A stretch of DNA of 64,000 nucleotides from Scilla litardierei (lineage: Eukaryota > Streptophyta > Magnoliopsida > Asparagales > Asparagaceae): assembly GCA_030789695.1 (NCBI GenBank), contig CM061142.1:565741281-565805280 (forward strand). Direction: 5' to 3'. The notes under the pieces were generated by a model. It was given only the letters and a program-made list of their open reading frames with translations. It did not search any database and was not told where the DNA came from. The first letter of the stretch is position 1. Each line of letters begins with the position of its first letter. Positions 1 to 64,000 of the stretch are shown here, one piece after another. The position numbers and the translations under genes are program-made.

Positions 1-1395
1 TTGGTTTGGGTCAGGTCTTAGACTACATCTAGGCAGACTACATCCTTGACTAAACTTGCGCCGCCTCTCGGTGTATCCACGACAACGTCGGTTTGGGTCA
101 AGTCAAGATGTCATCTTATGTATTTAAGAAGTTGGTTTCTACAAGGTTGCCATGTCACAGCTTGAGTGTATCTCAACAACTGTAACATGGGCCCTATAGT
201 TGCTAACCCCTAAAACAAGGAGGGCTACGGCTAATCTTAAAAAAGATCATTAACGTATTTGACTTAGATATAGTCCAGGGTGTCATACAATCATGATTCG
301 CGACATTGCGTTCCAGCGGAACTCAGCCAGGGAATTGACTAAGCCAGGATCACTACCCCTTGGACTAGCAAGGGTTGACCCAGAACTCTTAACCAAGCAC
401 ATTGACTGGATCATGGTCCATTGAATGAAGCTTGTCATTTTTGTATGTATGCCATAGACTAAACGGCTTTTATTAACAACTAATTAATCCTATCAACTAG
501 TTGAAACCTTAAATTCAAAATTTTAGGATTTGTTTAATAACCTTTATTAAGTCCTTATCAACTATAAGGTTCACGTGCTACCCTAATCGCTATTAGGATT
601 TTAATAAATTTTATTAACAACGCTAGAAGCGAAGTCCTTTAATGAAAATTAATTATAATAATTAGAATTGAAAATTCATTTAAAGCACTACCCTAATCAG
701 GAATTAGATCTTAATATTGTTGTTAATGATTTATTAAAACATAGCATGTCATTAAAATTCAAGTAATAAATTTTAATCATTTTTAATGGCTAACCTAAAA
801 GGTTGTCTTGTGTTATCAAATAAGGGACAAGATTAACAAGCCATTAAAATAAAGCTACACTAATTTTATCAACATAAAATGAAAGTGTATATCTATTTAA
901 CAATTAAATAAACTAATTTTATCGCATAAACAATTTTTAGACTTTTAAAATCAATTTTAAAAATATCTTATAAATTTAAAACATTACTTTAAAATTTTCA
1001 ATGTTCAAAAATTTATCATATACAATTTTTAAACATCTAAAATATTTTAAACTTATCGCATAAATTTAAAGCCTTAAAATCAATTTTAAAATTTATCACA
1101 TAAATTTAAAAACACCATTTTAAAATTTCCATGCTTAAAAAATTTATCATATAAAAAATTTTAGGCATCCAAAATAAATTTAAACTTTTAAATATTTAAA
1201 ATTAGTTTTAAAATTATCACATAAATTTTAAAACGTCATTTTAAAAATTTTCATGTTCAAAAAATTTATCACATAGAATTTTGAACTTCAAAAACATTTT
1301 TAAAATCATCTAATAACTTTAAAAATTTAAAAGTATTTAAAAAGCATTAATAAGTTTAATGAAATCGCAGTACCTAGATCGACTACGCAAACCTA

Positions 1396-1408
1396 GGCTC
1401 TGATACCA
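1396..1408 (-). other. Primer-binding site, initiator tRNA-Met type
   Basis: The minus strand reads TGGTATCAGAGCC one base after the LTR end. This is the standard plant copia primer-binding site, complementary to the 3' end of initiator tRNA-Met. It fixes the orientation of copy 1 and the inner LTR boundary. Confidence 0.9.
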
Positions 1409-1741
1409 CTGTGGGGAATTGGCGGTCCCTTAGGGCACAAAAAAACTCTAGTCCTGTCCTAAGTCGGACGGAACATAGACAGAAAAACCAATAACAGCGG
1501 AAGAAAAACTATGTTAACTAATAACATGCAGTTAAAACATTTTTAACTTAGCCCTAAGGTCCAAGACCCTATGCCAAGATCTATGCTTACTTGGGATGGA
1601 TCTGACCATCCCAAGAAGGATCTAGCCTACTGCGATTAAACTAAACTAATGCTAATAAAATATTTTAACCACATACCCGGAATCTCAGCCCTGGAGTAGG
1701 CGAGATGTTCCTCGCCGTCTTCCGAGCTGCTCCCGTCCCAC

Positions 1742-1789
1742 GCTGAGCCGCTCCTTGAACCGCTCCCCGAACCGCTCCTCGAACCGCTC
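1742..1789 (-). repeat. 12-bp tandem repeat, four units, in the LTR
   Basis: Four consecutive 12-bp units of the pattern GAGCGGTTCGRG (minus strand) lie downstream of the TATA box, in the presumed R/U5 part of the LTR. The matching part of copy 2 carries a different 51-bp tandem repeat with the same GCGGTTC core. The repeat was therefore expanded independently in the two copies. Confidence 0.8.
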
Positions 1790-2048
1790 CGCATCCCGAG
1801 GCGATCAATCCCCGTGCCGCAGAGCCAACCACGCGCCGAAGAAAGTTTCACGCGAGTGAAACCTCCGCCAAGATTTCAGATCTAGAATCCGAACTCCTTT
1901 GTGGCTTTGCTAGAGCCCGCAGGAGTAAGGCAGAAATTTAGGGAGAAGAGAAATATTAATTTAGGCCTAGATCCGAGCGTGCTCCAACATTTACGAGAGC
2001 CGCTCAGATCTAGAGCTTGGGACGAGTTTTGAGAAAGGGGGGAGACCC

Positions 2049-2061
2049 CTATTTATATAGG
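2049..2061 (-). promoter_or_regulatory. TATA box of the Angela-like LTR
   Basis: The minus strand reads CCTATATAAATAG, a strong plant TATA box in the expected part of the LTR. The same motif is in the copy 2 LTR at 16045-16054. It is missing from copy 3, which has an internal deletion there. Transcription would start about 30 bp further along the minus strand. Confidence 0.7.
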
Positions 2062-4426
2062 CGGCAGACTCTCCCCTTTTCTCAAAATCCGATGTGGGAC
2101 TAAACAATGAGTTAATTTAAAATCAAGTTAGTTTGCACTTCACAAAGTGCAAACTTCCGTGAATTTTAACTCACTCACCGTTGAGCTTCAGGATTGATAA
2201 AACCTATCAATACGACAAGCGTTCAACGGTGAACGCATAGGAAAAAGTTGTTCGTCAATCGGAGTTCGTTTGACCCTCCAATTGAGTGTCCAAAGATCAG
2301 CCAACGGCTAGTTTTTCGCAAAAACCAGCCGTCAAATCTGCCATCAAACCTAGGGTTCAGCACCCTGAGGTGGGGCCGAACCTGTGGGTCCCACAGCCTC
2401 AAACCCAGGCTGACTGAGCGCCTGCCAGACCTGGGCATGGGCGCCCAGGTCTGGCACGGGCGCCCAGGCGCCCAGGCGCCCGGCGGGCGCCTGGGCCGGG
2501 CGCCCAAGGCGCCCGGCCCAGGGCGCCCGGCCCTGGGCGCCTGGGCTCCCAGGCTCCCAGGCCCGCCTGGGCGGCCCGCCTGGGTGCAGGCCCAGGCGCC
2601 CAGCGCCTCGGCCTGTGCCCAGGCCTGCCTGCCTGGGTTCCTGGCTCAGCCAGGTCTGGCCAGGCACCCAGGCCAGACTTGGTCTGGTCTGGGTCAGCCT
2701 GGTCTGACCCGGTTTGATCTGTTTGGCTGTTTTGTCTCTAACTTGAGCATCCGGTGTCCGATTTGGACGCCGTTCGAACCTGGGTCTAGACCGGGACATT
2801 CCCGTCTTACCCGTGAACTTTTCCTTGCGTTTATTTTATTAAATATTGTATTAAACAATTTAATACACATTTAATCGCTTTTGCATCAAATGCAAAATAG
2901 TCCCTATCTAAGCTTAAATTATCATATTGCATCAAATGCAATTATCTCTTCTTTTGCATCAAATGCAAATATTCTCCCTAACTATTTTCTACCTATTACT
3001 AGACGAAGAATCGCACTCTGTGTGAGACCCTACAGCCTGACCCTTACAACAGGTTGGGCTCGAAGCCCTATACGGCAGTGGCCACGAGCAGTGGTTACCG
3101 TCCCTGCTTCAGGAATCATCATTATGTGGTTGACTCATTGACATGAGTCTTGTCGAGACCACCCTGACTGTTTCCGTGATGATTTCCGCAGTTATAGTCT
3201 CTTCGTCTAAATTGTGTCATGTAGATCAAGTCTGGGGTACGGTCAAACTGTCAACCCCAATAACTTGACTCCAGTTAGTTTCTATGGATCTTTATTCAAC
3301 TAATGTTGGACTTCTTCCAACATACTCTGCGCAGAGTTTTTACTAAAGACCGAACTAACTCTACGACACTAACTCCCATTGACCGGGAGAGACGAATCCT
3401 CTCTTGGTCATTACTCGCCTCGTACGTTTCAAATGACACCCAATCAAAAAGACCTTTCGACAGGCATTGCCTCGAAGCTAGGTCAGTTGATATAAGTGGC
3501 ACCGTTCACGCACAGGTTTGTCAAAATGACCTCAAGTCAAAAGACCAACTATCCTATCATCACTCAGAGTCATCATTGACAGTTTGGTCAATATAACCAT
3601 ATGATAACTCTAGTGGATCGTTCAGTGAACTCATTCTAATGAGCACCTGTGTCTCGTCTTCGACTTCGCCAAGTCAAGCGATCATGAGATCATCGCTACC
3701 GCTAAACGGTGAAGACTAAGACACAATGGTCTATCCGATGTTTCGATATCCTTGTCTCGGAACATCTACGACCACGAACCATTTTAGACTTATGCTACAG
3801 ACAGTCAAACGTTTCTCCATGATCGAGATACTCATCTCGATACCCGTTTGACCTTAAGTTGATATCTAATGTTAACTACATTACAATATAACTTAGATAA
3901 ATTATTACCAAACAGCTTACTGTTATTTCGAACAAGATGTTTGTGCTATTCACACAGGAATAAATGGCCTTGAGGGCATCATATTCCTACAAAAATGAGA
4001 CCACTTGTTGTTAGATGCTCTAAAAATTATTTTATGTGATAAAATCCTTTTAGTAGCATTCTAATTTTATGTGATGATTTTAAAACAAATGTTTTTGAAA
4101 TAAAAATTATGTGATAATTTTTATGCAACTATTGACTTTTATTAGATAAATATTTTTTATGTTTTAAAATCATACATATAATTTAATTGTTAAATTTTAA
4201 GTTGCATATTATTATTTATAGGATAAATTTTAATATGGTGTTCATGTTTAATAATTATTTGATAATTGTTAAATAGTTATAAACTTTTATGCGATATTTA
4301 AGTTGATAAGTTGCATGCTGATTTTATGCGATAAAGTTAGTTTATGGTTTTAAATGGTTATTCTAAATTCTTACTTATTATATGATAATTCAAGAAAGCC
4401 TTTTAGGTTAGCCATTAAAAGCCATC

Positions 4427-4538
4427 TGTTGTAAACGTGGTGGCTATGGAATCCATAGCCCTGTATTTATAGTGGTAGGGTTACATAATGGGTGGATACC
4501 CACTAACGGCTAGGCCCACCAAAAACTCGTTTATAACA
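4427..4538 (-). repeat. 3' LTR of B1
   Basis: This 112-bp LTR reads TGTTGTAAAC...TTATAACA on the plus strand and matches 10817-10928 apart from five substitutions. It contains a palindrome (4442-4460, GGCTATGGA/TCCATAGCC) and a TATA box (TATTTATAG on the plus strand at 4464-4472, CTATAAATA in the element sense). The palindrome lies between the TATA box and the expected transcript start. Confidence 0.92.
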
Positions 4539-4551
4539 CTTCCCCTTATCC
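4539..4551 (-). other. Polypurine tract of B1
   Basis: In the element sense GGATAAGGGGAAG lies directly upstream of the 3' LTR. The same tract precedes the LTRs of B4 (GGATAAGGGGAAG before 17256) and B5 (63753-63765). It primes plus-strand DNA synthesis in LTR elements. Confidence 0.8.
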
Positions 4552-4616
4552 ATCCATTATTGTAAGCAGTGATGAACGCTTCAGGGTTCATATAGCTTAT
4601 TTGATCATGTGTCTAT

Positions 4617-4880
4617 GGATACTTCTGGATCCTTAAGTTTAAGAGTACTTGCCTCATTAAAACCTTTGCCAAGGAAAACCCAGTGGGAAAAACTAGTGGC
4701 TAAGGGAAAAGAGTACAAGTCTCTGTAACTTCCCCTGATCGATGGATAACATCAGAGGTGGATACTTCTGGATCCAGCGTTGATGTGGCTACCTCGTTAA
4801 AACCTTTGGCTATGGAAAACCCAGTGGGAAAAACCAGTAGCCAAGGAAAAAGAGTACAGCACAACATTAACTCCCCCTGA
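4617..4880 (-). repeat. Duplicated 3' untranslated segment of B1 (143-bp period)
   Basis: Two related segments begin GGATACTTCTGGATCC at 4617 and 4760. Both contain AAACCCAGTGGGAAAAAC and end with a purine-rich run in the element sense (ATCAGGGGAAGTTA and ATCAGGGGGAGTTA). The same pair occurs in B5 (63834 on) and in diverged form in B4 (about 16980-17230). The duplication is therefore an old feature of the family's 3' UTR. Confidence 0.8.
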
Positions 4881-4892
4881 TAAGTACAAGCT

Positions 4893-5462
4893 TCAGGCTT
4901 GTAAATATCTCAACTGTCTCATCCCAATTCCTAGTACATGTTTTCTAAAGGTGCTGCGAGGCAAAGCTTTAGTGAACAGGTCTGCCAGGTTGTCGCAAGA
5001 CTGGATCTGCTGGATGTCGATCTGGTTGTCCACTTGCTGTTCATGCGTCCAGAAGAGTTTGGGGGATATGTGCTTCGTCCTGTCACCTTTGATGTAGCCA
5101 CCCCGTAGTTGAGCGATGCAGGCAGCATTGTCTTCATACATGGTGGTAGGTCCAAGATCTACCGTCTTCAGGCCGGTGGTCTTGAGGATGTGGTTGATGA
5201 CTGATCGAAGCCAAAAGCATTCTCTGCTAGCTTCGTGGATCGCAATGAGCTCGGAGTGGTTGGATGAGGTTGCTGTCGATGTCTGCTTCACGGATCTCCA
5301 TGAGATGGCCGTCCCACCGTATGTGAACACAAAACCGGTCTGGGACTTTGCGATATGTGGGTCGGACCTGTATCCTGCATCTGCATAACCGACCAAGTCG
5401 GAGGATACACCTTCCTTGAAGTATAGTCCCATGTCCACAGACCCTTGGAAGTAGCGCAGAAG
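4893..5462 (-). pseudogene. pol: B1 RNase H
   Basis: In frame with RT after a TAA at 5460-5462, it reads LLRYFQGSVDMGLYFKEG and then the RNase H domain. Motifs are VGYADAGYRSDP (first Asp), TATSSNHSELIAIHEASREC (Glu), TTMYEDNAACIAQ (Asp) and a C-terminal HISPKLFWTHEQ plus DLFTKALPRSTFRKHV. The acidic residues are present. It would remove RNA from the RNA-DNA hybrid during reverse transcription. Translation is prevented by the upstream stops. Confidence 0.9.
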
Positions 5463-6937
5463 TTACTTAACTCCGTTCCAGTGGCGCTTTGAGGGCGCAG
5501 AACTGTATCTGGCTAGTAAGTTAACTGCGAACACTATATCGGGACGCGTGCAGTTTTCCAGGTATAGGAGTGCTCTGATTGCGCTTAAGTAGGGTACTTC
5601 AGGACCCAGTGTTTCCTCCCCCTCTTCCAGCGGTCGGAAGGGGTCTGTGTCAACCTCCAATGATCGAACGACCATTGGTGTGCTAAGCGGATGACATTTG
5701 TCCATAAGAAAGTTTTTCAACACTTTCTTTGTGTATGTCGATTGGTGTAACAGGATTCCTCCGCTTAAGTGTTCAATTTGTAGGCCTAGGCAGAACTTCG
5801 TTTTGCCGAGGTCCTTCATCTCAAAAGTCTGTGTGAGACTTTTGGATATCTCACATATCTCTTCAGGAGATCCGATGATGTTCAGGTCGTCTACGTAGAC
5901 GGAAATAATCACGAATCATGTTCCCTTTACTCTTATAAAGATGCAAGGGCAGACTTCATTTGTTGTGAATCCTTGTTGCACTAGGAATTCACTGAGTCTG
6001 TTGTACCACATTCTACCTGACTGTTTTAGACCATACATCGATCTCTGAAGTTTGACAGATTAGACGTCCCGAGGTCTTTCTGTCATTTTTGTCGGTAGTT
6101 TGTATCCATCTGGGATTTTCATATAGATGTCCTTATCTATATTTCCATAAAGGTATGCAGTCACAACGTCCATGAGCTGCATATCCAAATCTTCCTTTGT
6201 GGATAGGCCTATAATGAAACGGAAAGTGATCGCGTCCATGACCGAGGAATAGGTATCGTCATAGTCTATTCCTGGTCGTTGGAAAAATCCTTGTGCAACA
6301 AGGCGCGCTGTGTAATGCACGATCTCATTTTTCTCGTTTCTTTTTCTCACGAATACCCATTTATATCCCACAGGTTTAACACCCTTTGGTGTTAGGACTA
6401 CAGGTCCAAAAACGTTGCGCTTCGAGAGTGAGTCTAACTCTACTCCTATTACTTCGTTCCACTTCGGCCAATCCTCTCTGCGTTTACATTCTGCTAGAGA
6501 GCGTGGATCGGTTTCATCGTCGTATTCAGTGACGTGAGTGGAAATAATGAGCGCGAAGTTATCATCGATGATTGTGCTTTTTCTGTCCAGTACCTCCCCA
6601 GTACGTACATAATTTAATGATATTTCTCCTATATTTTCCTCTTCAGGGGTTGTTAGGAGGGGAGAGATAGCTGGGCTGAGCTCAGCATCCTGTGGTGGTA
6701 TCGTTATTGTTGCTTCAGGATTTTTCCTCTTTCGAGGGTTCTTATCTTTGGAGCCTGGGGGTCGTCCTCTTTTTTGTTGAGGTATGGCCGCTTCTGCTGC
6801 AGGTGGATTGCATCCATCTTTGGGTATGTCAATCCTAGCTGGCGTATTTGCAGCAGGGACGTGTGATCTGACAATCTTCTGGTTGTCAGTGAATTTGTCC
6901 GGTAAAATGTGAACTGTGTTTTGGATTTGAAGGATCT
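5463..6937 (-). pseudogene. pol: B1 integrase tail and reverse transcriptase
   Basis: One frame runs from the integrase tail through RT. RT begins around SLAECKRREDWPKWNEVIGV and includes YKWVFVRKRNEKNEIVHYTA, QRPGIDYDDTYSSVMDAITF, LQRSMYGLKQSGRMWY and the catalytic YVDD in IISVYVDDLNIIGS. The frame is broken only by a TAA at 6060-6062 and a TGA just upstream of the YVDD segment (about 5913-5918). All key RT motifs are readable. The near-intact state agrees with a moderately young insertion. Confidence 0.88.
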
Positions 6938-7950
6938 TCAGGATCTCTTCTTCACATTGATTTTACGCGGATCAAAATGGGATAGAGTCTTTGTGTCCCA
7001 TGTAATGGTCTTTGAAGCTTCTGGCTTCTGTGTGTTAATGCCTAGTTTCGAAAAAGTGATTTCATCAAACTCACAATCTGCTAGACGTGCTTTAAAGGCG
7101 TCCCCTGTAAGGGGTTCGAGGTATCTAATGATCGATGGTGAGTCGACACTAATATAGATACCAAGACGCCGTTGAGGACCCATCTTGGTTCTCTGCGGTG
7201 GTGCTATGGGGACATAGACAGCACATGCGAATATCCTCAAGTGAGAGATATCGGGCGGGTTCCCATATGCAAGTTGCATCGGATAATAAGATTGACTACC
7301 TGACGGTCGCAATCTTATCAGCGATGCAGCGTGCAGTATGGCATTTCCCCATGCACTAACCGGCAACTGGCATTGCATCAACAATGGTCGAGCGATCCAT
7401 TGTAGTCTCTTTATAAGAGATTCGGCTAACCCGTTCTGGGTGTGAACATGAGCTACAGGATGTTCAACTTCTATGCCGGTTGCTTGGCAGTAGTCTAGGA
7501 AGACTTGTGATGTGAATTCCCCAGTATTGTCCAGACGCAATTTCTTGATCTGGTTGTCTGGGAAATGTGCCCGCAACTTTATAATTTGTTCAAGTAGCTT
7601 TGCAAAGGCTACGTTGCGGGTGGACAGGAGGCACACATACGACCATTTTGAAGATGCGTCGATCAGTACCATGTAGTACCGAAATGGTCCACTTGCGGGG
7701 TGAATAGGCCCGCAAATGTCACCATGTATTCTCTCTAGGAAACTTTGAGACTCAGAGTCCACCTTCAGGGTAGATGGTCTCGTGATCAATTTCCCTTTGT
7801 AACAAGGAGGACAAGGATTTGCACCCTTCCAAAGTAGCGTCAGGCTTTTCGGGTCAATTCCACGAGATTGTGATATGATGCGACGCATCATATTCCTCCC
7901 AGGGTGTCCTAGTCTATCGTGCCAGAGTTTGAATTCTGGTTGATTATGGC
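6938..7950 (-). pseudogene. pol: B1 integrase
   Basis: This is a largely open integrase segment. An HHCC-type remnant ends CPPCYKGKLITRPS. The catalytic core has the first Asp in RIHGDICGP, the second in KKLRLDNTGEF and the Glu in QNGLAES, so the DDE triad is complete. The C-terminal part contains WGNAILHAASLIRLRP. The frame stops at 6938, but the adjacent frame continues through the integrase tail to RT, pointing to a single small indel near 6955. That tail holds an AT-hook-like KRGRPPGSKDKNPRKRK near 6720-6775. The enzyme would insert the cDNA into chromosomes. Confidence 0.88.
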
Positions 7951-8361
7951 ACTTCTGGTGCCTAGTGTGTTTGTTTCCATTGCTCTGATCCTTGTGTGAT
8001 AGAGACCCGACGGGAGTCCCTCAAAACGCTCGATGGTGTTTTTAGCACCGTTTTTATGAGACGTTACATCAAGGTATTCTCTGTTTTGTTTGCTCACCAT
8101 TTCAAGGTGGTATCCGTTTAAGCGGATATGTTTAAAGCTTAACAGGTTTCTATGCGAGCTAGGGGAGAGAAGTGCATCTTGTATAAGTTGTTTTGTTTTG
8201 TTGGGGAGCATAAATTGTGCTTCCCCTGATCCTTCAATGATACCTGATGGACCGGAAATTGTATTTACGGTGCCATCTTATTTATTGATGCTTTGAAAAA
8301 AGCAGATGTCTTGGAGGATCGTGTGCGAAGAGACACTGTCCACTAGGCATTTAAAGTCCAT
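7909..8361 (-). pseudogene. pol: B1 protease and start of GAG-pre-integrase
   Basis: The frame begins near MDFKCLVDSVSSHTIL (8361), where VDS is the aspartic-protease active-site region; the family usually has D-S/T-G or D-S-A. A TAA at 8278-8280 interrupts it. The rest continues as GSGEAQFMLPNK and LLSPSSHRNLLSFKHI, typical of the sequence between protease and integrase. Just before 7909 the frame shifts: the conserved LWHDRLGHPG of the GAG-pre-integrase domain is readable only in the next frame. Protease would cleave the Gag-Pol polyprotein. Confidence 0.8.
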
Positions 8362-8529
8362 CTATTTTAAAAGAAAATATCACAGTATAAGGCACACACA
8401 GAAAATATACTACTGATAATCAATTTGATGTCTGAAAAGTACTTCAACATGCTAGAGAAGAAAAAAAACAAGCAGATAAATAGTTTCTCAAAAAGGGAAG
8501 CTACAATGCATAGAAAATGGATAATGTCC

Positions 8530-9489
8530 TCAGTCGAGCAGGTCATCGTTTGAGAAGTCCTCAGCGATGAACCTGATTGGTGCCAGGTCTTCTTGAACCA
8601 CCAGGTTTGTCTCAGCTTGCTTCTGGCTCGCTTTGTACAAGTCCTGCAGGTGTCGTGGAGTCCGACAATTCCTGGACCAGTGTCCAGTCATGCCACACCT
8701 GTGGTACTTATCTTCCCAGTCCTTTCTGGGGGCAGATGTCTGGCCGTCGTCCTTTCTTTTCCACACATTATTCTTCTTCCTCCCCTCATTGTTGCTTCTG
8801 GGAGGGGGTCCTCTAGCCTGCTTCTTCATTGCTTTGCCCTTCTGGGGTTTGCCTTTGAAGTTTCTCCTCTTCTTCTGGGAGGAGCTGTGATGCGCTTCAG
8901 GCGCAGGAGCAGTGCCGGTAGGGCGTGAGTTATGGGTGGCCAGAAGAAGGTCACGATTCTGCTCTGCCATCAGAAGGCATGAGAGAAGCTCTGAGTATTT
9001 CGTGAACTTGCGTTCACGATACTGTTGCATTAGTATAACATCCTTCTCGTGGACGGATGTATACGTCTTCTCTAACATGCGCTCCTCCGTCACCTTTTCA
9101 CCACACAACTTCAGGCGTGAGGTGATGCTAAAGAGTGCCGAGTTGTACTCGGCAATAGACTTAAAGTCTTGGAGACGGAGGTTTTCCCATTCATATCGCG
9201 CTCGAGGAAGTATAACATCTCTTTGATGTTTATACCTATCCTCGAGGGCGGTCCATAACTCATACGAGTCTTCCACCGTGAGGTACTCGGCCTTCAGGGT
9301 CCGATCGATATGGCATCTGATATAGATAATTGCTTTCGCTTTATCTATATCAGAAACCCTATCGCCTACAGCGATGGCGTGGCTCAATCCCTATGCTCGC
9401 AGATGGAATTTTATGTCCAACTGCCAGCTTAAGTAGTTCTTGCCTGAAGCATCCAAAACGTCGAAATCGACGATCGCAATTTTGGCCAT
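8530..9489 (-). pseudogene. gag: B1 gag (UBN2-type capsid, zinc knuckle), one nonsense codon
   Basis: The frame opens with MAKIAIVDFDVLDASGKNYL at 9489 and ends at a TGA at 8530. An in-frame TAG at 9391-9393 breaks it after about 32 codons. The middle has the copia gag (UBN2/retrotran_gag_2) signature, with YLTVEDSYELWTALEDRY and FKSIAEYNSALFSITSRLKL. A basic linker and a nucleic-acid-binding zinc knuckle follow. The knuckle reads YHRCGMTGHWSRNC, with its first cysteine replaced by tyrosine; the related B2 copy keeps CHNCGMKGHWSRVC. The protein would form virus-like particles that package element RNA. With the stop and the damaged knuckle it is probably not functional. Confidence 0.9.
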
Positions 9490-9950
9490 TTATCACTCTA
9501 GCATGTAAAAAGATAGGCATTGATTAGATATTTTTGCAGAAAAATAAATAATTAAGCACATCAGACACAGATATTTGCTGCGTGGATCGGCTAATCACCA
9601 TATTAATTACAGTCCATTACAGTCCCAAAAAGAAATGAAAGTACAACTCGGGAACCCCCGTGGGGCCCCTATTCTTCTGGAATAGTCCTTCATCTTCTTG
9701 AGGCGTCCGCCAGTCTTGTAATATTACAAAATTATCCTCACTACAAATTTCTCTCAAAAGAAAAAAAATGCGGGAAAATAAAATGGTGATCCCTTAGCCG
9801 ATCCAAAACCACAGTAAATATTGACATTCATCGCAGGCAGATAAAATGCAGCAGGCATTTAATCATCACAGGCAGTTTATTCATTATAGGCAATTTTAAT
9901 CATCACATGCAGTTTATAATGGAAAATGAAATCTTTCGTTTAAATATTTT

Positions 9951-10020
9951 TGGACCACTAGGCAACGTCATACACCGTTAGGTTAGTTGACTAACGGCAG
10001 AGCGGTCGCATGATCTTCTT
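9951..10020 (-). other. Conserved 70-nt leader block of the short-LTR family (B1)
   Basis: This block between gag and the GC-rich leader is nearly identical to 45679-45748 in B2 (67 of 70 positions by my count), while the neighbouring leader DNA has diverged. It contains arms CCGTTAG and CTAACGG around a nine-base loop. Its place in the leader suggests an RNA packaging or dimerisation signal, which is inference. Confidence 0.65.
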
Positions 10021-10179
10021 AATTTTTAAACGTTTAGAAAAATCATATAATCCGAATAAAAAGTCGATGGATAAAATCGCATGTAATTTTGTCCAGCTTT
10101 TGACGAAAAAATCGCAATTAAATCTGAAAAGTTTTGAAAATCGAAAAATTTTCGGGGGTAAACCCTAATTAGGGTTTTT

Positions 10180-10500
10180 GGTCGCGCGGATTGCCGCTTC
10201 AGGCGGCAAGGGTTTCCGGACATTGGCGCGCACCGGGGGGCTGATACGAGCGGATGCTGGGGGGCCGCCGCTGCGGGCGGCGGGGCCCGCCGCTGCTGGC
10301 GGCGGGGGGGGAATGGGGGCCCGCTGCTGCTGGCGGCGGGGCCGCCCGCCGCTGCAGGCAGCGGGGACTCCCGCCGCTGCCGGCAGCGGCGGGTCGGCGG
10401 CGGGCCACCCGCCGCCAGCAGCGGCGGGGGGGGGGGGGGGGGGGGGTTGCCGCCGCTTCGGGCAGCGGGCGGGGTTTTGGGGGGAATCGCGTTCCGGCGA
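10180..10500. repeat. GC-rich imperfect hairpin repeats in the B1 leader
   Basis: Repeats of GCCGCCGCTGC-type units and their complements (GGCGGC...GCCGCC) form many possible hairpins, with a G run at about 10424-10446. Long frames on both strands here are artefacts of the composition. B2 and B3 have analogous but differently built GC-rich arrays in the same leader position. Confidence 0.75.
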
Positions 10501-10710
10501 GAAGATCCCCTAGGGTTTGATAGTTTTTGGGGATAAAAAAACCAATTTTTACTTAAAAAAAAGTGTTTTTTAATCTCCAAAAGTCGTTTTTTATTGTAAA
10601 AGGTTGATTTTTAGCAATAAAAACGATAGAATCTTGAGCGATTGATCCAAGAAATTGGATCTCTACATATGCGCATATGAAATTTTAGATCTAGGGTTTC
10701 AGGATTACCT

Positions 10711-10734
10711 CTAGATCCTACCCGCCGGATCTAG
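10711..10734 (-). other. Covarying leader hairpin near the primer site (B1)
   Basis: Arms CTAGATCC (10711-10718) and GGATCTAG (10727-10734) are perfect complements. In B2 the same place has CTATATCC/GGATATAG (46802-46824), where one G-C pair has become T-A with pairing kept. The flanking CCT and CGACG are conserved. It lies about 80-100 bases inside the primer site, in the transcribed leader. Confidence 0.6.
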
Positions 10735-10802
10735 CGACGTTCGGTGAAGGAAGCCCGTTGGCGTCGTGTTCGTCCGTCGGCAGGGGTTCGGCTCAGCTTC
10801 GA

Positions 10803-10814
10803 GCGTGCTGATAA
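10803..10814 (-). other. Primer-binding site of B1
   Basis: The minus strand reads TTATCAGCACGC two bases inside the 5' LTR. The same TTATCAGCACG follows the LTRs of B2 (before 46961) and B3 (before 49105). I cannot assign the tRNA with certainty; short-LTR copia elements are known to use internal (half-tRNA) primers. Confidence 0.65.
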
Positions 10815-10816
10815 CG

Positions 10817-10928
10817 TGTTGTAAACATGGTGGCTATGGAATCCATAGCCCTGTATTTATAGTGGTAGGGTTACATAATGGGTGGATACCCACTAACGGG
10901 TAGGCCCACTAAAAGCCCGTTTATAACA
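10817..10928 (-). repeat. 5' LTR of B1
   Basis: This 112-bp copy of the same LTR is followed, leftwards, by the primer-binding site. The palindrome is at 10832-10850 and the TATA box at 10854-10862 (minus strand). Being the 5' LTR, it would drive the element transcript leftwards. Confidence 0.92.
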
Positions 10929-11408
10929 CCATCTAATTATTATGAGATAATTTTAGATTGCTTTGCTATGATTTAAAATTGTTTTAAATGCCTAATACAC
11001 GATTAGGATAACACCTTAAAAATCATTCCTTATAGTTGATAATGACTTAATAAAAGTTATTAACAAATCCTAATAATTTCGAATTTTAGGATTCAACTAG
11101 TTAATAGGATTAACTAGTTATAATGAAGCCATTAATAATCGTATGAGACACATATGAATAATAAGTTTCCTTCAATGAACCATGATCCGGTCAATGTGCT
11201 TGGTTAAGTTTGTTGGATCACCTTAGCTAGACTGGGAACAAGTGATTCTGGCTTAGTCAATTCCTTGGCCGTGTTCCGCTGGACTGCAAAAATGCGAATT
11301 ATGATTATGATGACATCATCGATTATATCTAAGTCAATTACGTTAAAAATCTTTTTCAAGATTAGCCGTAGCCCTCCTTGTTTTAGAGGTTGGCAACTAT
11401 AGGTTCTT

Positions 11409-12316
11409 TGTTATAGTTGTTCAGCACACTCAAGCTATGACATAGACCCTTTATGGAAACCAACTTCTTAATACATGAGATGTAGTCTAGTCTTGACCCA
11501 AACCGTCGTGTCGTGAGTACACTGAGCATCGAAGTAAGTTAAGCTAGACACGAAAATAAGGGTCCGACTAGACTAGTCATTGTGATTTGGATAAGTACAC
11601 TCATGATCATAAGTGGCTAGGGGTAAAAACCAATAAGAGAATCATATATGATATGATTGATGAATAGTCATCTACCTATCGCAGAGTCAAGCAATTTGTT
11701 GAGCACACTCAAGGCTGTGAGGCTCGAGGTGGTTGGATATCTTTTCCATTAATTTAATTTTGATTAAATCGTTCATTATTATGGCTTAAAATGACCGCTA
11801 AAATAGTGGGAAGATATATTTAGATAAAATACATTCTATCTATATTTAATATTGAACATATGCTAAACTAGGGTAGTTCTATGTTTACCAATGGAATCAA
11901 AAACATAATATTCTAAGAGAATAAGTTAACTGGTCCAAATAGTTGGTTAATCAAATATTAACTCAAATTCTAATTGATAGACTAAACAATGTTCTCATTG
12001 ACATTAAAATGACCTTCTTAAGCATAGGCTTAAGGACAATGATTTCCTTAAGCTCTAGGTCCAACAAAATAAATGCACGCTACCTGTCACTCGCCTAAAT
12101 GAGAGGTAGCTTGAACATACTGATGTTCAAAGCATGTTTCTCCATACGATTTGTTGAGCACACTCAAGATTGTATGGAAAACAGTTTCGATCTGCAAAGT
12201 TCGAAACTTCGATCAATTTGTTTGAATCGAAGATGAGTGCATGAACGGTGCAAGACTATGTATCCCAACCGGATCTTGAGACGAGCAACTTGTTGAACAC
12301 ACTCAAGGTTTCAAGC
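11409..12316 (+). other. Leader/gag hairpins with the TTGTTGAGCACACTCAAG core (copy 2)
   Basis: The 18-mer TTGTTGAGCACACTCAAG or a close variant occurs at about 11417, 11697, 12151 and 12290, with a diverged form near 11590. Each is embedded in its own inverted repeat. The clearest is 12142-12177: arms CCATACGAT and ATTGTATGG pair over nine positions (one G-T), then TTG opposite G, then TTGAG/CTCAA closed by CACA. The two right-hand copies lie past the apparent gag start, between gag and protease remains. Function is unknown; an RNA structure of the element transcript is one possibility. Confidence 0.6.
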
Positions 12317-14110
12317 GTTTGGATACATGAGATGTTTGCATGGCTATTGTTTTTGTTGAGACACATAATATCTAAATGAGATTTAGAAAAGGAAGAAGAC
12401 ACTAAGGAAAGTGAATTGAGAAAGATAGTTTTATTTATCATTAGTAAATGCATAAGTAGGAGGAACTGAAAATGTGGCATATTTGATGTCATGGTTTCAG
12501 GATAGCCGTTATACAAAAGAAATAAATTGTCTACGTGTTGGAAAATGGAACAATTGTTGTTTCTTGGACCATGTAGGACGTCAAACACATTTTTGACGAA
12601 TGTCGTCACCTTGCTTCTGAAGCAATGTTTTATATGAGTAATTTGTATAACGATAATGTATTAAATGTTAATACATGAATACACAAGATAATAACAAAAC
12701 TTATATGTCAAAATAGACTAGGTCGTACCAAAGAGACTAAGCTTCACAAGTCACATAAAGAGGGTCTGACCTTTCGTATTATGAAGTCTATAGACACTTG
12801 TGAATCTTGTCTCAAAGATATGATGGCCGAAACTCCTTCTGTAAGACAGTAGGAGAATGAGTTGTTGAACTCATAGTCTCGTACATACAGATGTACCCGA
12901 GCCTAAGTCTAAGTTAGCCAGGATAAGTAGTTTTTATTTTATTATGACACATGTTCTTGCTGAAACACAAGTCTGATAAAATAGATAACACAATAACAAA
13001 AGTGTTTGAACTGCTTCGATCAGATCGAAAATTCGAATACTTAGCTGTATAAATCTTGCGTAAATTAAAAAGAAAATGTGATTTTCTCTCAGGTCAAGTC
13101 TCTTAACACATCGGTGTGTTAGAGAGCATGAATCGCACTTTGTTAGACATGGTGTGATGCATAGCAAGTGACTCTGAGTTACAATCCTCCCCCTGGGTTA
13201 TGTCCCAGATAGTAATGCCTAGGTTTTGATAAGGTTTTATGAGGACCTTATCAATAGGATATTCATTAAATAAATCGTTAGGAAGTTAAAGGATTACTCG
13301 AGTCTCGTGATACGAAGAGTCGAGTTAGACATCATAGTTGATGATGGCCTAGACAACTTTCAAGATGCCATTCAGAGTAGAGACTCTAAGAAATGGCTTG
13401 ATGCAATCAGAAAAAGTCCATGCACATAAATAAAGTATGGACTTTAGTTTACATGCCCAAAGAAAGTGTTTCTTATTGGGTGCAAGTAAATCTTCAAAAC
13501 AGAAGATTCGTGCAGAGAAAAATAGCGAAGTACAACTTATGTTGATTGAGAACGGTTATCATCCTAACTCCTATAAATGGATTATGATGAAACTGTCTCA
13601 CCAGCAGATGTGTACAGATCTACTAGGACCGAACTTGATGTTAATGCTCATGATGACGATGAAAACTGGAGCATTCATGTATAGTCTGTTTTCTAAATGT
13701 GATTTAGAAGAACGAACTTATATGAATCGGCCAGAGAGTTTTCAAGGTCAGTGGGAGCGAATAAAAGCATGCGAGGCATCAAGGAGCCGGAACATATGAG
13801 TTGACAAATTGGTCAAAGAGTTTGACACTTTATCAAAAATGATTATGAACCGTCTAAATGACCAGTAAAACTTGTTATGGATTATTCTCGTAAGGTACGA
13901 CGAGCTGGATGAGATCCAGTCAAGAAATTAATTATGGATTCCAAGAGACTGAGGGAATTATTTGGATGAGATTTAAATATGTGGTCTAAGAGAAACATAG
14001 AAACCTCTTAAGTCTATACAGTAGACGTTTTAGCAGATCCACTCATGAAGGCTCTACCACATGAAGTCTGGAAAGACTTATGTGTAAATGCGGTATGAGA
14101 TACCGGGATA
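11910..14110 (+). pseudogene. Decayed copia gag-pol of copy 2
   Basis: Only fragments of the polyprotein remain, in several frames. A gag start (ENKLTGPNSW) is at about 11918. Protease-region residues (DVKHIF, near 12580) and a GAG-pre-integrase end (DTCESCLKDMMAETPS) are around 12790-12840. A short integrase stretch follows to about 13180. The beginning of reverse transcriptase (RDSKKWLDAI) is near 13375, and an RNase H tail (VDVLADPLMKALP) is near 14020-14060. There are many stops, frameshifts and large deletions, so it is not expressible. The order gag, PR, INT, RT, RH is the copia order. A 120-codon open frame at 13437-13799 is part of this debris. Confidence 0.7.
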
Positions 14111-14125
14111 AATGGGCCCGAGTGC

Positions 14126-14135
14126 AAGTAGGAGA
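14126..14135 (+). other. Polypurine tract before the copy 2 3' LTR
   Basis: The purine run AAGTAGGAGA immediately precedes the LTR start TGTTGAGATATGGG. The surrounding pattern (GAGTGCAAGTAGGAGA) resembles the BARE/Angela polypurine region from family knowledge. It sets the LTR boundary at 14136. Confidence 0.75.
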
Positions 14136-16044
14136 TGTTGAGATATGGGTATGCCCTCGAGGAAAATTCATCTATGTGTATCTATACAGACATCTTGTTC
14201 GAAATAATAGTAAGCTGTTTGGTAAGTATTTTTCTAAGTTAATAGAAATGTTGTAATTATTAGGTAAAGTCCTGAGACTTAATGCAAGGTCAAACATGTA
14301 TCGAGATGAGGATCTCGATCATGGAGAAGTGCTTGACCGTTAGTAGCATAAGTCTAAAAAGGTTTGTGGTCGTATATGTTTCGAGAAAAAGATATCGAAA
14401 CATCGGATAGACCATTGTGCCTTAGTCTTCACCGTGTAGCGGTGACGATGATCGCATGATCATTTGACTTGGCGAAGTCGAAGACGAGACACATATGCTC
14501 ATTGAAGAATGAGTTCACTGAACAACCCAACAAGAGTTATCATATGTTTATGATTGACCAATCTGTCAATGATAACTCTTAATGATAATAGGCAAGTTGG
14601 TCTTTTGACTTGAGGTCATTGTACGAACCTGTGCGTGAACGGTGTTACTTAGATCACTGATCTAGCCTTAGGCAAGCCCCGTTGAAAGGTCTTTGGTTGG
14701 GTGACATTTGAAACATGCGAGGAGAGTAATGACCAAGATAGGATTCGTCTCTCCCAGTCAACGGGAGTTAGTGTCGTAGTGTTAGTTCGACCTTTAGTGA
14801 AAACGCTGGCCAAAGTATGTTGGAAGATTTCCAACATTATTTGACTAAAGATCGATGGAGACTAACCGGCTTCGAGCTATTGGGGTTGACAATTTAACCA
14901 TACACTAGGCTTGAATTAAATGGCATAGTTTTGACGAAGAGACTAAAACTACGGTATTCATCACGGGTACAGTCAAGGTGGTCCCAACAATACTCATGTC
15001 AATGAGTTAAACACATAAGTATGATACTGAAACATGGACGGTACCTGCTGCTCGCGGTTACTACCGTTTGGGGCTTCAAGCCACACCTGTAGTAGGGTCA
15101 GGCTGTAGGGTCTCACACAGAGTGCGACCTTCGTCAAGTAATAGTTAGCAATTAGAGAGAATATGCATTTGATGCAAGTGATAGAAATTGCAAAGAGTTT
15201 GCAGTTAGGTCCTGCATTCGGGATAAATGATCCTGAGTGCACGTGTGATAAGTTGGAGGATGCATGCCCTTATATCATTTGTATTTGATGCAAAATATTT
15301 TTCATAATAGATGTGGACATTTTTGCATATGATGCAAATGGAGTTAAATATGTCGTAAATTGTTTACACGCATATTTAATATAACAAATGCGTAGAAAGG
15401 GATACCTGGATGTCGGGGTCGTCCCAGTCTGGACCCAGGTTCGAACGGCATCCAAAACGAACGCCAAACGCAGAAAATATAGCCATTTTACCATAGGCCC
15501 CAAGCTATTGGGCCACTTGGAATGGCTTGACTCTGGCCCATTGGGCCGAGTCAATCTGCGAAATAGGTGCCCGCATTTGCGGGCGCCTGAGTTTTTGCGC
15601 ACGCCTTGGGCGAATGCTTTTCATGTGCCAACTTGTGCGTGCGGGCCACATGCTCAGCTGGGCACTGGGCGCATGCCCCGCACGAGCCGAACCTGGCGCG
15701 TGGGCGGGTGGGGCCCTTGGTGGGCCCCACCCAACAGAGTTGGCATAGGTTTTTGTGCGGGTTTCGTGACAACTGAGCTTTTTTAGCGAAAAACTGGTTT
15801 TGACCTATGTTTGGACACTCGTTTGAGGGGTCAAACGAACTCCAAATTACCCGTCGTTTTTTTCCACACGTTCACCGTTTAGCGCTCTTCGATTTGATAG
15901 GTTGTATCAAATACGAAGCTCAATGGCGAGGTAGTTAAAATTCATTGAAGCTTGGCCTTTCTTTAAGGCAAACTAACTTGAATTTTTACTCCAAGTTTTT
16001 TAGTCCCACATCGGAAGTGGAGTAAAGGGGATGGGTCAGCCGCC

Positions 16045-16054
16045 TATATAAATA
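16045..16054 (+). promoter_or_regulatory. TATA box in the copy 2 LTR
   Basis: TATATAAATA sits in a conserved context (GCCGCC before, GGG after), shared with copy 1 on the opposite strand. It is the likely core promoter of the LTR. In a 3' LTR it could drive read-through into the DNA on the right. Confidence 0.65.
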
Positions 16055-16303
16055 GGGACATACCCCCCTCATCATAACTCGTCCAGAGCTCTAGATCTGA
16101 GCAGCTCCCAAAAAGTTTGGAGACCGCTCGGATCTAAGCTTAAAATAAATATTCTCTTCTCACTATATTTCTCTATTGCTCCTGAAGGGCTCTAGCAAAG
16201 CCACGAAGGGGCTCGGATCGGATCCGAAGTCTTGACAGAGGATCCACTCAAGGTGAAACTTTCTTCGGTGCGTGGTTGGCTTAGTGACAATGGGGTTGCT
16301 CGC

Positions 16304-16426
16304 CTCGGGACACGGTACGGTTCGGGAAGCGGTTCAGCTCGGAACGAGGAAGGGCTCGGGATGCGGTTCGGTTCGGGAAGCGATTCAGCTCGGAACGAGG
16401 AACAGCTCGGGACGTGGTTCGGTACA
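16304..16426 (+). repeat. 51-bp tandem repeat in the LTR
   Basis: Two full units (16304-16354 and 16355-16405) and a partial third begin CTCGGGA and contain GGTTCGGGAAGCG and CAGCTCGGAACGAGGAA. The unit length is a multiple of three, which keeps spurious frames open here. It replaces the 12-bp repeat seen at the same LTR position in copy 1. Confidence 0.8.
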
Positions 16427-16687
16427 CTTTGTCGGTGCAAGAAAAGTTCCAGGTATGTAGTTTAATTAAGCATTTAATTTATTATATTGAAGTAGCTTAG
16501 ATCTATCTTGGGGTGGTCAGATCCACCTTAAGATAGTAGAGATCCTGGCTAGGGTCTTGAAATCCTTATGGCTTGCTCGTTAAATAGTTTAACGTTTTTC
16601 GCTGCTTTCTTTTTTGTTTGCGTCTATCGTTCGTTCAATGTAGGATGTGCATAGAATAATGCCCTAATGGTCCCTCAAAACCCATCA

Positions 16688-17394
16688 TAAAGTACCTCGC
16701 AGACATAGTGACGACTGAGTCAGAGACTAGAGACATGTAGCTATATACCCAGTCTACAGACCATGCCACTTTTCTAGCTCATCCTTGAGAAGGCTACATT
16801 AAAGGCGAAGAGACAGAGCACATCTGTTCAGAGGAGCTTTCTTGGATTCAGTAACTGTCATATATGAGCGACACTTGTATGATGAGCGATACTGGTATTT
16901 TGTATTTTCTCTCGGAATGTTGTAGATGAGATTGATGTATAGATGCCTAGGAGATCTGCAAGTGTGAAGCTTATACAGATCAAGGGGGAGTTAAATGTTG
17001 TGTTGTACTCTTTTCCCTTTGATATGGTTTTTCCTACTGGGTTTCCGTGGCCAAAGGTTTTAACGAGGCAACCTAATTAACTCTAAATCCAAAAGTATCC
17101 ATCCCTAGTGATATCCACACAGCAGGGAAAGTTAAAGAGACTTGTACTATCTAACTTAGGATTCAGAAGTATTCACCCCTTGTGATACTAATAAGCACTA
17201 TGAATCCTGAAGTATTCATTTGTCGAGTTTACAAAGATGGATGGATAAGGGGAAGTGTTATGAATAGGCTTCCTGAGACCTTTCGTATATCCACCACTTC
17301 ATATTCCTCAAGTATATTAATATATACGTGATGCTAGGAAACCCCTAACCATCACTCTTTCTTGGAGACTCTTCATCTCTCAACACATCCAACA
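16688..17394 (+). mobile_element. 3' end of short-LTR copia element B4
   Basis: This plus-strand remnant starts abruptly at the end of the copy 2 LTR. It has decayed RNase H coding (EGYIKGEETEHI, near 16795-16830), a 3' UTR with the family's GGGGGAGTTAAATG and TTTCCTACTGGGTTT blocks, the polypurine tract GGATAAGGGGAAG and a 3' LTR at 17256-17394 (TGTTATGAAT to CATCCAACA). The LTR end is placed by the CAACA terminus only. The 5' part would lie beyond copy 2, left of the window. Confidence 0.75.
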
Positions 17395-18601
17395 TTATTT
17401 TATGTGTCTTTGCATCTTGGGTCTCATCCACCCTTCATCTTTCTTGTAAGACCATCGTGTTATTGTCCTGATGAGATTGATGGTCTCACATTTATCGTAG
17501 GGGATTGAGGATGCCCCACCTGTTGATGTTACAGAATAAAAAACAAAAAAGTCTCTCAAATTATATTATTTGCAATTTAGTTTTCCGAATTTATTAATCT
17601 GCTTAAAAAGTCTGGTTAACATTTATCATATAAAATTTAATTCGGATCTGTTTGGATACTAATCAGACCATGTGATGCTCGAGTTAACTCCTCTTATTTT
17701 AGGTTTGGGGTTCAAATAATGGGATTCCGGGTTTTAGGTTAATAAAATTAATGTATTGGTGTTAGAGAAAACTTGGGGGAACAGGTTGACAAGGAGAAAA
17801 TGAAGATGAATGAATATGCTAGGTTTATGCTTTGAAGGATTGATGGATGAGAAAAAGGGAAAATGGGATGAAGTAAGTGTTTGATTGAGAGATTTCTTAA
17901 GGAATGGGATGATCGATGGTGGATGATGATGGGATTAGTGTTTGATTTTGGTTGGCAAATGGAATATTAATGAATAAGATGAGGAGGAATGGGGTGGCTT
18001 AGAGTATGGAAATCTGTATTACATTTGAGGACTTTTTTGAATTGCCTAGCTGACTATGACAAGCTAACTAGGACAAACAAGTTGATAGAAAGAATTTGCG
18101 TAAATTGTAAACAAAACAATGCAGATGCCCTAAGGAGTTAATTAATAGCTTAACTAGTCGCTCATTAAATGCCTACTTTTGCCTAACTTACAAGAATTGA
18201 TGCACGCCTAAATCTCTCTCTAACCCCAAACAGTATGAAATTAAGATTTATTAAGAATTGTAGAATCTGGTTTCAGTTCAACTTAAACAAAAGCCTCGTT
18301 TCTAAAACAATGTTACCAAATTAGGCATGATAAGCGCTCAAGGAGCTGTGAAAGATCGTAATTAATTCAAAACGCTGGAGGTTTAGGTCTTGTACCTAAA
18401 ACCTAGACAAAAACTGTGTTGACTTGAAATTCAAGCATCGGATTTCAAAATAAGTTGAAGGTTAAAAATAATTTTAAATCACATTTAAATTTAATTAGAA
18501 AAACCAATCTACTTCTTGTCAGCGGATTTTCACATGCAAATTCATGTTGAGACCAAACAATCAAGATGGGCAACACCGACCATCTTTGTCCAACGGATAT
18601 C
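17395..18601. other. No gene recognised
   Basis: This is AT-rich DNA without a convincing coding region, RNA gene or element ends. A segment at about 18045-18095 resembles 38661-38709 (tandem CTGACTAGGACAAG-like 14-mers followed by GATAGAAAG), so part of it belongs to an unclassified repeat. Confidence 0.5.
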
Positions 18602-18735
18602 TTATGGACACTTTCTCTGAATATATGAAACTCCATTCTCTTCATACTTGCAATACAAGAATGCCGCGATGGGTGGAGAACCACATTTGCAGAAATGCCC
18701 CAAGAGAGGCGAGTATACTCCCTCCTATCCAGACA
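18602..18735 (-). pseudogene. ARP4: Terminal exon of actin-related protein 4, frame disrupted
   Basis: After a possible 3' splice site (TTACAG before 18735) the minus strand encodes VWIGGSILASLGAFLQMWFS, the strongly conserved C-terminal actin-fold segment. In another frame it ends KYEENGVSYIQRKCP plus a stop, the ARP4 C-terminus. About 28 bases lie where the family has about nine (after the QMWFS codons), shifting the frame. ARP4 is a nuclear actin-related subunit of SWR1/INO80/NuA4-type chromatin complexes. No upstream ARP4 exons are evident, so this is probably a gene fragment or pseudogene. The retained intron border argues against a processed copy. Confidence 0.78.
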
Positions 18736-19058
18736 CTGTAATGACCCCGTTTGCATATCACATTACTTTTGGCATGTAAAACAGTGGAGAAGAAAATATG
18801 AAAGGAAAAAAAGAACTCAATTTTACTTTTGGCATATTGCAATAGTGGAATCCCCCAAAGAATGGTTTCTGAAATCACAATATGATGCATGTTTGAGCCT
18901 AGATATATGTCATGCAAATCATGATATGTCGGACACATGAATAAATTCTCAGATACTTATAAACTTAAGATGTCTAATCGCAAGTCAATGTAAAGGGCCA
19001 TCATGTTTGCATTAATTAAAGCAAGTTATCAGTGTGCATGTCAATGGGTAATCAATCG

Positions 19059-19557
19059 CTAGATAAAGCCATAAACGAACTCAAAAAGCTTTATATACAA
19101 TATGAGACTATCAAGTTCTAGATGTTCAAAGTGCAGAGATAACAAATACTCAACAGTTTCGCCTGACCTTTGAACTAAAACTTTTAAATCGTTCCTTTGC
19201 TGCTCTATATCTAGTAAGAGAGAAAATTCTTCATGCATGGCTTCATTTTCTAGCAAGAGAGGAAAGGCACACGTATATGAATATATACTCAGAATCGGAA
19301 AGTGGACATCAGAAGGAGTGAATCAAACAGCTAAAGAGCAACTCACCAGCTATTTTGGTTCGTTTCGGTTCGAATTGTTTTAAAGGGAACCCTATAGACC
19401 TGACCGGTTTCCTTAATGGATCGGATTTGGACATGCCTTTCCCTCTCGCTTCTGGATCAGCTCGCATAAATCTGCTGATTCCTTGCCTGGATTCTAAAAT
19501 AGCTCGGTCTCTTTCATTGAAACATTTAGCGTTGAATGTATAATTGTACAAGTCTTC
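19059..19557 (-). CDS. Two-exon gene remnant, function unknown
   Basis: Exon one is about 19557 down to 19347 and encodes EDLYNYTFNAKCFNERDRAI and RADPEARGKGMSKSDP. It ends at a consensus donor (CTG|GTGAGT). A 97-bp intron ends TTGCTAG at 19250. Exon two (19249-19059) continues in phase as ENEAMHEEFSLLLDIEQQ and runs to a TAG. Joining the exons keeps one reading frame, with an acidic, helical-looking second half. I do not recognise the family. No ATG or acceptor is evident upstream of 19557, so the 5' end is undefined. It lies on the same strand as the ARP4 exon, upstream of it. Confidence 0.5.
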
Positions 19558-20061
19558 CAAGGTATTGCAGCAAGTGGATCAAAGATATTAATATATATAT
19601 TAGGGGTAAATTTGATTTAATACAAATTTTGGAAAGGGACAAAAAATAAATATAATTAGGGAAATTGATAAATGAATAAATAATTAGAGAAATTGACCAA
19701 CTATTGACACGTCAGAACCGGATGGTGATGGGTGCTAATGGGGCGAGGTTTCGATTTGGCTAGGGTTGTCAGAGCCGGCCAATTCATTACGTTTTATAGA
19801 ATTTCGTCGAGGCCCCGGCCATATTTTTAGCACTGCCCCCAGCCATGTGCGGAAGTATTTAGTATTTGTGTATTTACTTAGGGCAGCTGCCAAGGCAGAA
19901 GATGAAAAGAAAATTTCGGGTAAGAGGCTTAGTGCCTAGACACGAGATCAATCATGATTCTCTCTCGGGCTCTACACCACGCCAAAGCAGCAGGTTGAAG
20001 TAGGGGAGGTATACCACGATCCCATCCATATCTTAACTTAATGACAATGTTTATTTGGAAT

Positions 20062-20240
20062 ACTAGGGGGATTAAATAATGCTGTGAGGCGTAGAGATCT
20101 TCGTGACAGGATTACGCATCTTACTCCTACAATCTTAGTCCTTCTGGAGACTAAGCTGAGCATTGAAAATGTCAGTGTTAAATCTTTACGCTTGGGAGAT
20201 GGGCGGGCTGTCCGGTGGGTGCTACCTCCAAGCGGCAAGA
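20062..20240 (+). pseudogene. LINE endonuclease fragment
   Basis: A short stretch reads IWNTRG, then after a frameshift NNAVRRRDLRDRI and PTILVLLETKL. This is the N-terminal APE-type endonuclease of plant L1 LINEs (WNxRG and ETK motifs). Nothing of the rest of the LINE follows; the next 250 bp are GC-rich and unassigned. It is a dead fragment. Confidence 0.7.
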
Positions 20241-22554
20241 TATCCATCGGCCGGCAACGGGCTACGAGTGTGCCATCGATTCGGAGATGAATCCTCCGGG
20301 ACCCTACGGCTCTCCTCCCAGAGCCTCTCTCGTGCAGCGATGATGAATCGCAACTGTCGACGCGCGGCTTCTTCATCGACCCGCTGCACACGGCAAATTC
20401 ACACGTCCAGTCATCCAGAGGCTTTCAAAGAGCCCAGAGCCTTGGATTTCTGTTTGCAAAATCTTTTCTATGCTAGGTCGCTCCCTCTTTAACCATGAGT
20501 GTAATTAGAAGTGCTTTAGATATTTTTTTACAGCTCACCCTCTAATTTTTCTACTGCTCCCTCTCTAATTTTTCAACACTCGGTTGCAGAAATTTTATAC
20601 TCTCGCTAAAAAATTTTGTTTACGAACCTAGCAAATTCGAGAGGATCTCGTTTCAGGAAAGGTTACGTTTTTGAAATCTTTAATTAGGAGTGTAATTTGG
20701 TTGTTGATTCTTTAATTAGGAGATTTGTCTAGGTTCTATAAAAGTTTTTTTGAATTACATATGCTTTTATTTTGGTTTTCTTTATAGAAGTTTTTCCTAG
20801 CTCCATCTCTTCCTGCGAATCGAGTGGCTCCGTTTTGATCGACAACGAGACTCGAGAGGATCTCGTTTGGCAGAATGGTTAGGGTTTTGAACTATCTAAC
20901 TACGAGAGTATTTTGGTTGTTGATTATCTAATTATGGAAAAAATTTAGGTTCAAATTGTGAGGGACTCATCAATTTTTTTGGATTACTTATGCTTTTGAT
21001 ATTGTTGAAATATTTAATTAGGAGAGATTCATCAGTTTTTTAGGAGCATAATAAAGTTAGTGTTTTGAAATATCTAGTTGGGAGTGTAATTTGGTTATTG
21101 ATTCTGTAATTAGAAGAAATTTTTTAGGGTCTGATTAAGCGAGATTCATAATTTTTTGAATTAATTAGGAGAGATTAATCATTGTTTGGATTACTTTTGA
21201 TACGGTTGAAATATCTAATACTCGAATAGCATTAATCAGAAGAGATTCATGAATTATTTTTGATTACTTACACTTCTGATACTGTTGAAATTTTTTATAT
21301 TGCTAAATTATCTAATTAGGTTCTATTGAAGTTTTAAGGTTCTCCAATATTCATCATTCATTTATATTAGGTATTGTTTATTAATTTTTGATACCTATAG
21401 ATATATTAATTTTTTTTTGCTTTGTTATTTTTTGCTATAGTAGTAGGATCTGAGCTATCTTCGGCTAGCTTGTTGCACTAGAAGCCCGTCAAGCAGTCGG
21501 ATCTGTGGTTCGACCAAATATCCTCCGATGCTTAAGTCATTAGATGACTTAAAGAGACTCAGATAGCTATGTTTGACCTGTTGGATGGTTGTCCGCTAGC
21601 TATCTCGCCGAGGTGGATCAGATATTAAGTATAAGAGTACATGACTTGAGTGTATATAAGAGAGTCAGTAATCCTTTCTTTCGTTGTCCTACAAACTATA
21701 TATAGAAAATGATCCATTGGAGTGCCATTGTTCATGTAACTGCTAAGCATTGAAGACGATTTACTGAATTAGCCTGAGCTGTCAATAATGATGGCGAGTT
21801 TCATGGTCAGCCATTGATGGCCGCCATTATGAGCCGACCCTTTAAATGTAGGAGCTCAACATCTAGCTGAGTTGTCATCTTGACAGGAGAGGCGGCCGGC
21901 CTCCTACTTGGGCCTTCAGGCTATTAGGCCGCTTTTATAAACTTGTATTTGGGCATGTCGATTAGAATTAATGATAAGATCATCTACATGCCAGCCCAAT
22001 GTAATAACAATGACCCCAATCTCCTAAGCTTAATCGACGTAATGGTTGAGGTTGGGTGATGTGGTACGAGCTGACTAGACGTGCATGCCAGTCGAGATGG
22101 ATCATTTAATGATGGGTGTTAGCGCACTGATTCAGGGTAAATATTGCATATTTATCACTTCATTTTGTTAGGATATGTGCATCTATGATGATTATATGGC
22201 CTCTAATCTAAGCATTTTAGAACATTATTTAATATTAGAGCACAATTTTTATTTATGTACAAAATACCATTTTATAGCTTATTATTGTCTTCTATTATTT
22301 TTCAGTAAAGATGGTAATTTTCCAAGTCCAACTACTTTTCCATCTTTTTCTGAGCTTAGGGATATTTTCTACAATTTTAAGAGACAAAACAATATTTAAA
22401 AAGAAAAAAGAAAATAAACATATGGGCACGTGCGCCGTACACACCCCCGATTTCACTCTGGACATGTAGCACAATCGAAGCAACTCCCGCCTTAATCCAA
22501 TGGAACAGTGAGGGGAGTCGACATGGTTCGATCGTACCCATTGCGCTTTGATCA
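20241..22554. other. No gene; AT-rich imperfect repeats
   Basis: From about 20640 to 21340 diverged repeats of phrases such as CTAATTAGGAGAGATTCAT and GAGAGGATCTCGTTT recur several times, with no clear unit length. From 21440 to 22554 I see no coding potential or element ends. The right border is the start of the copy 3 LTR. Confidence 0.45.
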
Positions 22555-24368
22555 TGTTGAGAGATGGATGCCCTCTAGGCAATTTATCTATATAAAACAT
22601 CTTGTTTATAAATGAAATTATGCATTCTGATATATATTGTCTAACTGTTTCTTTTATGATGTCTTCTTTAAAATACTTGGATAATTTCATTAGACTTATA
22701 GCAAGGTCATACACGTATCTAGATAGAGATCTCAATTATGGGAAGTGTTTGACCGATAAGAACTTGAGTCTTAAACCGTTCATGGTCGTAGATATGTTGA
22801 GAAAAGGATATCGACACATCGGACAGACCATTGTGTCTTTGTCTTAACCAAAAGGGTGATGATGATCTTATAATCATTCGATCTGGCGAAGTCAGAAACG
22901 AGACACAGATGCTCATTAGAGAATTAGTCCACAGAACGATCCAATAAAGAGTTATCAAATGGTTAACATTAACTAAACTGTCATTGATAAATCTCTAGCG
23001 ATGATATGAAATTTGGACCTCAAGATTTGAGGTTATTGTACAAACCTGTGCGTGAACAGTGTCATTTTGATCTATGATCTAGCTTCGAGGTAAGGCCTAC
23101 TGAAAGGTCTTCGGTTAGGTGAAACTTGAAGCATACGAGGTGCGTAGTTATTAAGAAAGGATTTGTCTCTTCCATCAAAGGGAAGTTAGTGTCACAGGCT
23201 CAATACAGTTCTTGGTGAAAAACCTCGGTTGGTATGTTGTAGGAAGTACAACATAGACATACCAAAGACCGAAGGATATTGACGAGTGCAAGATGTTAGG
23301 GTTGACAATTTACCATACCCTAGAATATGCAGTGACATAGTTATAACGAATGGACTAAAACTACGGTATTCATCACATGCACAGTTAGAGTGATCCCGAA
23401 GACATTTAAGTCAATGAGTCAATCATGTAATTATGATACCGAAACTGGGACGACACCAGTTGCTCATGGTCACTGACGTCTAAGGGTTTCGAGTATCAAC
23501 CTGTAGTAGGTTCAGGCTTTATGGTCTCACACCAAGTAGGATTTGCGTCTTAATGATAAGAAGGATATACGAGGAGTGCAGTCGGGTGCACAAGAATAAT
23601 TATTGTCACAAAGGATTTGTGGCAATAAGTCTAAAATAATTTAATGGAGTGTTTTACATGATGTCACAAAATGTTTGTGGACATACGATACATAGAAATG
23701 AAGAGATGATTTTTCTACAAAAGTCAGGAAAAATCGGCTCAAAAGGAGCTAAAAATCTTAAATTAAGGCCGAGAAGGCCAGAACCGAGCTTTGGCCCAGT
23801 TCTGGGCTAGCCCAGCTGCATTGGGTGGGCTGGGCCAGCCCGCCCAGCCCAGGCGGGCGTGTCGATCACGCCCGAGCGACGGGTCAGGGCCCGCTAGGCA
23901 GGCGCCCGACCTGCCCATGCGGGTGGGCGCACCCAGGTGCGTGGGCGCGCCTGCTGGGCATGCCTAACCCGTGGGTGGGCCCCGTGGGTGGGACCTAAGG
24001 TTTGTGAAACCTTAGGTTCTTACGACGACTGCGTTTTTCCCCGGAAAATGAGATTTTTGGTCAACTTTAAACGTTCGTTAGAGGTGTCAAATGAACTCAG
24101 AATTGATCACAATTTTTTTCATACGCGTTCACTGTTCAGTGCTCTTCGATTTGATATAAGATATCATTGTAGTAGTTTAGATCTGTCTTTGGGGGTGGTC
24201 AGACCCACCCCAAGATAGTAGATTTTCCTTGTTTGGGTTTATGTTAATCCTTAGGGATATCATTAAATTGTTTAATGATTTTATTCTGCTGCTTAATTCT
24301 GTTTTAGTTGTCCGTCTGACGTAGGACGAGTGTATTTTTATGCCATGAGGGTCTACCAGAACCCAACA
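22555..24368 (+). repeat. 5' LTR of Angela-like copy 3 (about 1.8 kb, deleted)
   Basis: It starts TGTTGAGAGATGGATGCCC and ends ACCCAACA. Compared with copy 2 it lacks about 0.58 kb, including the TATA box region: sequence jumps from the GATTTGATA block (about 24148) to AGTAGTTTAGATCTGTC (24171 on). This LTR probably lost its promoter. A GC-rich segment remains at about 23815-23960. Confidence 0.85.
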
Positions 24369-24369
24369 T

Positions 24370-24382
24370 TGGTATCAAAGTC
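24370..24382 (+). other. Degenerate primer-binding site of copy 3
   Basis: TTGGTATCAAAGTC follows the LTR end ACCCAACA. It is the tRNA-Met-type site TGGTATCAGAGCC with two or three changes. It fixes the LTR boundary. Confidence 0.8.
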
Positions 24383-25334
24383 AAATCTACTATGATCTAT
24401 TTTTTGCAAATGATGTGAAATGCATAGGATGTTTATTAGAAACATGTAGCTAATTTGGTTATTTAATTTTTAATAACTATGTGATGATTATTAAAAATTG
24501 TAGTAACTTAATCTTTATGAGATAATTTTAAGTTGCTTGTTATCATGCGAAAATTTTATGAGATAAAACTTTTAGTTGAATCTTTTAATGGTTATTTCTT
24601 TTCTTACTCATTATGTGATAATACAAGAAAAACATTTATGTTAGCCATTAAAAGCTTTCTAAAACTTATAACATAGTTTTTAGATGGATGTGCTAGGATT
24701 TAAAACTGTTGCAATCTTTAATTTCCTAATACTCGATTAAGGTAGCCCTCTTTAATAATTATTATTTTGTAACTTAATTGTTGTAATAATTATTTTGAAA
24801 ACGCTATGATTTAAATTGTTGCAACTTGAATATTTAAATACCTAATACATGACTATGATAGCACCCTGAAAATTAATTCCTTATAGTTGATAAGGACCTT
24901 AACAAAAGTTAGTAATCATTCCTAATAATTTTGAATTTTATGATTCAACTAGTTGATAAGATTAAATAGTTTAATGAAGACATATTAAATCGATGTTACA
25001 CATTTAAATAATTTTCATCATTAAAGGAGCATGAGAGCCAGTAGAACTTGGAAACACAGAAAGGAGAAGGGGGTAAGCGACCAAATTAAAGGACTCTCCT
25101 GCTAACAGGTGTCTAGAAAGTTAGTAACTAGTGTTGTGGATCACCTCAGCTTGATTGACTATGGATAAGTGATCCTAGCCTATCCAAACCCACCTGTCCA
25201 TGTTCTGCTAGACTACAAGTATACAATTTATTTTTGTGACACCATCAATTACATCCAGTCAAATACGTATAAAAATCTTCTTCAAAAATTAATTTAGACC
25301 TCCTTATTTTGGAGTTTGGCACCTATAGGTTCTG

Positions 25335-25649
25335 TGTTGTAGTTGTTGAGCACACTCAAGCTATGACATGACTACCTTATAGAAACCACCTCCTAATTAC
25401 ATATGACGTAGTCTAGACTTAACCCACCCGTCATGTCGTGCCTACACCGAGCGTCGGTGTAAGTTAAGCTAGACACGAAAACAAGCGTCTGACAAAACTA
25501 GTCATTATGATTTGGATGAGCACACTCATGATCATAAGTGGTTAGGGGTTAAATTTTATAGTGAGTAATTGATGGTGTGATTGATGAAGAGTCGTCTACC
25601 GACTGCAGAGTCAAACAACTTTTTGAGCACACTCAAGGTTGTGAGACTC
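25335..25649 (+). other. Three leader hairpins with CACA loops (copy 3)
   Basis: Hairpin 1 (25335-25368): TGTTGTAG pairs with CTATGACA (eight pairs, two G-T). Hairpin 2 (25505-25537): TTATGAT pairs with ATCATAA. Hairpin 3 (25608-25649): GAGTC/GACTC and ACAAC/GTTGT. Each continues through an asymmetric internal loop (TTG, TTGG or TTT opposite G) into a five-pair upper stem (TTGAG/CTCAA or ATGAG/CTCAT) closed by CACA. Lower stems differ completely between hairpins while pairing is retained. Role unknown. Confidence 0.65.
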
Positions 25650-25817
25650 GGGATGGTTGGATCCCTCTCTCATTAAATTTAATTAATGAATTCGTTCATT
25701 ATTATGGCTTAATATGATCATTAAAATAGTGGAAAGATATAATTGGATAAAAACCAATCTAATTGTATTTAAATATTATAAACGCATGGTAATTTTAGGA
25801 GTTCTATTCTTTGTAGC

Positions 25818-26579
25818 ATGACGAGTGTAATTAAATATATCCTAGACAAGAATATGTTGACGGGTAATAAAAATGATGACTGGCTAAGGAATATAAAAGT
25901 AGTACGAGAGCAAAAGAAGAAGGGGCATGCTGATGCCTCAACTTCCATAATGGTTATACAAAGTATAGTTCTTTTTGTGACTTCTAATGCATGTGTATTA
26001 GATACCGGTGCAGGCTCTCACATCTGTAAAAAGTTACAGAGATTGAGAATTAATAAAAAGCTCGAAAAGAATGAGGTCATTCTCTAGTTTGGCAACGCAG
26101 CAAGTGTTGCTGATGTGGCAGTGGGAGATGTCCAACACACATTAGGGAGTGGTGCTGACTTTCTTTTGAAGCAATGTTACTATATCCCAAATTTCCTATG
26201 TAATGTTATCTCCATCTCAGCTTTGGCTAGAGAGGGCTATATTTTTACTATCAACGAAATGGTTATGAATATTTTCTTCGATAGTAAATTGCTAGGATTT
26301 GGAACCCTAAATAATGGTGTGTACATTTTGTGTAATGATGTTGTATTAAATGTTAATACACGAAAACGCAAGGAATCTGGTTATAATGAAAGTTATAATG
26401 AAACCTATCTTTGGCATTGTAGACTATGCCATATCAGAGAGATTAGACTTAGCAAGTTACATAAAGATGGGTCTTTAGGCTTCTCGAATTATGAGTCATA
26501 TGACACTTGCGAGTCTTGCCTCAAAGGTAAGATGGCCAAAACTCCCTTTGCAGGTCATGGGCAGTTAGTGAACTCTTAG
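25818..26579 (+). pseudogene. Copy 3 gag remnant, protease and GAG-pre-integrase
   Basis: One frame with a TAG at 26085-26087. It starts with the gag opening LTGNKNDDWLRNIKVV, then jumps straight into the protease entry (KKKGHADASTS), so most of gag is deleted. The aspartic protease active site is VLDTGAGSHIC. After the stop, AVGDVQHTLGSGADFLLKQC and CNVISISALA belong to the same domain. GAG-pre-integrase shows TYLWHCRLCHI and YDTCESCLKGKMAKTPF. The frame ends at a TAG at 26577-26579. Confidence 0.85.
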
Positions 26580-27480
26580 GTCGCGTACATTCGGATGCAT
26601 GTGGACCCATGTCTACATTAGCCAAATGAGGATATTCATATTTCATTGCGTTTACTGATGATCACTCTAAGTTTCGACACATGTTCTTGATGAAACACAG
26701 GTCTGAAACTTTTGAGTGATTCAAAGAGTACCGTAACGAAATTGAAAAACAAACTAGCAAAAGTATTAAGATTCTTCAAACTGATCGAGGATGAGAATAC
26801 TTGAGCCATGAATTCCTTACGTACATAAAAGAGAATGTGATTCTCTCTCAGATCACGACTCCTTATACACCTTAACATAATGATGTATCAGAGAGAGGAA
26901 TCACACTTTGTTAGATATGGTGTGATCCAAGGTAAGTGGAGCAGAGTTACTAACCTCCCTCTGGGGCTATCCCCTAGAAACTGTTGTGTACATTCTTAAC
27001 AAGGTTCCATTAAAATTTGTGCCGACGACACCATATCTGATATGGAGCGGCAAGAAACCCAACCTTAACCATTTAAGGGTGTGGGGTTGCCCTGCATATG
27101 TCAAAAGGCATAATCTAGACAAACTAGAAGATATACCTGTTTTATGTAAATTCATTGGGTACCAGAAACATTCTTTAGGGTACAGCTTTTACCATCTGGA
27201 ACAACAAAAAGATGTTGTCTCCAAACACGCCACCTTTTTAGAAAAGGAGTTCCTTATAAAAGGAAACGTTTGGAAAGGTGGTGGATCTGGACGAATGTTC
27301 AAAAGGAGAAGTAATACAAGAACATGTGTCGAAACTAGTTGGAGAGACAGAACCCGATATTCCCCATCCAGTCGTTGGGAGGTCTGACAGGATTCCTCGA
27401 GCCCCTGAAAGGCACTACGGTTTTCTCGTAGACGGATGGATAGAGGATAGCACCATAATAGATGATGAACCTGTGAGTTT
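26580..27480 (+). pseudogene. Copy 3 integrase, multiple stops
   Basis: The core is readable with in-frame stops: VHSDACGPMSTLAK, FIAFTDDHSKFRHMFLMKHR, SIKILQTDRG, HEFLTYIKENVILS and HNDVSERG hold the D, D and E positions. Several stops fall where the family has W or Q, as expected from C-to-T or G-to-A decay of methylated DNA. From 26986 the C-terminal part YILNKVPLKFVPTTPYLIW, NLNHLRVWGCPAYVKRH is open. A frameshift near 27300 leads into the tail PERHYGFLVDG. Confidence 0.85.
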
Positions 27481-27621
27481 CTAAGAATCCATTCAGAGTA
27501 GAGACTCTAATAAATGGTTAGATGCAATGAGATCCGAGATGGAATCCATGCACGTAAATAATGTATGGACCATAGAAAACGTGCCTAATGGAAGTGTTCC
27601 TATTGGCTGCAAATGGATCTT
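27481..27621 (+). pseudogene. Copy 3 reverse transcriptase, left part
   Basis: After a TAA at 27482-27484 the frame reads SIQSRDSNKWLDAMRSEMES and VPIGCKWIF, the start of the copia RT domain. It is cut after ATCTT (27617-27621) by the gypsy-type element. The same domain resumes at 36902 in frame. Confidence 0.88.
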
Positions 27622-30600
27622 TGATGTGTCATAATATTCCACATTTTATCTACATGTTTACATGTCAAAATGATTTCTTAAATACCGATTTATTACAATT
27701 TTGTGTTAATGATTGGAACTATTTGACTCCGAGAGCGTTTGTTTGCATTTCAGGAAAATTCGAGGGATTTGGAGCATGTTGAAGAGGTGGACATGATCGT
27801 CGACGTCGGAGCGTCAATGGCATCGCATTCAAGGAGCTCATATTTCTGGAGAGGAGCAAGAATAGAAAGCAAAGGAACAAAGAAGAGAAGTAGGAGAGTG
27901 AAGAGAGAAAGGAGAGGCCAAGGAGGTTTTCCAGATTGCTCGGCGAGTGGCTACCCAGCTCGACCGAGCTGTGATCCCATAAACGAGAGGCCACGAGCTC
28001 AAAGGGGTGCTCGGGCAAGTGACTTGACCTGCTCGACCGAGCGACCAAGTCGCTCGCCCGAGCCAGTTGACAGGAGGGCCCAAGAATTTTCCTTGAAACT
28101 CTATGGAAGTTTGGCTTTTAATTCGCTCGATCGAGCGAGTTACCGTTCGACCCAGCGGCACCGTGTTCAACCGAGTGATTCGGGTTCAATATTACATATT
28201 TAACCCCCCATTTAGCCCTATTTTGTGCTCATGTGATGCTACATTGTTCTCTAATTCATACGTATTTTGTACACAATTATTTATTAGAGAAAACACCCTA
28301 TTTGAGCATAAAATAGCAATTAACGAAGTATTTCTGCACTTTTTATATTTTTCCTAGCTTGGTCTCGATCTCACGATTCCAACGACTATTTATTTGTATT
28401 TTTCTGAGATCTGTGCTAATTACTGTGAATTTTTGAATGCAGAATACCAATTAAATGGGGAAATACGCAAGGAAATACGAAAATACGGTCTCCAGCCAAT
28501 CAGACGCTGACACGTGGCATCATCTGGACCGCTCGCGCACAATCCAACGGTTCCCAGCGCCCTAAACGTTATCAAATAGATGCGGGCTGCGTGGTAATAC
28601 GGAGACCGTTGGATCTCGATCCAACGGTCGTGATCATTGCGAAATCGCGTCTGAGGCGATCAACAGGCGGGCCACGTGTCACGATATCAACGGTTTCCCG
28701 CTTAATCGGACGCTCCAGAGTAACGACAACGCGGCAACGATCGGACCGTTGGATTGCGATCCAACGGTCCCAAAGCGAAGATGAGCTTGAGCTGAGCGGA
28801 GAAATCAGCCGGGCGACGTGGCGCTTCGAGAACCCTCCGATCGACATCCAACGACGTGTGTTCACCCCGACGAAACGTAACAGACTCGTGCGACGCGGCT
28901 TGTTTGTGACCGCACGATCCCAGATCTAACGGCCTAGATTCAATCCGAAGTATACTCGGATCCAGCGTGATGCGGGCGCAATCGAAGCGGGCGAAACTCC
29001 GGCCCGGTTGGACACGTGGCACGCCCAGGGTTAATCCCGCATGGATGAACGGCAGAGAATTGATCCGCTCGAGATGGATCGGGTTTGGGTTAATTGGATG
29101 CGGGTTTTAAACCCGATAAGCATAGTAAACCCGCAATGCTAATATATAAGGTATTCCTAGGGGTTTTGAGCGTATTCTGGCGTATTGGAGGCTCTAGGAG
29201 TCGTATTTCTCCTCTAAAAAATTCTGTAAAATTTCAGAGGCTGTTCTTAGTATTTCCAGAGAGTTTTGAGGCTTAGCTTAGAGATTTGGTGATAGAATTC
29301 TAAACTTATACCCCGTATTTTGATGGTTTTCATCGTATTTTGCTATTAGATCAATGTATTTTGCTATGAACCTTGATTATTCTTGCATTATGAGTAGCTA
29401 AATCTTATTTGTGCATGGTATGGAGTAGTTAGGGGATGTGAATCATATTAGTTTGGTTAAATATCGTCGTGCTTAATCGTTAAACGTCGCTAAAGTTGTA
29501 GTTTTTGTTATTAAATCGTCTTTTTCATCTTTCAAAAGAAGTGATTGAGTTGATGATCGCCCCAAAAGGGTGAGCTTTGATCTCTCCAAAAGAGAGTTTC
29601 ATACCATAGTTGTAAGATTATAGCTTTAGCAACGACTTTATTATTATAGTGCTTGAACCCCCAAAAGGGCATCTTCCGATGAATTGCTCCCAAAAGGAGA
29701 ATTCATTGAGTTATATTGAGTATTTTCCGGTGAATTGCTCTCAAAAAGAGAATTTATTGTGTTATATTCATCAACCAAGTTAATACGAATCATTGATCCT
29801 AACGAACCCATACCATGTGCAAACTTTTCGTCGATACTTTCATACACGACTTTTCTTTGTTCGTATTGTTCGCACGTCACCATCACGTACTTTCACACCA
29901 TTATCATTGAAGTGGTTAGTTTCTTTCCGTCGGATTTCTATTTGATTTGAACTGTGATTGCAACAGATTTCCTCCCGAGGATTCGACATCTGGACTCCCA
30001 GATTATATTACTTGTACGGACTCTTGCGCTTGAGAGAAGCACTATTTCGGAGCTACCACCGAGCGACATCAATTCCATTGAGGCAAAGTGCTGAAGCCCT
30101 AAGAGGTGCTCGACCGAGCGACCCAAGCCACTCGGTCGAGTATAGTAGAAAATGGCCAATGGCACAGATTTCAGGATAGCTCTTCACGCTTTCAAGTTTT
30201 GCTATCACCAGGGATTTTACAGTATTTTTCTCATATTTTTCCCAGATATTATACTTTATAACGATTCCAACGCCAATAAAAACGTGCCAATCGGAGGTCG
30301 GATAAGCCTTAGGAAATTTCTGCAAGTTGGAAAATCTGTGCTGGAATCTGTGCTCGGGCAAACTGTGCATACGCTCGACCGAGCGGCTTGGCACAGCCAG
30401 ACCGAGCTACCTGGGCAGCAAGCACAGGTCCAACATAGTTTAGGGTTATTTTGGGACTATATATATGGATTGAGCAGCCATTGTTAGGGCGGCTTCTCTT
30501 TTGTTGGGAAAGCTGTTTTTAGGGTTTGGAGGCTCTTTTGGAGGCTAGGTTACACATCGGCCCCCTCCTTGGTTATTATGTATCAGATCTCTATTAAGCT

Positions 30601-31558
30601 AAGTGTTTTCCTTCGTTAATCTCTTTATTGCTTTCTCATTTATTTGTGATGTTAATTTTAGTTGTTTCAATGTCTTTTTCTATGGTTGAGTAGATCTATT
30701 GCTAAGATTAGGGAAGAACCCTAAGATTCTAGGGGTTGGATGATGGGTTAACCTTAGTTGGATGAATCTAGGGTTGCCCTGCGGTAGTTTGAACAAAGGA
30801 TTTTGGGGGATTAGCCCTAGATTTGGATGATTGCAAAAGCTCTTCTACGTTCTAGGAAGGAACCCCATGAATCTGATTAGGGCTTAGTGGTCGTTTCTAG
30901 GTCTCGTGATCACAAGAGTGACTCGAGAGCTAGGGGTGTTCACTAATCTCCGATCCACTAGTCGGTGATTACGAGAGTAACTCGATTGCTAGAACCAACC
31001 GTGGTGTAGTATCGCATTGCATAGACCACGCGAGTGAATACGGATTGCGGTACGAGATCAAGTGTCGAGTGTAATGCACATGTCCCCATGTGTAGCCGAT
31101 AGCAAAAGCACAGCTCTGCATAGGGTGGCGTTTGACATGTGTGACGACGAAAGTCAAATGCTCATTCCCATCTACGGATGTGACACTCCTACCCTTGTCC
31201 ATCGCCCAACGAAACCACCTTTAACCTGTTGTCCGAATCCAAAAGTCCTAGCGGGGATTCCCGATACCCTAGTGATACTTTGCTCAATTGTTTCCCTTTG
31301 TTATTTTTGTGTCCTTTTGAGTCCGGATGTGCCATGCACATCCTAACACCCTCGCATTCCACACCCACCACCATCATGACCCTCCATAATCCATCTCCAC
31401 GTAATAAGACATCGAATCCTAACCCAGCCTAGGATCGATAGGTAGTGTGACAACCGCCTCCCTGTGGATTTGATACCCGCTCGCCGATATACCAATATAT
31501 CGTGCGCTTGCGGTAAAATGACATTCGCGCTTCCGGGTGCAAGTCCGAAACCCGAACA
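27622..31558 (+). repeat. Left LTR of the LARD-like element, split by a solo LTR
   Basis: It matches 34805-36896 along its length except for 28176-30058. TATA-like TATATATA is at about 30457. It is rich in CTCGACCGAG/CGCTCGGTCGAGCG palindromes. Several frames of 70-150 codons in this LTR are not genes; equivalents in the right LTR are broken differently. Confidence 0.9.
28176..30058 (+). repeat. Solo LTR (1.88 kb) inserted in the left LTR
   Basis: It begins TGATTCGGGTTCAATATTAC, ends AGCTACCA and is flanked by CCGAG (28171-28175 and 30059-30063). The right LTR shows the uninterrupted site. It has a TATA-like ATATATAAGG near 29145 and a U5-like end containing CTCCCGAGGATTCGACATCTG. No internal region is present, so it is the product of LTR-LTR recombination of a gypsy-type element. 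It holds two strong palindromes around ATCCAACGGT. Confidence 0.85.
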
Positions 31559-31564
31559 AGTTTT

Positions 31565-31582
31565 TGGCACCGTTGCCGGGGA
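31565..31582 (+). other. Primer-binding site, tRNA-Asp type
   Basis: TGGCACCGTTGCCGGGGA lies six bases after the LTR. It is complementary, with one mismatch, to the 3' end of plant tRNA-Asp, the primer used by Athila/Tat-type gypsy elements (established). It supports a Ty3/gypsy origin although no gypsy pol remains. Confidence 0.85.
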
Positions 31583-31760
31583 GGCGTTCCGCCATATTAT
31601 CTATTTATCACAATTAGGTTGTTAGACTTCGAATAAAAATAAAAATTTATAAAAAAACAAAAAGAGATATTTTTCCCTACCACCTGTTTTATTACTATCT
31701 TTATCTCCTTGTACCACTGATATCTTTTCTAGGTTGTTTGTTTTTTACTATTCAGGTACG

Positions 31761-32258
31761 ATGGAACAATTTTGGGATTATTCAGGCGAAGATTATTCGA
31801 CACAGTATGAGGCTCCAATGGAAGAATACGGTTATTATCCACATGACCCATACTATCAGATGGATGGATATGACCACTACTCAGGGTGCTATGCCTATTG
31901 CGAGTCTTGTGACGTGGAGGAACACACGCCTTACGAAAGCCGCGCCTGTCTCTTGAGTCCAGACCATCCCATCAATTTGGTACTTGCGCAGATAGAGGAG
32001 AGCATGGCGATTCTTAAATTTCGACATGAAGAAACCTATGCCGAGCTGAAGGAGACCCTCGATCAACTTCAACACACGGGTGATGATATCAGCAAGACTC
32101 CTCCATCTCATGAGCACAAGGGAGAGAACGAGGACACAGTTATGGGCATATTGAGTAGCATTGTGGACGAAGTTTGGTCCACCGGTCCAATGACATTAGT
32201 TACAGGTGGTCCTTCTTTCACAATTTTATTACTTATCGCATCTCTTCTGCAGGTATAA
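31761..32258 (+). CDS. LARD-like element ORF a (165 aa), tyrosine- and acid-rich
   Basis: The ATG at 31761 opens MEQFWDYSGEDYSTQYEAPM. The N-terminal half is rich in Tyr, Asp and Glu. The middle contains LVLAQIEESMAILKFRHEET, a probable amphipathic helix. The last part, from about 32204, looks non-coding or intron-like (GTGGTCC...CTGCAG). Its position right after the primer site matches a gag leader frame of gypsy elements, but I see no known domain. Whether it is translated is unknown. Confidence 0.45.
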   Translation: MEQFWDYSGEDYSTQYEAPMEEYGYYPHDPYYQMDGYDHYSGCYAYCESCDVEEHTPYESRACLLSPDHPINLVLAQIEESMAILKFRHEETYAELKETLDQLQHTGDDISKTPPSHEHKGENEDTVMGILSSIVDEVWSTGPMTLVTGGPSFTILLLIASLLQV

Positions 32259-32431
32259 TTGATAATAGTGTCCACGCTCAAGTTGAGGGGGACAAGATCC
32301 ACTTGTATACCTTGGATGAGATGCCTGGGCCCATAGTGTCCCCTGCACCTATCGTGGAGAGGGCCAAGCCACGCCATCTGGCACCTTGAGCTCTAGGACG
32401 AAAACGAAGAAGTAGGCATAAAAAGAAGAAG

Positions 32432-32773
32432 ATGAAATTTACATTGCCTACCATACCCGAGGAACTCGAGGAGGAGGCCAAAGCAGTGCATCGCAAAGAG
32501 GCCTTGCTAGCTGAGCTAGAGCTTACCGTTGCAGAGGACTCTATTCGGGATGATGATACAGATATTCACATGGAGCCCAAGTATTACCCACCTTCAGTTG
32601 AGCTTTTGCAACCACCTCCACCATGTGCTACGGCAGGAGACCAACCATCAGATCTTACCGCTCCCACTCAGGGAGATATTTTTACACATTCCATTTCTGA
32701 ATCATGTAATCCATTTGACATTTATTTTGATTCAGATATTTTTGCCACGTCGTACCTTTTGCAGAACACATAG
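32432..32773 (+). CDS. LARD-like element ORF b (113 aa), acidic
   Basis: It starts MKFTLPTIPEELEEEAKAVH. It is acidic and proline-rich (YYPPSVELLQPPPPC) with no recognised motif. It follows ORF a after a gap holding KKKMKF-like basic codons. It may be a degenerate gag or filler of a non-autonomous element; the evidence for real coding is weak. Confidence 0.35.
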   Translation: MKFTLPTIPEELEEEAKAVHRKEALLAELELTVAEDSIRDDDTDIHMEPKYYPPSVELLQPPPPCATAGDQPSDLTAPTQGDIFTHSISESCNPFDIYFDSDIFATSYLLQNT

Positions 32774-33099
32774 GATTATGGACCGGATGTATGCTTGGAC
32801 GTGTCACTAATTAAGGGTCACGCCGAGGAGCACATCGAGGAGTCACCTAATGAGACCCACACTCATACACCAGAGTTGCCTGAAGAACCCAAAACGAACG
32901 ACGAGGAAATGCCATACGTAGTACACGAGAGCAGAGATATATTTTCAGGGAAGTATCGTCAACCTATTTTTATTTTACATATTTCATTTGAAGACCTTCT
33001 TTGGAAAACTTTTATTTTGGGGAAAATAATCCACATCAGATTGATGTGGCTTATCTCTTTTAGGGTACAAATGGAGTCCTTGGTGAGATGCTGAGAGCC

Positions 33100-34790
33100 G
33101 CATTATTGGAATCTGATGGAGTCCGTGGAGACACGCACCTGGCGGAGCCACGGAAGGTGCAGTTGGAGCAGCTGCCTGCACCGACAAAGATACTTGATCC
33201 GCCTTTTGCTACAGGTGGTATCAATCCAGTAGTGTAAATGTAGTGTAAATTTTAATGCTTTGAATAATCACGAATCCTATCGAGAGAGAACCGTATATGA
33301 CTTTTATGCTCTTCTAGTTTAATAAATTCACCCAATATGATGGTTGATCAATCATCTTTTGCACCCCACCCAATTCCATGATATAACTGCCTGCCCTTAT
33401 ATTATAATGCTTACTTTGCATCTCTCCCATTTTTTATGCCTATGTGTCCACACCGGGCACCATATGAAATAGCTTGGGGGAGAGAGTATTTTATTGTGTA
33501 ACTCCCTATTTTGTCACTGTCCTCTATCCATGTCATGCACACATTTAGGAGAATGTGACGTTTAAGATTGGGGAGCGCACAGTGCACGCACTTTGCTTCG
33601 TCGTGAAACACACTTTAAAATTATCAGATGAACCATGTTCACCTCTCTATTTATGTCTCATATGCTTCATTTTCTATGAAATATTGTGGATTTTTTAATG
33701 AACTCTGGTATCTGTTATATTAGAGTTCAATTCCTTGATTAGAGTATCATTATTAATATGCTTTTTCATAGTAAAACCCATAGTTTCACAACCGTATTCT
33801 CGAAACAGTTGGGCTAAAATGAATGAATCAAAAATCTGAAAATTATTTGACTCTTACGTCATTTGATTGATAATTCTATTGCTTCATGGATGTTTAGTAA
33901 TTCAAAAGAGATAAGAAAATCCCACGACAACCAAAGTAGTGATGATTAGAATTCCTGAAACTGAGCCATGTCTAGATTCTATGCTTTTTCTTTTTCTTTT
34001 GTGAATAGCCAATAAATGATTTTTGATCATGTTTTGCATTACATTGCATTTACGTGAGTTTGCAAAAATCCCAATAATACAAAAACCAAACAAATATCCT
34101 AAATAAAAGGCTCTATGGGTTCTTTGTAACTCGATGCCCTAAGACCGTCTGGTCTGGGATGCATATGCCGCCTCTTGTATATATTGAGTTATCTCGTGTA
34201 TATAAAGAAAGAAAAATATGTATATATAAGAAAATTATATAGCCAAAAACAATATAAAAGCACAAACATCCCATATCCTTACCCCACTTTCTATATAGAA
34301 TAGAGACTTGGTGATGGGTTTTAGGAGTCATGAACGAGCGTAGTGTGGTGACGCCTTACTTGAATTTACTAACTCATTCCGTGAAGCTAAATAAAACATC
34401 ATGCATGCTTGAAACTATTTGATCATGAATATTTATACTGCTTAGAGAATGAGTTGTGGACGTTGGAATCATTTCTGTAAACTTAGTATATTTCGTGATA
34501 AACTATGATAAGATGTAGCTCTATTCTCATTTCATTATTTATCGAGTTCATAACATTTATTGAAATCCAATATATGTTCATTTGAGCGAGACTCAAGTAT
34601 TTTGCATGAATGTGTGTTCTGATTATATATTGGTGTGTGTTCACGTATTCTTGCAACCACAAGTCCATTTAATTACTGAGTTTAATAATGAGCCCCTTTG
34701 AAGCCATCACACTTCACCACCTCACCTTTCCTTTGTATTCCTCTCCCAGTCTCGCTTCTTACTAGTCTTCCTTGAGGACGAGTAAGAGGA
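33100..34790. other. Non-coding interior of the LARD-like element
   Basis: This is AT-rich DNA with short frames only and no pol motif on either strand. A purine-rich AGCTTGGGGGAGAGAG at about 33472 resembles an extra polypurine tract. The sequence leads to the true tract next to the right LTR. Confidence 0.6.
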
Positions 34791-34804
34791 AGCTTGGGGG
34801 ATTT
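34791..34804 (+). other. Polypurine tract of the LARD-like element
   Basis: AGCTTGGGGGATTT ends directly at the right LTR start (34805). The preceding CTTGAGGACGAGTAAGAG is the context usually seen before gypsy-type 3' LTRs. Confidence 0.85.
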
Positions 34805-36896
34805 TGATGTGTCATAATATTTCACATTTTATCTACATGTTTACATGTCAAAATAATTTCTTAAATCCCAATTTATTACGCTTTTGTGTTAATGACTGGA
34901 ACTATTTGACTCCGAGAGCGTTTGTTTGCATTTCAGGGAAATTCGAGCGATTTGGAGCATGTTGGAGAGGTGGACATGATCATCGACGCCGGAGCATCAA
35001 GGGCATCGCATTCAAGGAGCTCGTGTTGCTGGAGAGGAGCAATAATAGGAAGAAAAGGAACAAAGAAGAGAAGAAGGAGAGTGAAGAGAGAAAGGATACG
35101 CCAAGGAGCTTTCCCAGATCGATCGGTCGAGCGGCTACCCTGCTCGACCGAGCTGTGATCCCGTAGACGAGAGGCCAAGAGCTCAAAGGGGTGCTCGGGC
35201 GAGTGACTCGACCTGCTCGACCTAGCAACCAAGTCTCTCACCCAAGCCAGTTGTCAGGAGGGCCCAAGAATTTGCCATGCAACTCTCTGGAAGTTTGGCT
35301 TTTGATTCGCTCGGTCGAGCGAGTTGCCATTCGACCGAGCGACATCGTGTTCAACCAAGTGACATCAATTCCATTGAGTCGAAGCATGGAAGCCCCAAGA
35401 GATGCTCGATCGAGCGCTAGGGCTCGCTCAACCGAGCGACCCAAGCCGCTCGGTCGAGCGGGGTAGAAATGGCCGATGGCGCAGATTTCAGGACATCCCT
35501 TCACTCTTTCAAGTTCTTTTATCACCAGATATTTTACAGTATTTTTATTATATTTTTCCCAGTTAGTAGACTTCATAACAATTCCAACGCTACCAAGAAC
35601 GTGCCAATCGAAAGTCGGATGATCCCTAGGGAATTTCTGCAAGTTGGCAAATCTGTGTTGGAATCTGTGCTGAAATCTGTGCTCGGACAAACTGTGCACA
35701 CGCTCGACCGAGCAGCTTGGCACAGCCAGCCCGAGCGACATGGGTAGCAAGCACGGGTTCAACTTAGTTTAGGGTTATTTTGGGGGTTTTGGTGGATATA
35801 TATATGGATTGAGCAGCCATTGTTAGGGCGGCTTCTCTTTTGTTGGGAGAGTTGTCTTTAGGGTTTGGAGGCCCTTTCAGAGGCTAGGCTACGCATCGGC
35901 CCCCTTCTTGATTATTATGTATCGGATACCTATTAAGCTAAGTGTTTTCCTTTGTTAATCTCTTTATTTCTTTCGCATTTGTTTGTGATGTTAATTTCAG
36001 TTGTTTCCATGTCTTTTTCTATGGTTGAGTAGATCTATTTCTAAGATTAGGGAAGACCCCTAGGATTCTAGGGGTTGGATGATGGATTAACCTTAGTTGG
36101 ATGAATCTAGGGTTGACCCACGATAGTTTGAACATAGGATTTTGGGGGATTAGCCCTAGATTTGGAGGATCGTGAAAGCGCCTCCACGTTCTAGGAAGGA
36201 ACCCCAAGAATCTGATTATGGCTTACTGGCCATTTCTAGGGCTCGTGATTACGAGAGTGACTCGATAGCTAGGGGTGATCACTAATCTCCGATCCTCTAG
36301 TCGGTGATTACGACAGTAGCCCGATTGCAAAACCAACCTTTGGTGTAGTATCGCATTCCATAGACCACGCGAGTGAATACGGATTGTAGTACGGGATCAA
36401 GTGTCGAGCGTAATGCACGTGTCCCCATGCGTAGCCGATAGCGAAAGCACGGCCCGCATAGGGTGGCATTAGATGGGCGCGACGACGGAAGTCAAATGCT
36501 TGTTTCCATCTACGGATGTGACACTCCTACCCTCATCCATCGCCCAACGAAATCTCTTTTAACATGTTGTCCGAATCCGAAAGTCCTAGTGGGGATTCCC
36601 GATACCCTAGTGATACTTCGCTCAATTGTTTCCCTTTGTTCTTTTTGTGTCCTTTTGAGTTCGGATGTGCCTTGCCCATCGTGACACCCTCGTATTCCAC
36701 ACCCATCACCATCATGACACTCCATAATCCATCTCCACCTAATAAGACATCGAATCCTAACCCATCCTATGATCGATAGGTAGTGTGACAATCACATCCC
36801 TGTGTATACGAAACAAGCTCGCTGATATAACCATATACCGTACGCTTGCGGTAAAACGATAATCACGCTTTCGGGTGCAAGTCCGGAACCCGAACA
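34805..36896 (+). repeat. Right LTR of the LARD-like element (2.09 kb)
   Basis: It starts TGATGTGTCATAATATTTC and ends GGAACCCGAACA, then ATCTT. TATATATATA is near 35799. Around 35110-35470 and 35700-35745 it holds a dense group of CTCGACCGAG and GCTCGGTCGAGCG palindromes. It preserves the intact site of the solo-LTR insertion (near 35360). Confidence 0.9.
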
Positions 36897-36901
36897 ATCT
36901 T

Positions 36902-37232
36902 CAAGAAGAAGATAGGTGTGGATGGGACAATAGAAACGTATAAGGCCAGGCTTGCTGCAAAAGGTTATCGTCAGATTCTAGGAATAGATTATGACGAGAC
37001 TTTCTCATCAGTCGCCATGCACAAGTTTGTCCAAATCGTACTCACTATTGCTGCCTATTATGACTTTGAGATCTGGTAAATGGATGTAAAGACCGCGTAT
37101 CTGAATGGTGATTTACAATAGCAGATTTATTTGACTCAGCCAGAAGGTTTGTAAGTTAGTAGGAGTAAAGGGAAAGCGTGTAGTCTGCAAAGGTCCATTT
37201 ATGGACTTAAGCATGCATCCAAGAGTTGGAAC
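36902..37232 (+). pseudogene. Copy 3 reverse transcriptase, middle part
   Basis: It continues RT directly after the second ATCTT copy: KKKIGVDGTIETYKARLAAK, ILGIDYDETFSSVAM, MDVKTAYLNGDL and LQRSIYGLKHASKSWN. There are stops at the W-Q and other positions. At 37233 it is cut by an inverted LTR (TGTTGGATCTCC). The YVDD part is missing. Confidence 0.88.
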
Positions 37233-38599
37233 TGTTGGATCTCCAGGCACACCAAATACACTAGGGGATGAATAATGTAAATCACGATGATATTGCAAAA
37301 TTAAAAGTTAATAAAAAATTGCAATAAGAATGTGAAAATAAATGAACACAATCCAGAATATTCCAAACGCAAACACAGAGATTTATCCGGGTTCGGATCC
37401 TTATGATCATATGTCCAGTTCTCTACCCCATAGAGATTTCAATCAACTAAAACACTTGATCCCCGCAAGTAATCAACATACAAAGATGCCAACACTCCCC
37501 GTGTTACAAACTTGTACAATCTCTTCAACAAGAGATTCACCAAATAAAGTAAAAGAAAGTGTATAAAACAATATCACATATAGCCTTGATAATATTGGAA
37601 TTATAGCGCAACGTTGGTGATGGAATCTCCAAGGTTTAAGATATGATATGAATTGTGGCAGAACACTCTTGGAAATTGGACTTCCTAAAGGGGCAGAATT
37701 TCTGCAGAAGTTCCCCTATAAAAATCTGAAAATCACACACTTTCTAGAGAGAAAACTTAAGAAAAGAGAGTGTGAGTGAATTTTCGTGTATTTTAGGCAA
37801 GGGTCTGGAGGTCTATTTATAGTCCAAAAAGTTGGTTTTCTAATGTTAGACAACTGCCTAAATTTTCAAAAAAATTCTGAGCCACTTTTCCAAAAATAAG
37901 TCGACTAGGCAAAAGTATTAATCGACTAATAATGCTGCTATGTTAGAAAATGACTGCTGAAGTGTCCTTTGACAGGAGATGGTTAATAAATGGCTATAAA
38001 CTGCTATAAACGGCTAGATACTGTCCAAATATATCTGTTTATAGGAAGTTATAACTTCCATTAATTAATTAAAAATTAATTAATAGAAAACAGTTAAAAT
38101 AACTGCTGTTATAACTATTTGAAAAACTGTCTGGTAGACCAGGAAAATCTATTAGTCGACTAGGAACAAAAATTTAAGAAATTTTCAGAAACTGATCCTT
38201 ATGATTGGAAAATATATTTTGACCCAAACTTATTTTTTTAATAAAATAAGAAATTGTATTAGTCGAATACGGGAAAGTGTTGATCTGCTAATTTTCTGAA
38301 GTTTGGATTTTGAGGCTGAGTCCAAAAGAACTAAGATAGAGTATTCTCAAGGCTTTAACAATCTAAAGTTATGCAAGAATAAAAAGTAAAATTACATCAA
38401 CTTTCTCAAGATATTAGAATTTATCGCTTGAGCTTCGTCTTGCATTTTGATGCTTTATTTTGCAAAGTAACTTGATGATTGTCATATGTGAAGAAGTTGA
38501 TCTTGATAATCTGCATCCAAAGAGTTAGTATACACATATATATTCCAAATGATTGTATCATCAAAAACTTTACGAGAAGAAAACTTTATGTTTCCAACA
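37233..38599 (-). repeat. 3' LTR of element C (1.37 kb)
   Basis: The ends are TGTTGGA/TCCAACA. On the minus strand it follows a polypurine tract at 38601-38614 (AAAAGGGGGGAGGA). It is AT-rich with no real coding frame. The other LTR is absent. Confidence 0.85.
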
Positions 38600-38600
38600 T

Positions 38601-38614
38601 CCTCCCCCCTTTTG
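38601..38614 (-). other. Polypurine tract of element C
   Basis: The minus strand reads AAAAGGGGGGAGGAT before the LTR start TGTTGGAAAC. A second purine-rich tract (AAAGGGGGAGAAAA, minus strand) lies at about 39525-39540, near the end of the extra frame region. Confidence 0.8.
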
Positions 38615-39928
38615 ATGATTACAATATACCTATATATTAAAACATATCTGTTTTTGAATTCTAGGGCTGACTAGGACAAGCTGACTAAGACAAACAGATT
38701 GATAGAAAGACGGCTTGGATTTAATCTTGAAGAACGAGTGGCTGAGATGAGAATTTGTTGAAAGTTTTGGGGGGAAAACATTTCTAGGGAAATGAAAGTT
38801 TATTGGGAAATGAAACTTTATGTGGAATGAAAGTTTATAAGGAATAGTAGAGTGCATGCAATTAATGCATTTGGGGAAAAAAACATTAACTTGCACTTAA
38901 TGCTGCAAATGGAATGTTGTTACAGATCGAATGATCTCTCGCTCAACGCGGGCCCACCGTCTCTTCGACCCATGGGAAAAGGATGAGAATAATTTCCCGT
39001 GTCGAATGTGCCCACTAAATTTTTTTACGCTAATTTGTTGTTCCGCGTCGAAGGCGCCCGTGCCGCTAAATATTTTTACGCTTATTTAGTGTTCTGCGCA
39101 ATTTTGGCTGTGCAAATAACTTTCTGGGGAATAAAGATTTCGCGGGGGAAATCTTAAATGAACCGTGCCCGCGGGCATGGGTCATGACTAGTCTAATGAT
39201 AATATGAAATATATGTGATTGTAAAGAAATATTTTTAATTGTAAAGCTCCCGCTGAATATATGCTTTATAGAATGAACAATCAATTTGCTAATGTGAATG
39301 ATTGTATAACAATGTAATATCAATTAGCAAATACATATATCATAAAAAATGAATGTGTGTAAAAAGAGCTTTAGATCATTGGGAATGATAGTAAAAGTTC
39401 CTTTGTAGTGAAAAACATGTATATGTGTGCATATTTAATATTTAATATTTAATATTCCATATGCATAAACACATATTTAATAGTGTTCATATTTAATATT
39501 CCATATGCATAAACATTTCATATTTTTCTCCCCCTTTGAAATTATCAAAATAAATGGGTTGAAATTCGGCCAATGAGCAAATTAATCGACTAAAGAAATT
39601 TCCTGGTCGACTAATCAGTGCAGAATTCTGAAAAACAGTGAAGAAATAAAACAAACTGAACTTCCTTAAAGCAATATAAGTATTACAAGGATAAGGCCAT
39701 ACATAGGACCGAGGACGTGTGAGTCAACAACAACTTAACATACAACAACTTAAATCAACTAAACCAAAAGAACCAGAGTACATACTGACTGATAGTCCTA
39801 GTCAAACTACAACAACTTACAAACAATCACCAAGCAACACAACCAAAACAACAACCAGTCATAACTAAGAATTAGTCGACTAACTGATAGTCCTAGTCGA
39901 CTAATAACCGAACGATGCCTGAAATCAC
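38615..39928. other. 3' untranslated region of element C
   Basis: This is AT-rich and non-coding. 38661-38709 resembles 18045-18095. GTCGACTAA/TTAGTCGAC-type motifs recur in this element, both here and in the LTR and RT-proximal part. Short frames at 38630-39323 have no support. Confidence 0.5.
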
Positions 39929-41129
39929 TTAATACGGTTGAAGAGGATGCTGCGACGTGGAAGGGGAATATGGGGACCATCGTTCGAGGAGACTGAGGAT
40001 CTGGGCTTGACTGCTTTGGGAAGTCTCGAAGCCCTTGTTCACGGTGGATGTGATGCTCTCTAGACGCGTTTCAAAACCGCTCAAATGTTCCTGCACTTCC
40101 GCAAATCCTTTGTTAACATCCTCGCTCAAGTTGTCAATCTGTGTTTGGAGAGTGGCGCGATGAGGAGGAGGATTATTGGGATTAACACCAAAACGGTGAC
40201 GACGGAGAGAAGTTTTAACGGGGCAATCTTCTTCTTCATTTCTAGGAGGAGGAGGAGGTAAGGTCATGTGGCTAAGGACCGGACGATCGAAATTGATGGT
40301 AGGAAACACGAAAAATTCACCAACAAGAGGGATATTGAAGTGTTTGATAATCCGGGTGATGGTGCATGGTAGGTAGATATTTGTTGAAACGGGCTTGGTG
40401 AGTACCATCATGATAGCTTAAGCCCAATTCACCTTCAAACCGCCAACAATGGCGTAAAGAGAAAGAGGAAGATGGTTGCTAACATAGTTTAAGGATCCGT
40501 ATTTGGGAAGGAGGTTGTAAATGAGGATCTTGAAGATGAGATGTAGAGTAGGAGGCAAATCAATTGCGCTCATTCCCACACGGAAGGTTGGGCTTAAGCT
40601 AGCAAGAACATTGGTGTTATCTATGGGAAAGCCAAGGTCAGAGACATTAGAGCGAGGGATACCTAAGCATTCGGCAAGAGAAGTGTAGGTAAGACGAATC
40701 TCGTGGCCTTTGACAATGGAATCAAAATAGACATCGCCATCATCATGGGTAACTTCCATATAGGCGTAGAATTCCTTAACAAGGCTTGGATAGCTGGAGA
40801 CAACCTCAACATTACTCCATATATGGAGGAGGGAGACATCATGAAGAAGATTGAAAACAACATAGTTGATGATTTTGGAGTCGTTGAAATCTACGAATCT
40901 CTCCAGGTAAATGGGGTATTGGCAATGGAATCAAATTTTTCGCGGGCTTCGACAGAGTTGAAGACCAAGGGCCGGCGGCCAGAGGGATTTGGGCGACAAG
41001 AGGAGGAGGAGGCCATCGGAGAATGATATCTAAAGATGAAGGATCTTTTGGACCAAGTGGATGGGGGTTTTTGCATGGTGGAAGTGAAGAAGAACCCATT
41101 GATTTAAATAGAGAAAAAGAAGATTGCAT
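39929..41129 (-). pseudogene. Extra 3' ORF of element C (putative plant transposon protein type)
   Basis: The N-terminal part is MASSSSCRPNPSGRRPLVFN and AREKFDSIANTPFTWRDS. A frameshift follows near 40890, then EVVSSYPSLVKEFYAYMEVT, GDVYFDSIVKGHEIRLTYTS and LAECLGIPRSNVSDLGFPI, typical of the plant-specific Transposase_32-like family (PF20167, from memory). An in-frame TAA at 40418-40420 is followed by the C-terminal part, with PPPPPRNEEEDCP and a heptad-like LQTQIDNLSEDVNKGFAEVQ coiled coil. In SIRE-like elements this position holds the so-called env-like frame. Function unknown; broken here. Confidence 0.7.
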
Positions 41130-41823
41130 TTCGAAATTTGAAAGAAAAACTGAATTGGAACCAATTGAAAACTTCCCTTAACTTCTCTAGACGTTGAAGA
41201 ACCGATTGGTGCAGAAAATGGTGGAAGAAAACAGTCGAAATCGCAGTTTTTCGAAAAAATGTAGTTTTCTGGTCAACTAGTCGAAACTTCTAGTCGACTA
41301 ATCGAGACACAGAAAATATTGTAATGTGGAAGATACGAAAATTGCGATTTTTTATTGAAAAAAGCGTTCAATAGAGAGGACGAAAGGACATGTCCTATTA
41401 CTGGTACCTAGGGAATAGAAGTACTAGGACAAGACTAGACAAAGGACCTTTCCAATGCCTTGTACTTTGGTCTTATTGGAGGGAAAGTCAAAAGTTTTGA
41501 ATAGGTTTGTTTCTAGTGGATTCAAAAATCAGTTTGACCGATCAGAAATTTTAATATAAAAAATTAAAAATTTATAGATATATCTGAGATATAATAATAC
41601 CTAGCGGCCTAGTCGACCAAAACTATCTGCTAATCAACTAATAAAAATATAAAATATTTCTGAAAATTCCAGAAAAAGTTTATATTGATAATAATATAAT
41701 GTATAACTATAACCTATAGTTGAAATTCCGATTCACTAACTATACCAAGTTCTCTTCTAAGTTTTAGAAAAGTCTCTTCTTTAAGAGGCTTAGTCGGTAT
41801 ATCGGTAATTTGATTCTTAGTAT

Positions 41824-42690
41824 CTATATACTTAAGAATAATATCACCTTTTGGATATGATCTTCCAAGAAATGGTGACGTATATCTATGAGCTTAGTAC
41901 GTGCATGATGTACCAGATTTTTGGATAAATTTATAGCACTAATGTTATTACACATGATTGGACATATGTTACATTTAATGCCACAATCTAGAATCGTTTC
42001 TTTCATCCACAAAATCTGTGCACACGCTAAACAAGTGGCAATATATTCCGCTTTAGTAGTAGATAAAGAAACAGAGTTTTGTTTCTTACTAAACCATGAT
42101 ACTAATGCATAAACTAAAAAGTGGCAAGTTCCACTTGTACTTTTATGATCAGTTTTGCAACCAGCAAAATCTGTGTCACTATATGAAACTAGATCAAATG
42201 AATTTGATTTTGGATAATATAAACCAAAATCAGATGTGTGTTTGTTATACCTAATTATCCGTTTGACAGCAGTCAAATGTGATAACTTAGGATCAGACTG
42301 ATATCTAGCACATATACAAACAGAAAACATAATATCTGGTCTACTTGCGGTAAGATAAAGTAATGATCCAATCATAACTTGATATAATGTTTGATCAACA
42401 TTCTTACCATTTGGATCTTTATCAAGATTTGATGATGTATCCATGAGAGTACGCTTTTCTGCAGAATTCTCTAATCCAAACATTTTGATGAGTTCTTTTA
42501 TATATTTACTTTGGTGTATAAATATACATTCCTTCATTTGCTTGATTTGAAGTCCAAGTAGGTCAATTCACTCATGTGACTCATCTCAAATTCATTCTGT
42601 ATTTCCTTAGAAAATTCTTGACAAAGAGAATCATTAGTAGAACCAAAAATTATGTCATCAACATATATTTGTATAATAATAACATCAGAA
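41824..42690 (-). pseudogene. Element C reverse transcriptase C-terminus and RNase H
   Basis: It starts at the catalytic YVDD (IIIQIYVDDIIFGST) and continues to QNEFEMSHMSEL. After a frame break it reads ECIFIHQSKYIKELIKMFGL, IGSLLYLTASRPDIMFSVCI, then RNase H with VSYSDTDFAGCKTDHKSTSG, SLSTTKAEYIATCLACAQ and IDIRHHFLEDHIQ. Catalytic acidic residues are visible. The N-terminal half of RT is missing because of the junction with B2. Confidence 0.88.
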
Positions 42691-42691
42691 T

Positions 42692-43730
42692 CTATATGTG
42701 AAGGATCTTCAGGATCTCATCTTCACATTGTTTTGTTATCGGATCATGGTAGGTCAAACTTTTTGTATCCCACGTTATAATTTGCTTTGCACCAGATTTC
42801 TCAGTGTTTGGGCCTATTTTGGGGAAACTAGTCTCATCAAAATCACAGTATTCAAGATGTGCCTTAAATGCGTCCCCCATTTGGGGTTATAGGTATCTTA
42901 TAAGTGAGGGTGAGTCAAACCCTACATGGATACCTAGGCGACGTTGAGGACCGTTTTGGTGCTATGTGGTGGTGCATTGGGGATTTAAACTGCGCGACTG
43001 AAGATTCTCAGATGAGAAATGTTCGATGGCATTCCATATGCAAGTTGCATTGGAGACTCTGACCTCCAGAGGGTCTTATTTTCATTTACGATGCATCATA
43101 CAGAATTTGCATGTCCCCATGCATCCACCGGTAATCGGGGTATCATTAACAATGGACGTGCAATCCATTGGAGTCTATATATCAGTGACTCTGCCGACCC
43201 ATTTTGGGTATGAACATGCAACGCTGTATGTTCATTTTCTATTCCCGTTGCTTGGCAGTACTCTTGAAATAACTGTGAGGTAAATTTCCCAACATTAACC
43301 AGACTTATTTTCTATATTTGATAGTCTGGAAAATGTGCCTGCAACATTTTTATTTTTGTACCGATTGCTTTGGAAAAGCAAAGTTGCGGGTCTGTAGTAG
43401 ACACACATACGAATATTCTGAGGATGCATTTATCAGTACAATGAAGTACCAAAATAGCCCACTATGGGGTGGAATTTTTCCACATCTATCTCCTTATATT
43501 CTTTTTTTTTGAGAAAGCGTGGAGATTCTTTTTCAACTTTTCGTAGAAATGGCCTTGTAATTAGTTTTCCCTTATAGCAAGAGATGCGAGGGAATTCTTC
43601 CTTTTGAAGAATCTTCTGGTTATTCAAGTCATACTCATAGGATAAGATGTAGTGCATCATCACTAATCCAAGGTGGCAAAGTCTATCATGCCAGAGTAAA
43701 AAAACTTGGCTGATATCGGACACTTCAGGT
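42692..43730 (-). pseudogene. B2 GAG-pre-integrase and integrase, truncated
   Basis: GAG-pre-integrase reads VFLLWHDRLCHLG and SCYKGKLITRPF (43720-43550). Integrase follows in several frames. Recognisable, by comparison with B1, are the region around 43200-43330 (terminal part of the catalytic core) and the tail GDAFKAHLEYCDFDETSFPK, TWDTKSLTYHDP (42880-42710). Numerous frameshifts. The end coincides with the junction to element C. Confidence 0.75.
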
Positions 43731-43889
43731 GCTCCATTTTATTCCGCTTCCTTTCTCCGAATCTTTGTATGGTAGAGGCCTGTAAGGCACTCAAAACATT
43801 CAAGTATGGATTTTAATCCTTTTTCTTGAGACGTTACATACAGTAATTCGTTTTTCATTTACAATGGAATCTGTTGAAACAGATGTCCT

Positions 43890-44199
43890 TGAAACTTAGA
43901 AAGTTTCTTTTGGAATTCAGAGAGAATAGTGCATCCATTATTTTTGTTTCTGTGTCATTTGGGGGCAACAGTGTTACGTTCCCCAGATCTTCAATATGGC
44001 CCTGATGTTGGGCTTTGTGTTGAAAGATCGTATGTGTTTATTGTCTACTAATCAGTCATGAGAGCAGTTCATCTATTAAAAGATGAATAATATAGGCACA
44101 TGCATTTTCAGATAAACATTTTCATTCAAAACAAATTACGTAATTAAAATGCTCTCGTAACATGAAATGTTCTAAACAATTTACTAAGATAAAAAATAG
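43890..44199 (-). pseudogene. B2 protease region
   Basis: This is decayed sequence between gag and GAG-pre-integrase. The position and a few phrases comparable to B1 place the protease here, but I could not identify an intact active site. Low confidence in details. Confidence 0.4.
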
Positions 44200-45142
44200 A
44201 AGGCTAATCAAGCAGGGCATCATGTTCGAAGTGCTCAGCTGTAAACTTGACTGGGGCATCAGATGTCATCAGGTTTGTTTCAACTTTATATTTCTTGTTT
44301 TCTTTATACAAATCCTAGAGATGTTGCAGAGTTCGGCACACTCTGGACCAGTGGCCTTTCATGCCACAGTTATGGCACTGGTCTTCCCTTCCCTTTTGGG
44401 TAGGGATGCATCATTTCTATTGTTGCCATTTCTGCACCAGGTGAACTTCCGCTTACTTCCATTTATTCGCTGCTGGACTTGGCCCCTAGCCTTTTTGTTC
44501 TGTCCCCATTCTGTGATCTTTCTTTTCGTTTATTGTCTCTCTTGTTTTTAGGAAAAGAAGAGGCATTGTGAGTTTCTGGTAGGGGCAATGCCGGGGGTGC
44601 ATGTTGTGAGTGGCGAAGAGAAGCTCTCTCTTTTGTTCGGCCATGGGTAAACATGACAACAGCTCAGAATACCTGGTGAACTTGCATTCACGGTATTGCT
44701 GCATTAGCATCGCATCTTTTCATGGAAGGACGTATACGTCTTTTCCAGCATGCGATCTTCTGAGACTTTTCACCACACAACTTCAATGGTGAGGAGATGC
44801 TAAAAAGAGCTGAGTTGTACTCAGCTATGGACTTAAAGTCATACAGTCTCAGGTTCTCCCACTCATATCGTGCCTTTGGTAATATAACAACTTTCTGATG
44901 TTTATATCTATCCACAAGGGCAGTCCACTGCTCATATGGATCTTCAACAGTAAGGTATTCAACCTTTAGGGTCTTGTCCACATGGCTTGCACCTTTTCTA
45001 TATCGCTTACATTTTCATTATCAATCACATCAGAAATGAGGGACTTTGCCCGCAGATGAAACTTCACATCGAGCTGCAAGCTGAGATAGTTTCTTCCTGG
45101 TGCATCCAGCACTTCGAAATCGACACTTGTGATTTTAGCCAT
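44200..45142 (-). pseudogene. gag: B2 gag, frameshifted
   Basis: It begins MAKITSVDFEVLDAPGRNYL at 45142, equivalent to B1 gag. Frameshifts occur near 44980, 44740 and 44480. YLTVEDPYEQWTALVDRYKH, LRLYDFKSIAEYNSALFSI and YRECKFTRYSELLSCL are readable. The zinc knuckle CHNCGMKGHWSRVC (about 44330-44380) is intact, unlike in B1. Not translatable as one protein. Confidence 0.85.
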
Positions 45143-45270
45143 TTTATCTAGCAGAGCACAAATTTGCATGAATTAATAATATAAACAGTAAACATTTTCA
45201 CGCGGAGGCAATTTTTTTATATGAAGAGCTAATTGCGTGGATCGGCCAGTCCCACATAAATAAAGAGTCC

Positions 45271-45376
45271 AAAGTCCATTACAGTCCATATTACACAAAT
45301 GAAAGCTTTTAAAAAGAAATTACAAAGTCCATTACAGTCCATATTACACAAATGAAAGCTTTTAAAAAGAAATTAC
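45271..45376. repeat. Perfect 53-bp tandem duplication in the B2 leader
   Basis: Two identical 53-bp units (45271-45323 and 45324-45376) begin AAAGTCCATTACAGTCC and end AAAAAGAAATTAC. Identity in otherwise decayed DNA implies a recent slippage event. B1 has a single related segment near 9610. Confidence 0.9.
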
Positions 45377-45678
45377 AACTTTGGAAATCATGTGGGTCCC
45401 ATATAAGATCTTCAGTTTCAATTTTGGCGTCCGTCTCCATGGAAAGTAGTCTTCGGTCTTGGACATTTACATAAATTCCTCACTAAAGTTTCTCTCAAAA
45501 ATAAAAGAAAAGTGCGGGAAATAAAATGTGGGACTTAAACAGCCGATCCAAAACCGCATTTAGCCATTCATGCAAAAATTTGTGTTCATCAAACATTTTC
45601 AGCAGACATTTTCATCACAGGCATCGCAGACATTTATATTCACACAAAGGATAAATAATTTAATTACTTAATAATTAT

Positions 45679-45748
45679 TGGACCACTGGGCAACGTCATA
45701 CACCGTTAGGTTAGCTGACTAACGGCAGAGCGGTCGCATGATCTTCCT
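45679..45748 (-). other. Conserved 70-nt leader block of the short-LTR family (B2)
   Basis: This is the counterpart of 9951-10020 in B1, differing at three positions by my count. It keeps the CCGTTAG/CTAACGG stem. It ends just before the tandemly duplicated unit starts (45801), so it is absent from the second unit. Confidence 0.65.
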
Positions 45749-46149
45749 AATTATTAAGTTTTAATATTTGCACAACCAAACATAGTTTATCCACATAAAT
45801 AGCCTGAAAAGATGCGAAGCATATAGTTATGATCCTACAAAGGTATCATATAATGCAAGAGTTGTGCTAGTTGGGTTTATTCAAAAAAAAATTGAAAAAG
45901 AGCCCAAAATATAACATGTTCTTCTTGAAAAAGGAAGAAGTTTCCTTTTAAATCATCCCCAATTTATCCTCAAAAATCCCCTTATAGCCCCATAATTTAT
46001 CATGATTTTTATGAATTTTTAGGTCTTCCAAAACACCATTTTTAATCAATTTTTAGCCAAGCAGGCCTTTTTCAGGCTTATATCTTTGCCCCTTGTTTTT
46101 TTGTTAATCAATCCTACGGGCTTCAGGCCCGCAAGGCTTTTTTTTTTGA

Positions 46150-46670
46150 ATTTGGGCATCATGCCCAATAGATTAAGGGGTGGCGGCTAGGGTTAGCCAC
46201 CGCCGCCTTTGGATTGCCGCCGGGCAGCGGCAAGAGGGGGGGAAGCGCCCCAACCCGGGGGGGTCTAGCGGTAAGGCGGCCGCCCCCCTTCCGGGGCGGG
46301 CGGCGGCGATGGGCAACCACCCCCCTTCAGGGGGTGGGGTACCGGTGGCGGCAACTCGCCGCACCCCCCTTCAGGGGGGTTGATCTCAGCGGCGGCGAAA
46401 ACACCGCACCCCACTTTGGGGGGGTTTGCCGGCGGCGGCAAATCACCGGAACCCCCTTCGGGGGGTTGATCTCGGCGGCGACAAATCGCCACACCCCCTT
46501 CGGGGGGTGTGTGTATTTGATCTCGGCGGCGGCAAATCACCGCACCCTCCCTTCGGGGGGGTTTGATCTCGGCAGCGGTGAAAAGGACGCACCCCCCTTC
46601 GGGGGGGATTTGATATCGGCGACGGCGAAGCGCCTCACCCCCTTCGAGGGATTGTCGACGGCAATCGGGG
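46150..46670. repeat. GC-rich hairpin array in the B2 leader (unit 1)
   Basis: About eight or nine repeats combine CCCCCTTCGGGGG-type hairpins with GGCGGCGGCAAATCGCCGC-type inverted repeats and GTTTGATCTC spacers, roughly 40-50 bp apart. Open frames across it (up to 155 codons) are compositional. The array lies between the conserved block and the primer site. Confidence 0.8.
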
Positions 46671-46960
46671 TAAAAATATGATTTTTAGACGAACAAGTCC
46701 GTCGTTTTCAGGCGATTAGCAATTCCCATCTCGATCTTGTGAGATCAATGGGTAGATCAACATACGTATAATAAAAACAGTTTTTTAAGCAGGTTTTACC
46801 TCTATATCCGTCCTCAGGATATAGCGACGGTTGAACGAAGTCTACGCGGATGACGACGCTTGTTTGAGGAAGCCTTGTACCGCGCGTGTGGATCTCCCGT
46901 CTCTCTTCGCTTTCGCAACGATCGATTTTTGTGGAATTTTAGTGGCTCGTGCTGATAACG

Positions 46961-47105
46961 TGTTATGAATCAACTACTGTGGGAGGAACCCACAGCCCTT
47001 TATTTATATGCAGGATAGGAGAGTACAAGATAAGATACATAGATATTGGCTTATCTCCAAGATACCCACAATCCTAACCAACTCTGGTTCATATCCATTC
47101 ACAAC
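46961..47105 (-). repeat. 5' LTR of B2 (145 bp)
   Basis: The plus strand reads TGTTATGAATCAACTACTG to CATTCACAACA. It contains GTGGG/CCCAC arms next to CCCTTTATTTATA, the counterpart of the B1 palindrome and TATA box. The copy in unit 2 is at 49105-49251. Confidence 0.85.
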
Positions 47106-47756
47106 AGTTATGCTATTGTAGATACAAAATGTTAATTTTTTTTTGAAATTTATGCAAATATCTCTTCAAAAAATTTGATCTTTTTATGTTTAAGTGCCAT
47201 CTAGGCCTCGTTGAGTGCAATTGTAATTTGTAAGGCATTATGTTCATCTTGGTTAAGGATGCACATGGGTCAACGTAATTTTTTATTTTTCTGACAATTT
47301 TACAGTAAACAAAATAAACAAAAATTATTTCTGGCAAAAAAAATTGTGCTTCCTACTAAATTTAATTCCTGAATCCGTCAGTGCCTATTGGCTAGAGGGA
47401 TGCCCTACACCCATTTACTCATAGAATAAATAGTCGCGTTTCTCATCAACTGAACATTGCTTCCTCTTCTCGGCATGAGTCTGTTGGATTCGTCTAGTTT
47501 GTCATCGCTCCATATGCTCTGAAGACTCCATGTTATCCTCTTGACAATGAAGATGTGCAAACTTCAATAATGACGTCGGAGAGCTAGCACACGTTACATC
47601 GCCAATGTGGGAATGCTTGGTTGCCGTTGGCCACGAGAATGGGCCTGGGCTGGCCCAATCTAGCTAGCTTGAAAAGCCCAATTTTGGCAAAAGCCCGCTC
47701 GCCGCCTGTTTTGTGGTGCATAGCCCCAAGGCTGCCTAAAATCCAAATCTGATAGA

Positions 47757-47830
47757 ATAAGAATCCCGACCACAGGCAACTATCAACACCTCAAGCGTCT
47801 TGTCGTCGAGTTGCGGAGTATATCCAAAAG
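47757..47830 (-). pseudogene. Eroded copy of the 58-codon gene (unit 1)
   Basis: It shares short blocks (TACTCCGCAAC, ACGCTTGAGGT, GTTGATAGTTGCCTGTG, GGGATTCTT) with 49916-50092 but has several internal deletions, so no frame remains. It shows which unit has decayed. Confidence 0.65.
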
Positions 47831-48060
47831 TTTTTGTGATTAATGTTGTTTATCAGTGGAAATTTTGACTGCATTATCTTATTCAAGGCCTAAGCCTAAC
47901 GGACCGTAACCCAGCCTGGCCCACAAATGTCTTTTTTTCAGTGCGAACATTGTGGACGTGATTGTCTTTTGCATCAAAATTGAGAATCAGACGAGCTCTA
48001 GCGGGTTCGTATGTGTACTTCTTCTCTGCATTTAACCATTCAACCACTGGACAATCTCAT

Positions 48061-49251
48061 AGCCTGAAAAGAAGCGTATAATGCAAGGGTAATAAAATCC
48101 CCTTATAGCCGTATAATTTATCATGATTTTTCATGAATTTTTAGGTCTTCCAAAACACCGTTTTAAATCAATTTTTAGCCCAACAGGCCTTTTTCAGGCT
48201 TATATCTTAGCCCCCTTGTTTTTTTTGTTAATCAATCCTGCGGGCTTCAGGCCCGCAAGGCTTTTTTTTTGAATTTGGGCTTCAAGCCCAATAGATTAAG
48301 GGGTGGCGGCTAGGGTTAGCCACCGCCGCCCTTGGATTGCCGGGCGGCGACAAGAGGGGGGAAGCGCCCCCCTGGTCGCGGGGGGAGGGGGGGCAATGGT
48401 CAACCGCCCCCCATCGGGGTGTGGGGTTTTCAGCGGCGGCAAAGCGCCGCACCTTCTCGGGGGTGTTTGCCGGCGGCGGCAAATCACCGCACCCCCTTGG
48501 AGGGGTTTGATCTCGGCGGCAGCGAAAACGCCACACCCCCCTATGGGGGGTTTGCCGGCGGCGGCAAATCGCCGCAGCCCCCTTCGGGGGGTGGGGTTTG
48601 ATCTCGGCGGCGGCAAATCGCCGCCCCCTCCCTTTGGGGGGGGGTTTGATCTCCGTAGCGACGAAAACGACGCATCCCCCCTCGGGGGGGGTGGGGGTGG
48701 GGGGTTTGCCGACGACGGCAAAATGCCGCACCCTACTTCGGGGGGAGGGGGTTTGATACCGGCGGCGGCGAAGTGCCGCACCCCCCTTCGGGGGTTGCCA
48801 ACGGCAATAGGGGTAAAAGATGATTTTTGGACGAACAAGTTCATCGTTTTCAGGTGATTAGTAATTCCCATATCGATCTTGCGAGATCAATGGGGTAGAT
48901 CAATCATACGTATGATAAAAACAACGTTTTTAGTGGGTTTTACCTCTATATCTGTCCTCCGGATATAGTGACGGTTGAACGAAGCCCACGCAGATGACGA
49001 CGCTCGTTTGAGGAAGCCTTGCACCGCGCGTGTGGATTTCCCGTCTCCCTTCGCCTTCGCAACGATCGATATTTGTAGAATTTTAGAGGCTCGTGCTGAT
49101 AACGTGTTATGAATCAACTACTGGGGGAGGAACCCACAGCCCTTTATTTATAGGCAGGATAGGAGAGTTACAAGATAAGATACATAGATATTGGCGTATC
49201 TCTAAGATACCCACAATCCTAACCAACTCTGGTTCATATCCATTCAAAACA
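48061..49251 (-). mobile_element. Second copy of the B2 leader and 5' LTR (unit 2, B3)
   Basis: This holds leader with GC-rich hairpins (48300-48810), hairpin CTATATCT/GGATATAG (48952-48967), primer site and LTR at 49105-49251 (147 bp, TGTTATGAATC to TTCAAAACA). No gag or pol is attached. It exists because of the tandem duplication. Confidence 0.8.
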
Positions 49252-49915
49252 GTTATGCCATTGTAGATATAGAATGTGAATTTTTTTTCCGAAATTTATG
49301 CAAATATCTCTTCAAAAAATTTGATCTTTTTTATGTTTAAGTGTCATCCAGGCCTCTTGAGTGCAATTGTAATTTGTAAGGCATGACTATCATCTTGGTT
49401 AAGGATGCACACTGGTCAACGTAATTTTTTATTTTTGCGACAATTTTACAATAAACAAAATAAACAAAAATTATTTCTGGCAAAAAAATTGTACTTCCCA
49501 CTGAATTTAATTCCTGAATCCATCAGTGCCTATTGGCTAGAGGGATGCCCTACACCCATTTAATCATAGAATAAATAGTTTCGTTTCTCATCAACTGAAC
49601 ATTGCTTCCTCTTCTCGACATGAGTCTGTTGGATTCGTCTAGTTTGTCATCGCTCCATATGCTCTGAAGACTCCATGTTATATCCTCTTGACAATGAAGA
49701 TGTGCAAACTTCAATAGTGACGCCGGAGAGGTAGCACACGTTACATCGCCAATGTGGGAATGCTTAGTTGCCGTTGGGCACGAGAATGGGCCTGGGCTGG
49801 CCCAATCCAGCTAGCCTAAAAAGTCCAATTTTGGCAAAGGCCCGCTCGTCGCCTTTTTTGTGGTGCATAGCCCTAAGGCTGCCTAGAATCCAAATCTATT
49901 AAGGTTTCATCATTA

Positions 49916-50092
49916 TTACTTTTCCTCGATTTTTTTCTTGTTCTTTTTTGTGGCCACCGCCTTCACCGAGAACAAGAATCCCGCTAATGCACAGGCAACT
50001 ATCAACGACATGACCCGTTGCTTCAACCTCTGCCAGGGGATTACCTCAAGCATCTCCTCAATCGTCGGGTTGCGGAGTACGCGGTTCGCCAT
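49916..50092 (-). CDS. 58-aa single-pass membrane protein, unknown
   Basis: The ATG at 50092 opens MANRVLRNPTIEEMLEVIPW and runs to a TAA at 49916-49918. Residues about 28-44 (VMSLIVACALAGFLFSV) form one hydrophobic segment, preceded by a short acidic/amphipathic N-terminus and followed by a lysine-rich tail (KKNKKKIEEK). The GC content and codon pattern differ from the surrounding AT-rich DNA, which supports real coding. I do not recognise the family. It may be a complete small gene or the first exon of one. It lies in the flank of B3; a broken copy is at 47757-47830. Confidence 0.55.
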   Translation of the reverse strand: MANRVLRNPTIEEMLEVIPWQRLKQRVMSLIVACALAGFLFSVKAVATKKNKKKIEEK

Positions 50093-50775
50093 CCAAAAGC
50101 TTTTTTGTGAATTTTTTTATGTAAATATTTTTATGTCAAGGTGGTGAGTGAGTAATAATTCTTGGTGCTTGGGTTGGTTAAGGTTGGGCATGATGCCGCA
50201 TTAATGTTGTTTATCGTCTCTTTTAGTTTTATCTTTGAGAACACAAATTTCAAGTTCATCTTTTTTGTTGTTAATTTTTATCTTTTTTGTTAATTTCTGT
50301 GGACATATTTTTCCTTAATCTGCAAATGTGAAAATTTTGACTGTAGATAGTAAATCATTATGCGTTATTTAAATTTGTGCAAAGTTCCATTATCTTATTC
50401 AAAGCTGTAAATCATTTTTCTATTTTAATGTTTTATTATAATTTTATTAAGCTAAGCCTAACGGACTGACCCAAAGCATTTTTAAACCCATTTAGTTATT
50501 CTTAAAGCACTATAATCTTTGGGCCGGCCAAAAAAAAACCTGTCATCATTGGTTATCATCAAATGTCAAATGTCTTTTTTTTCATGTGCGAACATTGTGG
50601 GCCTGGATTTTAAATGCTCGAGTCGAGTCAAGTCAGACTTTGTGATTGTCTTTTGGATCAAAGTAAAAAAGGATTTCTTAATATTTGACAAACACCCATG
50701 GAGAACAAAATTGAGAATCAGGTCAAACGAGCTTTAGCGGGTTGAGTATGTGTACTGCTTCTCTAACTCGTGGAT

Positions 50776-51505
50776 AAACAAACTCATTAAGTGAGTCACC
50801 TGACAACCACCCGGCTTGTAGCCGACTGACCCATCCATTTACGAGCTCTAGGAGTATGACGATGCTGAAAATTAGAGTTAATGCATGTAAGTTAATTGGA
50901 CGACGAGATTGGCGTAGAATATAGAAAGATGACCATCGACCCTTATTATAGCTTTAGAGTTTTAGCGCAATTGTGGGGAATATAATGTAGTATTATTCTC
51001 TTTGGGATTGTGATACTCCACATGGAGATCTGGCACTTAGCTTTGGTATGTCACCCATCCTCACAATTCTCTTCTTCAAGCAACCACAATCCATCTCACA
51101 AAGAGAGAATGTGATACATATGGTTATTTCTTGAGTGCCTTGGAATTTTTACATACCAGACATTTTTCTAGCGCGCATTCAATTTAGTGTTGAAATCATT
51201 ATCAGCTACAAGGTCATCATAGTAAAGTCCATATTCAAAAGATTTCTCTACTGATCTAAATTATCCAAGTTCAAAATATACATTTAGTCTTCTTGTCAAA
51301 AGCACTTCTGTATGGTATCCCTTAATGTAAACAAACATGTCATTAAGTGAGTCACCTGACAACCACCCAGCCTGTAGCCGACTGACCCATCCATTTACGA
51401 GTTCTAGGAGTATGACGATGCTGAAAATTAGAGTTGATGCATGTAAGTTAATTGGACGACGAGATTGGCATGGCTACATATAAGTTTATTGGACAACGAA
51501 ACTAC
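50776..51505. repeat. Direct repeat of about 145 bp flanking 0.4 kb
   Basis: 50776-50923 and about 51329-51469 share GTGAGTCACCTGACAACCAC, GTAGCCGACTGACCCATCC and TTAATTGGACGACGAGATTGG. A weaker third echo (ATAAGTTTATTGGACAACGA) follows at 51478-51505. The 0.4 kb between has no gene. Confidence 0.8.
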
Positions 51506-52104
51506 GACAAAAAAAATTGAGGCGCCCCTCGATAAAGTTACAACAAATTGCCAATTAAATCAAGCAAAATCCAAATTTTCTCATGCAACTTAATGTTTAA
51601 TTGGCTTTAGAAATCTGTCAATTGCTAGTTATGTTAGAATCATTAATCAGATCAGTGTGCCACCATTAATTTTGCTCATGACAAATGAATTTAGATTGTC
51701 TGAGGCCCAAGTAATAACCACCAAATTAATGAAATTAATAAAAAATAAAAAAATAAATTAACAGTAACACCAATAATTCTCATATTAGCCCATTTCATGT
51801 CGATGTCGAGGTGGCCAAATTTGACTAGACAATTTGAGTGGCACATAATTGAGTCTATCAAAACATGTAATCCATTCTTATGAATTATCCGATTATATTA
51901 GACTGCTAAGAAAGTAGTATTACTAAGTTATACAATCATTTACACGCAATTAGTTTAAGGTGAAGATTAGACTAGTTGAGAACCAAACTACTCGGTTTCT
52001 TAAAAAGCAATACTTTCATACATAATCATGTCAAATATATTTTTCTAATATTGCCAAAAAATACATCATCATCTAGCAATCACAGTAATGAAGGCAAATC
52101 TAAT

Positions 52105-52338
52105 GATGTCCATCGCCGAGAAATACTTATGATGTCCATCGCAGAGAAATACTTATGCTTAGAGAGTGACACTTTTGCATATAAATTGGCATCCAAGAAC
52201 ATCGTGTTTAATAAAATTTCTCTTATTAATTCCAACTCTCTCACCTAATGCTTAGAGAGTGGTACCCTTACATATAAATTGGCATCCAAAAACCTCGTGA
52301 TTAATAAAATTTCTCTTATTACTTCCAACTCTCTCCTA
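52105..52338. repeat. Two adjacent tandem duplications (26 bp and 93 bp)
   Basis: 52105-52130 and 52131-52156 are 26-bp units starting GATGTCCATCG, with one mismatch. From 52156 a 93-bp unit beginning TGCTTAGAGAGTG is repeated at 52249, ending TTCCAACTCTCTC. Surrounding DNA (51506-52694) shows nothing else recognisable. Confidence 0.85.
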
Positions 52339-52694
52339 ATCCATTTGAGTCCAAAAATAATTTCAATTTTCTCAAACATCTTAAACTTAGAACATGGAAA
52401 CACAACATGTTCATTGTTATAACCATTAAATTAAATGATGAAGAAAAATTTGCCCTCTAAAACAGCACAAACACATACATAAGAAATTAAAACATTTAAA
52501 TTATATGACATTGCAACACAAAGAAAATGAGAAGAGTTAATGGCATGACATAACTAATTACACAAACAAATAACAGAGAGACCATCAAGTACAACTTGCT
52601 TCTGAAATACATTTCAGTATCATAATCCCTAAATTTATATGTGCTTCAGTTTTTTTTAAAACAAAAATGAGATACACAAGAATCAATATCACTG

Positions 52695-53415
52695 TGTTAC
52701 GCCTATTTGACCGAGACCCCAAAAGACACGAGCACAGGAGCCCGACTACTGGTCGAAGGCCCACCTGCATCCTCAAGCCCATTCAACAAAGGCCCTGTAA
52801 GGGATCTTCTCGAATGTCGATCCGACCCGGCCCCGATAACCCGCTGGACACTCACCCACTCCTGCGAAAACCGTTCCCCCGAACGCGCGACCACTAAATG
52901 GCGGTAATGGGGAGGTGCTGGAATGGCGAAGAGAGCGGCGGTGAGGGGGAGGATTGATGGGGCACGATCGAGGGCGGGCGTGGGACGTGGGCCAGAGGCA
53001 ATCACGCAGGGAGCTCTACAAAAGGGCTCGGAGGACGACGAAGAAGAGGACCGCATCTCAGGTAACAAAACCTAAGGTACTCCATCAACGACCTCGTTCC
53101 CCCAATTCATCTCCTTCCTCCCCCGCTCGCGCCGAGAGACGCCGTTACGATCTCTTCACGAGTCGGACCGTCTCCGCCGGGCCTCCTTTCTCAGATCACT
53201 ATCTGACTTAGGCATCGGAGGGGATTTGGCCGGAACCAAGGTCCGGCCCCCTGACGAGCGTTCTCGTCTACGCAGGTGGACAGCTGATCAACGGGCCGAG
53301 GCTACCCCTCGCCCCTCTCCGACCACTCGATCGACTGGATAGTGAGGCTTCCCTCACCGTCAACCTGCCGAGGCCGAGCAGGCCCCGCCGAGGCCGAACG
53401 TCTTAGTCGGGACCA
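52695..53415 (+). mobile_element. GC-rich LTR-like insertion with 9-11-bp direct repeats
   Basis: It starts TGTTACGCC and ends GGGACCA. It is flanked by CAATATCACTG (52684-52694) and, overlapping its end, CAATATCACTG (53414-53424). The inside resembles gypsy Tat-type LTRs: CTCTACAAAAGGGCTC as a TATA-like region and ATCTGACTTAGGCATCGGAG in U5. A gypsy solo LTR should have a 5-bp duplication, so the longer repeat is odd. Frames of 66-121 codons inside are not supported as genes. Confidence 0.55.
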
Positions 53416-53517
53416 ATATCACTGCATCCAATCTCATAATCCAATGAGATTTCTGGAGGCAGTAACACCTCCATCCACAACAAGATTATGCCCATTAATA
53501 TCTATAAACAAAAGATA

Positions 53518-53892
53518 GTGAAAAATGGAGAAGAGCTGACAGCGCTGAAAATTTTTCCAGCGCTGTCAGCATTTTGGGCACCCTAAAAGTTTTTTTTTTT
53601 GAAAATTTTTTTTCAGTAGTTAGATATACTTGTTGGGAAGCTCCCTACAAAACTTCAGCTCGATCCGACACCGTTTGAGCCTCCGTTCATCGATTTCAAA
53701 AACGTTGCGCAAAACTGTGGACAGATTTGCGCAACGTTTTTGAAATTGATGAACGGAGGCTCAAACGGTGTCGGATCGAGCTGAAATTTTGTGGGGAGCT
53801 TCCCAACAAGTTTATCTAACTACTGCAAAATTAATTTCAAAAATAAATACTTTTAGGGTGCCCAAAATGCGGACAGCGCTGGAAAAATTTCC
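53518..53892. mobile_element. Foldback element: near-perfect 165-bp hairpin, 18-bp flanking repeat
   Basis: Arms 53547-53713 and 53726-53892 are inverted copies with few mismatches around a 12-bp loop (ACTGTGGACAGA). A smaller palindrome (arms GCTGACAGCGCTG and CAGCGCTGTCAGC) is at 53535-53570. The 18-mer ATCTATAAACAAAAGATA occurs on both sides (53500-53517 and 53893-53910). No coding. A transcript would form a long double-stranded RNA, a potential siRNA source. MITE-like, class unknown. Confidence 0.8.
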
Positions 53893-54159
53893 ATCTATAA
53901 ACAAAAGATATGAGTTTAATAATCAATAATAAACATTTTATTGAATCAATAATAGATGAATTGGTGTATGCATAGAACAGATTAATCGGGTCACCATTAA
54001 CAAAATCTTACATGCACTCAAACAATTGAATATCTCTTATTTGGAATTAAAATTTGTAATGATAGTCCATATCAAGGTGTTCTAATAATGTATTATTTGT
54101 CAGCCAGCGGATAGTATTGCCTTACCTCCAGCTTTCAAGTAGAGACTTCACCTCAAATG

Positions 54160-55136
54160 CAAGTGGACAGTCATCATGAAGCTACTTGGGCGGAATGTGA
54201 TGCCACGGATCTTAGAATCAAAACTGATGCATTTCTAGAAACCCAAGGGGGAGCTGGAGTTGGTAGAACTAGGGGATGGGTTTGTTATGGTGAAGTTCAA
54301 TTGCGATGAAGATTTGATCTTTGATATGGAGGAAGGACCTTGGATGGTGTTCGGACATTACTTTATGATTCATCGTTGGGTCCCCCTAACTTTTGACAGA
54401 GAACTTCTACTATCAAATCGACCGCAATGTGGGTTCAATTCCTCTTCATGTCCATCGAGTAATACGATGACCGAGTTCTCTTCGCTTTAGGCAATTGTGT
54501 GGGGATGGCAATCAAGTTTGATTCACATACTCGTTTGGTAATGAAAGCTCGATTCGCACGAGTTTGTGTCAAAGTTAATCTGAATGCAGTGCTGAAAGCT
54601 CAAGTGTTCTTCGAGGGATGGTGGCAGTCCGCTCATTATGAAGGGTTCAGTATGAAGGGTTGAGCTTGATCTGCTTCAAGTGTGGGAGGGTTGGTCTGAG
54701 GGATCCTTGCCCCTTGCAATCAGTTGATTTTGTGGTGATAGATGTAGAGACATGCCATGTGAGTGCCGATCGGACTTCCGAGGGCTTGTTGATAACTAGG
54801 GCTCCTACTTCGCTGATCCAATCTACGCAGGCGGCTGGATTTGGGCTTTGGCTAATGGCAAGATACCGCCAGAATCGTTGCAGCACTGGGCGACAGTTGG
54901 GAACTGCCCCCGAGAAAGTTGGGGCAGTTACAACGACAAGATCAAGGTTTTCGGAATTATCGGAGGGGAGGGTTCTCCAGGGAGACATTAGAAATGAGGC
55001 AGCTGAGGTCTTGGCCCACTCAGCTCACTCTCCGAAGAAATACTCAGGGCGGAAGGAGAGCCCACTGTCCTCTGGGCCCAGACCGAGCCCACTTGCTTCT
55101 AGGTCCCAAACCCAACTAGAAGTACCCTTCGAATGA
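54160..55136 (+). pseudogene. LINE ORF1 (DUF4283, zf-CCHC_4)
   Basis: KLLGRNVMPRILESKLMHF, then after a stop LELVELGDGFVMVKFNCDED and EEGPWMVFGHYFMIHRWVPL, is the DUF4283 RNA-binding-like domain. The next part (VGMAIKFDSHTRLVMKARFA) is frameshifted. The knuckle LICFKCGRVGLRDPCP has Leu where the CCHC histidine should be. A proline/serine-rich tail follows. In active LINEs ORF1 binds element RNA; this copy is dead. Confidence 0.82.
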
Positions 55137-55639
55137 CCATGTGATCTGACCAATTACTACATTCTATGCAGACTTGAAGCTCGCGACCCATATCCTGGAT
55201 CCAATCATTGTAGGCTCTCTTGCTGATGGGTCTTCGGGGATTTTGAAATCAAATGTTAATATTTCCTACCTTCAACCCCCACCCCCAGTGTCTTCTTCCT
55301 AACTGAGCTCGGCTGCCCTGATCACCCTACTGACACACCCACCACGTAGACCTCTTGCTGACATCCAATACCATAGCTCCAGTGATGGGACTAGGATGAG
55401 AATCAAACATACCTAATACTAGGTCAACCTCTCTTCAGGCTGAGGTGTGACGACGCAATCCCCCTGAGGGTTTGCCGGTGGAGAACTTAACCTGATGTGC
55501 CTTGGACGCTTCAGGGGGTTCATCTAAGGTTGTGGCAATGGATTCTGACACCATGGATCATAGTGCATCGGGTGATGCCGAGTTGCTCCCGACCCCCCCT
55601 CTTTCGATGGAGGGTAATACCCTTGGGCCTCTGCCTCAA

Positions 55640-58600
55640 AAACTCGTTAATGGACCTCATTTTTTGGAACAATAGAGGAGCTGGGAAAGGATCATTTAGC
55701 AGGGGAATTCGTGAAGTATTAAGAGTCTTTCAAGCCCTCACTCCTTGCTATTGTGGAACCGCGTATCTTGACAGTGAGAGCACGGAAAGTGATATGTAAA
55801 CTAAACTTTTCTCAGTTTACCATTATTGATCCTTTGGGCTACTCAGGTGGATTGTGGGTGTGTTGGGATAGTCAAGTTATGGCCCTAGAATTATGTTTAC
55901 ACATCCCCTCATTTGATTCATGTGTGGTTAGAAGAATTGTGTATCTAACCTCTCTATTATGTGCTGTTTATGGTCCTCCAAGTAGAACTGTTCAATGGTG
56001 CTTATAGGACCAATAAGAACAATTCGACCTAGGAGTTGACTTACCATGGATGGTCGTGGGAGATTTTAATGGCATCCTCTTCTCTGACGGAAAAAAAGGT
56101 GGTATAATCCCTTCATTATCTAAATGTTCATTCTCTAAATGTGCAAGGTTTCAGAATATGTTGTCGTTATATTGTCGTCATATGGCCTTCTGGACCTTCA
56201 GGTTATTGGTTCTCCTTCACTTGGTGAAATAAGCGTCATGAGTATGCCAGAGTATATTAGAGATTGGAAGGGTGGTGACAAACTCTTCTTGGTGCACCAT
56301 ATTTACTCATGCTATGGTCCGACACTTGCCAAAATTATTCTCGAATCATCATCCCCTATTGATGCAATCAGAACATCATATTCACGTGAATTTCCTTAAG
56401 AAGCCATTTCATTTTCAGGCTATGGGGTCTATGGTATATAGTGTCAAGAGGTCACTTTCAGAGATGTGGGACATGGCTCAATGTGATTGGGTTCATCAGT
56501 TGAGACATGTGGCAGGAGAACTTACAGTGTGGAATCACAATTAACAAAGTGCAGAAGGAACTCCTACTCCACCGGTCTCACCAATTATGCAGGTTGGAAG
56601 AACGATTGTTTTATGAATATGATGATATCCTTTCTCAAGAGGAAGTTTTTTGAGCCCAAAAGTCTAGGGTTGATTGGCTTTTTAATGGGGATATGAATAC
56701 CAGATTTTTCCACATGTCCACTTCATATCGACGACGTATGAATCACATTTCTATGTTTAAAGATGGCTCTGGGAATTGGATTATGGATAGGGAGGCTATG
56801 CAAAATCACATCACATCACTGATTTTTACAAAGTCTTTCAGGAATCAAGTATGTGACAGAAACATCTTTTCTCACCCTCATTGCATGTCGTTAACTTCCC
56901 GTCAAGCAGATATTCTTGAGGGTAAGTTTTTGGAAAAAAGAAGTTCGAGAAGCTCTATTTCAAATGAAACCTTGGAAGTCCACTGAAGTAGATGGTTTTC
57001 AAGCTAGAGTCTTTCAAGAAATGTGGAAACAGTTAAGCAATCTTTGACCACTCTGGTGTCAGATGCTTTGGAGCGAGGACATTTCCATTAAGAGCTTTGA
57101 AAAATCTTACTAGTCCTTGTTTCAAAGGTCCAACAACCTGAACTAGTAAAGTAATTCTGTTCTATCAGATTGTGTTGTGTCATATAAATCGACCAAAAAG
57201 GCGTTGGTCAACAAAATTTGACCTTTCCTCAATGATCTGATTGGACCTTTACATGCTAGTTTCATTCATGAGAGGCATGCGTTAGATAATATTTTGGTTG
57301 CCCAGGAGCTGATTCATATTATCAAGAAATCTAAGTGTCGTAATGGTTTCTTTCATTGAAGATATATCTAGAGAAAATAGTGAGATTGGATTTCTTGGAG
57401 GAAACTCTGCTCCTTTTTTGTTTTCCTAATTTCTGGATCAAGCTCATTATGTTTTGTCTCTTCCTCCCAGCTTTTAGTGTTGTGGAATGGAGAGATTTTG
57501 GACTGGTTATTATCATAGAGAGGTTTACACCTTGGTGATCCTTATTCCCACTACTTGCATGGCGAGATTGGGCTCACTTATCAATGAAGCCGTTTCGGAC
57601 AAGTCGTGGAAACCGATTATGATTGGGAAGGGTGATCCTGGGATTACCCATTTGTTATTTGCAGACGACCTCTTCTTGTTTGGTAGTGCCAATTTACAGC
57701 AAACTAGTCGGGTCACAAAAATATTGGACATGTTTTATACCTCTTCTGGAGCTAAAGTTAGTTTAGAAAAATCAAGATGCGAAGTATCCCAGCAGTAGGA
57801 TGTAAACATGCGTTAAGCATCGGTTTTTCATTAGGCGTCCAATCGTCAATGGACTTAGCAAGGATTTAGGAGTGCCTCAACTTCATGACAGACTTTCGAA
57901 TGACACATATAGAAAGGTTGAGGAAAAGATCAGCTCCAAACGGAAATCTAAGTTATAAAGAGTGAACCGAACATGCTACCTTAGTTAGTTCAGTTACCTC
58001 TACCATACCAACTTATGTTATGCTCACTACCTGTTTCCCCAAGCAAACTACAAAGAAGATTGACAGATTGGACAGATCATTTCTTTGGGGTGGTAGTGAA
58101 GGAAGGATGAAACTTCATCTTGTGAATTGGAAGGAGGCGTGTAAACCTAAGAAAGTTAGCGGTCTTGGATTTCAATCTATGGAGTTGCACAATAATGTGC
58201 TCTTTCAGAGGTTAGCTTGGAGGTTCTTTTCATAGCAGCATGCTCTTTGAGTTTGGCTTTTGAAATCGAAATATAAGATTCTCGACACCTTGGTCTCTTA
58301 CATTTCAGGTATGGATTCCTTCCCTCCTTGGTCCTATTCACGGAAAGGTTTGGTCCAAAATTTGCAGAATTTAACAGAAGGACGAGTAAAGAGGGTTGGT
58401 GATGGAACAACTACTTACTGTTGGAGGGATAAATGGTTAGGGCAACCACTTATGTCTGTCACTTCTCCGTCTGTAGTGGATTCTTCTCAAATACTTGTCT
58501 TAGACTTTATCCAAAATGGTATTTATGGGGAAATTATTCGCATCAGTTCATGAGAATGTGGCACAACAAATTATGGCCTATCCATTTCCCAAAGTCACAG

Positions 58601-59010
58601 CATATGCTGATTGATTTATATATGGCATCTCACATCAAATGTGAAATTTACTACTCAATCAGCTTATCTGTATCTGTACAAGGGTCTGGAGGTCCAATAA
58701 GTATGGTTATGGAAGTTACCTTTACCTGATAGGTGTCTGTATTTCCTAGGGTTAGTAGTCAAGGAACAGATCGTTACAAATGCCTTGCAATTTCAGAGTG
58801 GTATCTCAGAGTTAGACTTGTGCTTATTTTGTGTCACTGAAGCGGAGACTACTATCCATGTTCTCAGAGATTGCATAGAAGCAAAGAAAGTTTGGAATGT
58901 TTTCTTCCATATTTCGGCCTTCCAGGGATTTTACCAATTCCCTCTAGTAGAGTGGGTGAAGGAGTTCTTGAACAGTAACACAAACCCCCCAATACATATC
59001 CCCTGAATCG
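55640..59010 (+). pseudogene. LINE ORF2 (endonuclease and reverse transcriptase)
   Basis: Endonuclease: FWNNRGAGKGSFSRGIREVL (55655 on), then a frame break and EPRILTVRARKVICKLNFSQ, YSGGLWVCW, WMVVGDFNGILFSDGKKGG (56048 on). Linker: NTRFFHMSTSYRRRMNHI (56695). RT: HASFIHERHALDNILVAQEL (57255), GDPGITHLLFADDLFLFGS (57630-57690; catalytic ADD), KKIDRLDRSFLWGGSEGRMK (58050). C-terminus: LCLFCVTEAETTIHVLRDC (58820-58870) and LWKIWGTRCQRIFS (59035). Many stops and frameshifts. Confidence 0.85.
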
Positions 59011-59110
59011 AGTTTATCTTGTTTGATACATGTTTGTGGAAGATCTGGGGAACCCGGTGTCAACGGATTTTCTCTGCTACTACTGTGTGGCTAACATAAG
59101 TATTTTTTAC

Positions 59111-62100
59111 TAAAAGTTAGGCTAGTTTTCAAGGGAAAATAGAAAGGCATTTGATTGAATTTTATAACGTAATATATTTCCACCAGTTCTAATCGTTAAA
59201 TAGTTGGGGGTTATAGGTATTTGAACTGTTCAAGTGTCATACACACACGCATGCACATAATATCGATTAAATTGTATAATGTACCATATTTCATCCAATT
59301 ATAGGCGTTGAAGAGTTATCATCCCATTACATTTAAAAAAGATAATACAAAGAAATGTATTGATTAAATGGAAAATAGTTCTTAGTATTTAACATGATTG
59401 GTAATGTATCCATAATATTAAAAATATTAAATCTTTCACTGATTTGTTTTAACATATTCCTCATTTATTTCATGCATAAAATTTTGAATTATATTATAAT
59501 TTATATGCGAATAACAAAAATCTGATTGTGGTCCAAATTGTGCACGTTTACTTTAAAAATGAGCCTGCGCTTAGGCTTGGAAATTCAAGCCTAATATAGA
59601 AACAACCTCAGCTTGGATACATGAAAATAAAAAAGACCTGGGCTTGGGCTTATATGAGTCTGGCCCATTCTCACTGCTAGAATCGTGTAACCCACTGATG
59701 GACACACAAATTTTTAATCAGAAAAAAGTGTCATATAAATCATTCTTAAGAGGCGCAAAGCTATAATAAAGTAACTCATGCGTGTAACCTTAGACCAAAG
59801 CAAAACACATCCCAAGACGGCATAGACATTCCAATGTTAAACCATGTAAACAATGAATCAACCAATGATGATAAACTAATATTAAATCTCTATTATAGGA
59901 ACAGAACAGAAAGTAGACACATAAGAATAAAAGATAATTAAATTTAAGAAATGATTTGTATTTAAACGTGCTAAAAACCATAACCAACGTTTTCTACAAT
60001 AAAGACACCATCTAATCAAATCGGCCAAAAGATAACTCTAAATAACAGACATTCGATATGCACAAAACAATTTAAAATAAATTTTAAACATGCCTTTTAA
60101 TACATTTCTACAGAAATTGTATAACCAGTTTAGTTAGTCACGAAACAAGCTATTTCTAGCAATCTGGAAAACCATAGATCATTAAATAAAATTTGATAAC
60201 AACCTGGCATCAAATTTTGGAATGTCAAATGAACAGAACAAATTACTTCTAAGATTGAATCCTAAACATTTATATGAAAATCTAACAATACTTAATAAAA
60301 TGACAATATTAGAGAACTAGGGAAGGGCTGACTGATTGGAGGTTAGCATCATTAAGCCTATCGCTGTAATTGACCACTTCATTAGTTACTAGGTCCCATC
60401 ATCCATCCTAATCTTGAACTTTCACACATTCCCCTTTCTCTTGTCTTCAGCCTTCTCTTAGTCCCCACTGTCCTAACACCATTATGATGAGGATTCGCTA
60501 ATTAACAATCATTAGAATTAACTACTACACACTTAAAAATATTAGCTTATTTGTACATTACAGTGATAGGCTATATATACTAACATAAAACGGGATTCCA
60601 AATGTATTCTGTTGAATGAATGGATTCATAAAACTAAGTAATACAGAGCAAAACAGTAGAACTTTCTAATTTTCTACCTTACACGAACATTTTTAATAAC
60701 TTTTCACCTTACTCCAACATTTCTTAATGTTTTCTTTGCTGTCCATTATTAAACTAGTGCACAAATAGTACAGAAATGTGAGATCTCTGTTTACATGAGA
60801 TAATGTTTCAACTCCCTCTTTTCGGCATTTCCTTTAACTTCAACCTTCACATAGACTATTACATGATAAAACCTATAGTTTGACTCAAATAAGACTCGCA
60901 ATAAAGATGAATGAATATATCAGGATTCCATAACCAATGTAGTTACAAAAGCCTAATAGATTAATGAAATTATAATACAATTAGATCTTTAAAAATGTTG
61001 ATTTACAGATATATTAATATAAATTTAGTCGTCAAATCAGTTTTAAAGAAGATGAGACTTAAATTGAACCTCACAGAGCCATACAACGTCTTATGGGTTA
61101 ATCAGAATTCACAGCTATTACCTAATGTTGTATATTTACTATCTAATTTTTAAGTTATTATGATCACATCTAGGATGATGTTTTACTGATAGATATGCTG
61201 AACATATCTTATAGGTAATGGCTATATGACTTGAATGTTACACATTCTGAAAGATCCAACGCATACACATTATATTTAAAGAATAAAGATTGTATTAATC
61301 ACTTTCCAACCTAAAAGTGTAATTATAAATCAAAAGAATGGGTTGATCATTAACACATAACACAACAAAGTCACTTCACCTCATAGTTGTCAGTCCTATA
61401 ACTTTAGGCATAATTACAATCCTAGTGCATTCTCCTACCATCATACATATCATGTAAGTGACATGCATTTCATGACAAGCGAAATTATTGCAATTAACTA
61501 TAAAACTCATAAATTTGTTGCAGAAACTAATATATATTTATAAGGATTTACCATTGAGTATGGCAAGATGGGTAGTGTTTGTTTGGAAAGGTTTGTTTTT
61601 GAATCTATAAGAAGGCTTTGCATACATCGTACCTATTCTCTTCGAGCTCTACATGTGATTGTTTACGATGAGACTAAGTCGACTATTTGACAGAAGCTTA
61701 ATGGCCAATTATACACTTGTAATACTTTCTTCTCATCTTTCATATATGCTACCCTGGAGATAATTGACCAGTTCTGCTTGGTTATGATCTTTCTGTCACC
61801 ATTCACCAAGAGACAAATCTTCAAGGTTAGAAAGAATGATGTAGATCTGACTCGATCTGATTCTAGATTTAACTTGGATTTATCTTATTTTGTATTTTTA
61901 TTTAATTTTTTAATTTTCATATGTTACACACATGCTTTTCATTTTGGAGTTTTTCTTTGTAGTTTAGTTAAATTTGAGTTACATGTATTGTGCACGAATG
62001 ATTAACTGTAAATAAGGATCTACTGTATCAGTGGACTAGAAATTAGTATTTTGAGAGAATTTCTAATTTGGTTCATTATTAACCCTAATGTTCTTAAAAT

Positions 62101-63149
62101 TTCTTTAATCTAAGGATTTCAGAGCGTGGAGGTAAGCTATCTGGGCGTGAGGTCTGAACTTTATCTTGTTATCTGATTGCTAATATTTTTTCCAAATCCA
62201 TAAAATTATCTACTTATTTGATTTCCCACCACCATAGAACGTTAGATTTAAAATTCTAAAGCTAGATCTATGATTATCCTACCACATTAATCAATCAATC
62301 AGTTGCAGCCAATTTAAAGGAGATCCATCCTCATATTTCACCAAATTCCATACACCCATTCAATGGGTAGAATGAGAAGAGTCTAACTGACCTACACACT
62401 CCATAACCTTTTTCTTTAGCCAATCACCTAACATATCTGAAAAGAAAAGAAAGTATGTGGCTAGTAAAATACTCATATTGTTGCTACTCAAAGCATTAAA
62501 CAATAGCTACTATTATCCGTATTAACAGGTTCAAACTCAACAAACAAATAGTATATTTAACAGGACCCACTGGAACTAACAGTTTTTGAAAGGATAAAAT
62601 AAAAATTAAGTCAATTAGAGATAAATAGAGATGACTGTATTTCATCATCTTTTCTCAAATTCAACCGGGTGGTTATGCTCCAACTTTTGCATTTAGAAAG
62701 TTGACATCAAGGAAAAGATTAGAACATGATCCAACCTTTATGTTTTCATCCACATCAACACCTACATGCAACTAAACATGGATATTAAGAATATGCATAT
62801 TTTTAAGTTATATCAATAATCTGCATATGCTTCACATAAATGATTTTTAAGAGGGAGGGAAATGTTACTAATGTTTCACTAATTATACATAGTTTTGGAG
62901 AGAATCTAAGGGTCATTATGATGCATCTTATGTCATATTCTTTTTATCTTTTTTATGATTACTATTTCAGACCTCAATGACACAATATTTATGTTTTCAA
63001 GTTTATGCTAGTATATGCTTCCCCACCATAGCCATTTGAACACCTCCAAATCGCTCGTGAAAAACCAACACGCACTCTAAAGATACTATAGATCATGCAA
63101 AGAAAAATTCCAAATTCAATTTACTGATTGCATGCCTAACTAGCATTGT
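59111..63149. other. No gene recognised
   Basis: These 4 kb are AT-rich DNA with no convincing exon, RNA gene or element boundary on either strand. The few frames of 60-75 codons lack any family signature. It could be low-copy intergenic or intronic sequence. Confidence 0.5.
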
Positions 63150-63400
63150 TTTAAAAGGTGCTACCTAGCGGCCATAGGCGGAGCCGCCTACGGCTGGGTA
63201 GACAGAACCCTTGGATATCCACTTAAGGCATATGTAGCCTTTTTGCCAACCATGTGACCAATGTGACTTGGACACGCTAAGCGCCCGCATATGCAGCCTA
63301 GACGCCCTTAAGCAGGCATATGCAACCTAAACATCTACCGGGGCAAGCCTATCAGCCTAAATGACTACCAAGTAGGCCTAGGCATCTACCCAGTTTTAAC
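63150..63400. repeat. CCTA-rich imperfect repeats
   Basis: Phrases such as GCATATGCAGCCTAGACGCC, GGCATATGCAACCTAAAC and GTAGGCCTAGGCATCTACC recur about every 40-50 bp. A palindrome TAGGCGGAGCCGCCTA lies at about 63175-63190. The class is unknown; similar CCTAGGCG-type stretches are common in plant intergenic DNA. Confidence 0.5.
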
Positions 63401-63640
63401 ATGTTTATAGTTGTTGGAAACTTAGGTATCAAAATATTAAATGTGATATTTATTTTATATTTTTGTTGCCATTGATATAATTATTAAAATGCAATATATT
63501 TTCTTTAAAGTTTGAATATTCATATAGGTCTAGGTTTAAGAAAAAAATGCGTAGATTATGTCTAGGCAAGTTTTTTATTCTTTAAATTTTTTATAGTTGA
63601 AAAACGTAAATATTAAATTACTGAATATAATATTTGTTAT

Positions 63641-64000
63641 TGTTGTAAACTTGGTGGCTACGGAAACCGTAGCCCTGTATCTATAGCAATAGGGTTACAT
63701 AATGAGTGGATACCCAATAACAAGTTGGGCCTCCAAAAGCCAGTTTATAACACTTTCCCTTATCCATCCATTGTTGTAAGCCGTAATGAACACTTCAGGA
63801 TTCATAGAGCGTATCTGATCATGGGTTTATGGATACTTCTGGATCCCAAGTTCAAGAGCACTTGCCTCGTTAAAACCTTTTCCAAGAGAAACCCAGTGAG
63901 AAAAACCAGTGGCTAACGGAAAAGAGTACAAGTGTCTGTAACTTTCCCTGATCGATGGATAACATCAGGGATGGATACTTCTGGATCCAGAGTTGATGTG
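63641..64000 (-). mobile_element. 3' end of short-LTR copia element B5 (continues past the right edge)
   Basis: The LTR at 63641-63752 (112 bp, TGTTGTAAAC to TTATAACA) is followed by the polypurine tract (63753-63765) and the family 3' UTR with the GGATACTTCTGGATCC repeats (63834 and 63974). In element orientation this is the 3' LTR and the 3' UTR. Coding regions would lie right of the window. It is the closest relative of B1 in the window. Confidence 0.88.

What the first reader, a model, noticed from the sequence alone, without database searches (positions are those of the whole stretch)
25335..25649. Recurring hairpin motif with variable stems and constant CACA-capped core in an Angela-like leader
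Three sites share one architecture: a site-specific lower stem, an asymmetric internal loop (TTG/TTGG/TTT opposite G), a five-pair upper stem TTGAG/CTCAA (or ATGAG/CTCAT) and a CACA loop. Lower stems are unrelated in sequence (TGTTGTAG/CTATGACA; TTATGAT/ATCATAA; GAGTC..ACAAC/GTTGT..GACTC) yet all pair. Constant core plus freely changing but paired stems is what a selected RNA structure, or a mobile hairpin that copies its flank in inverted form, would leave. I know of no described element like this in plant copia leaders.
Basis: partly seen in the sequence, partly recalled or inferred. Interest (0 to 1): 0.8.

Follow-up and report, generated by a model that had tools for sequence, protein, structure and literature searches.

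The report
Repeated RNA hairpin in retrotransposon leader
A plant jumping gene carries the same small RNA hairpin core several times near the start of its RNA, each on a different but still mostly pairing stem, which looks like a repeated docking site for a protein, perhaps the element's own shell protein.

Summary
Three decayed copies of one Ty1-copia family lie in the window (A, B; C on the minus strand). They hold nine hairpins at five sites, in the leader and, in A, past the probable gag start: A-N-UUG-UUGAG-CACA-CUCAA-G-N-U on a lower stem that differs by site yet mostly pairs. Own-flank pairing ranks first of 24 permutations of four sites with unlike stems and of 120 with the fifth. In seven rows 22 cells changed on both sides still pair, against 8.9 in shuffles and at most 7 when slid. 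A model built without site 2 finds B2 at E=3.9e-5 and nothing outside the nine below E=0.9. Hairpins are better conserved between A and B (98 of 109) than the rest of the leader (578 of 764; p=5e-4). 'Selected RNA structure' is supported; 'mobile hairpin' is not. I infer a repeated protein-recognition hairpin, most likely a Gag-binding packaging signal; no binding could be tested. Site 5 is weak and resembles site 3; gag around sites 4 and 5 is unconfirmed. No plant relative's DNA could be examined: the genome search did not complete (15 tries).

The parts
25335..25368 (+). Hairpin B1 (leader site 1): lower stem TGTTGTAG/CTATGACA, 5' internal loop TTG, upper stem TTGAG/CTCAA, loop CACA
   Evidence: 8 of 8 lower pairs (two are G-U); CM 49.4 bits, but the row was used to build the model
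25505..25537 (+). Hairpin B2 (leader site 2): lower stem TTATGAT/ATCATAA, internal loop TTGG, upper stem ATGAG/CTCAT, loop CACA
   Evidence: E=3.9e-5 with a model built without site 2
25608..25649 (+). Hairpin B3 (leader site 3): GAGTC..ACAAC/GTTGT..GACTC around two purine mismatches, internal loop TTT
11409..11442 (+). Hairpin A1 (site 1 in element A; one upper-stem mismatch)
11580..11612 (+). Hairpin A2 (site 2 in A; upper stem and loop changed, lower stem pairs)
   Evidence: E=0.14 only
11684..11725 (+). Hairpin A3 (site 3 in A; one A-C break in the lower stem besides the purine mismatches)
12142..12177 (+). Hairpin A4 (site 4, past the probable gag start of A): CCATACGAT/ATTGTATGG, 9 pairs, intact core
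   Evidence: gag inferred, not confirmed
12282..12315 (+). Hairpin A5 (site 5, past the probable gag start of A; weak lower stem, flanks like site 3)
150..190 (-). Hairpin C1 (site 1 in element C; 11-pair lower stem; one pair T-A in A and B is C-G here)
1397..1408 (-). Primer binding site TGGTATCAGAGC (motif recalled) of element C; the leader follows on the minus strand to base 1
   Evidence: the only exact match in the window
24370..24381 (+). Primer-binding-site-like sequence of element B (2 mismatches)
   Evidence: one of two 2-mismatch matches in the window, so it rests on position
24382..25817 (+). Leader of element B, about 1.4 kb, hairpins in its last 0.5 kb
   Evidence: gag start at 25818 inferred from the reading frame
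10974..11890 (+). Leader of element A (3' part), aligned with B and C; end inferred
26088..26579 (+). Piece of element B pol with the gag_pre-integrs domain
   Evidence: PF13976 E=6.2e-12

Best explanation
The element's genomic RNA carries four or five copies of one protein-recognition hairpin, from the last part of the leader to just past the probable gag start. The recognised part is the constant core: an A-U second pair in the lower stem, a 5' UUG internal loop opposite a single G, a five-pair UUGAG/CUCAA stem and a CACA loop. The rest of the lower stem only has to pair, so its sequence drifts. Shown: the core, its recurrence, pairing of unlike lower stems, compensatory differences between sites, better conservation between copies A and B. 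Inferred: that a protein binds it, that the binder is the element's own Gag, and that several sites together mark the full-length RNA for packaging into virus-like particles or start their assembly.
For: Own 5'/3' flanks pair best of 24 permutations (4 sites) and best of 120 (5 sites). (7 rows, site 2 left out): 88.6% of 105 cells paired against 69.9% shuffled; both-sided changes in 22 cells against 8.9 (0 of 500 shuffles), slid versions at most 7. (five site representatives): 34 of 39 lower-stem cells pair, position 2 A-U in 5 of 5, positions 1, 3, 4, 5, 7, 8 vary and mostly pair. Held-out B2 found by the model. Hairpins 98 of 109 identical between A and B against 578 of 764 outside. No match outside the nine below E=0.9 in the window. 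They lie downstream of the primer site, as does the Ty1 region held to be needed for packaging, +230-580 (PMC8396678, passages). The bulge-plus-loop design is like that of the MS2 signal, 'A in the 5' bulge' plus apical-loop motif (PMC6281560, passages).
Against: No protein-binding or packaging data. All three copies are decayed and from one window; no other species was examined. A5 is weak and resembles site 3. That A4 and A5 lie in gag rests on reading frames; Pfam, a protein search and a comparison with another copia gag in the window gave no support. G-U outnumbers A-C 9 to 3, as expected for sense RNA, but not significantly (p=0.15). The count of pairs with a both-sided change (8) is reached by 28 of 500 shuffles. 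Some other 40-nt stretches of the leader are as conserved (up to 0.90) as the hairpins. The hairpins start about 950 (B) and 1,200 nt (C) after the primer site, farther than in Ty1.
Confidence: 0.45

Rival explanations
1. The hairpins are bound by a host or element protein for another step of the RNA's life: translation control of the 1.4-kb leader, nuclear export or localisation, or sorting of translated from packaged RNA.
For: Same structural evidence. BARE, a plant copia element, keeps distinct RNA classes for translation and packaging (PMC3735527, passages), so a sorting device is plausible.
Against: Nothing points to a particular factor; cores past the probable gag start would be read through by ribosomes.
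Confidence: 0.3
2. The hairpins help two genomes dimerise or promote template switching, the self-complementary arms pairing between molecules.
For: Arms TTGAG/CTCAA are complementary to each other and shared by sites 1, 3, 4 and 5 apart from single decayed letters; palindromes were suggested to mediate Ty1 dimers (PMC4974528, passages).
Against: The CACA loop is not self-complementary, so no kissing loop; site-specific lower stems favour hairpins over duplexes between sites.
Confidence: 0.12
3. DNA-level palindromes bound by a dimeric transcription factor, like other palindromes in the LTRs.
For: The LTRs of C and A carry three TTGCATTTGATGCAA-type palindromes each (three exact in C, three with one mismatch in A), so palindromes do multiply in this family; the G-U versus A-C test is not significant.
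Against: A DNA-binding dimer needs no arbitrary paired lower stem and no constant asymmetric internal loop; by eye the LTR palindromes lack such stems (sequences).
Confidence: 0.06
4. A mobile hairpin inserts and copies its flank in inverted form.
For: Constant core with site-specific inverted flanks.
Against: Same sites in A and B (site 1 in C too) and no empty site among these copies; several lower stems hold G-U pairs or mismatches rather than exact inverted copies.
Confidence: 0.02
5. Local duplication of a core plus chance pairing; no function.
For: A5 resembles site 3, so duplication may occur; recurrent exact hairpins of other kinds also exist in the window.
Against: Lower-stem pairing p about 1e-5, covariation, higher conservation.
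Confidence: 0.05

Closest known systems
Dispersed packaging signals of ssRNA viruses, MS2 TR and similar (PMC6281560, passages seen)
   Same: Several stem-loops sharing a recognition motif in loop and 5' bulge
   Different: Here found only in the leader and just past it; binder unknown; a retrotransposon, not an icosahedral ssRNA virus
Retroviral Psi spanning 5' UTR and gag (MMTV PMC3473059, FIV PMC2987497; title and start of abstract in a search listing only)
   Same: Position downstream of the primer site, reaching towards gag
   Different: A single repeated core is not mentioned in what I saw of them
Ty1 packaging region +230-580 and 5' pseudoknot (PMC8396678, PMC4974528; passages seen)
   Same: Ty1-copia superfamily (recalled), cis-acting RNA towards the 5' end
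   Different: No repeated hairpin in the passages seen; a pseudoknot instead
BARE dimerisation and packaging signals (named in one passage of PMC3735527)
   Same: Plant copia element with cis signals for packaging
   Different: Their sequence and structure were not seen here, so not compared
Iron-responsive element (recalled)
   Same: Five-pair upper stem, bulge, constant loop, freer lower stem
   Different: Different loop and bulge; host mRNA regulation

Membership tests
Dispersed packaging signals | Several stem-loops with a shared loop/bulge motif | tested here: met
Dispersed packaging signals | Spread along the genome RNA | tested here: not met
   only the leader and just past it, in decayed and partly deleted copies
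Dispersed packaging signals | Bound by coat or Gag protein | not testable with these tools
   no binding data
Retroviral-type Psi | Lies downstream of the primer binding site, before gag | tested here: met
   exact primer site in C, 2 mismatches in B, hairpins downstream; gag starts inferred
Retroviral-type Psi | Extends into gag | tested here: inconclusive
   A4 and A5 lie past the probable gag start; gag not confirmed
Retroviral-type Psi | Needed for packaging | not testable with these tools
   experiment needed
Kissing-loop dimerisation site | Self-complementary apical loop | tested here: not met
   loop CACA (7 sites), TACA (A2) or ATACA (C1)
Described Rfam family | Match at gathering score | tested here: not met
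   0 matches in the window
Ty1-copia element | Retrotransposon pol domains and primer site | tested here: met
   PF13976 and PF25597 in B; that these mark the copia type is recalled
Angela lineage | Reverse-transcriptase phylogeny within Angela | not tested

The most novel reading that the evidence does not exclude
A plant LTR retrotransposon uses an array of one repeated Gag-recognition hairpin, running from the leader into gag, as its packaging code: a retrotransposon version of the dispersed packaging signals of ssRNA viruses, in which coding sequence evolved in place to form the same hairpin.
Probability: 0.3. Interest if true: 0.75.

Novelty: new variant of a known kind. Interest (0 to 1): 0.55.

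Why it matters
[quoted passage not shown] A compact, repeated, sequence-defined hairpin would make RNA selection by plant retrotransposons directly testable, and would give a motif for finding such signals, and parasites that share them, in other plant genomes.

Tried and rejected
Exact-core scans: viral contigs 15-mer gave 44 stretches; 1 of 44 extends to the 18-mer and its flanks do not look paired by eye, taken as chance; the flanks of the other 43 were not read. A second 18-mer scan gave 6 stretches, one of them the same locus; the other 5 were not read. Two-core spaced patterns: 0. Genome contigs 18-mer: 8 contigs titled as prokaryotes, against about 15 by a uniform-base estimate; flanks not read. 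Pol relatives in viral contigs: none confirmed by tblastn. Protein relatives: 26 of 52 candidates at E<=1e-3, mostly short, no DNA context. Gag test for the A4/A5 stretch: Pfam 0 families for three pieces; for two longer X-marked pieces one weak unrelated match (Ndc10_N, E 0.07-0.08) and none for a piece of B; protein search none of 4 candidates; pairwise comparison with another copia gag of the window only short low-scoring stretches. The gag claim stays inferred; my notebook entry ('INSIDE gag reading frame') overstates it. Kissing loop rejected on loop sequence. Mobile hairpin rejected on shared sites. Generic control: exact hairpins (5-pair arms, loops 3-8) occurring three times or more were absent from 30 of 30 Markov sequences, but the window holds other such families too (LTR palindromes, a tandem array), so recurrence alone is no proof. 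Dropped rows: site 2 (A2, B2) was left out of the covariation count and the model because its longer internal loop misaligns. Not used: structure prediction, fold search, solved-structure search.

Full report
What was checked. The finding names three hairpins in 25335-25649. All are present as described. A self-comparison of the window shows three decayed copies of one Ty1-copia family: C on the minus strand with an LTR, an exact primer binding site TGGTATCAGAGC at 1408-1397 and a leader that runs off the window; A with leader from 10974, pol to about 13494 and an LTR at about 14186-16700; B with an LTR at about 22690-24368, a primer-site-like sequence at 24370-24381 (2 mismatches) and pol to about 27621. 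Domains PF13976 and PF25597 are found in B. Boundaries are approximate apart from the primer sites.

The hairpins. Nine lie at five sites: site 1 in A, B and C; site 2 in A and B; site 3 in A and B; sites 4 and 5 in A only, in a stretch that B lacks and that lies off the window in C. Sites 1-3 are in the leader. Sites 4 and 5 lie 250-390 nt past an ATG (11891) whose frame shares a few residues (LTG, N, W) with that of B at 25818 (my reading), so probably in gag; Pfam, a protein search and a pairwise comparison do not confirm gag there. The constant part is A-N-UUG-UUGAG-CACA-CUCAA-G-N-U; departures are UUGG with AUGAG/CUCAU at site 2, UUU at B3, a broken second pair in A3, and single changed letters in A1, A2, A5 and C1.

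Is it more than chance? GAGCACACTC with up to one mismatch occurs 8 times, expected 2.0, 0 of 100 shuffles reach 8; one of the 8, at 1975, is not of this set. With 12 letters and two mismatches the excess is weaker (9 against 4.2; 4 of 100 shuffles). Lower stems in a fixed register have 8, 7, 5, 8, 5, 8, 7, 6, 8 of 8 pairs for A1, A2, A3, A4, A5, B1, B2, B3, C1; combined p over five sites 1.3e-5, over four without A5 7e-6. The energy of own flank pairs ranks first of 120 permutations of five sites (-63.2 against -58.8 for the next with B1-B3, A4, A5; -66.9 against -63.8 with A1-A5) and first of 24 without site 5 (-53.7 against -39.9; -57.4 against -48.0). Shuffled flanks reach the observed energy in at most 2.6% for 7 of 9 hairpins, but in 10% for A3 and 12% for A5. 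Of random window positions 0.5 to 9% do as well, a weaker contrast.

Covariation and conservation. On seven rows (site 2 left out) 88.6% of 105 cells are standard pairs against 69.9% in shuffles; 22 cells are changed on both sides against 8.9; covariation score 0.440 against 0.144, 0 of 500 shuffles reach it; slid versions give at most 7 cells and 0.146. Eight pairs have a both-sided change, which 28 of 500 shuffles reach. Most of this compares different sites of one family; between homologous copies there is one clear double change (T-A in A and B, C-G in C at site 1) and several one-sided changes that keep a pair. For five site representatives 34 of 39 lower-stem cells pair and pair 2 is A-U in 5 of 5; over all nine hairpins it is A-U in 8, A3 being the exception. 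A covariance model from the seven rows finds the held-out B2 at 3.9e-5 and A2 only at 0.14; the next match is at 0.9. Hairpin letters are 98 of 109 identical between A and B against 578 of 764 elsewhere in the aligned leader, p=5e-4, though some other 40-nt stretches also reach 0.90. In 300-701 nt folds the upper stems of B1, B2, B3, A4 and C1 form, A3 is near 50% and A1, A2, A5 do not form; I read this as decay of A.

Limits. A5 and site 3 share flank letters (A3-A5 12 of 18 upstream and 8 downstream, B3-A5 11 of 18 on each side), so site 5 may be a duplicate of site 3. Sites 3 and 4 also share 5 of 8 lower-stem letters on the 5' side, so 'unrelated' is strongest for sites 1 and 2 against the rest. 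The G-U excess that would mark sense RNA is 9 to 3, p=0.15. All copies are decayed and from one window. No plant relative's DNA could be examined: the genome search did not complete, and scans of viral and prokaryote collections gave few matches, taken as chance.

What it does. The design, a constant 5' internal loop plus apical loop on a freely changing stem, repeated in one RNA, is that of a protein-recognition hairpin. In MS2 the motif is an A in the 5' bulge plus the apical loop, and other stem-loops sharing aspects of it can also act (PMC6281560, passages). Ty1 packaging sequences are put at +230-580 (PMC8396678, passages), and BARE RNA is packaged with signals that the paper names but, in what I saw, does not show (PMC3735527, passages). 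I therefore commit to Gag recognition for packaging as the most likely role (0.45), with translation or export control next (0.3). The step from structure to Gag is inference.

Novelty. Rfam has no match at gathering score. Nine paper searches (one more failed) listed nothing that, by title or start of abstract, describes a repeated hairpin in a plant copia leader; one search returned no paper at all. The library holds open papers only, and I opened four papers, passages only. I class it as a new variant of a known kind: cis-acting RNA hairpins of retroelement leaders.

Noticed in passing
2881-2968 (minus strand) and 15163-15337: LTR of C holds three exact copies of the palindrome TTGCATTTGATGCAA, and the LTR of A three copies with one mismatch each, by eye without site-specific lower stems; possibly enhancer repeats.
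   Followed up: partly
23604-23683: LTR of B holds two other palindromes with a shared core, TGTCACAAAGGATTTGTGGCA and TGTCACAAAATGTTTGTGGACA.
   Followed up: no
25443-25461: Leader of B has an 8-pair hairpin TACACCGA-GCG-TCGGTGTA between sites 1 and 2, by eye broken in A and altered in C; not the same core.
   Followed up: partly
46318-46650 and 48433-48794: GC-rich tandem arrays with period about 40-49 whose units hold CCCCCTTCGGGGG-type and GGCGGCGGCA-type inverted repeats, inside a duplicated 1.8-kb stretch (45973-47750 and 48094-49897, 87% identical).
   Followed up: no
4231-4422 and 10974 onward: Another copia element on the minus strand (about 4427-10929) seems nested in element A, whose earlier leader part may lie at 4231-4422 (matches B 24451-24655).
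   Followed up: partly
protein P0015: A protein labelled Paenibacillus apiarius is 57% identical over 56% of this copia pol piece, on a 1.1-kb contig; possibly plant contamination of a bacterial assembly.
   Followed up: no
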